DNA from: Limnoperna fortunei
Taxonomy: Eukaryota > Mollusca > Bivalvia > Mytilida > Modiolidae
NCBI GenBank assembly: GCA_944474755.1
Contig: OX104112.1
Location: 54,324,774-54,388,773 of the forward strand
Reading direction: 5' to 3'
DNA: 64,000 nt
The notes beneath the pieces were generated by a model that worked only from the letters and a program-made list of their open reading frames with translations, was not told where the DNA came from and made no database searches. Both the position numbers and the translations under genes were made by a program. Positions within the stretch are counted from its first letter, which is position 1, and each line of letters begins with the position of its first letter. Below, piece by piece: positions 1-64,000 of the stretch.

Positions 1-51
1 GTTATTTTTGGTGCATAAATAGGTTAGGACACTGTTTAGACGCAAGATCGT

Positions 52-420
52 TTGAAAAAATACACATGCTTTATAGGTGGAAATATCAATAATATTTTAC
101 TTTATGATAATAGGAGGTCATATCGGCTAACCGTTTTATTTGTAGAATTACAAAACCTTGTTATCATTTATGACATAGAGAGAATTCAAAAAATAATGTC
201 TAGGGTTCATAAATGGATACAGAAAGGAAATCTAACACAAAGAGAGTCTAAATATTTTGGTGATAATCAAAAAGTGATGAATGAAGAAGCCAACTTTACC
301 TGAATATAGGAACAATTCGAAGAAAAGCCCTATGGTTTTGAAAAAGTGTTCACACGAAATCGATTTCAACTTATTCTAAAATTCTTACACTTAGATAATC
401 ATGGCTGTAAATTAGTTTGA
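52..420 (+). pseudogene. piggyBac-like transposase relic, copy 1
   Basis: The first open stretch (52-303, non-ATG start) is not convincing on its own. The next reading frame, around 340-403, gives FTRNRFQLILKFLHLDNHG. This resembles the N-terminal part of the piggyBac DDE domain (DDE_Tnp_1_7), where an RNRF-x4-RFLH-like motif is typical. No catalytic aspartates follow: the frame stops just after and the rest is decayed. Two paralogous copies exist near 29.67 kb and 39.51 kb and share the damage, so the relic was dead before the block was duplicated. The assignment rests on this one motif and is tentative. Confidence 0.4.
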
Positions 421-618
421 TGAGGTTTATAGTCAGATTATTGCGGACTGGCAAAAAAAAAAATTAATCAATTTAAATTTATATGTAGATAGCGTTCCAA
501 ACTAAAAAGTCTTTCACCAATGACATGAAGGACAGTGTGAATTCGATATTAATGATATTAGTTATCACTATAATAATCATTCCTTTATACGCTAGTTTTA
601 CAATAAAGTCTTTTTAAT

Positions 619-760
619 ACTGAAGGAACTGTCAAAACAGACAATCCACAAATCACAGTCCGAGTAACCGGCAACTTCAGAACCAACAACCAAAAACACA
701 GTAACTACAGCAATGATCCTGACTTGGTACAGGCATTTCAAAAGAAATGTTGGGTTAAAC
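619..760 (+). repeat. Short dispersed element S, forward copy
   Basis: About 140 bp running from ACTGAAGGAACTGTC to TTGGGTTAAAC. The same sequence occurs in reverse orientation about 150-290 bp upstream of most TRIM start codons (10725, 22402, 31786, 58482). Forward copies also lie at 30236 and 40070. The family is unidentified. Its repeated association with the reverse transcriptase relic suggests a non-coding part of that retroelement, which is an inference. Confidence 0.7.
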
Positions 761-988
761 CGGGTTTTATGGCATGCTAAAACTCCCGCTTCCATTATGG
801 TAGTATTTGAGTTGGTTAGTTAATTAAAAGGGGTAGATATCATATATCACTAGTCAATACAGGTGTATCCAACAATCATCGTAGCATATCCACTGTACAC
901 TGACACACTGACATAGAACGACCGCATTAGCTTTTGATTAAGATTAAGAGAAAAGATTATGGATAACAGTTCTTAAAAATACTAAATA

Positions 989-2539
989 CTAGAATTAACA
1001 TGACAGACTTTTAATATTACATTCGATTGGATTTGTGTTATTAATTTATTTTATTGTTGTGTGTTTGTACTTGGATACTTGGAATATTTTCTTATATAAG
1101 GTAGGCCATTTTAATTTTCAATATACTATATACTGTATGTCGTTTTGACACATAGAAACTATACACACACAGTTAGACATTTTTTAAAGTTTAATTCCAC
1201 ATACATTTGAAACTTTATTATTTTTTTTTACTTTTTGACAGTACATACATTTATTTTTTTGTTTAGTTAAATGGTACTTGGTACAACTTAGGCATACTGA
1301 CAGTATCGTTGATTGATTTGGTATTTAGCTACACGTTATAGTCCATACCGAGTTACAGTACTTTACATATAACAGACGTTTAACAAAGTTAAATTTTTGC
1401 TTTTTGGTATGCAGTTATAGTATATAGTACTTCATTACTTAGTGCACACATGCATAGGTAATAGGATATAGTTTACAATTTATAATTTTCTCTCATAATT
1501 GTATACAGAGATAGTTAGCTACAACTAATGGTTTTATTATACCATTATTGATAGAGGTTATATTGATGTAAACACAAATACAATATTTTTGTGTATAGGT
1601 AGAGCCACATATTTTGTATCTGTAATTATTTTTATGTTCTGATGTATTGATTTATCGATACTTAGTTGATCAAATAGTTTGCTTTTGATCACATTTATTT
1701 TTAAACACATTCATACTTTTAATCAATGTGCATTTTTTTCATTGCACATGGTGTTGGTTAGAGTGAGTTTAGTATAAGTTCGAATTCATAGTACTAATAT
1801 CGCACAACTATTTTATTTCTTAAATCTGGACTTCTAGATAAGACTTGACCAGTGTAGTTGACAGTTGATAGTTCGTATTTCTGTGTTAAGTATTTATAGT
1901 CCTTGTGATAACTTGTCATTAGTTAAGTCTCTTGGTTTGTCATTTGAGGTTGTTCACATTGATTGAATCTAGCTACATACAGCATACAAGTAACTTGGTA
2001 TTACTCAAGGTTGTTCTTGAGTACATATCTTATACATAATTTTGAAACTGATATTGGGGAAATATATTGTTTTTTTTATTTATCCTTTGAAAGTGAAGTA
2101 AAGTTGAAAAGAACTTTGACATTTTGTCAAATATATTAACGTGGTTTTACTTGGTAAAGCCTTACACATATACAAGTTTCATTTGGTGATTGCTTGTTAT
2201 AATTTTGTAAATTAAATTGTTTTAATTTGTATTATTGAGTATGTTTGAGTATTAATATCACGTTTTTGTTTCTGAGGACATTGCACTTAGTCACATAATA
2301 TTTACATAGTATATTTGAAATAAAAGAGTTGTACATTTAAGACATCTTTGCTTAGTAAAACATTTTTGTTTGTAGATTACCACCGAACGTCTCTTGTAGT
2401 CGTTTGTTTTCTTGCGACATATCGGCAAAGTACTCGAACAGGTAATTGATATTTAGTTTCTTTTGTACTAGACACATTTGATTTATTTAGGGTTTGTATA
2501 TATAGAATTTAATTATGGATCAGTTGTACATTTGCTTAC
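989..2539. other. Non-coding leader upstream of the gypsy pol region
   Basis: Very AT-rich, with no long ORF and no gag-like reading frame; an in-frame TAA lies at 2510-2512. I looked for a match to the region after the pol end (7098 onwards) that would reveal an LTR pair and found none. A possible splice acceptor (TTTTGTTTGTAG, ending near 2375) and donor (CAG/GTAATT near 2440) could bracket a small exon, but this is weak. The left end at about 988 is where the block becomes unlike its duplicates, so this leader is probably part of the insertion. Confidence 0.45.
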
Positions 2540-3769
2540 ATGAACCAACAGCAGACTAAAGATACAACCAGCCTAGTAGTAGTAGGAACCAATAATGAAG
2601 TTACTGTGAAGGTCAACAATAACCGAGCACTAGCACTTTTGGATACTGGATCAACCGTTAGTACAATTGGTGAATCCTTTTACAGGCAGTACATCAGTGA
2701 TGAAGCCATTCATCAGTTAGATAAGATTCTCAACATCGAGTGTGCAGACGGCCAGCAGTTACCATATCTTGGTTACATTACAGTAGATTTGGAGTTACCT
2801 GGTTCGTCGACAGCTGATGTACCAATCCAGTGCATTTTACTAGTAGTTCCAGACAGTACCTACAACAAGAGTGTTCCGTTGCTTCTTGGTACCAATGTCT
2901 TGACCGCAGCAATGACAGATGTCAAACAAAGATTTGGACCACGATTTCTCCAGAATGCAGAGCTACACACTCCTTGGTATTTGACGTTTAGATGCCTACT
3001 ACGAGAGGGAGAACTGCATAAGAGATCCAACAGACTTGCCATCATACAGTGTGCAGAAGGAAAGACCATCAGGATACCACCTAACAGAGATGTTATTATA
3101 CAGGGATACATGGACCACGAACTACCTTACCATCCAGTTTGTGGATTGTTACAGTCAACACCACGAGCGGCCATACCTTCTGATTTGGATGTAGCACCAT
3201 CACTGATATCTTATCAGTATGGAAGTAATGGAGTTATACCAGTCCACATAAGCAACGTTACAACAAGAACAGTAACAGTGTCACCGAATGCCATACTCTG
3301 CGAATTACAACCAGTCTCAGTTACTAACATCGAGATACCAGAGGAATATGAGCAAGAAGCATGGAATCAAGTTACATTTCCGAAAGATACATTGACAGCG
3401 GATCAGCTTGAGAAGGCCAAACAATTACTACATCAGTTCAGAGATGTTTTCAGCAGATCAGATACGGACATTGGCCATACAACAGCCGTCAAACACAGGA
3501 TTGATTTAATAGCAGAGAGACCATTTAAACAGAAACATCGAGGTATCCCACCAGCATTGTTTGATGAAGTTAGAAGCCATCTACAACAGCTACTAGCAGC
3601 AGGGATTATAAGACGATCACATTCCCCATGGTCTTCTAACGTGGAACTTGTCAGAAAGAAAGATAATAAGCTTCGTATGTGTGTGGACTATAGGCAGCTA
3701 AACAGCATTACCATTAAAGATTCCTACGCTCTACCTAGAAGTGAAGAGATTCTGGGTGCCGTTTCATAA
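2540..3769 (+). pseudogene. gypsy protease and N-terminal reverse transcriptase
   Basis: Residues 30-45 hold the retropepsin active site (LALLDTGSTVSTI), with catalytic Asp in DTG. The middle of the 409 codons is the linker region usual in mollusc gypsy elements. From about residue 300 (HRIDL, then SPWSS and LRMCVDYRQLNS) the fingers and palm of the reverse transcriptase begin. The frame ends at 3769 only because a MITE inserted after the codons for EEIL brings in a stop. The start is the first ATG after an in-frame TAA. A true gag-pol junction is missing, so this ATG may not be a natural start. Confidence 0.88.
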
Positions 3770-3860
3770 AGCGATCGTTAGCTTAACGTGCACGTTATCC
3801 CATTTAAATTGCATGGGATAACGAGCACGTTAATTAGCGATCGCTTTATGAAACGGCACC
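3755..3860. mobile_element. 106-bp palindromic MITE inserted in pol
   Basis: The element is almost one perfect inverted repeat. It starts GGTGCCGTTTCATAAAGC and ends with the complement GCTTTATGAAACGGCACC. It is flanked by the 3-bp direct repeat CTG (3752-3754 and 3861-3863). Deleting the element and one CTG restores the reverse transcriptase frame (ILDALGG), so this is a clean insertion. A 3-bp target duplication fits PIF/Harbinger-type elements, though CTG is not their usual TWA, so the superfamily is open. It has no coding capacity. Confidence 0.88.
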
Positions 3861-3863
3861 CTG

Positions 3864-4421
3864 GATGCACTTGGAGGGAACAATTACTTTACTGTACTAG
3901 ACATGAAAAGTGGTTACCATCAAGTAGAAGTAGAAGAGACTCATAAAGCCAGAACAGCTTTCACCGTTGGACCTTTGGGTTTTTATGAATTCAATCGTCT
4001 ACCATTTGGGTTGGTTAACAGTCCAGCAACATACCAAAAACTTATGGAAGAAATACTTGGAGACCTACACTTGGATATATGTTTTATTTATCTAGACGAC
4101 CTGATAATCTTTTCCAAGACATACGGAGAACATCTTGAGAGACTACAACGAGTACTCCAGAGACTGAGACCGAAGAAGTGTGTTTTCTTTCAAGATAAAG
4201 TAAGATATATTGGACACATAGTCTCTAAGGATGGAATTTCACCGGATCCCGACAAGATTGCCAAAGTGATAAATTGGCCTCGACCCACAACACCTGAAGA
4301 AGTGCGAAGTTTTCTCGGATTCGTTGGATACTATCGAAAGTTTGTTAAGGAATTTTCGAAAATTGCCAGACCACTAACTGATCTGATGCCTGCACCCAAA
4401 AGGTCTAGCAAACGAAGATGA
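3864..4421 (+). pseudogene. gypsy reverse transcriptase, C-terminal part
   Basis: The frame carries FTVLDMKSGYHQVEV and the catalytic box YLDD at about 4090-4101, then LGFVGYYRKFVKEF of the connection region. Compared with the usual layout, the stretch between LQRVLQRLR and PKKC is several residues short, which looks like an in-frame deletion in the palm or thumb. The frame ends at an in-frame TGA (4419-4421), after which the same frame continues into RNase H. The protein could not be made without readthrough. Confidence 0.9.
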
Positions 4422-5900
4422 AAGACTCCAACGAGTACATCATGGATTTCGGATGAAAGACAAGAAAACGCTTTCCAGACATTGAAGACCCAGCTTGCTT
4501 CTCCACCCATTCTTGGTTATCCACGTTACAGCGAACCTTTCGAGCTGCATACAGACGCATCTATGATAGGACTTGGAGCTGTCTTATATCAGGAACAAGA
4601 TGGAAATAAAAGAGTTATCGCCTATGCCAGTAGAGGTTTAAGCAAAACAGAAAGGAACTATCCAGTCCACAAATTGGAATTCCTGGCACTTAAGTGGGCA
4701 ATAACCGAGAAATTTCACGACTACTTATATGGAAACACCTTTACAGTATATACTGACAACAACCCAGTGACTTACGTTTTAACTACAGCTAAACTTGATG
4801 CCACAGGACATCGATGGATTGCAGCTTTGTCATCCTACAACTTTAATATCATCTATCGACCAGGGATTAACAACGCCGATGCAGATGCACTTTCCAGACT
4901 GCCAGAATTACTTGGACGTGGCATCACATCCAACATTGCTGTAGACTCTGTGAAAGCCATTTGTAATCTGCAACACGTAACACCCTATGTCCAGACGTTA
5001 TCGATGATAACTATGGAATCCTGCGATGACCAGCGTTTACCATCTCAGCATCTTGTTGACATCAAAGCTGAACATAGGAGAGATGATATAGTAAAGGAAT
5101 GGATTTATTGGGTAGAACAACACCAAAAACCATCAAAAGACAGACTTGAACGTATACCATGTAACAGCTGGTTTTTAAACAACTATGAGAAGTTCAAGAT
5201 ACACAATGGATCACTTTATAGGAATGTCGACATAGATGGACAACAGATACAACAGCTTGTATTACCTGAAGCTTGTATTTCAAAAGTTTTAACAGCTCTA
5301 CATGACGATATGGGTCACCAAGGACGAGATAAAACTTTATCACTGGTGAGAGACAGATTTGCATGGTACGGAATGACAAGAGATGTTGAGGAATGGATCA
5401 ATCAATGTCACAGATGTATCTGTCGCAAGTGTCCAACCAACGAAAGAGCGCCTTTGATTCACGTCGAGACGACTCAACCACTGGAACTTGTTTGTATGGA
5501 TTACCTGTCATTTGAGAAGTCGAAAGGTGGATATGAAAACATACTTGTCGTCACCGATCACTTCACTCGTTACGCTTGTGTCATTCCAACACGTAATCAG
5601 ACAGCCAAGACAACAGCTGATGCATTCTTCAATAACTTCGTTGTTTACTATGGATTACCAGAGAGGAGACACTCCGATCAAGGAGCCAACTTTGGTTCAA
5701 AGATCATTAAAGAACTGTGTAACATCACTGGTATGACCAAGTCGAGAACAACACCGTACCATCCAATGGGAAATGGAATGCCGGAAAGATTCAATAGAAC
5801 ATTACTAAGTATGTTAGGGACATTGGAAAATACTCAAAAGAAAGATTGGAAGTCCCATGTTGCCGGTTTAGTCCATGCATACAACTGCACACGACAGTAA
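4422..5900 (+). pseudogene. gypsy RNase H and integrase
   Basis: RNase H motifs appear in order: ELHTDAS, then KLEFLALKWAI, then VYTDNNPVTYV. The integrase follows with an HHCC-type finger (GHQGRDKT to CHRCICRKC) and a DDE core: VCMDY, RHSDQGANFG and PERFNRTL supply the D, D and E. This is the best preserved part, with one long open frame (4482-5900). It ends at a TAA just after YNCTRQ. Read through, the same frame continues with [17 protein letters not shown], typical of the integrase C-terminal region, so the stop is a lesion. Confidence 0.92.
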
Positions 5901-6492
5901 ACAACAGGATTCTCGCCATACTTTTTGATGTTTGGAAGACACCCGAAACTTCCAATCGACATTGCCTTCGGATTGGGAGAGAATGAGCTAGGATAAAGTG
6001 ACAACAACTAAGTATGCTGAGAACATGCAGGACAAACTACGGAAGGCCTATGATTTGGCGTCTAGAAATATTTCATCTGCACAGAAACGACAGAAGTCCG
6101 GATATGACCAACGAGTGAAAGGAGCTGTTTTGCACCCCGGAGACAGAGTCTTAGTCAAGATAGTTGCCTTCGAGGGGAAGCATAAACTTGCAGATAGGTG
6201 GGAAGAAGAACCGTACCGGATTGTTAGTCAGCCTAACGATAGAATACCCGTGTATGTGGTTCAGAGGGAGGACGGCGGAGGAAGAAAAAAGACTCTGCAT
6301 CGGAATCTTCTTTTGCCTTTAGGAAATCTGCCAATTGATGATAAACAGAGACGTCCTGCGCCCAGGCGGAATAGGAAAAGTGTGAAGCCTGTGGTACAAA
6401 CGACGAAGTCTGACATGGATAGTGAGAATAGGACCACTGAAGAGGGATCAGACGAGGAGTCGGAGCAGGAGTACACAGGACACCACTGACAG
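5901..6492 (+). pseudogene. gypsy integrase C-terminal region
   Basis: After a frame change between 5900 and 5998 the sequence encodes KRQKSGYDQRV, then GDRVLVK, then HKLADRWEEEPYRIV. These are the usual C-terminal integrase signatures, with the last corresponding to the GPY/F module. A basic and proline-rich tail follows. The 5998 start is only where the ORF opens, not a real initiation site. Confidence 0.8.
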
Positions 6493-7070
6493 TGATGTGC
6501 CAACTGTGGAAAGACGGGAGGAAGAAACTCTTGGTTTCTCTGGTGACGACCATGATGGAGCCAAGAGTAGAGATGAACAGGGCACTGGTTTAGAAAGGGA
6601 CGCTTTTCCTGTGGATAGAAAGAATTCTACAGAACCAACCCTTGTTAGTGATTTGGAACCAGTTGCAGCGACTGCTCAGGATGCAGAAGCCAGGTCTTCT
6701 GACCATGATGAGAATGAGAGTGCGCCAACTGAACCATCACTGGAGGCAGACGAACCCACCACGCCTAGAGCTCCGCCGATAGACAGACAACAGAGAAGGA
6801 GAAGGATATTACCGACACCGCCACGAGATTCGCCAGTGAAACCTCAAAGAGAAAGAAGACCACCTAAATATCTTGAGGACTATATCTAAACAAGCAACCC
6901 AGCAACACAATCCAGACTGGTTGATGAAAATCCACTGGTTAGAGTCACAAGCAGAGAAAGGACATTTTAAAGGATTAGAGAACCATATTGGACATCATGC
7001 GGTCGAGCAACTGATATGCCTTGCCAAGGATGGCACGTTCTTGTTCCGCAGGGGAGGAGAATGTAAATGA
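6422..7070 (+). pseudogene. gypsy 3' tail ORFs
   Basis: Two short overlapping frames (6422-6889 and 6873-7070) extend the pol end in other phases. The first is acidic, then rich in R and P, like the low-complexity C-terminus of mollusc gypsy polyproteins. The second ends LAKDGTFLFRRGGECK, which I take to be the last coding piece because a purine-rich stretch follows directly. Frameshifts separate all these pieces. No envelope-like features (signal peptide, transmembrane segment) are visible. Confidence 0.6.
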
Positions 7071-7088
7071 CGTGGAAGTCATTTTGCC

Positions 7089-7100
7089 GACAGGGGGGTA
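7089..7100 (+). other. Candidate polypurine tract
   Basis: The run GACAGGGGGGTA lies just after the last pol codons, where the plus-strand priming tract of an LTR element would be. If correct, the 3' LTR would start at about 7098. No matching 5' LTR was found, so this rests on position and composition only. Confidence 0.35.
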
Positions 7101-8318
7101 TTTATTTTGTATTGTATTTGAATTGTAGAAATACATGGATTATTTAATATTTGATTTAATAAAGTATTTATAATTGCACTAGAAGTTGACGAGTTAATTT
7201 ATTTTGAAAACTATCCCCAATGAACAGTTTTGTTCTAGAAAAATCTACAATACGAGTATTTTTACTTTTATTGCGCATTAAAAATTTACATAAAAATAAG
7301 GGGGAATTATTAAACTACTTCTATTGTCCAGTTGAGCTATTGGCGCGTTTTGTGAGTAGTTTTTGTAAAATTTGTCAGATAGATCGGACATATTGATGCA
7401 GAAGGAAGCATGTTATTTCTTGTCAACATTTTTGTATAGTTATGATGACAACTTGACTTTGACTTTAAGTTTATTTCTTTCTAATATTTTCTTCTTTAAT
7501 AATTTTGCACAGTTTCAGTAAGATAACAATTTCTTGAGCATTTGCTCACCTGTGTGATCGAATAGTAAGATCAATATTTTATACCAATATCAGAAGAACA
7601 GTTTTTACACATTTATATATTAGTCCAAAAGTATTGTTAGTTATAAAGTATAGCTAACAGCGATAGTATAAATGAAATAAATATGTGGCGAAATTATAAT
7701 TTAAGAAGTACAATTTGAATCGTAATTACGTAATTCATAATTGCGTCGTTTTTATATTTTTATCTTGTTTATGTATACATATTTCTATTATGATGTGTAC
7801 TTGAACACCCTTAGAAAGAGTATTTATTTGTGTATATTTTGTTTGTAGGATTTGATAGATTTATAAACAGAAATCAAATCCATTACCAGTAAAGTGTTTC
7901 GCTCCACAAGTGGTATGTGTTATATATTTACCTATGTAATAAAGTAAGGAGTTATTTCCCTTGAACTTGTATTTTTATTCAAATATTTTCTAGACTTCAA
8001 AAAGTCTGAAATGTTTCAAGTTCTTTACAATAATACGTTAGTAAAAGCTTGCACACTGTATAAACAGCTATGTGTATCGTTAATTTGTTTTATATTATGA
8101 AGTTTTAGTAAATTATGTTGTAATTCTATACCGACTGATAATTTAATACATCAAATAATAATTGGTAATATTGTACACCGTAACATTGTTAAATACATTT
8201 ACTTTATAATACTTTATCATTGCATCTAGTTAAAAAGTTGTTATTGTTATTTCAGAGATGCATAATAAAACTAGAAAATAAAAGAACCTTCTGTTGTTGT
8301 TTTAAGCATGAAACCCGG
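7101..8318. other. Non-coding 3' flank of the gypsy element
   Basis: AT-rich with no credible ORF. It includes a small hairpin (GGATTTGA near 7850 pairing with TCAAATCC near 7880) and an AATAAAGTAAGG polyadenylation-like signal near 7938. Similarity to the duplicated units resumes at about 8318, at the AAAACGCT shared with 31112. This fixes the right edge of the inserted or replaced segment. Confidence 0.5.
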
Positions 8319-9144
8319 TCTATTACAATAAAACGCTGCTTTTTCAAGGAAAACGGAAAGAGACGATTTAAATACTTAGTAATTAGTCATGACAGAACTA
8401 CTTCTTCATCAATGACTCTAAATCGAATACTTAATATACGGAAGACCAAATCTGTCACATGTTAGAATTTCTGATTGACAAAATATTCGTCATGTTTGCG
8501 GGACATGTTTTTCAACAGACTGTTGGTATTCCAATGGGTACTAATTGTGCTCCTCTCCTCTCCATTCTGTTTTTGCACTCTTATGAGGTTGAGTTCCTAA
8601 AAGGCCTACTGAGGAAGAAAGAAAAGACACTGGCCCAGACCTTTAATTTAACATTCTGCTATATTGATGATGTTTTGTCCCTCAACAATGCTAAATGTGG
8701 TGACTATTTACATTCAATTTACCCTAGCGAGTTTGAAATTAAAGACACCACCAGTACACTAAGGTAAGCTTCTTACTTAGACCTTCTTCTAGAAATAGAC
8801 TCAGGAAAACTACTAACTGGACTCTACGACAAACGTGATGACTTCAACTTTCCATTGTCAACTTCCCGCTCATCGAAAGCAACATTCCAGCAGCTCCAGC
8901 GTAAGGTGTGTACATTTCAAAACTTATACGTTATTCTAGATCCTGCGATCGATATTCAGATTTTCTAGACCGATCTCTGATGTTGACTGCTAAACTACTC
9001 AAACAAGGGTATGCTGTACCTAGGTTGATGTTATCTCTCCAGAAGTTCTATGGTCGTCACCATGACTTAATTGATCGTTATGGGAAATCAATGTGTAGTG
9101 TTTCCTATTCCTTGATTGGAATTTTCCCTAGACATGACGAATAA
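8319..9144 (+). pseudogene. YIDD reverse transcriptase relic, copy 1
   Basis: Three pieces in shifting frames give FFKENGKRRFKYLVISHD, GIPMGTNCAPLL and FCYIDDVLSLNN (YIDD at about 8660), then YLDLLLEIDSG, LYDKRDDFNFP and KFYGRHHDLIDRYG. This is the conserved order of a reverse transcriptase family common in bivalve genomes. I place it near Penelope-like elements without certainty. The N-terminal part seen at 30.7 kb and 40.4 kb is missing here, replaced by the gypsy insertion. Frameshifts make it non-functional. Confidence 0.82.
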
Positions 9145-10724
9145 GTAACTCAAAGGGTGTCTAATTAGAGGTAAGCGCTGCTGACTTGTCTTATCGCACT
9201 TCAGGCGACATTTTGTACTTTCAGTCTTATGTCCGTAACAACGTATTAAATCGAGTCTGCTGTTAATACTAATATAAACTTGTTATTATGTAAATCAGCG
9301 TTTGCATCCTAAATTTTGGAGTAAATTAACACATTTAGGTACGAAGATAGAGATGCATTTTTGCTGTCACAAAATACAATTTTAACCGTTTATAGCTAAT
9401 GTTTCGCGTTTCTTGATATCAGTCTAAAACGTTGCAAATAAAGATCTGAAACGGCCAAGTGGCAGCATAAAACATTAAATCAAACCTTATTTACCAGATA
9501 CATGTAATATCCTTGCTATCTTTGCATATACAAAATAAAAAAATTTCAAATTATGGAATTTTCGGCTCATGGAATATAAATCCTAGGCCGTAAATATGAC
9601 ATTATACACCTTGTCTAAGACTGGACTAACATGTAATATTCAAGCGGCTGGTTACCAGATTTAACATATTACAAAAATGAATCCTTATTGTGGTTGTTTC
9701 TTTTTATAAGCTACCTAACCATGATGTCATACAGACTTCGATACTGTCATGCACAGAAAAAATTTAGATTTTGAATGGGCTGAATCATCAGCCCACTGGC
9801 ACTAAAGGGTACCTAACTCTGTGTCGATGATCGGCTCTGTGGCATAGAACTCGTAAAACCCATTCAGTCAGTGTTTCACATTGTATTATAAAACAGTGAT
9901 GTTACTACAGTTCCTATTATTTATTTAAGACAAAAATTCGCACATTGATGTTATTAACACGGATTGTGATCAGAGTGTGAATATTTGGGTTCATGAAACC
10001 CTTTTTCTGCATCCTGTAAGCACGGTACATATCGAATCTTAAAAAGAAATCATGCTATTGTTTCTGCGCATTTTCGTTAACGTTATTGTTTTTTATTTCG
10101 TTAATAATCATGGGCTTTTTTGATAGACACAAGGTGACTTTAAAAGTAAAAATGCCATTTCAGAGTCTTGAAGAATTGGGAATATGTTTCTTATGTGCAA
10201 CTTAATCAGAACTGCCGTTTTTCGGGGGTAATAGGAATAAGGTACTGTAAAGACATTTTTGTTTTCGCAAACTATATCTTTTTAAAAAAATAAAATATCC
10301 ATTTTCCCCATGAAAATATTTAAATTCTCTTTTGAAACATTAGTTATATGATCCCCGTGGTTAGCATAATGTACTATAAAATTAAACATAAAATCGATTC
10401 TTGAGATTTCAAAAAATTATATTTGTTTGGGCATTTAAATTCCATTCAGAATACATTTTACATCTATATGGGATCAATGACGGCATTTGTATTTAACTGT
10501 TTAAATGTCGATCAATACATGTTTTAGAATAGACTATAGGGATAATAAAAATTTAATCAACCATCCCTTCACCGCCCATAGAAATCAAAACTGATTCTCG
10601 CCTACGTTTTCTGAAAATTTGATTCTAGGTTAAATTTGTTTAATGCATGTATGACTTTTAAAAGTATACAAATGTTAATGTGGAAAGTATAATGTACGAA
10701 AGTAATATAAAATCGATACTGTTT
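9145..10724. repeat. Spacer between RT relic and TRIM upstream block
   Basis: No gene seen. The stretch matches 41510-43110 over most of its length, including the small hairpin GGGCTGAATCATCAGCCC at about 9777. The part from about 10376 recurs at 22037, 31418, 42930 and 58134 in front of other TRIM copies. It is therefore the distal 5' flank that travels with the TRIM gene. Confidence 0.7.
10704..10712 (+). promoter_or_regulatory. Possible TATA-like box upstream of T1
   Basis: AATATAAAATCGAT about 300 bp before the T1 start is kept in front of T3 and T4 (near 22382 and 31765), changed in T7 and deleted in T5. Its place next to element S and before a conserved 5' leader would suit a core promoter. 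There is no direct evidence of transcription start. Confidence 0.25.
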
Positions 10725-10866
10725 GTTTAACCCACAATTTCTTTTGAAATACCTGTACCAAGTCAGGACCATTCCTGTAGTTACTAAATTTTTCGTTGTT
10801 GAGTTTGCCGGTTTCTCGGACTTGGATTGTGGATTGTCGTTTTTTGACAGTTTCCCCGGTGTTCGG
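10725..10866 (-). repeat. Element S upstream of T1 (reverse)
   Basis: Reverse complement of the element at 619-760. It sits in the proposed 5' leader or proximal promoter of T1, ending about 145 bp before the ATG. The same placement is seen for T3 (22402-22542), T4 (31786-31929) and T7 (58482-58621), and a remnant remains before T5 (about 43126-43164). Confidence 0.7.
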
Positions 10867-11011
10867 TATTTTTGTATTGCCTTCATTTACAATTTACGGA
10901 AAACTTTAATGTTTCTTTCGAAATCGATTTCAAAACAATAACAGTGGAGACAAGCTTACAAAATAACCTATTCAGAACAGAAACTGTACATACCAGATTA
11001 CTCGTGCAAAA

Positions 11012-12913
11012 ATGGCTGAAAAAAGCTATAAAATGGATTTTACGAACTGTAGACTTTGTCTATCCACTTTTACCAACCCAAGACTACTGCAGTGTATGCA
11101 TATATTTTGTACACCATGTTTGGAATCATTGGCTGGAGACAATACAAAACTAACATGTCCGTTATGCCGAGCAGATGAACTACTACCAATGACAGGTGTG
11201 ATGGGTATTCCAATTTATCAGTCTAAAGCCAAGCTTAAAAAGGAGGAAGAAAATACAGACTTGATGTGTCAACTGTGCGAGGAGAGAAAGTTGCCATCAG
11301 TAAAGTGTTTAGATTGTGATATTTACTTATGTTGTGATTGCCACGGATATCATGCTAAACTAAAATTGTCAAAAAATCATCAATACGAACGCTTAGAGAA
11401 TTGTTCAGGGGGCACTACAAATTCAACATTGGAATGCAGTAATCATAAGAAAGAGCTTACTTTGTTCTGTAAACCGTGCAACAAAGCAGTGTGCGCTGAT
11501 TGCGGGGAGGTTCATCATCGTCAGCATGAAATGCTATCTCTTGAATATGCCGCAGCAGTTGAACGCGATACCTTATATGCTGCAGTTGTTGGGTTGCGAT
11601 CAAAGGTGATACCAGCAATTGAAAATGTAATCGATCAAGCAAACTCTCTTGAAAACGCTCTTTACAAACAGAGCAACCAAAGAAAGCAAGAGCTAAAGAC
11701 ACATGCAACGGCGTTAAAAGAAGTCTTTAGTAGATACATTGATATGGTGATGAATTTAAACCTGATTGAAATAGAGAAACTAACAAAACATGAAATAAAG
11801 CAAATCGTAGCTTTCAAAGATGGGCTTGAAATGGACAAAATGTCGTTTGCGTCCTTGCTTAACACATCAGAAGAAATAATCAAAAGCTCCACTAATGCCA
11901 AACTTGTTAAAGAGTCGACAAATATCAAGAGAAGAATGGACAATGTCAATCGTTACGAGGGACGACAACTAGAAACACACGTGTTACAGTTTACATCTAC
12001 ACAAATTCCCGAACAACAAATAAGAAGCGCCGTAGGGAACGTAGGAATTGTTGTAGCTGACACCCTTAAATTGTCCTTTTATCAATTACCTATCCCTGAA
12101 CTGCAGATCGTGAAAAGTCTAAAGTTTAAAAATAACTTTAATACTGGATCTACTATAAAATGTGTAGTTCCTGGAAAAGAAGGAAACACATGGATTCTTC
12201 ATGATAGTTCCATAAGTAGTTACTCTTGCGATGGAAAGACAATATCGACACAGAATATTGATTCTTCTAATATATCCACACTCTTGCGTAGACAAGATGG
12301 TTCTATTTTCATTTGGATGAAAAACTACGCTCAACAATTTGACTGTGACGAAGGCGCTGCGAAAAAAGTGTATAAAGCACCGTTTGAAGTCGGAAATGCT
12401 GGCTGTTTTCTGTCCAACAACAATTTAGTGGTATTAAATCCAATCGAGAAAACATTATATGAAATAGATACTGATGGTGGAGTTCAGAGGACGGTGACTA
12501 ATGAAAACTTATCTCGCTTACTTGCATCCGAAATATTGCACATGATAGAGACAGAAGACAAAAACTGGATAATAGCTCAGGGTAACAAAGTACTTACAAT
12601 AAGACCGGATGGACGAGTTCAAAATGTTATACAGAAAGAAGATGGAATCGATAGAAGATTTCATAATTTATGCTGCGACAGTTATGGGAATATCTTTACA
12701 ATTTTCGCTCATTATGGAATAATAGACAGGAATTATCTAACCGTATGTGATATTCTGCTTTTGAATTCAGATGGAACTCTAAGTAACAAATTATATTCCC
12801 AAAACAGTACGTATAACCATGTGAATTATCCTATGCATTTGACAAAAGATGACTTTGGTAATATTTGGATCTGTATCGATCAGAGAAAAGTCGACATATT
12901 CTCGTATTTGTAG
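11012..12913 (+). CDS. TRIM-like RING/B-box protein T1, intact
   Basis: An intact single-exon gene of 633 codons, probably an E3 ubiquitin ligase. The RING is C3HC4 (C13, C16, C28, H30, C33, C36, C49, C52). B-box 1 has C86, C89, C99, C102, C107, C110, H114 and H123; B-box 2 has C142, H145, C153, C156, C161, C164, H169 and H172. Residues 180-310 are helical and charged, as expected for the dimerising coiled coil. Residues 320-633 contain repeated GNTW, DGSIFIW, YGNIF and FGNIWIC motifs, like an NHL or other beta-propeller used for substrate binding. The start context (AAAAATGGCT) is strong. An ATTAAA signal follows 142 bp after the stop. Target and pathway cannot be read from the sequence. All ligands needed for zinc binding are present. 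Confidence 0.93.
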   Translation: MAEKSYKMDFTNCRLCLSTFTNPRLLQCMHIFCTPCLESLAGDNTKLTCPLCRADELLPMTGVMGIPIYQSKAKLKKEEENTDLMCQLCEERKLPSVKCLDCDIYLCCDCHGYHAKLKLSKNHQYERLENCSGGTTNSTLECSNHKKELTLFCKPCNKAVCADCGEVHHRQHEMLSLEYAAAVERDTLYAAVVGLRSKVIPAIENVIDQANSLENALYKQSNQRKQELKTHATALKEVFSRYIDMVMNLNLIEIEKLTKHEIKQIVAFKDGLEMDKMSFASLLNTSEEIIKSSTNAKLVKESTNIKRRMDNVNRYEGRQLETHVLQFTSTQIPEQQIRSAVGNVGIVVADTLKLSFYQLPIPELQIVKSLKFKNNFNTGSTIKCVVPGKEGNTWILHDSSISSYSCDGKTISTQNIDSSNISTLLRRQDGSIFIWMKNYAQQFDCDEGAAKKVYKAPFEVGNAGCFLSNNNLVVLNPIEKTLYEIDTDGGVQRTVTNENLSRLLASEILHMIETEDKNWIIAQGNKVLTIRPDGRVQNVIQKEDGIDRRFHNLCCDSYGNIFTIFAHYGIIDRNYLTVCDILLLNSDGTLSNKLYSQNSTYNHVNYPMHLTKDDFGNIWICIDQRKVDIFSYL

Positions 12914-13596
12914 CCACTCATAATTATATATCTTCAATCCGTTTTATGATTATCTGGAATTTGATAATGTGCTAAATTTGTTTATACAGTGTGTTTCAAT
13001 TCATGATTTTTTTACATATAAACAAATTAAATGTACATATATTGTGTTGTTGTTATTAAATCTAAGCACAATTGGTCATTTTGACAGAAAACCGTGCAGC
13101 ATTGCTGTGGCATAAATATAGGTCCTAATACTATAATCGTTACCGAGTTGGAAGGGAGTGTGAGCACAATATGAAATATGAGTCAAATAACGCACTTCGC
13201 AGTCCAAATAAAATCAAATCAAAACACATCTATCCGGAAATTTTCATCTCTATTACAACGGCTGCAAGATGAAATAATTTAAAGAAAATTGTTGATTCCG
13301 AGAAATTTGGTCTGGATATAACTTTCTGCACTGTAATATCATTTTATTGAACGTCCAACAAAGAGTAAATGTAAAAAAATAACAAGAGAAATAACTAATT
13401 CCGCTAAAAACTCATACTTTCAATTCAAATAACATGTATAATTAAACTGGAACTCCCGCAGACTGCTCAATTTATTCGCATACACCTGACAATTTTGAAA
13501 TGTATATCAAGGAAACACAGTACACAACATACAAGTATATACTGCACTGTGAACAAAGATAACATTTAATGGCAATATTGATATTATTGCCATTGT
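12914..13596. repeat. Common TRIM 3' flank, T1 copy
   Basis: No gene. The flank begins GCCACTCATAATTATAT and recurs after T2, T4, T5, T6 and T7 in varying states. An ATTAAA at 13055-13060 could end the T1 transcript and is also kept after T2 (near 21845). The homology runs to ATATTATTGCCATTG at about 13596, where a LINE fragment interrupts it. Confidence 0.65.
13055..13060 (+). terminator. Candidate polyadenylation signal of T1
   Basis: ATTAAA is the commonest variant of the animal AATAAA signal. It is 142 bp after the T1 stop, a reasonable 3' UTR length, and lies in the best conserved part of the flank. No downstream GU-rich element was confirmed. Confidence 0.3.
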
Positions 13597-14275
13597 AATC
13601 TTTTAATCAATATCAATATCAATATCAGTTTATTGGATAAAACGCACATGAATTAACAATGCATTGTGATCCATAAGACATGTAAGACATAAGTAGAAGA
13701 ATACATACAATAAAATGAAACATTAAAGAACGAAGTCCCTATATTTTGAGTTATATTATTATAAAGTGTAATCCTTTTCTTTTATGTATATTATACAATT
13801 TAATTAGTATGTAGTGCATGATATAAGATTGGCAGCAGTGGAATCTAAAGAACGAATTTTGAAAGCCTCTCTAATGTAAGTGGAGATTTCCCTGGCACTT
13901 GCCTCTGTTGAAGGATTCAACAACTTTTCAGAAGGTTATTAGGAGTCGTTAAAATCTTAAATTTTTCTCCAAACGATTTGTAATAAGGACAGTTTAGGAT
14001 AAAACGAACTTCATCTTGAACAGTGTTTGTGCAAAATTAATAAGTTCTATCATTAATGGAAATTTTTGGTCTAGAATATCTTCCTGTTTCTATTTCCAAT
14101 GGATGTGCCAAGGATTGAGGTGTTGAAAGGCATTAATCCTTAAAAGTAAAAAATTATTGGATGTGTTGAGGGCATTAATTAGGATTTCATGGTTTAGAGG
14201 GTCTGCTAGGATAGCCAGTATAATTCATTTTCCGTAAGTTTTTATGCCGACACCTTCAGCACTTTAGTATAGTTT
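13597..14275 (-). mobile_element. LINE 3'-end fragment
   Basis: Read on the minus strand, short frames give GRYSRPKISINDRTY and VQDEVRFILNCPYY. These match the C-terminal Cys/His region of non-LTR retrotransposon ORF2 proteins, where such DEVHFI-x-NCP-like strings are common. Further upstream on the minus strand, ADPLNHEILINALNTSN may be from the same ORF; its DNA recurs near 47.53 kb. The plus-strand left edge holds repeated TATCAA, as expected of a short tandem 3' tail. The body carries stops and is a dead, 5'-truncated insertion. Confidence 0.65.
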
Positions 14276-15495
14276 ATTACTTAATTCTGGCATACCCTTA
14301 TATATATCTATATGTATTTATTTATGCTTTATTTACATTATAGTTTTGTTTCAAATTCAAAGATTCTAAAAAAGATTTGACAATGCAATAACAAGATTCT
14401 GCCAAATTGATATGCTAAACCTATTGATTGTGAAATGTATGTAAACCTAAATATTACTGCAGTATTGTGTGATGTCTTCCTCTAATTAGTATTGTGTTAA
14501 TTTCAATGAAATAGATTAGAATGGAGTAAACATTTCAAAAATAGACATGGAGACATACTTCTATTCATGTATCTTATTTTAGAAAGGAGTAATATGTAAC
14601 GAGGTCTTGTTCTTTGCTATTTGAAGAAAAACATTACATAGGAGGATTTTATGGAATTCTTTCAATTTGTGTTGGTATATTGGATTGGCACAACAATTTT
14701 GAGAGAAAATGCATTAAAATATGGCTGACCTGGTTACCAAATTTTTGTTTAAGCCTTCCATTCATTTCTTACAGTTAAGGGCCTTAATTATCAGTAATAT
14801 CTTCTGACACTTAAAAAAAAGACAAAGTAAAAATAAAATTCATTTTGTAATAATAGATAAAAGCTTTTAATTGTATGTTTAGTTTTAAGTATTTAATTAA
14901 GCATACCAGCTTATGTAGCTTCTGCAATAAAAAAAGTTTTTTAATCACTTGTATATATTTTTGTATATTGTTCTGTATTTAAGTTGTGAACAAAAGAATA
15001 ATGCTATTTTAGTTGACACAGATTTATAAATATGTGCACACCTAAACTGACCTCATTAAAGTTTATAAAACTTGTTGTCTTATTTTTTTCTAGTTTAGCC
15101 ATGCTTGTAGATTTAATGACAAAACCTCTCCTCCTTGTATTGACTTTGGGACAAGTTCATTACATGGGCTTGGTATAACTAGCTGTTTTGCCTGTTGTTG
15201 GCAAACATGACCGAAACATCATATTAACTATTTTCATATCCTTGTGCCCTTTGTCTTCTATACTTTCACAGTTAATTCATTCTTATCTGAAACCACTGGA
15301 AATGGAAAAAATGGCCATAGAACACTAAACTCAATAGACAAAATTAAAATGACTTATCAGAAATTAGAAGATTGTATTTAATTTTTGTTAGGTACATTTT
15401 ACCACATCATACTGAATTCAACATAGTACCGAATTGAAAAGGCACCATTAAACCATATGAAAATGAACTGTATTAGGGATATGAATGAAACGTTC
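14276..15495. repeat. Downstream block of T1 without genes
   Basis: AT-rich and non-coding. Segments match 47530-48770 in the T5 downstream region: for example GATGTGTT-GGGCATTAATTA at the left, and TTAGTTGACACAGATTTATAAATATGTG near 15010 and 48250. It is older or more diverged than the 22-42 kb duplication. Confidence 0.55.
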
Positions 15496-15612
15496 TAGCC
15501 TCAGTTTCATAATAAATTTTCTCAAATTGAGTTTTTCCTCAAATTTGAATTTTCCAGCATCTGATTGGCCACTATTTGAGTTGAGGAAATCCTCAAATTT
15601 TAGATGTTTAAT
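15496..15612. mobile_element. Foldback MITE-like element, copy 1
   Basis: A compact stretch with inverted CTCAAATT/AATTTGAG repeats. One end contains CAGTTTCATAA, the other resembles its complement. Copies sit at the same place in other units (25775-25885, 36460-36565, 55835-55955), where the right end reads TTTTATGAAAC. It always borders the minus-strand RT relic, so it was there before the units multiplied. Confidence 0.5.
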
Positions 15613-15639
15613 TAATCTGTGTCTCAATTCTGTATGAAA

Positions 15640-16485
15640 TTTAAATGGCTGGCTGCATGTCGGAACTTACGTGATTATTTTGCTGTACAACCGAAAACTT
15701 CTTTAGAGATGCTAATCAATAAATCCCTCTTTAAATATCTTATTGATCAACAGCAGCGTCTAGTCTACACAATCGGAATAAGGATCTCAGGATATAACAT
15801 AACGTATTAAGTTGAAATGTTATCGCCATACTCGGGAGCAGATTGAATATTGCGATCAATGAACGGAATGTTAAATTTGGGAATTTGAAGTCGTCACTCG
15901 TGTCATTGAGTTTATTTATAGTTTTTTATTTGACTCTTTTTAAAGGAAGGTTTGGGTTATAGGACCACTTGATTTAATCGGTTGTGTGCTTATTTCATGC
16001 TCCAGGATAGATAAAATGACAGTAGTTACCGAATTCAGTGAACAGACATCCTCTACTTGGTGAAAGGTGAAATTAAAAGTCTGGTCCAACGACTTCTTTT
16101 TTCTTCATAGACCATCAAGGAACTTAGCCTCATTTGAGTATTAAACCAGAAGGCGAGAAGGTGAGCACATATTGTACCAATTGAAATGCCGATAGGCTTT
16201 TGAAAAATCCGTCCATCAAACATGACATATGTGTTGTTTGTTAAAAAAAATAAAAAAATAACATGAGACGTATTTCTTTTTCTGTGAATGTATTCATGGA
16301 TCTGGTATAGATGATGACAAATTTATTAATTACTAGGTAATTGGAGCCTCGTTCCTTTCCTTTATAAATAAAACCTCATAAGATCATAAAGTCTGGATTA
16401 TGGATGGTAGTATGTATACAGTGGGAATAATCGCATCTTTTAATGTTACGTTGGCAGAAACCCTGGTCTTACGATGTTCACCAGG
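15640..16485 (-). pseudogene. Old reverse transcriptase relic, minus strand, copy 1
   Basis: Minus-strand fragments read VMFDGRIFQKPIGISIGT followed by ICAHLL, and further on FHQVEDVCSLNS. They align by eye with the VMFAGHVFQQ, GIPMGTNCAPLL and YIDDVLSLNN boxes of the younger plus-strand relics, in the same order. Stops and frameshifts are dense and the YIDD box is changed. The same relic recurs in every downstream block, in the opposite orientation near 49 kb. Confidence 0.6.
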
Positions 16486-16713
16486 TCTTATTATTTTTTA
16501 ATATCCACGTTTGGTTAATACCACATATATCACATGATTGTTCTGGTAGTTTTGATAGTTGTTTTAATTGTTGTCAGCTGTTAAGTGAGAGTTTTGGTGG
16601 AACAACTTGCTGATCATGCTACGTAAATCTGTTTGGGGGTTTTTGTGTAACTACAAGGATGGGTGATCCTTCATATGGAAATCAAATTTAACCAAGACCG
16701 ATTTGTGATTTTT
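16486..16713. repeat. Spacer before the AGGTCA element
   Basis: No gene. It matches 63290-63520 closely (ATCATGCTACGTAAAT, TGATCCTT, ACCGATTTGTGATTTT), which is the empty-site copy used to define the adjacent insertion. Confidence 0.6.
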
Positions 16714-18166
16714 AAGGCTTTCCACTTCCGAGTGGAATGCCTTACTGTAATTTGTCTGTTTATTATTCTTTTTTTTCCACCAAGTTTTCTTTTCCCATTA
16801 TAAATTTTGTTTCGCGACATGTCGTAAAGACCTTTCGTACTATGGGTGTATGAGACATAACGCTTTTGCAGTTGACCCTGTCACACCGAACACTTTTTTC
16901 TTTACGGAGTTATTCCCCTTGTCATAAAAAAGCTTGTGTACAGATAAACTTTGAAACCGTAAAAGATTTTGCAATAAAAGTTGTTGCAAAATGGTCAGCT
17001 ATTGATTGCGACAATTTATCGCATATTGCGCAAAGTATTTTGTTGGAGTTATTTCCCCTTATTTATTGGAAGTACATTTTGTACCATTGTAACTCATGAA
17101 CAAGAGGTGATAGACTAGATATTTCACAGTTGGGTCATCATTGACCTTTACCTTGAAAAAGGTCAAAGGTCAAGGTCACATTCTAATTTTTGACATTGTG
17201 TTGTGTACAGATCTCCTCCTTTACTATAATAGATAGTGAACTGAAACCTTTACCAAAATGTGTATCATATTAAGATCTTGAATCGTCACTTTTTTTATTT
17301 GACATTTTATAAGAGTTATCTCCCCTAGACCACTAAAATATATTGTGAATTGCATTATATCACTTTATCTCAGTAACTATAACAGATATTTATATGAAAC
17401 CTTATATCATTAGTCATCATTTACCTTGACCTTGAAAATGGACTCAAGGTCAAAGGTCAAGGTCACGTTTGAAATTTTGGCATTGTCTTGTCATCGCTAT
17501 TCCTTTAAAACGGTAAAAGATAGGCAATAAGTTATAATGCAAAAATGTTGGCCTCATAAAGGCGCAACTTTTTTCTATTGGAAGGAAAGGATCCGGCTTC
17601 ATCTTATAGGAGTTATCCCCCATTACAACCATTGATAATTAGTTTTTCATTAATTACGTATCAACTATTAATAGTAGAGGCATGGGGTCTTCACTATAGA
17701 TCAATAGGACCCTTGACCTTGAAAACAAATACAAGGTCAAAGCTCAAGGTCATTTTCTTATTTTTTTTTATATAATATAAGTAGTCATATCTCAATGACT
17801 ATAAGAGATATTGGCATAAAATCTTCAATGTTAATCACTGTTGACCTTCAGCATGGTCAAGGTCATGCTGTAAGAGTCAAGGTCACTTTTTAAATGTTTT
17901 TCATGGTACTATGTATTTTGAATGGCTTATTCTTTTAATGCTATTGTCTATAATTAATATTAACGTAGATTAAAACATCAGTTGTCAAGGTCATTCAAGT
18001 TTTTTTACGTCCTATTTTATGACCTTTCTTTTTTTAAAGATATCTAAGTAGTTTTTTTTTAATATTTTTTGTTCTTATTAATTGCTATAGACAATTTACG
18101 TATGTTTCTTAGCTTTTTAGTTTCAAGGTCATTTATTTAAGGTCTTCTTTTAAAGTGAAAAGCCTA
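16714..18166. mobile_element. 1.45-kb TIR-type element with AGGTCA repeats
   Basis: The left end begins AAGGCTTTCCACTT and folds on itself (AGTGGAATGCCTT follows). The right end is AAAGTGAAAAGCCT, an imperfect inverted match. Inside, a degenerate unit of about 285 bp repeats: a GAGTTATTTCCCCT-like motif, then CCTTGACCTTGAAAA, then AAGGTCAAAGGTCAAGGTCA. Such AGGTCA clusters occur near 17165, 17450, 17735 and 17870, with single copies later. The paralogous sequence near 63.52 kb runs straight across without it. Only short ORFs exist, so it would be non-autonomous. Confidence 0.7.
17140..17890. repeat. Tandem AGGTCA direct and inverted repeats
   Basis: Within the element above, each unit contains TGACCTT on the left and two or three AGGTCA on the right, spaced 1-6 bp. 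AGGTCA is the half-site of many nuclear receptors, and direct repeats with 0-1 bp spacing are typical RXR or HNF4-type sites. Binding is unproven. The repeats may simply be structural. Confidence 0.7.
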
Positions 18167-18168
18167 AT

Positions 18169-18188
18169 AATCGTTCTTAAGAACGATT
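18169..18188. repeat. Perfect 20-bp palindrome
   Basis: AATCGTTCTTAAGAACGATT reads the same on both strands and lies three bases outside the inferred right TIR. It is missing from the empty-site copy at 63.5 kb, so it may belong to the inserted element and mark its real end. Confidence 0.6.
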
Positions 18189-19810
18189 GAACCTATATTT
18201 TTTATTGTACTTTCTGTCAATAATCGTGCAGTTACTATTCAGTTTAGTGATTCGGGAATTAAAACAAGACATCTGAATGCATTCTTTTAAAGTTGTATAA
18301 TACAAAGATGACATGACGAAAACACCATTTGATTTTTATATTATATTAGAATTTATAATAGATCGCGTTTCTTGAGTCATTACAATTTTGTGGCACTTTT
18401 ACAGTGCTATAAAAATCCGACTGAGTCTATCTACACATTCTTAATATGAAACCATAATATAAGAATTTCTTTGAACCTTTTCGACACTAACGTACCTTTT
18501 AAGTCATTTTTCCAAACCAGAAAACTTTCGAATCATGAATAAACTCTCGCGTGATAAATGATCACTTAGGAGTTGATTCATGATTGAAAAGGTTTCGGAT
18601 TTACGCAACACAGAATTGGTAATGCATTCGACAAAATGCTAGACACCACGATTAAATCTGGAGAAATACCATTTTCTCCCTAAGAGTAAGAGTATTATAA
18701 ATCATTAATTTATGGCATTCATCATGGTTTCATACTTTTAGTAAAAGATAAAAGCTAGTCAATTTCAGGATATGGAAGGCAAAGTCAATGGAAGTAAACA
18801 TTCTTCAAGTGTATCCATCAAAAATCTTGCTCTTAGTTTGGCAAATATCTACAAGAGAAAATTAGATGCTTAAAAGTAACACTTAGTATTCGGAAATATC
18901 TCTGTAAAACGTCTGCATCTAAAACTCTTCATTTCATCCATTATTATTCGTATTTCTGTGCATTAATATTTTTGCAGAACTCACTAATGGAATTTATTTA
19001 TATGTCACAGTTGATAAGAGAATTCACGACCAGCTTTTCCAGTGTAAAACCTACTCTATAATGTGAATATGGCAACTAATCCTAACCTTGCGAAAGTCAA
19101 AGTCTGATAAAAGTTTAAATGTTACAAGTGGGGTTTAATGTATGCGGATTGTACAAATAATTTTAAAAAATAATTATGGTTTAACATACAGGATACTAAG
19201 TCTACTTATAGACAACACAAAGAATAAGTTAGTCTTGCAGATCGCTGTGTCCGGACATCGTGTCCGGACGTCGTTAAGTATAATCAATATAGATATATCT
19301 ACTTCAGTGTACATCTATATTTCGCTTAATAGTCATATAAACATGCATTACATATATTCAAACTGTATAATCAAATTTAAAGAAAACGTAGCTAAAAATC
19401 AGACAGATTTCTATGAATAATAAAGGGATGGCTGACTGGAATTTGTAAAAGATATTTGATATAAACTTTTACTCCATCATTTAAAAAATGCTTATTGTAT
19501 AATTATTCTTATTTTTATTTTCGAACACACAAAAAGACGTGTGGTGTTACATATAAGAATGTAACTACTAGTTACCCCAAACAGACAATAGATCGTCATT
19601 CCAACAGTTAATAAAAATATTATAAATTTATTATGTATAAGGCAAACCAATAAAATTTAAATGTCCTAGCAAACATATACTTTACAAATACAAATAAATT
19701 AACCACCATTTACAGAAAACGTAAAAATCAATTTTCTAAAAATAACACTGTGATTAATAAATAAAAATAACTTACTGCGTCAGACTTTTAAGCAAAGTCA
19801 TTGTACACAA
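18189..19810. repeat. T1-T2 intergenic region
   Basis: No gene found. From about 18230 to 19085 it matches 63540-64000 (with deletions there), including CCTAACCTTGCGAAA at the window end. A short tandem TGTCCGGACATCG / TGTCCGGACGTCG lies at about 19248-19273. The 92-codon frame at 19142 has no recognisable content. The last 700 bp, directly before T2, do not resemble the upstream block of T1, T3, T4 or T7. Confidence 0.55.
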
Positions 19811-21700
19811 ATGGCCGAAAAAAGCGATCAAATGGATTTTACGAACTGTAGAATTTGTCTTTCCTCTTTTACCAGCCCAAGACTATTGCAGTGTTTGCAT
19901 ATATTTTGTACACCATGTTTGGAATCATTGGCTGGGGACCATACAAAACTGACATGTCCGTTGTGTCGAACAGAGGAACTACTACCAATGACGGGAGTGA
20001 TGGGTATTCCAATTTATGACTTTAACGCAAAGCTTGAAAAAGGGGAAGAAAATACAGATTTGATTTGTCAACTGTGCGAAGAGCGAAAGTTGCCATCAGT
20101 AAAGTGTTTAGATTGTGATATTTACTTATGTTCTGATTGCCACGGATATCATGCTAAACTAAAATTGTCAAAAAATCATCAATACGAACGCTTAGAGAAT
20201 TGTTCAAGGGGCACTAAAAATTCAACACTGGAATGCAATAATCATAAGAAAGAGCTTACTTTGTTCTGTAAACCTTGCAACAAAGCAGTGTGCGCAGAGT
20301 GCGGGGAGGTTCATCATCGTCAGCATGAAATGCTCTCTCTTGAATATGCCGCAGCAGTGGAACGCGATAGCTTGTTTGCTGCAGTTGTTGGGTTGCGATC
20401 GAAGGTGATACCAGCAATTGCAAATGTAATCGATCAAGCAAATTCTGTTGAAAACGCTCTTTACAAACAGAGCAGCCAAAGAAAGCAAGACACATGCAAC
20501 GGCGTTAAAGGAAGTCTTCTGCAGATATGTAGATATGACGATGAATTTAAACCTGATTGAAACAGAAAAACTAACAAAACATGAAATAAAGCAAATCGTA
20601 GCATACAAAGATGTGCTTGAAATGGATCAAATGTCGTTTGCGTCGCTGCTTAACACAACAGAAGAAATAATCACGAGCTCTACTAATGTCCAGCTTGTCA
20701 AAGAGTCCAAAAATCTGAAGAGAAGAATGGACAATATCAATCGTTACGAGGGACGACAACTACAAACACATGTGTTACAGTTTACATCTGGAAATATTTC
20801 AGAAGAACAAATAAGAAGCGCCGTAGGGACATTAGGAATTGTTGTCGCTGACACTCCTAAATTGTCATTTCATCAATTATCCATTCCTGAACTGCAGATG
20901 GTGAAAAGTCTGAAGTTTAAAAATAACTTTATTACGGGATCTACTATAAAATGTGTAGTTCCTGGAAAAGAAGGAAACACATGGATTATTCATGATAGTT
21001 CCATAAGTAGTTACTCTTGCAATGGGGAGATAATATCGACACAGAATATTGATTCTTCTAATATATCCGCGTTCTTGCGTCGACAGGTTATATTTTCATT
21101 TGGATGAAAAACTATGCTCAACAATTTGACTGTGACGAAGGCGCTGCGGAAAAAGTGTATAAAGCATCGTTTAAAGTCGGAAATGCTGGCTGTTTTCTGT
21201 CCAACAACAATTTAGTGGTATTTAATCCAACCGAGAAAACATTCTATGAAATAGATACTGATGGTGGAGTTCAGAGGACAGTGACTAATGAAAACTTATT
21301 TCGCTTACTTGCATCCGCAATATTGCACATGATAGAGACCGAAGACAAAAACTGGATAATAGCTCAGGTTAACAAAGTACTTACAATAAGACCGGACGGA
21401 CGAGTTCAAAATGTTATACAGAAAGAAGATGGAAGCGATAGAAGATTTCAAAATTTATGCTGCGACAATTATGGCAATATCTTTACAATTTTCACTCATA
21501 TTGAAAAAATAGACAGGAGTTATTTAACCGTATCTGATATTCTGCTTTTGAATTCAGATGGAACTCTAAGTAACAAATTATATTCCCAAAATAGTTTGTG
21601 TAACTATGTGAATTCTGCTATGCATATGACAACAGATGGCTTTGGTAATATTTGGATCTGTATCAATCAGAGAAAAGTCGGCATATTCTCGTATTTGTAG
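19811..21700 (+). pseudogene. TRIM-like copy T2, frameshifted
   Basis: Closest to T1 by residue signatures. The start (ACAAATGGCC), RING and both B-boxes are intact over 249 codons. An 8-bp deletion near 20489 then ends the frame early in the coiled coil. A second deletion of 4 bp near 21088 restores the original phase for the last third (21104-21700). The predicted product is thus a RING/B-box protein without coiled coil or propeller. It could act as a truncated ligase or dominant-negative form if transcribed, but the simplest view is a young pseudogene. Its upstream sequence differs from that of T1. Confidence 0.88.
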
Positions 21701-22036
21701 CCACTCATAATTATATCTCTTCAATCCGTTTTATGATTATCTGGAATTTGATAATGTGCTAAATTTGTTTATACAGATTGGTTCAATTTATGATTTTTTA
21801 CATATAAACACATTACATGTATATAATATATTGTGTTGTTGTTATTAAATCTAAGCCAAATTGATCATTTTGACAGAAAACCGTGCAGCATTGCTGTGGC
21901 ATAAATATAGGTCCTAATACTATAACCGTTACCGAGTTGTAAGGGAGTGTGAGCACAATATGAAATATGAGTCAAATAACGCACTTCGCAGTCCACATAA
22001 AATCAAGTCAAAACGCATATATCCGAAAATTTTCAT
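21701..22036. repeat. Common TRIM 3' flank, T2 copy, truncated
   Basis: Matches 12914-13250 almost base for base and then stops abruptly after TTTTCATCT. The next base begins the upstream block of T3. About 9 kb of unit found elsewhere between these points is missing, a clean fusion of two repeat units. Confidence 0.75.
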
Positions 22037-22680
22037 CTATAAAAGTAAACATAAAATCGATTCTTGAGATTTCAAAAAATTATATTTGTTTGGGCATTTA
22101 AATTCCATTCAGAATACATAGTACATCTATATATTATCAATGAAGGCATTTGTATTTAACTGTTTAAATGTCGATCAATACATGTATAAGGATAGACTAT
22201 AGGAATAATAATTATTAATCAACCGTCCCTTCACCGCTCATAGAAAACAAAACTGATTCTCGACTAGGTTGCCTGTAAATTTGATTCTAGGTTAAATTTG
22301 TTTAATGCATGTATGACTGTTAAAAGCCAACATTCTATACGTATACAAATGTTAATGTGGTAAGTATAACGTACGAAAGTAATATAAAATCGATTCTGTT
22401 TGTTTAACCCACAATTTCTTTTGAAATACCTGTACCATGTCAGGACCATTCCTGTAGATACTAAATTTTTGATTGTTGAGTTTGCCAGTTTCTCGGACTT
22501 GGATTGTGGATTGTCGTTTTTGACAGTTTCCTATATGTTCGGTATTTTGGTATTGCCTTCATTTACGGAAAACTTTACTTTTTCTTTCGAAATCGATTTC
22601 CAAAAAATAACAGTAGAAACAAGCTTACAAAATAACTTACTTAGAACATAAACTGTACATACCAGATAAATCGTGTCAAA
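22037..22680. repeat. TRIM upstream block of T3
   Basis: Begins ATAAAAGTAAACATAAAATC, as at 31423, 42930 and 58134. It includes the TATA-like box and reverse element S (22402-22542). The leader just before the start is kept (ATCGTGTCAAAATGGCC). It would be a full promoter region if T1 and T4 are any guide, yet the gene behind it is dead. Confidence 0.7.
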
Positions 22681-24164
22681 ATGGCCGAAAAAAAGCGATA
22701 AAATGGATTTAATCGAATTGTAGAATTTGTCTATCATATTTTACTAACCCAAGACTGCTGCAGTGTTTTCATATATATTGTACGCCATGCTTAGAATCAT
22801 TGGCAGGGAACAATACCAAACTGACCTGTCCGTTGTGTCGAGCAGTTGAACTACTACCAATGACATGTGTGATGGGTATTCCAGTTTATCAGTCTAACGC
22901 CAAACTTGAAATAGGGGAAGAACATACAGCTTTTATTTGCAAAAGTTGCCATCCGCTAAGTGTTTAGATTGTAATGTTAACTTATGTAGTGATTGCTACG
23001 GATATCACGCTAAGCTAAAAATGTCAAAAAATCATCAATATGAACTTTTGGAGAATTGTCCAGGAGTAGCTAAAAAATCCACAATGGAATGCAATAATCA
23101 TAAGAAAAAGTTAACTTTGTTTTGTAAGCCGTGTAACAAAGCAGTGTGCGCTGAGTGCGTGGAGATTTATCATCGGGAGCATGAGGTACTTTCTCTAGAA
23201 TATGCCGCGGCAGTGGAACGTGATACTTTGTATGCTGCAGTTATAGGATTGCGATCAAACGTAATACCAGCTATTGAAAATGTAATAGATCAAACAAACT
23301 CTCTTGAAAACACCCTTTACAAACAGAGCAACAAAAGAAAGCAAGAGCTGAAGACACACGCAATAGCGTTAAAAGAAGTCTTCGGTAGATATGTGGATAT
23401 GGCGATAAATGTGAACTTCATTGAAATAGAAAAACTAACAAAACATGAAATAAAGCAAATTGTAGCTTACAGAGATGAGATTGAAATGGACAAAATGTCA
23501 TTGCGTACCTGCTTCACACATCAGAAAAAATAGTTAAGAGCTCCACTAATGCCCAATTTGTCAAAGATTCCACAAATTTGAAGAGAAGAATTGACAAAAT
23601 CAATCGTTACGAGGGACGACAACTAAAAACGAAAGTGTTCAAGTTCACATCTGAACAAATTCCTGAACACCAATTGAGGAGCGCCGTATGGAAAGTAGAA
23701 ATAGTTCAAGCTGACACTCTTGAATTCTCATTAAATCAATTACCTATCCCTGAACTGCAGATGTTGAAAAGTCTGAAGTTAAAAAAGACCTTTAATACAG
23801 AATCTACTATAAAATGTGTAGTTCCTGGACAAAAAGGAAACACGTGGATTCTACATGATAGTTACATAAGTAGTTACTCTTGTGATGGAAATATAATATC
23901 GACACAGAATATTGATTCTTCTAACATATCCTCGCTCTTGCACAGACAGAATGGTTCTATTTTCATTTGGATGAACAACTATGCACGACAATTTGAGCAA
24001 AGACCCGGCGGAAAAAGTGTATAAAGTTCCGTTTGAAGTCGGAAATGTTGGCTGCTTTCTGTCCAATAACAATTTAGTGGTATTTATTCTAACCGAGAAA
24101 ACGTTCTATGAAATTGATACTGATGGAGGAGTTCAGCGGACGGTGTCTAAAGAAAACTTATCAC
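22681..24164 (+). pseudogene. TRIM-like copy T3, frameshifted and 3'-truncated
   Basis: Near-identical to T4 in most parts. Lesions: an extra A in the A-run after ATGGCC, so translation ends after a few codons; one added base before the RING; a 16-bp deletion removing the start of B-box 1 (near 22940); a 1-bp deletion near 23502; and a 5-bp loss near 23998. At about 24164, within the propeller region, the homology stops and the sequence jumps into the downstream block found after T4 at 34862. The last quarter of the gene and its 3' flank are gone. Confidence 0.9.
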
Positions 24165-25774
24165 TATTTAATGGGGGAGATTAACTAATCTACTGAACCT
24201 GCGACAGGAAAACTGGCAATCATAGTCAGTTAGGGTTCAAATAGAGCACACTGCTAGATGTCAGACTCGCACTCGAAACCTATGGTTAGTATAGACAATA
24301 GCCTCAGATAAAAGTCACCTGATCCATCCGAACCTCGACGCTCTGTTAGACATTCGTCAATTATTAGTTGCAGGTTTCTTGATCAAAAATATATTTGTTG
24401 GTAAATTGTAAAGTACAAAATTGATAAAGATGATTAACATATTTATGTGTAAATTGCTGCTTTCTAGTGGTAACGTATTTATTTATTTGTACTTTATAGT
24501 ATCAGTAGTGATTAACACAAATGTCAAAATATGGACATGAACTTAATTATCAAAAACACATGTTTCAACCTTGGTTTGATACAAAGACAATAATAGCAAG
24601 GAAACCGAGCGAATAACAAATCTGAAGGTCAGGGGACACTGGCATAGGCAAACATATACAGGTACAACTCAAAACAAAAACACATAAACAGGAGGTGAGA
24701 ACGCGAACCCAATGAAAACCGTGTTTCACGCAGGTGCTTAGGAAGAGAAAGTAGTGCATGCAATCTAATTTAACACCAGACTAGTAACTCTTGTCATGTA
24801 TAGGAAAAATTCGAATCCAGGAATAGGAAACACTACATATGACTATGCGAAAAGGTCTTATCTTATTTTAGAGATTGATTATACATAATGATAAAATTAG
24901 TCATTGTAACTACCATATAACTTTTAAAGGGATAGCATCAAACAAAGTACTACGAACCTTGCTTGAGTAGCTTAGTAGTCAGCAACAGTGACCGGTCTTA
25001 AAATAGGAATACCGTTTGCAGGATTAAGCATAACGTATGATGCTATCGATGAATGGGAAATTGACAATTGTAAAGCAGAAATTGTCAGTTTGTCTAAGAG
25101 TCGAGTGTTAAGTTGGGCCAATTTCTAAACGTTTGTTTAAGTAAGAAGCTGAACTATGTGTATTGGTAATTTGTATGAAATACTTCGATAATCATTTCCG
25201 CTGACTATTTATATATTTTTCGTTGAATACTCTTAGTACATTTACTGTAAACCGTCTTCAACGTTTGCACAATATAGACTTTACATTTAATTTCTTTTCA
25301 ATATTATCAACATTTTATTTTGGTCAACAAAGTAAAATTTATGTATTGTTGTCAGTTGCCTACACCTGGTTTTTAAGTTACATACTTTGGCAAACGTTTT
25401 TGGACCAACGTTACCTGCAGGACAGACATAGTATAGGCGGAAAACCTGCGAAAGTCCACGATCGATGACGAAACCCAACGCCTTGCTAGATACAGTACAC
25501 TTACTGACAAGGGCACAAGATCATAAAGTAATATTGTCAGAAATGTCAAGAAAATAACAAATGCATGATATTTTGGCAAACAAGCATAGTTGGACGAATT
25601 ATAAATTTTCAAGTTTTATACCTCAGACATAAAATTTGGTCTCACCAACAGTCTCAGTTCAATCACAATAATCTAACCTTGACGTGAACGCATCTATCTA
25701 CATACCTACGCGACAAATATTTCAGCTAGTGCATATGCGCCAAGTTGGCAATCGTCACAGTTAATGCAATTCAT
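24165..25774. repeat. Downstream block A, first part
   Basis: No gene. Parallels 34862-36460 and 53665-55835. It includes an AGGTCAGGGGACACTGG-containing stretch (about 24626) that keeps a minus-strand open frame of 60-100 codons in three units (24565-24759, 35225-35536, 54075-54275). That frame is cysteine-rich and hydrophobic but has different ends in each unit, so I do not annotate it as a gene. Confidence 0.6.
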
Positions 25775-25885
25775 TAAACATATCAAATTGAGATTTTTCA
25801 AACCGTCGAAGTTTTCAGCAATCTGATTGGTCAATATTTGAGTTAAGAAAATCCTCAAATTTGAGGTGTTTTATGAAACCTGGCC
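25775..25885. mobile_element. Foldback MITE-like element, unit A copy
   Basis: Contains ATATTTGAGTTAAG and CCTCAAATTTGAGG, and ends GTTTTATGAAAC. Same family and same relative place as the copy at 15496. Confidence 0.5.
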
Positions 25886-25904
25886 ATGGGTAAATTATGT
25901 CTCC

Positions 25905-26430
25905 ATTTGGATTGAAGTTTAAAATAGCTGACTGTCATAGTGACTTGTAAAAACTTTACAGTGCAAATATTTTGTTGTGAAACCAAAAACTTCTGAAAAG
26001 ATTCCATGAAACAAATACCTCTTGACATAAATATTTGAATGAGCGACAGCGTCTGTGCTACAAAATGGGTATACCAATCGCAAGATAAAGCATACGTCCA
26101 AATTGAAATATAAACTCCATACGCGGGAGCAGATGGTGTATTGCGAATATTAAGTCATCACGCTTGTCGTGGAGTTATTGTGTTGTCGTCCATGTGTCTT
26201 CTTTTAGAAGACGGGTAAGGCAACAGGACGATTTGATTGAATCTGCAGTGTCTTGAATCTCAACCTCAGTAGGATAGCTAATTTTGCGGCATCAAATTTA
26301 GATTTATTCAGTGAACAGACATCTATACAGCGAAAGGTTTGTTTTACTTCAATAGACCTTCGAGGAACTCGGCAACATACTAGAATAAATAGAGTACCAA
26401 GAGTAATTTAACAATCGAGATTGAGGAAAT
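25905..26430 (-). pseudogene. Old reverse transcriptase relic, unit A
   Basis: Minus-strand frames include RCIDVCSLNKSKF, equivalent to YIDDVLSLNNSKF of better preserved relatives, and a decayed match to the VYIS-LIRY region near 26120. Only the part after the catalytic box remains. The upstream portion seen in units B and D (37.1-37.4 and 56.5-56.8 kb) is deleted here. Confidence 0.55.
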
Positions 26431-29400
26431 ATAATAATCTTAAAGTACTAATGTAAGTATTCTTTTTCACTAATTAAAAAGTAGTAATTTACCGAAATGA
26501 ACTACAAACACCTAATTTTACGGTCAGTTGGTTTGTTAATGACATAATAAGTGTTACAAATGCATCACTGGCAACATATGCTATTGAATACAATATTGAA
26601 AACTATGCATTCTGCGATGAAAAATACAATATGGAAACATACAAGTCTTTAAAAAAAAGTGCTCAATTATATCGTTTGTGCATTAAGGTTTAACAACTTT
26701 TTTTATATATATCAGAAGCTTTTTCAAATTTAATGATTGTTTTAGGTCAGAGTAAAATTAACAATGAAGTAAAAATTCTGTTCATCTTAGATCCAATTTT
26801 TATACAATATTTACAAAGGAACCTTTGGTTTGGTGCATCTACCTGTTTCAATAGCTTGTGGTAAACAGCCACTGCTACAAGTCTGTATTGTCAATTTTAG
26901 TTAAATTTATTGTACTGCATACTTAAAGTCATTTTTATATTACCTATAAATACTAAGTTTGTTACAATTTTCAGAATTTTTATCGTTAAACAGTTTTTTC
27001 TACCTTCTCTTTTTTGACCTTTTCTTTAAGTTTACATTTAAATGTCATATATTTATGTTTAAAAGAAAACTCATCATTAATAATGCCATTATTACCCAAC
27101 GAATTTGCCTTTTCAATATATTTTTTATCACATGACCGATAGCAGTTTTTATTCTACAAATGATTTTTGTACATTCATCTTAAGTCATAAGCAATGCTAT
27201 CCCTAAGAAAAAGGCGAAAAAAATTTAACGTTTCGGTAAATGTTCCACTGTTAAATCTGTATCTCTTTGGGTAGCAATATTTCATGCATTATATGCATTT
27301 CCTAAAAGCTGTAAACAAGCTTTATTCTGTATTGTGTTACTTCTCTCGTCCTTCTGACCCTATAATCCAGAACCATAATACACAACACGTTCAAATACAT
27401 TTTTATACAGTGCAGACTTACTAATTTCATATAAGTATAATAATAAAATTCTTTCAAGCGAAATCCAAGGTATCTTGGATAAGTATCTTGGGTATCTTGG
27501 TATAAGTAGAGTCATAATCAATACTAAGTCATGAAAGCCCTGTGTGCACAAATTTAGCATCTTGTTTTGTTGCTCGTGTTGAAAGTTTCGCTTCGCTTTT
27601 CGGTTTAGAGGTTCAAAGTCCCTCAGTTTACAAATACAGTTACCAGACGTATTACCAGATTTGCATCGTTTTCACATTTGTTTGGCTTCATAATTTCCTG
27701 TAATCCTGTTGTTCATTCGACCAATACGGGTTTCGCGTATATTTATTGGAACGTAAATTCGGATTGATAGGTATAATTTAATGACAAGCACGCTCGAACT
27801 TTTGGACTTTCCGTTTTAAAATTAAAACAGCTATACCGACATCGTGTTTAAAATTTAACAAGTCTTCACTACGGTCAAAGTATCAGTTAACAACTGACAC
27901 ATCGTAACTTTAACAAAAGGTTCATTAGTTAAAGCAAAAATGCTTTTAGAACTTTCTAGGCGTTCTAAAGCCATTACCGAGCGCACGTTTGTAATATCCG
28001 ACGTATTCGAAATAACGTTGCAGAGCCTTATTGATATTTCAAGTAATGAGTGGTCCGGAATCGATTCGTAATCCTAGATCAAATACTAATTCAGACATAG
28101 CATGCACTTTAAAAACCTTAATATAATACAATTGTTTACATGAAGTAATGACATAATCTTCTACATACTTCCCTGCGTTTGTAATTATACTAAAATCTTT
28201 TACACCTATTCGCTCATTTACACTATACACATATTACAATCTACCAAAAACTAAATTAGTAAATTACCGTTTCTGTTATATATATTGTCAATTACTTTCA
28301 TTATCTATACATTATCAACGCCCTCTATAAAATCGCCACATCTCATGTCTAGAGTTGAAATCACCACACATAAATGTATATAGTTTACCAATTTGGTATA
28401 CATGTAAACCTGCTCTAATAACTTGCTGTAAAAATCTAAAGAGTCACAATACACCAAATTAGAAGTGAGTGTTTAATCAAATATATATTCAAGGCAGCTA
28501 AGCATTTTATCTGTATTGAGAGTTTAGTGGGGTTTATCTTGCTACTTTTCAGCTTTACCCATTTGTTTGTTATACTGTTAATTCTGCCGCATATTTGTAC
28601 TTACATATTAACTGATTTTATAATGTTTTAGTATCGACAATTTTTCTGCCACATTAATTTATCTTTTTTCTCCTTACACTGGGAGGTCTAATCTTATCGC
28701 AAGAATTATAGAGGCAAAAGTACTTAAAATCATTTCTTGGAGTGTGCAAAATACTTTAGTCTATTGCAACATATCTATTTATTACAATGAAATATTTACC
28801 CAGGACTAAAAACTAAATCGTTATGAAAAAGTCCCAATATCACTAGCAATTATTTCTAATTTTCTATGATACCCATTTTCACATGGCAATCAATTCATAC
28901 AGTCTATACCCTTGTTTGTGGGTGCTTGCTGTTTTCTTTACTTCTTATTATCTTGAGGCTGACGTGTTGTTTTTAGACGTTATAATATGTAAGTACTAAT
29001 AAACCAAATGTAGTTATCGTACAAAGAAATAATACGAATTTAACATGATAATTGTGTAAATCAACCATTTCTTCCAATATCAGTAACATTTCAGATCCGG
29101 AGTGGACACAATATGTTTTGTTTATCTTTCTAATATCTCGAGACATGGTGTGCAAAGTATGTGTACAGTTCATTAAATGCAGATAAAGAAAATGCACGTT
29201 GAAAATAAACGATTGCATCAATACTTGCACATCATTGCAACTTTTTTAATCAACCCTTTCAGTGCCATAACTTTTGCTTAAATAAATGCCGGGATAGGTT
29301 TTGCAAAATGATAACCGGTTGTGTTTCCCAAAGCAAGAATTATATGACGTTAACAATTCCCCATGAAGTTGAGGCGTCCGACGGCTGGATAAATGTTACC

Positions 29401-29600
29401 GGTTTTCATCTGTTCGATCCATAACTGTGCATTTTGTATGTTTTGCACTCATAGTAAGGAAATTAATATAAATTGTATAAAAAGGGAGGGGAGGAAGTGA
29501 AAGATTTAATTTTAATTAGATTGAAAAAATAGCAATTTTCTCGTTTGTTTGCTCTAGTATTAGTTCTGAACGGCCTTGTGAGAAGAGAAAATAGTGCACT
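26431..29600. repeat. Downstream block A, second part
   Basis: No gene supported. It is largely collinear with 37440-39440. The stretch 27000-28280 is absent or rearranged in unit B, where a short inverted piece (38090-38270) matches the region near 27480-27670. The 85-codon minus frame at 28973-29230 is repeated at 38812-39069 with one or two changes, but the surrounding non-coding DNA is equally conserved. Confidence 0.55.
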
Positions 29601-29670
29601 TTTACACATGAACATCTCTTGTTATTTTTGGTGCATAAATAGGTTAGGACACTGTTTAGAGGCAAGATCG

Positions 29671-30040
29671 TTTGAAAAAATACACATGCTTTATAGGTGG
29701 AAATATCAATAATATTTTACTTTATGATAATAGGAGGTCATATCGGCTAACCGTTTTATTGGTAGAATTACAGAACCTTGTTATCATTTATGACATAGAG
29801 AGAATTCAAAAAATAATGTCTAGGGTTCAAAAAATGGATACAGAAAGGAAATCTAACACAAAGAGAGTCTAAATATTTTGGTGATAATCAAAAAGTGATG
29901 AATGAAGAAGCCAACTTTACCTGAATATAGGAACAATTCGAAGAAAAGCCCTATAGTTTTGAAAAGTGTTCACACGAAATCGATTTCAACTTATTCCAAA
30001 ATTCTTACACTTAGATAATCATGGCTGTAAATTAGTTTGA
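29671..30040 (+). pseudogene. piggyBac-like relic, copy 2
   Basis: Same as the copy at 52-420. The RNRFQLI-like string is present near 29980 but the frames are broken, including an added A near 29830. It has no independent sign of function. Confidence 0.4.
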
Positions 30041-30235
30041 TGAGGTTTATAGTCAGCCTATTGCGGACTGGCAAAAACAATTAATCAATTTAAATTAATA
30101 TGTAGATAGCGTTCCAAACTAAAAAATCTTTCACCAATGACATGAAGGACAGTGTGTTTTCGATATTAATGATATTAGTTCTCACTATAATAATCATTCC
30201 TTTATATGCTAGTTTTACAATAAAGTCTTTTGAAT

Positions 30236-30377
30236 ACTGAAGGAACTGTCAAAACAGACAATCCACAAATCACAGTCCGAGTAACCGGCAACTTCAGAAC
30301 CAACAACCAAAAACACAGTAACTACAGCAATGATCCTGACTTGGTACAGGCATTTCAAAAGAAATGTTGGGTTAAAC
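30236..30377 (+). repeat. Element S, forward copy 2
   Basis: Matches 619-760 with very few changes. It is followed 1.4 kb later by a reverse copy (31786-31929), so a transcript through this interval could fold into a long hairpin. Confidence 0.7.
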
Positions 30378-30689
30378 CGGGTTTTATGGCATGCCAAAAC
30401 TCCCGCTTCCATTATGGTAGTATTTGAGTTGGTTAGTTGATTAAAAGGGGTAGATATCATATATCACTAGTCAATAATAGGTGTATCCAACAATCATCGT
30501 AGCATATCCACTGTACACTGACACACTGACAAAGAACGACCGCATTAGCTTTTGATTAAGATTAAGAGAAAAGATTATGGATGACAGTTTTTAAAAATAC
30601 TAAACATATGTGTAATCACTGGGCTTAATTGTAATTACAGACGTGAAAATTATAGTAACGGACTTGAAAATTATAGTTACGGACGTGAA

Positions 30690-31417
30690 AATCACAAATC
30701 GGTATTGGCTTTCTTTGATCTCAAAATCAAAGTCGAAGATTGTGACCTCCCCTTATTTTATTGGATTCCGAAACTTCACAAAAATCCATACAAATAACGA
30801 TTCAGAAACTTCAAAAAAAAAACCATACGAATAACGTTTCATAGCAGGATCGTCTAAGTGTTTTACCAAAACACTATCGCAACTACTGACCACGATGTTA
30901 ACAACAGTAAAAACAGGACATCAAAAATACCGTGACACTTTCTTCTCCAGGAGTGGAATTAAAGAAATGTGGATAATAAACAATTCAATAAATCTGATAG
31001 ACACCTTGAGGTCTTGATCTCTTTCCCATTGTAACAGCATTAAAACATTTGATTTTTTACACTATATACGGCCATCCCTCATACGCAGCTTAAATCTAGC
31101 CTTAGAGATGTTATAAAACGCTCCTTTTTCAAGGAAAATGGAAAGAGACGATTTAAATACATAGTAATTAGTCATGACAGAACTTACTTTTTCATCAATG
31201 ACTCTAGATCGAATACTTAATATACGGAAGTCACATGTTAGATTTTCTGATTGACAAAATATTCGTTATGTTTGCGGGACATGTTTTTCAACAAACTGCC
31301 GGTATTCCAATGGGTACTAATTGTGCTCCTCTCCTCACCAACCTGTTTTTGCACTCTTATGAGGTTGAGTTCCTAAAAGGCCAACTGAAGAAGAAAGAAA
31401 AGACTCTGGCCCAGATG
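30690..31417 (+). pseudogene. YIDD reverse transcriptase relic, copy 2, truncated
   Basis: Gives FYWIPKLHKNPYK, FIAGSSKCFTKTLSQLLTT and RSGIKEMW, then IKTFDFFTLYTAIPHTQL, FFKENGKRRFKYIVISHD and AGIPMGTNCAPLL, ending at KKKEKTLAQ. The sequence then switches without a break to the TRIM upstream block of T4, so the YIDD box and all after it are lost. This part supplies the N-terminal region that copy 1 lacks. Frameshifts and a stop after DTLRS show it is dead. Confidence 0.8.
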
Positions 31418-32075
31418 TACTATAAAAGTAAACATAAAATCAATTCTTGAGATTTCAAAAAATTATATTTGTTTGGGCATTTAAATTCCATTCAGAATAC
31501 TTAGTACATCTATATAGGATCAATGACGGCATTTGTATTTAACTGTTTAAATGTCGATCAATACATGTATTAGGATGGACTATAGGGATAATAAAAATTT
31601 AATCAACCGTCCCTTCACCGCCCATAGAAAACAAAACTGATTCTTGGCTACGTTTTCTGTAAATTTGATTCTAGGTTAAATTTGTTTAATGCATATATGA
31701 TTTTTAAAAGCTAACATTCTATACGTATACAGGTGTTAATGTGGTAAGTATAACGTACGAGTGTAATATAAAATCGATACTGTTTGTTTAACCCACAATT
31801 TCGTTTGAAATACCTGTACCATGTCAGGACCATTCCTGTAGATACTGAATTATTGGTTGGTTGTTGAGTTTGACGGTTTCTTGGACTTTGATTGTGGATT
31901 GTCGTTTTTGACAGTTTCCTCGGTGTTTGATATTTTGGTATTGCCTTCATTTACAATTTACGGAAAACTTTACTTTTTCTTTCGAAATCGATTTCCAAAA
32001 AATAACAGTGGAGACAAGCTTACAAAATAACTTACTCAGAACAGAAACTGTACATACCAGATTAATCGTGTCAAA
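31418..32075. promoter_or_regulatory. TRIM upstream block of T4
   Basis: The 5' flank of the intact gene T4. It holds the TATA-like AATATAAAATCGAT (near 31765), reverse element S and the conserved leader CAGTGGAGACAAGCTTACAA. It is close to the T3 upstream block. Because T1 and T4 share this flank, it is the best candidate for a functional promoter and 5' UTR. No transcript data are available. Confidence 0.4.
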
Positions 32076-33971
32076 ATGGCCGAAAAAAGCGATAAAATGG
32101 ATTTTACGAATTGTAGAATTTGTCTATCATCTTTTACTAACCCAAGACTGCTGCAGTGTTTTCATATATATTGTACGCCATGCTTAGAATCATTGGCAGG
32201 GAACAATACCAAACTGACCTGTCCGTTGTGTCGAGCAGTTGAACTACTACCAATGACAGGTGTGATGGGTATTCCAGTTTATCAGTCTAACGCCAAACTT
32301 GAAATAGGGGAAGAACATTTTATTTGCCAACTATGCGAAGAGCAAAAGTTGCCATCCGTTAAGTGTTTAGATTGTAATATGTACTTATGTAGTGATTGCT
32401 ACGGATATCACGCTAAGCTAAAAATGTCAAAAAATCATCAATATGAACATTTGGAGAATTGTTCAGGAGGAGCTAAAAAATCCACAATGGAATGCAATAA
32501 TCATAAGAAAGAGCTAACTTTGTTTTGTAAGCCGTGTAACAAAGCAGTGTGCGCTGAGTGCGTGGAGATTTATCATCGTGAGCATGAGGTACTTTCTCTT
32601 GAATATGCCGCGGCAGTGGAACGTGATACTTTGTATGCTGCAGTTATAGGATTGCGATCAAACGTAATACCAGCTATTGAAAATGTAATAGATCATGCAA
32701 ACTCTCTTGAAAACACTCTTTACAAACAGAGCAAGAAAAGAAAGCAAGAGCTGAAGACACACGCAACAGCGTTAAAAGAAGTCTTTGGTAGATATGTAGA
32801 TATGGCGATGAATTTGAACTTCATTGAAATAGAAAAACTAACAAAACATGAAATAAAGCAAATCGTAGCTTACAGAGATGAGCTTGAAATGGACAAAATG
32901 TCATTTGCGTCCCTGCTTCACACATCAGAAAAAATAGTTAAGAGCTCCACTAATGCCCAATTTGTCAAAGATTCCACAAATTTGAAGAGAAGAATTGACA
33001 AAATCAATCGTTACGAGGGACGACAACTAAAAACGAAAGTGTTAAAGTTTACATCTGAACAAATTCCTGAACACCAATTGAGGAGCGCCGTAGGGAAAGT
33101 AGAAATAGTTGAAGCTGACAACCTTGAATTCTCATTTAATCAATTACCTATCCCCGAACTGCAGATGTTGAAAAGTCTGAAGTTAAAAAAGACCTTTAAT
33201 ACACAATCTACTATAAAATGTATAGTTCCTGGACAAAAAGGAAACACGTGGATTCTACATGATAGTTACATAAGTAGTTACTCTTGTGATGGAAATATAA
33301 TATCGACACAGAATATTGATTCTTCTAACATATCCGCGCTCTTGCGCAGACAGGATGGTTCTATTTTCATTTGGATGAACAACTACGCACGACAATTTGA
33401 GTGTAGCGAAGACCCGGCGGAAAAAGTGTATAAAGTTCCGTTTGAAGTCGGAAATGCTGGCTGCTTTCTGTCCAATAACAATTTAGTGGTGTTTAATCTA
33501 ATCGAGAAAACGTTCTATGAAATTGATACTGATGGAGGAGTTCAGAGGACGGTGACTAATGAAAACTTATCACGCTTACTTGAATCCGCAATATTGCACA
33601 TGATTGAGACAGACGACAAAAACTGGATAATAGCCCAAGGCAATAAAGTAATTACAGTAAGACCGGATGGTCGAGTTCAAAATGTTATACAGAAAGAAGA
33701 TGGAAGCGATAGAAGATTTCAAGATTTATGCTGCGACAATTATGGCAATATCTTTGCAATTTTCACTTATAGTAATACATGTTACAGACCTGTTGTAATC
33801 GTATCAGATCTTCTACTTTTGAATTCAGATGGAACGCTAAGTAACAAACTATATTCTCAAAATAGTTTGTCTAAAGGTGTGAATTCTCCCATGCATGTGG
33901 CAAAAGATGGTTTTGGTAATATCTGGGTCTGTAACGATAAAGCAGAAGTCTACATATTCTCGTATTTGTAG
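32076..33971 (+). CDS. TRIM-like RING/B-box protein T4, intact
   Basis: Second intact single-exon member, 631 codons, with all zinc ligands of RING and both B-boxes. RING ligands are C13, C16, C28, H30, C33, C36, C49 and C52. Two residues fewer than T1 are present between RING and B-box 1 (GEEHFICQLC). It differs from T1 in signature positions: IYCTPC for IFCTPC, RAVE for RADE, CYGYHAKLKM for CHGYHAKLKL, and VEIYHREHEVL for GEVHHRQHEML. This defines a second subfamily. The last quarter (YSNTCYRPVVIV region) is the most divergent, as would suit a ligand-recognition surface. The likely role is E3 ubiquitin ligase, perhaps in innate immunity as for many expanded bivalve TRIM genes. That role is inference. 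Confidence 0.93.
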   Translation: MAEKSDKMDFTNCRICLSSFTNPRLLQCFHIYCTPCLESLAGNNTKLTCPLCRAVELLPMTGVMGIPVYQSNAKLEIGEEHFICQLCEEQKLPSVKCLDCNMYLCSDCYGYHAKLKMSKNHQYEHLENCSGGAKKSTMECNNHKKELTLFCKPCNKAVCAECVEIYHREHEVLSLEYAAAVERDTLYAAVIGLRSNVIPAIENVIDHANSLENTLYKQSKKRKQELKTHATALKEVFGRYVDMAMNLNFIEIEKLTKHEIKQIVAYRDELEMDKMSFASLLHTSEKIVKSSTNAQFVKDSTNLKRRIDKINRYEGRQLKTKVLKFTSEQIPEHQLRSAVGKVEIVEADNLEFSFNQLPIPELQMLKSLKLKKTFNTQSTIKCIVPGQKGNTWILHDSYISSYSCDGNIISTQNIDSSNISALLRRQDGSIFIWMNNYARQFECSEDPAEKVYKVPFEVGNAGCFLSNNNLVVFNLIEKTFYEIDTDGGVQRTVTNENLSRLLESAILHMIETDDKNWIIAQGNKVITVRPDGRVQNVIQKEDGSDRRFQDLCCDNYGNIFAIFTYSNTCYRPVVIVSDLLLLNSDGTLSNKLYSQNSLSKGVNSPMHVAKDGFGNIWVCNDKAEVYIFSYL

Positions 33972-34859
33972 CCACTCAGAGTTATAAATCTGGAATTTGA
34001 TATCGTGCTACATTTGTTTATACAGAGTGTTGTAATTTCTGATTTCTGACATATAAGGCATTACATATACATATATATTGTTTTGTCATAACGCGTATAT
34101 CTTTTATCTCTATTACAACGACTTCAAAAGTAAATATTTTTAAGAAAACTGTTGATTATTGGAAATGTGGTCTGGATATAACTTTCTGTACTGATATATT
34201 ATTTTTATTGATCGTCCTACAAAGGGTAAATGTGAAATAATAACAAGAGAAATAACTAATTACTCTCAAATATCATACTTTTAAAATCATGTAATTAAAC
34301 TGGCACTCCCGCAGTCTACTCGATGTTTACTTTGTTTCTCTTTGGATTAATTTATACGAATACACCTGACAATTTTGAAATGTATATTAAGGAAACATGG
34401 CATACTACTTAAAGTATATATTGCACTGTGAACAAAGATAACATTTAATGGCAATATTAATATTATTGCTATGCATGTATTGAGTTTTCGTGCGAACAGA
34501 GATATTTAGAAAACTGTTATGTATATTCAACTTTCAATTTATTTCAACGTATTTAATTATTTTTAATTAAAGCGGTTCTAATTTACATATTTTGATAAAG
34601 AATAATATGAGAAAAAGTGTACAGAAGTAAAAAATTCCCCATTTTAATTAAAAATAGAACAAGCAAAACAATGTTATTGGTATTGGGGCTTGTCTACAAA
34701 GGTAATGGTAATTGTCATGCCACGACTTGTGAGGTTACTAATTCAGTATTAATCCGATATTCATTGGACATTTATATTTATAAGATATTCGTTTTAAATT
34801 CGTTTGATAATTGTAATGGGTTTTAACGCAACTTACAGCAATACTTCTGATATATCATT
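33972..34859. repeat. Common TRIM 3' flank, T4 copy
   Basis: Diverged from the T1 flank, closer to that of T6 (52737-53665). It includes a 69-codon frame (34617-34826) whose start is GTG, and a paralogous frame of equal length that begins with ATG at 53419. Substitutions without indels separate them. It is not a convincing gene. Confidence 0.55.
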
Positions 34860-36459
34860 GCGTCTAGTTTTTATTGGAGGAGATTGCCTAATCTACTGAA
34901 CCTGCTACATGAAAACTGGCAATCATAGTCAGTTAGGGTTCAAATAGAGCACACTGCTAGATGTCAGACTTGCACTCGAAACCTATGGTTAGTATAGACA
35001 ATAGCCTCAGATAAAAGTCGCCTGATCCATCCGAACCTCGACGCTCTGTTAGGCATTCGTCAATTATTAGTTGCAGGTTTTTTATCAAATATCTCTTTGT
35101 TGGTAAATTGTTAAGTCCAAAATTGATATAGATGATTAACATATTATGTGTAAATTGCTGCTTTCTAGTGGTAACGTATTTATTTATTTGAACTTTACAG
35201 TATCAGTAGTGATGAACACAAATGTCAAAATATGGACATGAACTTAATTATTAAAAACATATGTTTCAACCTTTTCTTTGATACAAAGACAATAATAGCA
35301 AGGAAACCGAGCGAACAACAAATCTTAAGGTCAGGGGACACTGGCATAGGCAAACATATACAGGTACAACTCAAAACAAAAACACATAAACAGGAGGTGA
35401 GAACCCAAACCCAATGAAAACCGTGTTTAAACGTAAATGCTACCGACGAGAAAGTAGTGCATACAATCTTATTTAACACCAGACTAGTAACTCTTGTCAT
35501 GTCTAGGAAAAATTCGAATCCAGGAATAGGAAACACTACATATGACTATGCGAAAAGGTCTTATCTTATTTTAGAGATTGATTATACATAATGATAAAAT
35601 TAGTCATTGTGACTACCATATAACTTTTAAAGGGATAGCATCAAACAAAGTACTACGAACCTTGCTTGAGTAGCGTAGTAGTCAGCAACAGTGACCGGTC
35701 TTAAAATAGGAATACCGTTCGCAGGATTAAGCATAACGTATCGATAAATGGGAAATTGACAATTGTAAAGCAGAAATCGTCAGTTTGTCTAAGAGTCGAG
35801 TGTTTAGTTGGGTCTATTTCAAAACGTTTGTCTAAGTAAGAAGCTGAACTGTGTATTGGTAATTTTTATGAAATACTTCGATAATCATTTCCGCTGACTA
35901 TATATTTTTTCGTTGAGTACTCATAGTACATTTACTGTTTTTCGTCTTTAACTTCTGCACACTATAGACTATTTCTTTTCAATATTAACAACATTTTAGT
36001 TTGGTCAAGCACGTAAATTTATGTATTGTTGTCAGTTGCCTACACCTGGTTTTTAAGTTACATACTTTGGCAAACGTTGTTGGACCAACGTTAGCTGCAG
36101 GACAGACATAGTGTAGGCGTAAAACCTGTGTAAGTCCACGAACGATGACGAAACCCAACGCCTTGCTAGATGCCGTACACTTACTGACAAAGGCACAAGA
36201 TCATAAAGTAATATTGTCAGAAATGTCAAGAAAATAAAAAATGGAGGAGGATACACTGGCAAACAAGCATAGTTGGACGAATTATACATTTTCAAGTTTT
36301 ATACCTCAGACATAAAATTTGGTCTCACCAACAGTCTCAGTTCAATCACAGTAATCTAACCTTGACGTGAACGCACCTATCTACATACCTACGCGACAAA
36401 TATTTTAGCTAGTGCCTATGCGCCATGTTGGCTATCGTCACAGTTAATGCAATTCATTA
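34860..36459. repeat. Downstream block B, first part
   Basis: No gene. Collinear with 24165-25774, with small deletions. Near the start it reads GGAGGAGATTGCCTAATCTACTGAACC, the sequence to which T3 is fused at 24165. Confidence 0.6.
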
Positions 36460-36565
36460 AACTTATCAAATTGAGATTTTCCAAACCATCGAATTTTTCA
36501 GCAATCTGATTGGTCAATATTTGAGTTAAGGAAATCCTCAAATGTTAGGTGTTTTATGAAACCAG
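36460..36565. mobile_element. Foldback MITE-like element, unit B copy
   Basis: Same family and position as the copies at 15496 and 25775. The right end is GTTTTATGAAACC. Confidence 0.5.
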
Positions 36566-36584
36566 ACCCTGGGTAAATTATGTC

Positions 36585-37410
36585 TCCATTTGGATTGAAG
36601 TTTAACATAGCTGGATAGCTGACTGTCAAAGTGACTTGTAAAAACTTTACAGTGCAAATATTTTGTTGTGAAACCAAAAACTTCTGAAAAGATTCCATGC
36701 AACAAATACTTCTTGACATAAATATTTAAATGAGCGGCAGCTTCTGTGCTACAAAATGAGTATACCGATCGCAAATATAGCATAGGTCCAAATTGAAATG
36801 TAAACGCCATACGCGGGAGCAGATGGTGTATTGCGAATCTTAAGTCATCACGCTTGTCGTGGAGTGATTGTGTTGTCGTTCATGTGTCTTTTTTTAGAAG
36901 ACAGGTTAGGCAACAGGCCGATTTGATTGAATCTGCAGTGTCCGGAATCTCAACCTCAGTAGGATAGCTAATTTTGCGACATCGAATTTAGATTTATTCA
37001 GAGAACAGACATATATACAGCGAAAGGTTTAATTAAAAGTCTGGTCTAACATCTTTTGTGTTACTTCAAAAGACCTTCGAGGAACTCGGCAACATACTAG
37101 AATAAATATATGTCGTCCTGTACCAAGAGTCTTTTGAAAAATGTTTGTCTATTAAAAAGTCTAACATTAGAAATATTTCCTCTTCAGTGAATTTATTCGT
37201 GGATGTTGTATTTGATGATGACAAAGTAAGCTTTGTCTTTGCTAATTACAATGTAACTGTATCGCCTCATACCATTTTTCCTCAAACAATTACACTCTGA
37301 CGATCATAAAGTCTGGATTTAAGCAAAGCAATAGATATATTTAATAGTATGTACAACTATTGTGGCGAAATCGAATGTTTTAATGTTGTCACATTGGAAA
37401 AGAGACCGTA
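36585..37410 (-). pseudogene. Old reverse transcriptase relic, unit B
   Basis: On the minus strand it contains GVYIS near 36805, the equivalent of the VYISKLIRYSR region at 8905. The regions around the catalytic box and the LDFLIDK-like segment lie further right, near 37150-37200. All frames are broken. It is the same insertion as in the other units. Confidence 0.55.
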
Positions 37411-39440
37411 ACCTTACAATTTTTTTTTAATCATCAGATTTCACAAAAAATTCATAATTTAACAATCGAGATTGAGGAAATGCAATAATCTTAAAGTACT
37501 AATGTAAATATTCTTTTTCTTTAATTAAAAAGTAGTAATTTACCGAAATGAACTACAAATTCTCCAAACACCTAATTTTACGGTCAGTTGGTTTGTTAAT
37601 GACATAATAAGTGTTACAAATGCATCACTGGCAACATATGCTATTGAATACAATATTGAAAACTATGCAATTCATTCTGCGATGAAAAATACAATATGGA
37701 AACATACAAGTCTTTTCTAAAAAGTGCTGAATTATATCGTTTGTGCATTAAGGTTTAACAACTTTTTATATATATCACAAGCTTTCAAATTAAATGATTT
37801 AATGAGTAAAATTTACACTGGAGTAAAAATTCTTTTCATCTTAGACACAATTTTTATACAATATTTACAAAGGAACCTTTGGTTTGGTGCATCTACCTGT
37901 GTCTATAGCTTGTGGTACACAGCCACTTCTAAAAGTCTCTATTGTCCATGTTAGCCAAATTTAGTGTACTTGCATATTTAAAGTCATTTTAATATTACCT
38001 ATAAATTCTAAGTTTGTTACAATTTTCAGAATTTTTATCGTTCAACAATTTTTTCTACCTACTCTTTTTTTACCTTTTCTTTAAGTTTACGATGCAAATC
38101 TGCTAATACGACTGGTAACTTTATTGGTAAACGGAGGGACTTTGAACCGAAAAGGGAAGCGAAAATTTCAACACGAACAACAAAACATGATGCTAAATTT
38201 GTGCACACAAGGCTTTCATGACTTAGTATTGATTATGACTCTACCAAGATACCCAAGATAACTTAATGTAAAAATCTTAAGTCACAATACACCAAATTAG
38301 AAGTGAGTATTTAATCAAATAGAATATTCAAGGCAGCCAAGCATATTATCTGTGTTAAGAGTTTAGTGGGGTTTGTCTTGCTACTTTTCAGCTTTACCTA
38401 TTTTTTGTTATACTGTTAATTCTGCCGCATATTTGTACTTACATATTAACTGATTTTATAATGTTTTGGTATCGACCATTTTTCTGCCACATTAATTTGT
38501 CTTTTTTCTCTTTACACTGGGAGGTCTAATCTTATCGCAAGAATTATAGAGGCAAAATACTTAAAATCATTTCTTGGAGTGTGCAACATATCTATTTATT
38601 ACAATGAAATATTTTCCAAGGACTTAAAACTAAATTACTTGGAGCACTAAGGTGGTTATGAAAAAGTCCCAATATCGCTAGCAATTATTTCTAGTTTTCA
38701 TATCTATGATACCCATTTCACATGGCAATTAATTTATATATTCTATACCCTTGTTTGTGGGTGGTTGCTGTTTTCTTTACTTCTTATTATCTTGAAGCTG
38801 ATGTGTTGTTTTTAGACGTTATAATATGTAAGTACTAATAAACCAAATGTAGTTATAGTACAAAGAAATAATACGAATTTAACATGATAATTGTGTAAAT
38901 CAACCATTTCTTCCAATATCAGTAACATTTCAGATCCGGAGTGGACACAATATGTTTTGTTTATCTTTCTAATATCTCGAGACATGGGGTGCAAAGTATG
39001 TGTACAGTTCATTAAATGCAGATAAAAAAAATGCACGTTGAAAATAAACGATTGCATCAATACTTGCACATCATTGCAACTTTTTTAATCAACCCTTTCA
39101 GTGCCATAACTTTTGCTTAAATAAATGCCGGGATAGGTTTTGCAAAATAATAACCGGTTGTGTTTCCCAAAGCAAGAATTATATGACGTTAACAATTCCC
39201 CATGAAGTTGAGGCGTCCGACGGCTGGATAAATGTTACCGGTTTTCATCTGTTCGATCCATAACTGTGCATTTTGTATGTTTTGCACTCATAGTAAGGAA
39301 ATTAATATAAATTGTATAAAAAGGGAGGGGAGGAAGTGAAAGATTTAATTTTAATTAGATTGAAAAAATAGCAATTTTCTCGTTTGTTTGCTCTAGTATT
39401 AGTTCTGAACGGCCTTGTGAGAAGAGAAAATAGTGCACTT
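37411..39440. repeat. Downstream block B, second part
   Basis: No gene. Close match to 26400-29600 but shorter. Piece 38090-38270 is the reverse complement of part of unit A (about 27480-27670), a local inversion. From about 38280 the two units are nearly identical into block P. Confidence 0.55.
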
Positions 39441-39509
39441 TTGCACATGAACATCTCTTGTTATTTTTGGTGCATAAATAGGTTAGGACACTGTTTAGAG
39501 GCAAGATCG

Positions 39510-39870
39510 TTTGAAAAAATACACATGCTTTATAGGTGGAAATATCATTAATATTTTACTTTATGATAATAGGAGGTCATATCGGCTAACCGTTTTATTT
39601 GTAGAGATACAAAACGTTTTTCTCATTTGTGACATAGAGAGTATTAAAAAAAAGTCTAGGGTTCATAAATGGATACAGAAAGGAAATTTAACACAAAGAG
39701 AATCTAAATATTTTGGTGATGTTCAAAAAGTGATGAATGAAAAAGCCAACTTTAGCTGAATATAGGAACAATTGGAAGAAAAGCCCTATGGTTTTGGAAA
39801 GTGTTCACACGAAATCGATTTAAACTTATTCCAAAATTCTTACACTTAGATAATCATGGCTGTAAATTAG
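39510..39870 (+). pseudogene. piggyBac-like relic, copy 3
   Basis: Third copy of the relic at 52-420, with its own small deletions and substitutions (for example ACGTTTTTCTCATTTGTGAC near 39614). It is not coding. Confidence 0.4.
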
Positions 39871-40069
39871 TTTGATGAGGTATATAGTCAGCCTATTGCG
39901 GACTGGAAACAAAATTTAATCAATTTAAATTTATATGTAGATAGCGTTTCAAACTAAAAAATCTTTTACCAATGACATGAAGGACAGTGTGCATTCGATA
40001 TTAATGATATTAGTTATCACTATAATAATCATTCTTTTATATGCTAGTTTTACAATAAAGTTTTTTAAC

Positions 40070-40200
40070 ACCGAAGGAACTGTCAAAACAGACAATCCAC
40101 AAATCAAAGTCCGAGAAACCGGCAACTTCAGAACCACCAAAAAAACACAGTAACTACAGCAATGGTCCTGACTGGTACAGGCATTTCAAAAGAAATGTTG
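40070..40200 (+). repeat. Element S, forward copy 3, truncated
   Basis: Matches 619-750. It ends at AGAAATGTTG, where about 180 bp present in the other two copies is deleted and the sequence jumps to TGACATAGAACG. Confidence 0.65.
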
Positions 40201-40369
40201 TGACATAGAACGATCGCATTAGCTTTTGATTAAGATTAAGAGAAAAGATTATGGATAAAAGTTTTTAAAAATACTAAACATATGTGTAATCACTAGTTTT
40301 AATTGTAGTTACAGACGTGAAAATTATAGTAAAGGACGTGAAAATTATAGTTACGGACGGGAAAATCAC

Positions 40370-41505
40370 AAATCGGTATTGGCTTTCCTTGATCTCAAAA
40401 TCAAAGTCGAAGATTTTGACCTCCCCTTATTTTATTGGATTCCCAACCTTCACAAAAATCGATACGAATAACGTTTCATAGTAGGATTGTCTTAGTGTTC
40501 TACCAAAACACTATCGCAACTCCTGACCACTATTTTAACAACAGTAATAACAGAACTTCAAAAATACCGTGACACATTCTTCTCCAAGAGTGGAATTAAT
40601 GAAATGTGGATATTAAAAAATTCAAAACACCTGATAGACACCTTGAGGTCTGGATCTCTTTCCCCATTGTAACAACCTTAAAACATTTGATTTGTTTACA
40701 CTCTATACGGCCATCCCTCATACGCAGCTTAAAACCAGCCTTAAAGATGTCATGACAGAACTTAATTCGTCATCAATGACTCTAAATCGAATACTAAATA
40801 TACTGAAGACCAAATCAGTCACATGTTAGATTTTCTGATTGACAACATATTCGTCATGTTTGCGGGACATGTTTTTCAACAGACTGTTGGTATTCCAATG
40901 GGTACTAATTGTGCTCCTCTCCTCACCAACATGTTTTTGCACTCTTATGAGGTTGAGTTCCTAAAAGGCCTACTGAAGAAGAAAGAAAAGACTCTGGCCC
41001 AGACCTTTAATTTAACATTCCGCTATATTGATGATGTTTTGTCCCTCAACAATGCTAAATTTGGTGACTATTTACATTCAATTTACCCTAGCGAGTTTGA
41101 AATATAGACACCACCAATACACTAAGGTCAGCCTCTTACTTAGACCTTCTTCTAGAAATAGACTCAGGAAAACTACTTACTAGACTTTACGACAAACGTG
41201 ATGACTTCAACTTTCCATTGTCAACTTCCGGTTCATCGAAAGCAACTTTCCAGCAGCCCCAGCGTATGGTGTGTACATTTCACAACTTATACGTTATTCT
41301 AGATCCTGCGATCGGTATTCAATTTTATAGACCGATCACTGCTGTTGACTGCTAAACTACTCAAACAAGGGTATGTTGTACCTAGGTTGATGTTATCTCT
41401 AGAGAAGTTCTATGGTCGTCACCATGATTTAATTGATCGTTATGGGAAATCAGTGTGTAGTGTTTCCTATTCCTTGATTCGAATTTTCCCTAGACATGAC
41501 AAATA
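40370..41505 (+). pseudogene. YIDD reverse transcriptase relic, copy 3, most complete
   Basis: The longest of the three plus-strand copies. It includes FYWIPNLHKNRY, IKTFDLFTLYTAIPHTQL, VFQQTVGIPMGTNCAPLL, FRYIDDVLSLNNAKFGDYL (YIDD near 41025) and YLDLLLEIDSG, then the LYDKRDDFNFP and KFYGRHHDLIDRYG blocks. Frameshifts (for example after FEI at 41104) and a deletion near 40755 inactivate it. The open stretch at 40823-41107 covers only the palm. It probably belongs to a Penelope-like or related retroelement group. No GIY-YIG endonuclease was seen. Confidence 0.82.
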
Positions 41506-41760
41506 AGTAACTCAAAGGGTGTCTAATTAGCGGTAGGCAATGCTTACTCGTTCGGAGCACCTGAGTGCACCAATAGTTTTTTTATTGGGTTCGGGTTACT
41601 ATCTTTCTGGGTTTTATGTTTTTGGATTTTGTGTTGTGTTTGTCTATATCCGGAATTATAACTGTCCCTTGCCTTTGGTTTATGTTGTTCGGTCGGTTTT
41701 CTTTGCTATTTTCTGACATCCTACTCTTCCACATTAGGTTATTTATCGCTTTGTCTTATC
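41506..41760 (+). mobile_element. 3' non-coding part of the RT element
   Basis: Present here but missing between 9150 and 9180 in unit 1. It begins near TTCGGAGCACCTGAG, followed by a T- and G-rich stretch. I recall closely similar sequence as an abundant bivalve repeat downstream of such reverse transcriptase ORFs. That memory is not proof of family. Confidence 0.45.
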
Positions 41761-43310
41761 GCACTTCAGGCGACATTTGTACTTTCAGTCTTCTGTCCGT
41801 AACAACGTATTAAATCGAGTCTGCTGTTAATACTAACATAAACTTGTTATTATGTAAATCAGCTTTTGCATCCTTAATATTGGAGCAAATGAACACATTT
41901 GATTACGATGATAGAGATGCATTTTTGCTGTCACAAATTACATTTTTTACCGTTTATAGCCAATGTTTCGCATTTCTTGATATCACTCTGAAACGTGGCA
42001 AATAAAGATCGGAAGCGGCCAAGAGGCAGGTTAAAGCATTAAATCAAACCTTATTTACCAGATACATGTAATATCCTTGCTAACTTTGCATGTACAAAAT
42101 AACAAAATAAATTATGGAATTTTCGGCTCATGGAATATAAATCCTAGGCCGTGAATATGATATTATACGCCTTGTCTAAGACCGGACTAACATGTAATAT
42201 TCAAGCTGCGGGTTACCAGATTTAAAACGTTTTGTTGAATTAAAATTACAAAAATGAATCCTTATTGCGGTTGTTTCTTTTTATAAGCTACCTAACCATG
42301 ATGTCATGCACAGAAAAAAACTAGATTTTGAATGGGCTGATTCATCAGCCCACTAGCACTAAAGGGTACCTAACTCTGTGTCGATGATCGGCTCTGTGGC
42401 ATAGAACTCCTAAAACCCATTCAGTCAGTGTTTCACATTGAATTATACAACAATGATGTTGCTACAGTTCCTATTATTTATTTAGGAAAAAAATTTGCAC
42501 ATTGATGTTAATAACACGGATTGTGATCAGATTGTGAATATTTGGGTTCTTGAAACCCATTTTCTGCATCCTGTAAGCTCGGTACATATAGAATCTTAAA
42601 GATAAATCATGCTATTCTTTCTGCGCATTTTCGTTAACGTTATTGCTTTTAAATTCGATAAAAATCATAGGCTTTTTTAGGATAGACTAAAGGTGACTTT
42701 TAAAGTAAAAATGCAATTTCAGAGTCTTGTAGAGTTAGGTATATATATTTATGTGCAACTTAATCACAACTGCCGTTTTTCTTGGGTAATTGGTGTAAGG
42801 TACTGTAAAGACATTTTTGTTTTCGCAAACTATATATTTTTTAAAATAAAATATCCATTTGCCCCATGAAAATATTTAAATTCTCCTTTGAAACACTAGT
42901 TATATGATCCCTGTGGTTCGTAAAATGTACTATAAAAGTAAACATAAAATCGATTCTTGAGATTTCAAAAAATTATATTTGTTTGGGCATTTAAATTCTA
43001 TTCAGAATACATAGTACATCTATACAGGATCAATGACGGCATTTGTATTTAACTGTTTAAATATCGACCAATACATGTACTAGGATAGACTTTAGGGATA
43101 ATAAAAATTTAATCAACCGTCCCTTGATTGTGGATTGTCGTTTTTGACAGTTTCCTCGGTGTTCGGTATTTTGGTATTGCCTTCATTTACAATTTACGGA
43201 AAACTTTACTTTTTCTTTCGAAATCGATTTCCAAAAATAACAGTGGAGACAAGCTTACAAAATAACTTACTCAGAACAGAAACTGTACATACCAGATTAA
43301 TCGTGTAAAA
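41761..43310. repeat. Spacer and upstream block of T5
   Basis: No gene. 41761-42925 matches 9185-10375; 42926-43310 is the TRIM upstream block. Here about 280 bp containing the TATA-like box and most of element S is deleted at about 43124 (CCGTCCCTTGATTGTGG). T5 has therefore lost its likely promoter as well as its frame. Confidence 0.65.
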
Positions 43311-45208
43311 ATGGCCGAAAAAAACGATGAAATGGATTTTACGAATTGTAGAATTTGTCTGTCATCTTTTACTAACCTAAGACTGCTGCAGTGTCTTCAT
43401 ATATATTGTACGCCATGCTTAGAATCATTGGCAGGGAACAATACAAAACTGACCTGTCCGTTGTGTCGAGCAGTTGAACTACTACCAATGACAGGTGTGA
43501 TGGGTATTCCAGTTTATTTTATCAGTCTAACGCCAAACTTGAAATAGGGGAAGAACATACAGATTTTATTTGCCAACTATGCGAAGAGCAAAAGTTGCCA
43601 TCCGTTAAGTGTTTAGATTGTGATATTTACTTATGTAGTGATTGCTACAGATATGACGCTAAGCTAAAAATGTCAAAAAAATCATCAATATGAACATTGG
43701 AGAATTGTTCAGGAGTAGCTAAAAATCCACAATGGAAAGCAATAATCATAAGAAAGAGCTAACTTTGTTTTGTAAGCCGTGTAACAAAGCAGTGTGCGCT
43801 GAGTGCGTGGAGATTTATCATCGTGAGCATGAGGTACTTTCTCTTGAAAATGCCGCGGCAGTGGAACGTGATACTTTGTATGCTGCATTTATAGGATTGC
43901 GATCAAACACAATACCAGCTATTGAAAATGTAATAGATCAAGCAAACTCTCTTGAAAACACTCTTTAAAAACAGAGCAACAAAAAAAAAGCAAGAGCTGA
44001 AGACACACGCAACAGCGTTAAAAGAAGTCTTTGGTAGATATGTAGATATGGCGATGAATTTGAACTTCATTGAAATAGAAAAACTAACAAAACATGATAT
44101 AAAGCAAATCGTAGATTACAGAGATGGGCTTGAAATGGACAAACTGTCATTTGCGTCACTGCTTCACACATCAGAAAAAATAGTTAAGAGCTCCACTAAT
44201 GCCCAACTTGTCAAAGATTCCACAAATTTGAAGAGAAGAATTGACAAAATCAATCGTTACGAGGGACGACAACTAAAAACGCACGTGTTAAAGTTTACAT
44301 CTAAACAAAGTCCTGAACATCAATTGAGGAGTGCCGTAGGGAAAGTAGAAATAATTCAAGCTGACATTCTTGAATTCTCATTTAATCAGTTACCTATCCC
44401 TGAACTGCAGATGTTGAAAAGTCTGAAGTTAAAAAAGACCTTTAATACACAATCTACTATGAAATGTGTAGTTCCTGGACAATTAGGAAACACGTGGGTT
44501 CTACATGATAGTTACATAAGTAGTTACTCTTGTGATAGAAATATAATAGCGACATAGAATATTGATTCTTCTAACATATCCGCGCTCTTGCGCAGACAGG
44601 ATGGTGCTATTTTCATTTGGATGAACAACTACGCACGACAATTTGAGTGTAGCGAAGACCCGGCGGAAAGAGTGTATAAAGTTCCGTTTGAAGTCGGAAA
44701 TGCTGGTTGCTTTCTCTCCAACAACAATTTAGTGATATTTTATCCGAGCGACAAAACGTTCTATGAAATTGATACTGATGGTGAAGTTCAAAGGGTAATG
44801 AATAATGAAACTTTATCACGCGTACTTGCGTCCGCTATATCGTATATGATACAGACAGACGGCAAAAACTAGATAATACCCCAGGGCAATAAAGTACTTA
44901 CAATAAGACCGGATGGACGAGTTCAAAATGTTATACAGAAAGAAGATGGCATCGATAGAAGATTTCAAAATTGATGCCGCGACAATTATGGCAATATCTT
45001 TGCAATGTTCACTAGTAAACAAACAAGCTGGAGTTCTGTATCAGATATTCTACTTTTGAATTCAGATGGTACGCTTAGTAACAAATTATGTTTCCAAAAT
45101 GATTTGTCTAACGGCGTGAATTCCCACATGCATATGACAAAAGATGGCTTTGGTAATATTTGGGTCTGTAACGATGACACAAAAGTCAACATATTCTCGT
45201 ATTTGTAG
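43311..45208 (+). pseudogene. TRIM-like copy T5, many lesions
   Basis: T4-type. The start and RING are good for 78 codons. Then a 5-bp duplication (TTTAT at about 43516) shifts the frame. Single-base changes near 43680 (extra A), 43697 and 43722 follow. The first Cys of B-box 2 is Ser (MESNNHKK). Stops arise at 43966-43968 (Tyr codon to TAA), near 44555 (Gln to TAG) and near 44870 (Trp to TAG). An A-run at 43981-43989 has gained one A relative to T4. It is clearly dead, and older as a pseudogene than T2 or T6. Confidence 0.92.
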
Positions 45209-45950
45209 CAGCTCAGAATTATATCTCTACAATCCGTTTTATGATTATCTGGAATTTGATAATATGCTAAATTTTGTTAGTACCGAGTGTTGCAATTTAT
45301 AAACACATTACTTGTACATTGTACATATACTTAGTTCTTGTTATCAATTGTAAGCACAGTTGGCTATTTTGACAGAAAACCCTGCAGTATTGTTGTGGCA
45401 TAAATATAGGGCCTAATCCCCCACATGGCAGGATGAATGACATTGAATCTAAACGCATCTCTAGAACAATGACTTCAAGAGGCAATACTTTTAAGAAAAC
45501 TATTAATTCCTGGAAATTTGGTCTGGATATAACTTTCTGCATTGAAATATCATTTGTATTGAACGCCCTACTAAGAGAAAATGTGAAATAATAAAATTAG
45601 AAATGACTATATTCCACTAAAAAATCGCACTTTAAAGTTATATAATCGTATAATAAAACTGGAACTCCCACTGTCTGTTCGATGTTTGCTTTTGCTTGGA
45701 ATAATTTATACGAATACACATGACAATTTTGAAATGTATATTAAGAAAATACAGCATGCTGCTTACAACCATATTTTGCACTGTGAACAAAGATAACATT
45801 TTAAGGCAATAATGATATTATTGCTATTGTGCGGAGTATTCTTTTAAGTGCGAACAGAGATGTTCACAAAACTGTTATTCGTATTCAACTTTTCAATTTC
45901 ATGTATTTAATTCTTAATTTAATATATTAAATGTGTTATTCTAATGTGCA
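45209..45950. repeat. Common TRIM 3' flank, T5 copy
   Basis: No gene. Aligns with the flanks of T1 and T4, including the GGCAATAATGATATTATTGCTATTG palindrome-like stretch near 45815. It ends where BEL/Pao-like sequence begins. Confidence 0.55.
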
Positions 45951-47390
45951 CATTGTGATAAACTACAAATATGTGATAAATGTACAGGAGAAAACAATCC
46001 ACTCTTTTAATGAAAAGAAAAAAAGCAAAACAATGTTATCGGAAGTAAAGCTTGTAAAGCCTATTCTCAGCAAACTGTCAGAAAAACTCCAGCGAAAATG
46101 GATCTCATCAGCCGTTAGTCACAATAAACAACACAGCACTGCACACCTACCTTTCACCGAATTCTCATCTTTCGCGATGGAGCTGAGTAAGATTCAGAAT
46201 AACCCTTGTTAAAATATTAAACCCCGAAAAAGTAAGAAATTGCGTTTGACTATGAGAATCAATAATTTATACCAGAAAAAAACTTTCAAGACAAGTTACT
46301 TAAAGAAAGCAACGCATGCTATCGATGTCGGAAGTCTCATCACATATTAGTAGACTCCACTGCTAACATTAGTTGCAAGGATCATAATAGCAAGAACCAC
46401 TCTACTGGAATGCACCGTACCAAACAGAGTGGAGGTTATAACAGTCGGAAATTCATGTGCAAATATTGTACCGGTTTATGTGTTTGATAGGGAATCGCCT
46501 GATAGCCGGGTCAAAATGTACGCTGTCATTGATGACCAATTCATTCGTTCACCTCCTGATTTCTACAAATGCTCAAGAAAAACCGAAACTTTTGGTAAAT
46601 GCGGTTAGGGATTTGTAGTTAATTAAGTGGATGGCTCTAACGAAGTTGATTTATCATCAGTGATAAAGTGCGAGTACATTTCAGATAACAGGGATGCAAC
46701 TTCGACACCTGAAATTGTCCATAACTCTCCTAATTAAACCGATTGACGACCAATTTGACATCTTATTGTTAATTGGACGGAACTCATCCTGTAATCAAAC
46801 ATAACATGAGTATTAATAAAGGCTGGGTCATTACCGGCGAAACTGGTAATGATAAGTTGCATCTCTCACACAATGTAATTGTATAGAGAACATATACCAT
46901 ACCGTAATGAAAAATAAACAAGCTAAACCCTGCGACAATAAGTTTCAAACGCGGTTGAATTTAGATTTTACGGAAACATTCTTACTTTCATTAAAGAAAT
47001 GTTAATGATGACATAGTTTGTATGTCGCGGCTCTCATTAATAACAACTTTCTTTTAGACAAAAGTGGAAGCTGGACCGCCCAGTGTCCTCTTCGAAAGCC
47101 AAGACAGCCACAATATAGAACATGAGCTAAAATTTACAAATACAACTCTCGATGATAGCTTTAGGAATAATCCCACTAACGGGGAACATTTCTTTTTCAA
47201 AAGCAAAATTCTGGATAACGAAGATGGATAAGTCGATCCAATGACAATGAGGAATTCTGATTTCTATAACGCGAAATTAAACAAATTCGCGGTCTGTTTA
47301 ATTCTTCAGCTACTCTCGACAGCGCAGTTTCTATCAGACGTCGTCGCATATAAATACATTGTAAAGGTTATGTAGTATCCGTAAAGATTT
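45951..47390 (+). mobile_element. BEL/Pao-like retrotransposon relic
   Basis: Scattered plus-strand frames are in BEL/Pao order: LSEKLQRKWISSAV and LPFTEFSSFAMELSKIQNNP (the gag-like domain before the knuckle), then CYRCRKSHHILVDST with SCKDH (zinc knuckle), IKCEYISDNR (protease linker), INKGWVITGE (start of the reverse transcriptase region) and LLDKSGSWTAQCPLRKPRQP. The order matches DUF1759/DUF1758-containing BEL elements of molluscs. Most of the reverse transcriptase and all of the integrase are missing. Stops are frequent. It sits in the T5 3' flank and is not present in the other units. Confidence 0.65.
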
Positions 47391-48955
47391 GAAATAAAAA
47401 TGTAAAAAGTATATTTTGTCAATAAAAAGTTTATAGCTGTTACTTAATATAGTATCTGACACTACTTTTGATTAAATGACGCACGACACAAAATCTGTTA
47501 TTGTTTTTCGAAGCCATAAGTTCAGCAATCACATTATGTGGATGTGTTTAGGGCATTAATTATAATTTCATGGTTTTAAGGGTCTGCTAGTATATCCAGT
47601 CTAATTCATTTGCGAACTATATCAGTTTTTTATCGTGACATCTTTTAGCACTTCAGTATAGTTTGTGGCGAATGTAAAACTGAATATTACTGCAATATTG
47701 TTTGAGCTATGTATTCCTCTAATTAGTATTATGAAAAGTTCAATGACATAGATTATACTGTTGTAAACATTTTAAAAGTGGACAAACTTAAATTAGCCAT
47801 CATCGTATCTTATTAAGAAAGGAATAGGTAATATGTTAAGAGGCCTTGTTCTGTGCTATTTGAAGAAAAACATAACATAGGAGGATATTATGGAATTCTT
47901 TTAATTTTTGTTTGTTGGATTGGCACAACAATGTTGGGAGAAAATGCACTAAAACGTTATGGTTGATCTGGTTGCTAATTTGTTCGTTCAAGCCTTCCAT
48001 GCATTTCTTGCACGTAAAAACCTCAATTATTAGTAAATATTTTCAATTAAGGACAAACAACAAATAAAATTTCTGCAAGAATAGATGAAAGCTGTTTTAT
48101 TGTATTTTGAAATTTGCTGTTTTAAGTATTTTATTTTTCATACCAGCTTATTGTACCTCTGCCATAAAAATAATTTTCTTTTAAAACTCTTACCTATATT
48201 TTTGAATATTGTTAAGTATTTAAATTGTGAACAAATGAATAATGCTATTTTAGTTGACACAGATTTATAAATATGTGTACACCTAAACTGCCTCATTGAA
48301 GTTTATAAAACTTGTTGTCTTATTTGCCTAGTTTAGCTATGCTTGTAGATATTATAACTCTCTTAATAACTTAACGACTCTCTCTTTTTCTTGTATTTAC
48401 TTGGACATTGTGTATTTCTTGTTGTTGGTATACATGACCCAAACATGATGTGATGTTCCTATCCTGGTGCTTGTTGTCTTCTGCATTTACATATTTAATG
48501 CAATTACATCTGAAAATAATGTAAATGGACAAAAAACTTCACAACAGAACTTATATTAACACTAAACACATTAGTAAAATTTAAAAGGACTATTTGGAAA
48601 TTATAAAACTGTTTTTATTTTTTTGTTGGAGCATTTTTCTGTTTAGATACAAATTACCACCCCTTACTTAGTTCCAAAGGGTATAGAATTGAAAAACAAC
48701 CACCGCCATTAAACCATATGAATAGTATTTAAACTTCTGGAATCAGTTTCACGAATCGTGATATATCTCAAATGCTTTGAGTTTTTTCATAATGCAGAAA
48801 TGTCGTTAACTGAATAACTCTAAATTAGATGACTACAAATTAGCTTTAAAATGGATGACACTGCCAATTCAACCAAATCGGCCTATTGCATAACCCCTTT
48901 TCTAATGAAGAAAAATGAAAAAACTACATAAAAACTTAACGACAAATTTAGCAAG
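47391..48955. repeat. Downstream block of T5
   Basis: No gene. 47530-48770 is collinear with 14150-15500, ending in the altered MITE-like piece (CAGTTTCACGAATCGTG near 48744). The 61-codon frame at 48085 has no support. Confidence 0.5.
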
Positions 48956-49175
48956 ATGATTTAAAGTTCCCAACTGTCAACATTCTGTCCATTGATAGCA
49001 ATATTCCATAAGCTCCCGCGTATGGCGTTTACATTTTAACTAATACGTTACTCTATATCATGTGATCGGTATACACATTTGGTAGCCCAGACGCTGCCGT
49101 TGATCTAAATATTTATTTAAAGAGGGATTTGTTGCATGGCATCTCTTTTGAGTGTTTAAATTTAACGGAATTGCA
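48956..49175 (+). pseudogene. Old reverse transcriptase relic, inverted in unit T5
   Basis: Plus-strand frames give APAYGVYIL and then DAAVDLNIYLKRDLLHGI. The matching DNA in the other units (15.7, 26.0, 36.7, 56.1 and 62.8 kb) is on the minus strand. FPTVNILSIDSNIP just before it equals the DFNFP-to-NIP stretch of the family. This unit has suffered an inversion of a few hundred bases or a separate insertion. Confidence 0.55.
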
Positions 49176-49527
49176 CCTTATTGCTGAGAATTGTGTTAAG
49201 TCAAGCTCACATTAAAACTGGAACCCGCGTCCTCAGTGTTGGCAGGTACGTGATAGTAGATGACTAACAACCTTAAACACCAAGGCCCCTGTACGTGATT
49301 TATACATGAGTGTAATAAATGTAAATAAGATAATGATACTCTGTACAATGTACAAAGTTAAATGTTATATAAATATATGTTTTGAATGTTCGTACAGAAT
49401 GCAGACCCTAAATAGTAACATTTCTATTCATTTACATATCGAGAAACTAAATCAACTATCACTTCCGAAATCATTTTCTGAAGTAATCAGCAATTGAGTT
49501 ATAAACAAATTGCCAGAAAAAATAATT
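49176..49527. other. Intergenic
   Basis: No gene or recognisable repeat. The 63-codon frame at 49306 has low-complexity composition and no homologue elsewhere in the window. Confidence 0.4.
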
Positions 49528-49660
49528 TTCTATGTGGATTGTACGAATAGTAGAACTTGTTTATCCACCTTCACTGGACCCTGACCACTTTAAAGCTTAA
49601 ATATATCATTCTCACCGCTGTTTGGAAATATTGGCTGTAAAAACAACGCTGTCATTCCAG
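49528..49660 (+). pseudogene. Ancient TRIM RING relic
   Basis: Around 49535 the translation reads C-T-N-S-R-T-C-L-S-T-F-T-G-P, then stop. It lines up with NCRICLSSFTNP of the family, and before it TTGCCAGAAAAAATAATTTT lines up with ATGGCCGAAAAAAGCGATAA. Further bases continue the match through the CLESLAG and LTCP codons (TGTTTGGAAATATTGGCTG). The first RING cysteine is lost. It is far more decayed than T2-T7, so it records an earlier member of the array. Similarity fades after about 130 bp. Confidence 0.6.
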
Positions 49661-50404
49661 AACCTAGGTGGCAATGCAAAACGAAGGCCTTGTATAATCA
49701 TTCACTGATATAAATTCTTTTCTACATAACCAGTTGCAATATTATAGTAATAACATTCTCTTGTAACTGTTTGCTGAAAGACAAATCAAATTTTTTACAT
49801 TGTCAGAACTAACAAAAATGTTTTATTCAAGAAGCAGTTAGAGGACTTTTTAGTATATGTCATAATGCAGACTTACTCAATTACTTGTTTCTTGTTATAA
49901 AAAAATCTGCAAAATTGTAATGTTGCATTGTGGGAGGTATTTTGTTAATAGGGGTGTCAGTTGGATTATACCAAACTATGAATTGTTTTCAATATTAACT
50001 GACAGAGCACATATCCTAAATATAAAAAAATTGATTATACAACACGTCGACATGTTGTGGTGATGTTTGTTTTGCGTGACAATGAAAATTACTTATCGAA
50101 TAAGGTCCAGCTTTTGCTCCTTTTGTAGATCAAGAAAGGTACTTTTTAAATCAACAATTGTTCCCCGAGATATAAGGCATTTTGAAATGACGCGGATTTT
50201 TCATTCATTTTCTAAAACATTCCACAACAAAGAATAAATACAAATTTAGTAACAGTTCTGTAATGAAAAATAAAATAAGCCTCTTAGACTAGACAAGGTC
50301 ATTAAAACAGTTACGGCTGACTATATTTAATTGTGTTTCAGATCAATATAGTTAAAACAAATATTCGATTTAGCTGAAAATTTAACACACATTTTAACCC
50401 AGTT
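49661..50404. other. Intergenic
   Basis: No gene. AT-rich with no clear similarity to the other units. The old unit boundary between T5 and T6 must lie here. Confidence 0.4.
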
Positions 50405-50650
50405 GGGGACAGACCATTTAACTTGAAAGGGGGGGGCCTTGGTTTTTTGTTTTGGTCAGACAGACAAGGCGTCGCGACAGAATATTTTTTTTCATTATTA
50501 GCATTATTTTATACAGCTGAAATCCTTCTTCAGAATATTTTTTTCCTTACCCTCTGCTTCCAAAATATTTTTTTCATCAAAAATCTTTTTCAAAATATTT
50601 TTTTAGGAAAAAACCAAGCCCCCCCCCCTGCAAGTTTAATGGTCGGTCCC
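50405..50650. mobile_element. Foldback element with G-run TIRs
   Basis: About 245 bp. The left end GGGACAGACCATTTAACTTG then GGGGGGGGCCTTGGTTTTTT is mirrored on the right by AAAAAACCAAGCCCCCCCCC then CAAGTTTAATGGTCGGTCCC. The interior has repeated CAGAATATTTTTTT-type units about 30-40 bp apart. The 80-codon frame through it is incidental. Superfamily unknown; the target duplication is unclear. Confidence 0.75.
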
Positions 50651-50832
50651 TTACCGACTTGTTAGTGATAAACTTTATAACTAAGTAAATAATTCTATGA
50701 TAACATGACTGTCCTTTGTACCTCTCATAATCAATAAGGTGACTATCTGTAATATTAATACCAATTACTGAGAGCGTCAACAAACTGAATTTACTTTATT
50801 AAAGAGTTCAGTACAATTTGTGTCATAAGTTC

Positions 50833-52736
50833 ATGTTAATTAGTCGTGCCGAAAAAAAAGATCAAATGGATTTTACGAACTGTAGAATTTGTCTATCATC
50901 TTTTACAAACCCAAGACTACTGCAGTGTTTGCATATATTTTGCACACCATGTTTAGAATCTTTGGCTGGGGACAATACAAAACTGACATGTCCGTTGTGT
51001 CGAGCAGATGAACTACTACAAATTACAGGTGTGATGGGCATTCCAGTTTATCAACTTAACTCCAAGCTTGAAAGTAGGGAAGAACTTACAGATTCGATTT
51101 GTCAACTGTGCGAAGAGCGAAAGTTGCCATTCGTAAAGTGTTTAGATTGTGATATTTACTTATGTAGTGATTGCTACGGATATCACGCTAAGCTAAAAAT
51201 GTCAAAAAATCATCAATATGAACCTTTGGAGAATTGTTCAGGAGTAGCTAAAAAATCCACAATGGAATGCAATAATCATAAGAAAGAGCTAACTTTGTTT
51301 CGTAAGCCGTGTAACAAAGCAGTGTGCGCTGAGTGCGTGGAGATTTATCATCGTGAGCATGAGGTACTTTCTCTAGAATATGCCGCGGCAGTGGAACGTG
51401 ATACTTTGTATGCTGCAGTTATAGGATTGCGATCAAACATAATACCAGCTATTGAAAATGTAATAGATCAAGCAAACTCTCTTGAAAACACTCTTTACAA
51501 ACAGAGCAACAAAAAAAGCAAGAGCTTAAGACACACGCAACAGCGTTAAAAGAAGTCTTTGGTAGATATGTAGATATGGCGATGAATTTGAACTTCATTG
51601 AACTAGAAAAACTAACAAAACATGAAATAAAGCAAATCGTAGCTTACAGAGATGGGCTTGAAATGGACAAAATGTCATTTGCGTCTCTGCTTCACACGTC
51701 AGAAGAAATAGTTAAGAGCTCCACTAATGCCCAAATTGTCAAAGAGTCCACAAATTTGAAGAGAAGAATTGACAAAATCAATCGTTACGAGGGACGACAA
51801 CTATATACGCACGTGTTAAAGTTTACATCTGAACAAATTCCTGAACAACAGCGCCGTAGGGAAAGTAGAAATAGTTGGAGCTGACACTCTTGTATTCACA
51901 TTTAATCAATTACCTATCCCTGAACTGCAGATGTTGAAAAGTCTGAAGTTAAAAAAGACCTTTAATACACAATCTACTATAAAATGTATAGTTCCTGGAC
52001 AAAAAGGAAACACGTTGATTCTTCATGATAGTTACATAAATAGTTACACTTGTGATGGAAATATAATATCGACACAGAATATTGATTCTTCTAACATATC
52101 CGCGCTCTTGCGCAGACAGGATGGTTCTATTTTCATTTGGATGAACAACTACGCACGACAATTTGAGTGTGGCGAAGACCCGGCGGAAAAAGTGTATAAA
52201 GTACCATTTGAAGTCGGAAATGCTGGCTGCTTTCTGTCCAATAACAATTTAGTGGTATTTAATCTAACCGAGAAAACGTTCTATGAAATTGATACTGATG
52301 GAGGAGTTCAGAGGACGGTGACTAATGAAAACTTATCACGCTTACTTGAATCCGCAATATTGCACATGATAGAGACAGACGACAAAAACTGGATTATTGC
52401 CCAGGGCAATAAAGTAATTACAATAAGACCGGATGGTCGAGTTCAAAATGTTATACAGAAAGAAGATGGAACCGATAGAAGATTTCAAGATTTATGCTGC
52501 GACAATTATGGCAATATCTTTGCAATTTTCACTTATAGTATTACAAATTACAGATCTGTTGTAATCGTATCAGATATTCTACTTTTGAATTCAGATGGAA
52601 CGCTAAGTAACAAACTATATTCCTAAAATAGTTTGTCTAAAGGTGTAAATTTCCCATGCATGTGGCAAAAGATGGTTTTGGTAATATTTGGGTCTGTAAC
52701 GATAATGCACAAGTCAACATATTCTCTTATTTGTAG
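50833..52736 (+). pseudogene. TRIM-like copy T6, chimeric and frameshifted
   Basis: The usual start ATGGCC is changed to GTGCC (50846). The nearest in-frame ATG is 50833, adding a few new residues. RING and B-box 1 are intact and of T1 type (IFCTPC, RADE, EERKLP, CDIYLCSDC); from YGYHAKLKM on it is T4-type. B-box 2 has Arg for the third ligand (LFRKPC). A 1-bp loss in the A-run at 51511-51517 ends the frame after about 238 codons. Further damage: an 8-bp deletion near 51848 and a TAA at about 52624. The upstream DNA differs from the T1/T3/T4 block. Confidence 0.9.
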
Positions 52737-53664
52737 CCACTCAAAGTTATATCTCTGCAATCCGTTTATGATAATCTGGAATTTGATAGCGTGCTAAATT
52801 TGTTTATACAGAGTGTTGCAATTTCTGATTTTTGACATATAAAGCATTACATGTACATATATATTGTTTTGTCAAAACGCATATATCTGAAATTTTTTTT
52901 TTCTCTATTACAACGACTTCAAAAGGAAATATTTTTAAGAAAACTGTTGATTCCTGAAAATGTGGTCTGGATATAACTTTTTGTACTGATATGTCATTTT
53001 TATTAAACGTCTTACAAAGGGTAAATGTGAAATAACAACAAGAGAAATAACTAATTACGCTCAAATATCATACTTTTAAAATCATATAATTAAACTGGCA
53101 CTCCTGCAGTCTACTCGATGTTTACTTTGTTTCGCTTTGGATTAATTTATAAGAATACACCTGACAATTTTGAAATGTACATGTATATTAATGAAACATG
53201 GCATACTACTTACAGGTATATATTGCACTGTAAACAAAGATAACATTTAATGGCAATATTGATATTATTGCAATGCATGTATTGAGTTTTCGTGCGAACA
53301 GAGATGTTCAGAAGACTGATATGTATATTCAACTTTCAATTTATTTCAACGTATTTAATTGTTTTTAATTAAAGCGGTTCTAATTTGCATATTTTTATTC
53401 AGAACAATATAAGAAAAAATGTACAGAAGAAAACAATTCACAATTTTGATTAAAAGTAGAACAAGCAAAACAATGTTATTTGTATTGGGGCATGTCTACA
53501 AAGGTAATGTTAATTGTGATGCCACGACTTGTGAGGTTACTAATTCAGTATTAATCCGATATTCATTGGACATTTATATTTATAAGCTATTCGTTTTACA
53601 TTCGTTTGGTAATTGTAATGGTGTTTAACGCAACTTTCAGCAATACTTCTGATATATCATTGTG
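52737..53664. repeat. Common TRIM 3' flank, T6 copy
   Basis: Matches 33972-34860. It includes the 69-codon ATG-started frame at 53419-53628 (MYRRKQFTIL), paralogous to 34617. A third partial copy before the BEL relic (near 45984) begins MYRRKQSTLLMKRKK. No known domain; probably non-coding. Confidence 0.5.
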
Positions 53665-55834
53665 TCAGGTTTTATTGGAGGAGGTTACCTAATCTACTGA
53701 ACCTGCGACAGGAAAACTGGCAATCACAGTCAGTTAGGGTTCAAATAGAGCGCACTGCTATATGTCAGACTCGCACTCGAAACCTATGGTTAGTATAGAC
53801 AATAGCCTCTGATAAAAGTCGCCTGATCCACCCGGACCTCGACTCTCTGTTTGACATTCGTCCAGTATTAGATGCAGGTTTCTTTATCAAATATCTCTTT
53901 GTTTGTAAATTGTAAAGTCCAAAATTGATAAAGATGATTAAGATATTATGTGTAAATTGCTGCTTTCTAGAGGTAACGTATTTACTTATTTGCCCTTTAC
54001 AGTATCAGTAGTGATTAACACACATGTCAAAATATGGAAATGAACTTGATTATCAAATACACATGTTTTAACCTTTAGTTTGATACAAAGATAAAAATAG
54101 CAAGAAAACCGAGCGAACAACAAATCTGAAAGTCAGGGGACACTATTAGAAATTCAGGTATAGGCAAACATATAAAAGTACAACTCAAAACAAAAACACA
54201 TAAACAGGAGGTGAGAACCCGAACCCAATGAAAACCGTGTGTCACGCAGGTGCTACGGACGAGAAAGTAGTGCATGCAATCTAATTGAACACCAGACTAG
54301 TAACTCTTGTCATGTCTGGAAAAATGCGAATCCAGGAATAGGAAACACTACATATGACTTAGCGAAATGGTCTTATCCTATTTTAGAGATTGATTATACA
54401 TAATGATTAATTTAGTCATTGTGACTACCATATAACTTTTAAAGGGATAGTATCAAACAAAGTACTACGAATCTTGCTTGAGTAGCTTAGTAGTCACCAA
54501 CAGTGACCGGTCTTAAAATAGGTATACCGTTCGCAGGATCTAGCATACGTATGATGCTATCGATGAATGGGAAATTGACAATTGTAAAGCAGAAATCATC
54601 ACTTTGTCTAAGCGTCGAGTGTTTTGTTGGGTCTATTTCTAAACGTTTGTCTAAGTAAGAAGCCGAACTAAATGTATTGGTAATTTGTATGAAATACTTC
54701 GATAATCATTTCCGCTGACTATTTATATATTTTTCGTTGAGTACTCTAAGAACATTTACTGTAAACCGTCTTTAACATTTGCACAATGAAGACTTTGCAT
54801 TTAATTTCTTTTCAATATTATCAACATTTTATTTTGGTCAAGCAAGTAAAATAAACTGTTGGACCAACGTTAGCTACAGTACAGACATAATATAGGCGTA
54901 AAACCTGTGAAGTTCCACAAACGATGACGAAACCCACAGCCCGGCTAGATACCGTACACTTACCGACAAGGGCACAAGATCATGCAAGTAATATTGTCAG
55001 AAATGTCAAGAACATAACAATGCAGCGTACACTGGCAAACAAGCATAGTTGGACGAATTATACATTTTCAAGTTTTATACCTCGGACATGATCTTTGGTC
55101 TCACCAACAGTCTCGGTTCAATTACAATAATCTAACTTTGACGTGAACGCACCTATCTACATACATACGCGACAAATATTTCAGCTAGTGCGAACGCGCC
55201 AAGTTGGCCCCCGTCATAGTTAATGCAATTTATACCATCGCCGACCATTCCCATAAGCCAGCCGATGCATACGTCGATGGCCACAAAAGTTCAGAATACT
55301 CAACATGATAATACAACCGAATGTGTAACGAAGGGACTGGTTATTTACAAGGTAGACAACATTTGATGACAAAGCGGATTGGAACCAATAATGGATGGAC
55401 AGTTTTATACGAGTTATGATATGACCGAACTCATTGTGTTCTATGATGCACAGATAGACTTATAGTAAAATGGCTCTGGGACATAAGTTCGTTAAAGATC
55501 TTTGGTAATGAATTCGTCTTGCCGGTTGTTGGCATATATGACCCAAAAATATTGTGAATTATTTTCGTATCCTTTAGCCCATTGTCTTCTGTATTTTTCC
55601 CAATTTCATGCATTATTGTCTGAAACCACAAGAAATGGAAAACACTTGGCAACAACTGCAGACCTTATATTAACTCTTTAACACAATTGTAAAATTTCAG
55701 ATGAATCCGCAGATTCTAGAAATTGTATTTAATTTAATTACACATTACCCCACCAAACTTATTTCAGCATAGTACCGAATTGAAAAAAGCAAATTAAACC
55801 GTATAAAAGTGAACTCGGAATGAAACTTTTGATA
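53665..55834. repeat. Downstream block of T6
   Basis: No gene. Collinear with 24170-25770 and 34862-36460 up to about 55230. The stretch 55240-55830 contains material like 15180-15470 (TTGGCATATATGACC, TTAAACCGTATAAAAGTGAACT), so both block types meet here. Confidence 0.5.
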
Positions 55835-55955
55835 TCAGTCTCATTAAACTTATCAAAATGAGATTTTCCGAAACGTCGAATTTTCCAGCAATCTAACTGG
55901 TCAATATTTGAGTTAAGGAATCCTCATATTTGAGGTGTTGTATTTAACTGGACCC
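55835..55955. mobile_element. Foldback MITE-like element, T6 copy
   Basis: CAGTCTCATTAAACTTATC at the left, CCTCATATTTGAGG at the right. A diverged copy of the family at 15496. Confidence 0.45.
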
Positions 55956-55959
55956 TGGG

Positions 55960-56835
55960 TAAATTATGTCTCCATTTGTAATAAAGTTTAAAATAGCTGT
56001 ATAGCTGACTGTCATAGTGACTTGTTAAAACTTTACAGTGCACATATTTTGTTGTGAAATTTTTGGAAAGATTCCGTGCAATAAATCCCTCTTGACATAA
56101 ATATTTAAATGCACGGCAGTGTCTGTGCAACAAAATGAGTATACCGATCTCAAGATATAGCATAAGTCCAAGTTGAAAAGTAAACGCCATACGTGGGAGC
56201 AGATGGAATATTGCTAATAATGAACGGAATGTTTACAGTTGCGAATTTTAAGTCATAACGCTTGTCGTGAAGTTATTGTGTAGTTGCCCTGTTGTCTTTT
56301 TTTTAGAAGACGGGTTAAGCAACAGGCCGATTTGATTGAATTTGCAGTGTCCGGAATCTCAACCTCAGTAGGATAGCTAATTTTGCGGCATCGAATTTAG
56401 ATTTATTCAGTGAACAGACATCTATACGGCGAAAGGTTTAATTAAAAGTCTGGGCTAAAATCTTTTGTTTTATTTCAATAGACCTTCGAGGAACTTGGCA
56501 ACATACTAGAATAAATATACGTCGCCCTGTACAAAGATTCTTTTGAAAAACCCGTCCAAACATGTTTGTCTATTAAAAAGTCTAACATTAGAAATATTTC
56601 TTCTTCAGTGAATTTATTCGTGGATGTTGTATTGATGAGTAAGTAAGTTTTGTCTTGACCAATCACAGGGTAACTGTATCGCCTCATACCATTTTTCATC
56701 AAACAATCACCCTCTGACAATCATAGAGTCTGGATTTAAGCGGAGCATTAGAAATCTATGATAGTATGTACAAACATTGCACGAAATCGAATGTTTTAAT
56801 GTTGTCACATTTGGAAAGAGACCCCAACCTTACGA
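55960..56835 (-). pseudogene. Old reverse transcriptase relic, T6 unit
   Basis: Best preserved of the minus-strand relics. From right to left: NIKTFDF, KNGMRRYSYPVIGQDKTYL, EEEIFLMLDFLIDK, YVAKFLEGLLK and YPTEVEIPDTANS, corresponding to IKTFDFST, NGKRRFKYLVI, MLEFLIDK, YEVEFLKGLL and YPSEFEIKDTTS of the plus-strand family. The GIPMG and YIDD boxes themselves are deleted or unreadable. It shows that the old and young relics belong to one family. Confidence 0.65.
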
Positions 56836-57517
56836 TTTTTATTTTTTAATATCATCATTTGGTTTATACCACATATATCACATGATATTTATGGTATTGT
56901 ATAATAGTGTCGCATACCAACATATATCTAGGATCTTAACATTGGTTACAAGTGAATTATCAGATTTCACAAAAAATTCATAATTTAACAATCGAGATTG
57001 TGGAAATGCAATAATCTTGAAGTACTAATGTAAATATTCTTTTTCTCTAATTAAAAACGTGGTAATTTAAAGTAAAGCTGTTTCTCTAATTAAAAAGTAG
57101 TAATTTACCGAAATGAACTACAAATTCTCCAAACATCAAATTTACGGTCTGTTGGTTTGTTAAAGAGTTAATAAGTGTTACAAATGCATCACTTGCAACA
57201 TATGCTATATAGAAGAAAATATTAAAACAATACATTCTGCGATGAAAAATACGATACAGAAACATACAAGTATTTTCTAAACAAGGCTGAATTGTATCGT
57301 TTCATATAAGAAATCGAAATTTTTCTTCTGCATTAAGGTTTAACAACTATATATAAATATACATAAATACCGTAAACAAGTAATAACATATTGAGCTTGA
57401 ATTTTCTCACTCCAACTGAACTTAAAACTTCTATATATTGTTTCCCCGTCCGCCACCCGCAGACGCGCTGTTACTTGGATTTGCTCAAATATTCCAACAA
57501 AATGTTATCAAAATTAC
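56836..57517. other. End of the T6 downstream block
   Basis: No gene. Matches 37430-37760 until about 57355, then about 160 bp of unmatched sequence reaches the foldback element at 57518. Confidence 0.45.
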
Positions 57518-57736
57518 CAAGGTGACAAATTCATTACGCCAGACGCGCGTTTATTTTGAACTACCTGTATTGTGTATTTACACGATCCCAGTGGACTTAT
57601 ATTATTCCATCTCCCAATGAAGAATACTATTATTCCATCTCCCAATGAAGAATATCTTAAACATTTAGAGTTAAACGCCACTGATGAATCTTGAATAGAC
57701 GAAACGCGCGTCTGGCGTAATGAAGTTGTCACCTTG
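57518..57736. mobile_element. Foldback element with hammerhead ends
   Basis: 219 bp with 35-bp inverted ends: left CAAGGTGACAAATTCATTAC then GCCAGACGCGCGTTT, right the complement with few mismatches. The interior has a direct repeat TATTATTCCATCTCCCAATG (57600 and 57630). The right TIR and adjoining bases make a hammerhead fold (next entry); the left TIR keeps only the stem I and III part. To the right the sequence continues at once as ATTGTGATCAG, as at 9965, so the right edge is exact. The element lies on a unit junction. Confidence 0.8.
57675..57718 (+). ncRNA. Hammerhead ribozyme, type I-like
   Basis: The plus strand has all core parts: stem I ACGCCA (57675-57680) pairs with TGGCGT (57713-57718); core CTGATGA (57681-57687); stem II TCT/AGA around TGAAT; GAAA (57701-57704); stem III ACG/CGU with a two-base loop (57704-57711); cleavage site GTC, cut after C57712. 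The very short palindromic stem III suggests action as a dimer, as known for hammerheads of Penelope-like elements and animal retrozymes. One flaw: the first stem II pair is A57688-C57700 instead of G-C, which should weaken cleavage. Confidence 0.8.
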
Positions 57737-58768
57737 ATTGTGATCAGAGTATAAATATTTTTCTACATCCTGTAAGCACGGTACAGAAAGAATCTTAAAG
57801 ACAAATAATGTTATTATTTCTGCGCATTTTCGTTAACGTTATTGTTTCGTAATTCTTTTATAATCATAGGTTTTTTGGATAGACTCAAAGGTGACTTTAA
57901 AAGTAAAAATGCAATTTCAGAGTTTTGAAGAATAAGGAATATGTTTCTTATGTGCAACTTAATCACATCTGCCGTTTTTCTTGGGTAATAGGAATAAGGT
58001 ACTGTAAAGACATGTTTGTTTGCGCAAACTACATCTTTGTTAAAATAAAATATCTATTAGCCCCATAAAAATATTTAAATTTCCTTTTGAAACATTAGAT
58101 TATTTGATCCCCTCGCTTAGTAGAATGTACTATAAAGTAAACATAAAATCGATTCTTAAGATTTCAAAAAAACTATATTTGCTTGGTTCTATTGGTTTAC
58201 AGAATACATAGTACATCAATGACGGCACTTGTATTTGACTGTTTAAATGTCGATCAATATTAGGATAGACTATTATAAAAGATAATAAAAATTTAATCAA
58301 CCAACCCTTCACCGCCCATAGAAAACAAAACTGATTCTTGACTACGTTTTCTGTAAATTTGATTCTAGGTTAAATTTGTTTAATGCATGTATGACTTTTA
58401 AAAGCTAAAATATTCTATACGTATACAAATGTTTATGTGGTAAGTATAACGTACGAAAGTAACATAAACTGGATACTGTTTGTTTAACCCACAATTTCTT
58501 TTGAAATACCTGTACCATGTCAGGACCATTCCTGTAGTTACTAAATTTTTGGTTGTTGAGTTTGACGGTTTCTCGGACTTGGATTGTGGATTGTCGTTTT
58601 TGACAGTTCCTCGGTGTTCGGTATTTTGGTATTGCCTTCATTTACAATTTACGGAAAACTTTAATTTTCTTTCGAAATCGATTTCCAAATAATAACAGTG
58701 GAGACAAGCTTACAAAATAATAACTTAGTCAGAACAGAAACTGTACATACCAGATTAATCGTGTAAAA
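57737..58768. repeat. Spacer and TRIM upstream block of T7
   Basis: 57737-58130 matches 9965-10375, and 58134 onward the TRIM upstream block, with reverse element S at 58482-58621. The TATA-like box is altered (AACATAAACTGG). No gene. Confidence 0.65.
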
Positions 58769-60618
58769 ATAGCCGAAAAAAAGCGATAAAATGGATTTTA
58801 CGAATTGTAGAATTTGTCTATCATCTTTTACTAGCCCAAGACTGCTGCAGTGTTTTCATATATATTGTACGCCATGCTTAGAATCATTTGCAAGGAACAA
58901 TACCAAACTGACATGTCCGTTGTGTCGAGCAGTTGAACTACTACCAATGACAGGTGTGATGGGTATTCCAGTTTATCAGTCTAACGCCAAACTTGAAATA
59001 GGGGAAGACATACATATTTTATTTGTCAACTAAGAGCAAAAGTTGCCATCCGTGAAGTGTCTAGATTGTGATGCTTACTTATGTAGTGATTGCCACGCGT
59101 ATCATTCCAAGCTCAAAATGTCAAACAGCCATCACTATGAACGTTTTGAAAACAGTAGAGGAGGTGCCGAAGGCTCCACACTGGAATGCAATAATCATAA
59201 TAAGGAGCTTACTTTGTTCTATAAACCGTTCAATCAACCAGTGTGCGCTAGTGCGGAGAGGTTTATCATTGGGCATGAAGTTCTTTCTCTAGAATATGCC
59301 ACGACAGTTGAACGGGATACTCTGTATGCTGCAGTTATCGGGTTGCGATCAAATGTGATACCAGCTATTGAAAATGTAATAGATAATGCAAACACGCATG
59401 AAAACAATCTGTACAAACAAATTAGCCAAAGAAATCAAGAGCTGAAGAAACATGCAACGGCGCTAAGGCAGTCTTTACTAGATACGTAGATATCGCGATG
59501 AATTCAAACTTGATTGAAATAGAAAAGCTAGCAAGACATGAAATAAAGCAAATCGTCGCTTACAAAGATGCACTTGAAATGGACAAAATGTCGTTTGCGT
59601 CCATGCTTCACAGATTAGAAGAAATCATCAAGAGCTCTACTAATGCCCAGCTTGTTAAAGAGTCCACAAATCTGACAAGAGGAATGGACACTATTAAAAG
59701 TTACAAGGGACGACAACTCCAAACACACGTGTTACAGTTTACATTCGGACAAATTAATGAACAACAAATAAAAAGAGCCGTAGGGAGCATAGGAATTATT
59801 GTTGCTGACACTTTTAAATTGTCATTTCATCATTTACCCATCCCTGAACTGCAGATGGTGAAAAGTCTTACGTTAAAAAACACAAGTAATACGGGATCTT
59901 CTATAAAAAGTGTAGCTGCCGGAAAAGAAGGAAATCCGTGGATTCTTCATGATAGATACATTAGTAGTTACTCCTGTGATGGAAACACTTAATCGAAACA
60001 ACAGATCGATTATGCCAATATATCGTTGCTCTTGCGTAGACAGGACGGCTCCGTTTTCTGTTGGATGAAGAACTACGCACAACAATTTGACTGTGTATAA
60101 AGTGCCATTTGAAGGTGGAAATGCTGCCTGCTTTTTGTCCAACGATGACCTAGTGGTATTTAATCCAACCGAAAAAACGTTCTTTGAAATTGATGCTGAT
60201 GGTGGAGTTCAGAGAACGGTAAACAATGAAAATTGCACATGATAGAAACAGGCAACAAAAACTGGATAATAGCCCAGGACAATAAAGTAATTACAATAAG
60301 ACCGGACGGACAAGTTCAAAATGTGATACCACGTATATAGAGTGCAGATGGAAACAATAAAGATTTCAAAATTTATGCTGCGACAATTATTGCAATATCT
60401 TTGCAATTTGCACGCAAAAGAATCAAATGAACAAAAATTATGAGATCATATCAGATATTCTACCTTTAAATTTAGATGGAACCATATGTAACAACTTGTT
60501 TTCCAAAAAGGATATTTCTAGAGGCGTTGAGTGTCCCATGCATATGACAAAAGATGACCTTGGTTATATTTGGGTCTGTAACGATTGGACACAAGTCAAC
60601 ATATTCTCTTACTTGTAG
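58769..60618 (+). pseudogene. TRIM-like copy T7, most decayed of the seven
   Basis: The start is ATA (58769-58771) and the A-run behind it has an extra A; the RING is readable from an internal ATG at 58791 and keeps all eight ligands. A 5-bp loss near 59032 removes the frame before B-box 1. In B-box 2, ligands are replaced (LFYKPFNQ) and a base is lost. Further frameshifts lie near 59465, 59990, 60095 and 60225. The RING part is T4-like, while later parts (RLQ-free HVLQFTFGQI, MVKSL) resemble T1, suggesting a recombinant. The final FSYL codons and stop are kept. Confidence 0.88.
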
Positions 60619-62115
60619 CCGCTCGGAACTCTACTTTATCCAATCCGTTTTATGATTATGTGGCATTTAATGTATTAATGAATATAGAGTGTTTTATTTT
60701 AAGATATTTAAAACATTACATGTACATATACTATATTGTTGTTGTCAAATGTTTGTACAGTTTGTCATCTTGACATACAAATTAGCACCATTGTTGAGGC
60801 ATAAATCCCCTACCACTGGTCCCAGTGTAAACACAATATTTGAACATAACAGACTTAAATGTGTAGTGCTATTCCGCACGTAGTAGGCCATTGAGTCGAA
60901 CTAATCTTTAGGGAAATTTTCAGTACAACGACTTAAAAAGGACATATTTTTTCAAGAAAATGTTGGTTCTGGGAAATTTGGTCTAGATATAACGTTCTAT
61001 GATGAATTTTTTATTCTTGATGTGAAATAGTAATAAGAAAAAATATTCGTCTGATAATTTTAATGGGGTTTAACTACACTTTTAGCAATACTACTGCTGT
61101 ATCATTGCGTCTAGTTTTTATTCGAGGAGATAACCCCTAGCAGGAAAACTGGCTATCCTCGTCAATTAGGGTTTGAATAGAACGCAGTCTGCAAGAAGTC
61201 AATCAAGCAACGTATGGTTAGTATATAGATCATAGCCTTAAATAAAAGATGCCTGATCCACCCTCACTTCGACGCTCTGTTTGACATTTGTCACATATCA
61301 GTTGAAGGTCTCCTGGTCAGATATCTCTGTAAACTGTAAAGTCCAAAATTGATAAAGATGATTTAGATAATATGTGTAAATTGCTGGTCTCAAGAGCTTT
61401 ATTTGCATGTTAGTGCTCCGGTCGAGAAAGCAGTGCATGCACTCTAATTTAACACCTAACGAGTAACTCATTGTCATGTCAATGAAAAATTCAAATCCAG
61501 TAATAAGAAAAACTACATATGACACAGCGAAAATGACTCATCTAATCTTAGAAGCTGATTTTACATAACGATAAATTTAGTCATGGTGACGACCATATAA
61601 CTTTTAAAGGGATAACCTCAACCAAAGTACTACAAACCCTTGCTTGAGTAGCTAAGTAGTCAGTAGCAGTGACCGGTCTAAAAATAGGAATACCGAACCA
61701 AGTATCTATCATAACGTATAAGTTGTGAAATGTACAAACCTTACTCTGAACCTGCAGGAATCATGCTATCGATGAACTGAAAATTGACAATTGTAAAGTG
61801 GAAGTCATCACATTGTCTAAGCTTCTAGTGTTTAGTCTATTTCTAAACGTTTATCTAAGTAAGAGGACGACCTAAATATATTGGTAATGTGTATGAAACA
61901 CTTCGATTATTTTTTCCGTTGACTATTTATATATTTTTCGTTGAGTATTATTAGTATATTTGCTGTGAAACTTCTTTAACTTCTAACCGTCTATAGACTT
62001 TACATTTAATTCTTTTCATTAATATTAACATTCTATTTTGGTCAGTCAAGTGAAATTTCTGTATTGTATTCAGTTGCCTACAGCTGGTTTTCAAGTTATA
62101 TACTTTGGCAAACTT
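60619..62115. repeat. T7 3' flank and downstream block
   Basis: No gene. The 3' flank is diverged; from about 61090 the block parallels 34850-36090 with deletions, for example lacking the stretch that holds the cysteine-rich minus frame of other units. Confidence 0.5.
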
Positions 62116-62465
62116 TTTTCGGAAAGACCGGTTGATCGGAGTAATAGAAATTGTATGTCGTTTTGCGAGTGGAGCGCAGCGAAACGAGCTAAAAGACAAA
62201 GACGAGTGTAAGATCATAGGGCTTTCCCCTTCTGTAATCCAACAACACATCGCTATATACTATAGATTCTCCATTGTTTTAGACTCTATTGTCTCTGACA
62301 TCCAATCAGGACGCCGGAAACAAGAACGTCAAACAAGAACGTTGTTATGCTTCCATAACAACGTTCTTGTTTCTGACATTTTGATTGGATGACGCAGCAA
62401 GTACAGATGTGTGCGCGCGAGCTCATCTGTACTGAGTTATATGTACCAGAAATCAGATATTTTTA
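62116..62465. mobile_element. Foldback insertion with two hairpins
   Basis: The units at 25.40 and 36.07 kb run from CAAACGTT through GGACAGACATAG to AAAACCTG without this segment. Inside, CCAATCAGGACGCC to GTTATG (62302-62351) pairs with CATAACAACGTTCTTGTTTC through TTGATTGG (about 62354-62389); the left arm has a duplicated ACAAGAACG. A second hairpin is GTACAGATG (about 62401) with CATCTGTAC (about 62424). The 95-codon frame across it is incidental. Confidence 0.6.
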
Positions 62466-62719
62466 CTGAAACAGTGCGGGGTAAACCTGCAAATGTCCAC
62501 GAATGGCTACGAAACCCACCGCGGTTCTAGAAAATGTACACATACTGAAAAGTGCTTAAGATAATACAAGTAACATTGCCAGAAATATGTAAAACATAAC
62601 AGATTAAGCGTACACTGGCATACATGCGTAGTTGGACGGATCAGACATTTCCAAGTTTTATACCTCGCTAGGTCAGTACCGGCGAAACTTGTCTTGATAA
62701 GCTGCATGTCTTGCACGTT

Positions 62720-63290
62720 GTGATTCCAAAGAGAATATTTTGTTATGAAACCAAAAACTTCCGAAGAGATGCCATTCAACAAATCCTTATTTATATATCT
62801 TATTGATCAACAGCAGCGTCTCTTTTTAGAAGAAGGTTTAGGTAAGAGGGCGACTTGATTCAATCGGTAGTGTCCTAAACTCAAGCTCTCTAGGACAGAT
62901 AAAATGTAAAAAGTCACCTTGTCCAGTGAACAGACATCATCTACTTGGTGAAAGGTGAAATTAAAAACAAGAATGCAAGAAGAACACCAACTATACCAAT
63001 TGTAATGCCGATAGGCTGTGGCAAAATCCACCCATCAAACATTACATAAGTGTTGTTTATAAAAAGGTCCTACATGAGACGTATTTCTTATTCAATAAAT
63101 GCAATCATGGATCTTGTATAAATGATGACAAATTACTAATCACTAGTTAATTGGAGCTCCACGTTCCTTCTCTTCAAAACACTTCATAAGATCATCAAGT
63201 TTGGATTACGAATGGTAGTTTATGTATACAGTGGGAAGAATCGGATGTTTTAATATTGTTACGTTGGCAGAAACCCTGGTCTTACTATGT
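62720..63290 (-). pseudogene. Old reverse transcriptase relic, T7 unit
   Basis: Minus-strand frames: YVMFDGWIFPQPIGITIG near 63040-62990, then FTFHQVDDVCSLD near 62960-62920, equivalent to the VMFAGHVFQQ/GIPMG and YIDDVLSLNN boxes. Close to the relic at 15640-16485, so this unit and the T1 unit share a more recent ancestor here. Confidence 0.6.
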
Positions 63291-64000
63291 TCATCAGGTC
63301 TTTGTATTTTGTAATATCCACGTTTGGTTAATGCAACATATATCATTTTTCTGGTAGTTTTGATAGTTGTTTTAATTGTTGTCAGCTGTTAAGAGAGGTT
63401 TGGTAGAACACCTAACTGATCATGCTACGTAAATATGTGTGCGTTTTTTTTGTGTAATTTTACAAGGATGTGTGATCCTTAATACGGAGATCAAATTTAG
63501 CCAAAACCGATTTGTGATTTTGTATAGTCTTTTCTTTTAATCTCACAGTTACTATTCAGTTATTGATTCGTGATAAAAAAACAAGACATCTGAATGCATT
63601 GTTTTTAAGTTGTAAGATGACGAAAACATCATTTAATTTTAATACTATTATTAGACATTTATAATAGATTGTGTTTCTTGAGTCATTACTATTTTATGGC
63701 ACTTGTACAGTGCTTTTAAAAATTCGGCTGAGGCCATCTACACATTCTACATATAAACACCTTAATATATAAGAATCTCTTTTTGACACTAACGCACCTT
63801 TTTAGTCATGTTTCCAAAGCAGAAAACTTTCAAATCATGAATCACCTTCCGCGTGATAAATGATTTACGCAACACAGAATTGATAATGTATTTGACAAAC
63901 TGCTAGAAACCACGATTTATAAGATAATTCACGAGCAGCTTGACCAGTGTAAAATCTACTCTATAATGTGAATATGGTAACTAATCCTAACCTTGCGAAA
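63291..64000. repeat. Empty-site copy of the T1 downstream region
   Basis: No gene. Collinear with 16490-16710 and then, without the 1.45-kb element, with 18210-19080. It gives the pre-insertion state of that site. The window ends inside the match. Confidence 0.7.

Follow-up and report, generated by a model that had tools for sequence, protein, structure and literature searches.

The locus at 57518–57736 raises the question of whether a hammerhead ribozyme has been built into the terminal inverted repeats (TIRs) of a foldback element, as a first-pass annotation of the window (here, the whole 64-kb stretch of DNA that was analysed) had proposed, or whether the ribozyme and the inverted repeat around it have another origin.

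The window ribozyme and its inverted repeat

Rfam identified a single match at the gathering threshold in the 64-kb window. It is a type I hammerhead to which the RF00163 model aligned over its full length, scoring 36.0 bits where the gathering cut-off is 34 (E = 2.3e-5). The complete hammerhead that had been described at the right end is real, its letters are as stated (ACGCCA-CTGATGA-ATCTTGAATAGAC-GAAA-CGCGCGTC-TGGCGT), and cleavage is predicted 3′ of position 57712. Folded by itself as a single strand, the window ribozyme did not reach significance (z = −1.35), and our call is therefore based on the covariance-model match together with the copies in the genome. In viral contigs, the longer ribozyme pattern had no match and its 20-mer had one; the 20-mer also had one match in the genome contigs of the prokaryote collections searched.

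The A-C mismatch reported at the first stem II pair was borne out as well. Among the first 100 of the 136 genome copies with the window ribozyme's loop spelling, the first base of stem II is G in 91, A in four (including the window copy), C in three and T in two. Most listed copies thus have the G-C pair, in agreement with the suggestion that the window copy is a decaying member of its family.

Using the 551-bp array monomer, numbered from the cleavage site, as a yardstick, we assigned both sides of the locus to pieces of the same retrozyme unit:

57675–57718, plus strand: type I hammerhead ribozyme, match to Rfam RF00163 (Hammerhead_1)
57552–57738, plus strand: right arm, retrozyme monomer piece, unit 391–551 then 1–26; 187 nt, ungapped, 94.7% identity to the 551-bp array unit
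57356–57552, minus strand: left arm, second monomer piece, unit 541–551 then 1–193; 81.5% to the 551-bp unit
57518–57552: left copy of the 35-bp inverted repeat, unit 541–551 and 1–24 of the minus arm
57702–57736: right copy of the 35-bp inverted repeat, unit 541–551 and 1–24 of the plus arm
57549–57553: head-to-head joint of the arms, where the alignments end; base 57552 lies in both alignments
57600–57654, plus strand: two 27-nt direct repeats; with a similar duplication in the aligned unit, a regular part of the retrozyme

The right arm is truncated and has no (AT)n at its end. The left arm ends in an AT-rich stretch and lacks the catalytic core, retaining only the stem III, cleavage-site and stem I 3′ part of the hammerhead, as had been noted. 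A ribozyme on both ends is thereby ruled out, and the idea that each end could process transcripts from opposite strands fails at this locus.

The inverted ends are present as described: two copies of 35 nt, 97% complementary and spaced by 149 nt, which is what a foldback or MITE-like DNA element with the hammerhead in its right TIR would show. However, the repeat corresponds to the unit part common to two truncated arms that overlap and are joined at 57552, and for this reason it does not represent the TIRs of a foldback element; the locus consists of two truncated retrozyme monomers joined head-to-head. A BLAST search with 57400–57850 gave 274 matches (best 40 of 2383 candidates scored), and among the matches listed only the window's own spans 57552, the others matching the two sides separately and in opposite orientations. 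The segment 57400–57552 (query 1–153) is 98% identical to C4:24999334–24999485 on the other strand, and the right-arm part matches next to it at 96%. None of the other copies that we read has the 35-bp repeat; they are monomers, either in tandem or alone, and 3′ ends elsewhere cluster at unit positions 295 and 393, often in (AT)n. By eye, no target duplication was seen at the window copy; within (AT)n, such duplications would be invisible. Among the copies read, we found no set of several with inverted repeats at both ends, and the TIR or foldback transposon was rejected as a candidate; we regard this reading as extremely improbable. Taken alone, the window copy is an ordinary worn insertion.

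Two further features of the window were recognised by eye. Frames resembling protease, RT, RNase H and integrase at 2513–6889 probably belong to an LTR element, judging from the translation, and a tandem cluster of TRIM-like genes (RING/B-box), including broken copies, occupies the following positions:

10967–12913
19754–21700
22910–24024
32031–33971
43937–44557
50803–52626
59034–59992

The retrozyme family in the genome

We searched 1.335 Gb of genome sequence in 285 contigs. The ribozyme spelling that begins with CTGATGAGTCTTAANTAGAC occurs at 3256 exact sites (reversed control, 0), which together with the copies of the window's loop spelling makes about 3390 ribozyme sites, and Rfam returned 56 gathering-level hammerhead matches in eight loci. 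The monomers are 509–576 bp long, mostly 510 or 548–553 bp, and are arranged in tandem arrays. The unit has a G+C content of 0.338, and its longest stop-free stretch is 56 aa in the doubled unit. The type I hammerhead, short tandem monomers, low G+C and lack of an ORF identify the family as an animal non-LTR retrozyme; with no ORF in the unit, the RT and GIY-YIG endonuclease that define Penelope-like elements are absent from it.

The first 20 regions were picked from BLAST matches and do not constitute a random sample; they show tandem arrays as well as shorter copies. As a layout-blind sample, we used the first 100 of the 3256 exact sites, which lie in C1:4.0–44.1 Mb and form 35 clusters. More than one site is present in 18 of these clusters, and strand changes occur in eight. 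Sequence was read for 18 of the 35 clusters, 15 in 17 regions and three as small stretches (L048, L049 and L050); three of the 17 regions were taken by a long array at 44 Mb, of which one was pure flank and the middle was unread. The array at C1:44128236–44148379 (L045, L046) runs in one direction with at least 35 ribozyme sites at 553-bp spacing, and the nine units compared in it are identical.

Head-to-head arrays and their two 3′ ends

In the sampled clusters (eight strand changes among the first 100 listed sites), arms are joined head-to-head in seven cases and tail-to-tail in one, and in the lone tail-to-tail case (AT)n and another repeat keep the retrozyme pieces apart. Two complex loci (L018 and L042) contain small 3′-to-3′ foldbacks at site 295 as well. 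The first-pass annotation had considered that direct tandem copies elsewhere, together with an inversion unique to this locus, would indicate a chance head-to-head junction. Tandem copies do exist, and the exact junction was found only here among the matches listed. However, head-to-head joining recurs elsewhere, so that the window inversion is not mere chance, and the attention that the annotation had asked for the inverted layout was well placed.

To describe the ends of these arrays, we relied on a script that called 63 outward 3′ ends in L011–L050, one of them counted twice in overlapping loci. The ends fall into broad windows, especially round site 393: 23 lie at 284–312 (site 295), 24 at 340–402 (site 393) and 15 elsewhere, some of the latter being breaks of the alignment chain, and one is an N gap. 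Of the 47 canonical 3′ ends, 32 are followed by at least (AT)5, as is none of the 15 other ends, and such a tract precedes six of 61 5′ ends; the 15 canonical ends that lack it and the breadth of the windows count against a two-ended insertion model. Both kinds of end read TAGAC, a few bases and TATATA, and the interval between them is 98 nt. The exact end strings followed by (AT)n occur at 459 places for site 295 and at 80 for site 393, whose string misses the 510-bp subfamily, and reversed controls gave 0.

The fetched loci contain 13 head-to-head arrays, including the window copy, plus the complex locus L018. Seven arrays have unbroken sequence across the junction and a canonical site at each 3′ end, and each of the seven combines one 295 end with one 393 end, a pairing with a chance of ~0.008 if ends were independent:

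C7:70.57 Mb
C14:18.13 Mb
C2:92.97 Mb
C1:17.85 Mb, with the 393 end in a diverged spelling
C1:41.19 Mb
C1:13.98 Mb
C1:15.18 Mb, whose 393 end lies 15 nt beyond the sequence read and was located by the exact-string search

The arrays at C1:33.27 Mb (24-bp left arm) and C6:13.57 Mb (N gap in the centre) agree weakly with this pairing. We excluded as uninformative C13:69.00 Mb (N gap), C1:30.41 Mb (left arm truncated at 67), C1:26.94 Mb (right end outside the locus) and the window copy, which ends at neither 295 nor 393; the N gaps of the C6 and C13 arrays lie in the centre or second arm. Among the exact end strings listed from C1 to C3:60.2 Mb (100 of 459 for site 295 and 13 of 80 for site 393), outward pairs within 3 kb comprise five 295/393 pairs, one 295/295 pair and no 393/393 pair. 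The 295/295 pair, at C1:60.026 Mb, counts against a strict two-end rule. Penelope-type integration is expected to leave copies joined head-to-head whose two arms differ in which of two 3′ ends they carry, and the retrozyme shows both features.

The junctions themselves are scattered over unit positions. Microhomology of 2–4 nt was found by script at five of nine junctions, the other four showing gaps or mismatches without microhomology (one, in C6, being an N gap), and BLAST overlap identified 3 nt at a sixth. Junction microhomology is also a feature of LINE twin priming. Four arrays have full units on both sides of the junction, and in three of them the arms are near-identical: between-arm substitutions are 1.18 in C6, 1.75 in C7 and 0.87 in C2, against 4.3, 4.3 and 4.9, respectively, to the nearest other array. 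The simple reading of this near-identity is one template for both arms. The exception is C14, where the left arm mixes two subfamilies, which suggests template switching.

These observations bear on whether ordinary tandem retrozymes were rearranged after insertion, by inversion within an array, sister-chromatid fusion or foldback replication at AT cruciforms. It is general knowledge that (AT)n tracts are prone to rearrangement, and the complex loci (L018, L035 and L042), as well as flanks that are themselves inverted, would fit such a history. However, inversion within an array yields both head-to-head and tail-to-tail joints, whereas seven of eight joints are head-to-head; chromatid fusion yields identical ends, whereas two different kinds were found in 7/7 arrays; and the Penelope-like copies of this genome behave alike. 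We therefore consider later rearrangement improbable.

Array flanks that are inverted copies of each other were seen at L045/L046 (C1:44.128–44.148 Mb) and at L016/L017 (C14), over 45 bp and about 800 bp, the C14 flanks being copies of a 447-bp repeat family. Palindromic targets or neighbours can thus occur at (AT)n.

A second repeat family with the same layout

At (AT)n, copies of the 447-bp tandem repeat likewise lie in tandem and head-to-head, and they too have two alternative 3′ ends, TAGACG(TATATA) at 97 and TTAGACGTTTG(TATATA) at 186. Copies were located at:

L016:1–937
L017:2017–3177
L025:1889–2633
L022:2950–4268
L032:7995–8551
L045
L050

In the head-to-head cases with readable ends (L032, L045, which has an internal jump, and L050), one of each end is present in 3/3; a fourth case, L012, was left out of this tally. 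We call the repeat tRNA-like for letters resembling A and B boxes that were recognised by eye; neither ARAGORN nor Rfam identified a tRNA in it, and no hammerhead was recognised. A third repeat with tRNA-like letters ends in ..ATTAGACACT(TATATA) and has inverted copies at L015:1931–3170 and L043:2103–2312.

Because the 447-bp repeat shows the two-end layout without a hammerhead, the ribozyme is not needed for that layout. This would suit a Penelope-type two-ended insertion on a linear concatemeric transcript, with no circle and no part for the ribozyme in insertion, as would the report that ribozyme mutants were without effect on insertion of Penelope RNA in vitro (PMC11167929). On the other hand, the 17 near-identical units across both C2 arms (0.9 substitutions) are easier to obtain from one circle, and mussel retrozyme RNA is described in PMC7229834 as largely circular. 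We regard the linear template as rather unlikely.

Penelope-like elements of this genome

A search for the GIY-YIG endonuclease gave 149 matches (best 150 of 1068 candidates scored), several of them within open frames of 700–780 aa. The one frame read (L053, which contains an N run) combines RVT_1 with GIY-YIG; no sequence relative of the Penelope-like protein piece was found in the PDB. Among the 149 matches scored, neighbours within 8 kb comprise 14 head-to-head, no tail-to-tail and five same-strand pairs, so that opposite-strand neighbours are head-to-head in 14/14. The region 3′ of the L053 frame leads into (TA)16. With this 3′ region as query, we obtained 40 long matches (best 40 of 134 candidates scored), of which 14 pass position 174 into (TA)n, reaching 180–200, and 26 stop at 165–174. 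An AT tract follows 14–35 bp on in seven of these 26, and the other 19 have no listed AT tract nearby; as some of the 26 are internal joints between tandem copies, a stop at 174 alone is no proof of a tail. The head-to-head pairs of Penelope family B have one end of each kind in 8/8, with the match reaching only 180 in one of them (C10).

Other comparisons separate the two kinds of element. The Penelope tail measures ~20–41 nt here against the retrozyme interval of 98 nt, which counts against shared machinery. The Penelope 3′ region read has no similarity to the retrozyme (best E = 0.09) and hence no shared sequence at the start of reverse transcription, the TAGAC motif is absent from it, and an Rfam search of the two Penelope 3′ regions that were read gave no hammerhead match.

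At C11:18713390–18731209, five Penelope 3′ regions lie on one strand at 3.67-kb spacing, at least four of them with endonuclease matches, and the array closes with one head-to-head copy that ends in (TA)16.

The mobilising enzyme could instead be a LINE-type RT with a (TA)n target and ordinary twin priming, with no Penelope-like element involved. LINE twin priming is not known to involve a pair of fixed 3′ ends or tandem arms. It does yield inverted copies, as described in PMC2837659, and the absence of TAGAC..(TA)n from the Penelope end read also speaks for a LINE. Against it, the retrozyme and the Penelope-like copies, the two kinds of element compared, alike pair two types of end, lie head-to-head and end in (TA)n. 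A LINE as the source of the enzyme appears unlikely.

A proposed origin of the arrays

The array architecture, the end positions, the orientation bias, the two ends per array, the near-identity of arms and the like pattern in Penelope-like elements lead us to infer a circular template, a Penelope-like enzyme and simultaneous priming. On this model, tandem retrozyme DNA would be transcribed, and hammerheads would cut the RNA into monomers that close into circles; circularisation of the monomers was demonstrated for Mytilus according to PMC7229834. A Penelope-like RT/GIY-YIG endonuclease would break a (TA)n microsatellite, and both 3′ ends of the break, which are identical in sequence, would each serve as a primer for copying the RNA into cDNA, one starting at unit 295 and the other at 393, both of which read TAGAC..TATATA. 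Each cDNA may circle the template several times. The two cDNAs would meet head-to-head at a random point and be joined, often via short microhomology, giving mirror-image tandem arrays whose small truncated products resemble foldback elements. We propose that the window copy is such a case, and that it is probably a small, truncated, ageing, non-autonomous animal retrozyme insertion made by two-ended Penelope-type priming at (TA)n on ribozyme RNA.

A wider version of this proposal is possible, and we hold it more tentatively: one (TA)n break would prime twice on one circular ribozyme RNA and produce the mirror array in one event, and in addition the two-site rule would be common to unrelated passengers (hammerhead retrozymes and the 447-bp repeat), which would then belong to one non-autonomous class whose hallmark is the TAGAC..(TA)n end and not the ribozyme. 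A strict two-end rule is not predicted by PMC11167929, where start sites did not differ between strands.

If correct, the model would explain in simple terms how palindromic satellite-like arrays arise. An insertion scar common to the retrozyme and the Penelope-like elements of one genome makes the mobilisation question testable, and the window illustrates that a lone truncated retrozyme copy can mimic a ribozyme inside a TIR element.

Comparison with known systems

Retrozymes, the anatomy of Penelope-like elements and the suggested link between them are already known, the link being unproven. Penelope-like elements have been named strong candidates for the mobilisation of retrozymes on the basis of shared type I hammerheads, tandem copies and co-occurrence (PMC7761336, PMC7229834), and a curation guide repeats this (PMC8969392). 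Among the open-licence papers searched, we found none that described retrozymes arrayed head-to-head or the two ends of such arrays, and the main text of PMC7229834 makes no mention of head-to-head arrays, two 3′ ends or (AT)n targets. The array architecture described here gives structural support to the proposed link.

The family resembles the animal non-LTR retrozymes of Cervera and de la Pena 2020 (PMC7229834), reported from mussel, in its type I hammerhead, tandem monomers, low G+C, lack of an ORF and thousands of copies. The present host is probably a mytilid mussel too, to judge by its roughly 14 large contigs, the TRIM/RING cluster and the ribozyme. Its unit, mostly 510 or 548–553 bp, is larger than the about 350–390 bp given there for Mytilus galloprovincialis, the size range of such retrozyme circles being 150 to >1000 nt in the same source.

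The arrays also resemble endonuclease-bearing Penelope-like elements. Those of Adineta vaga, as described in PMC3846280, have tandem and frequent head-to-head copies with an optional short tail on one inverted end. Poseidon of Anolis shares the AT-rich targets, and hammerhead motifs are present in Anolis and others (PMC11167929). In vitro, the Penelope-like protein cuts and extends both strands and prefers AT-rich DNA, and it begins reverse transcription at two neighbouring internal positions, which delimit the "tail" (PMC11167929). Unlike Penelope-like elements, the retrozyme encodes no protein, both of its arms can be long multimers, and its two ends lie 98 nt apart, whereas the published interval in Penelope-like elements is about 30–40.
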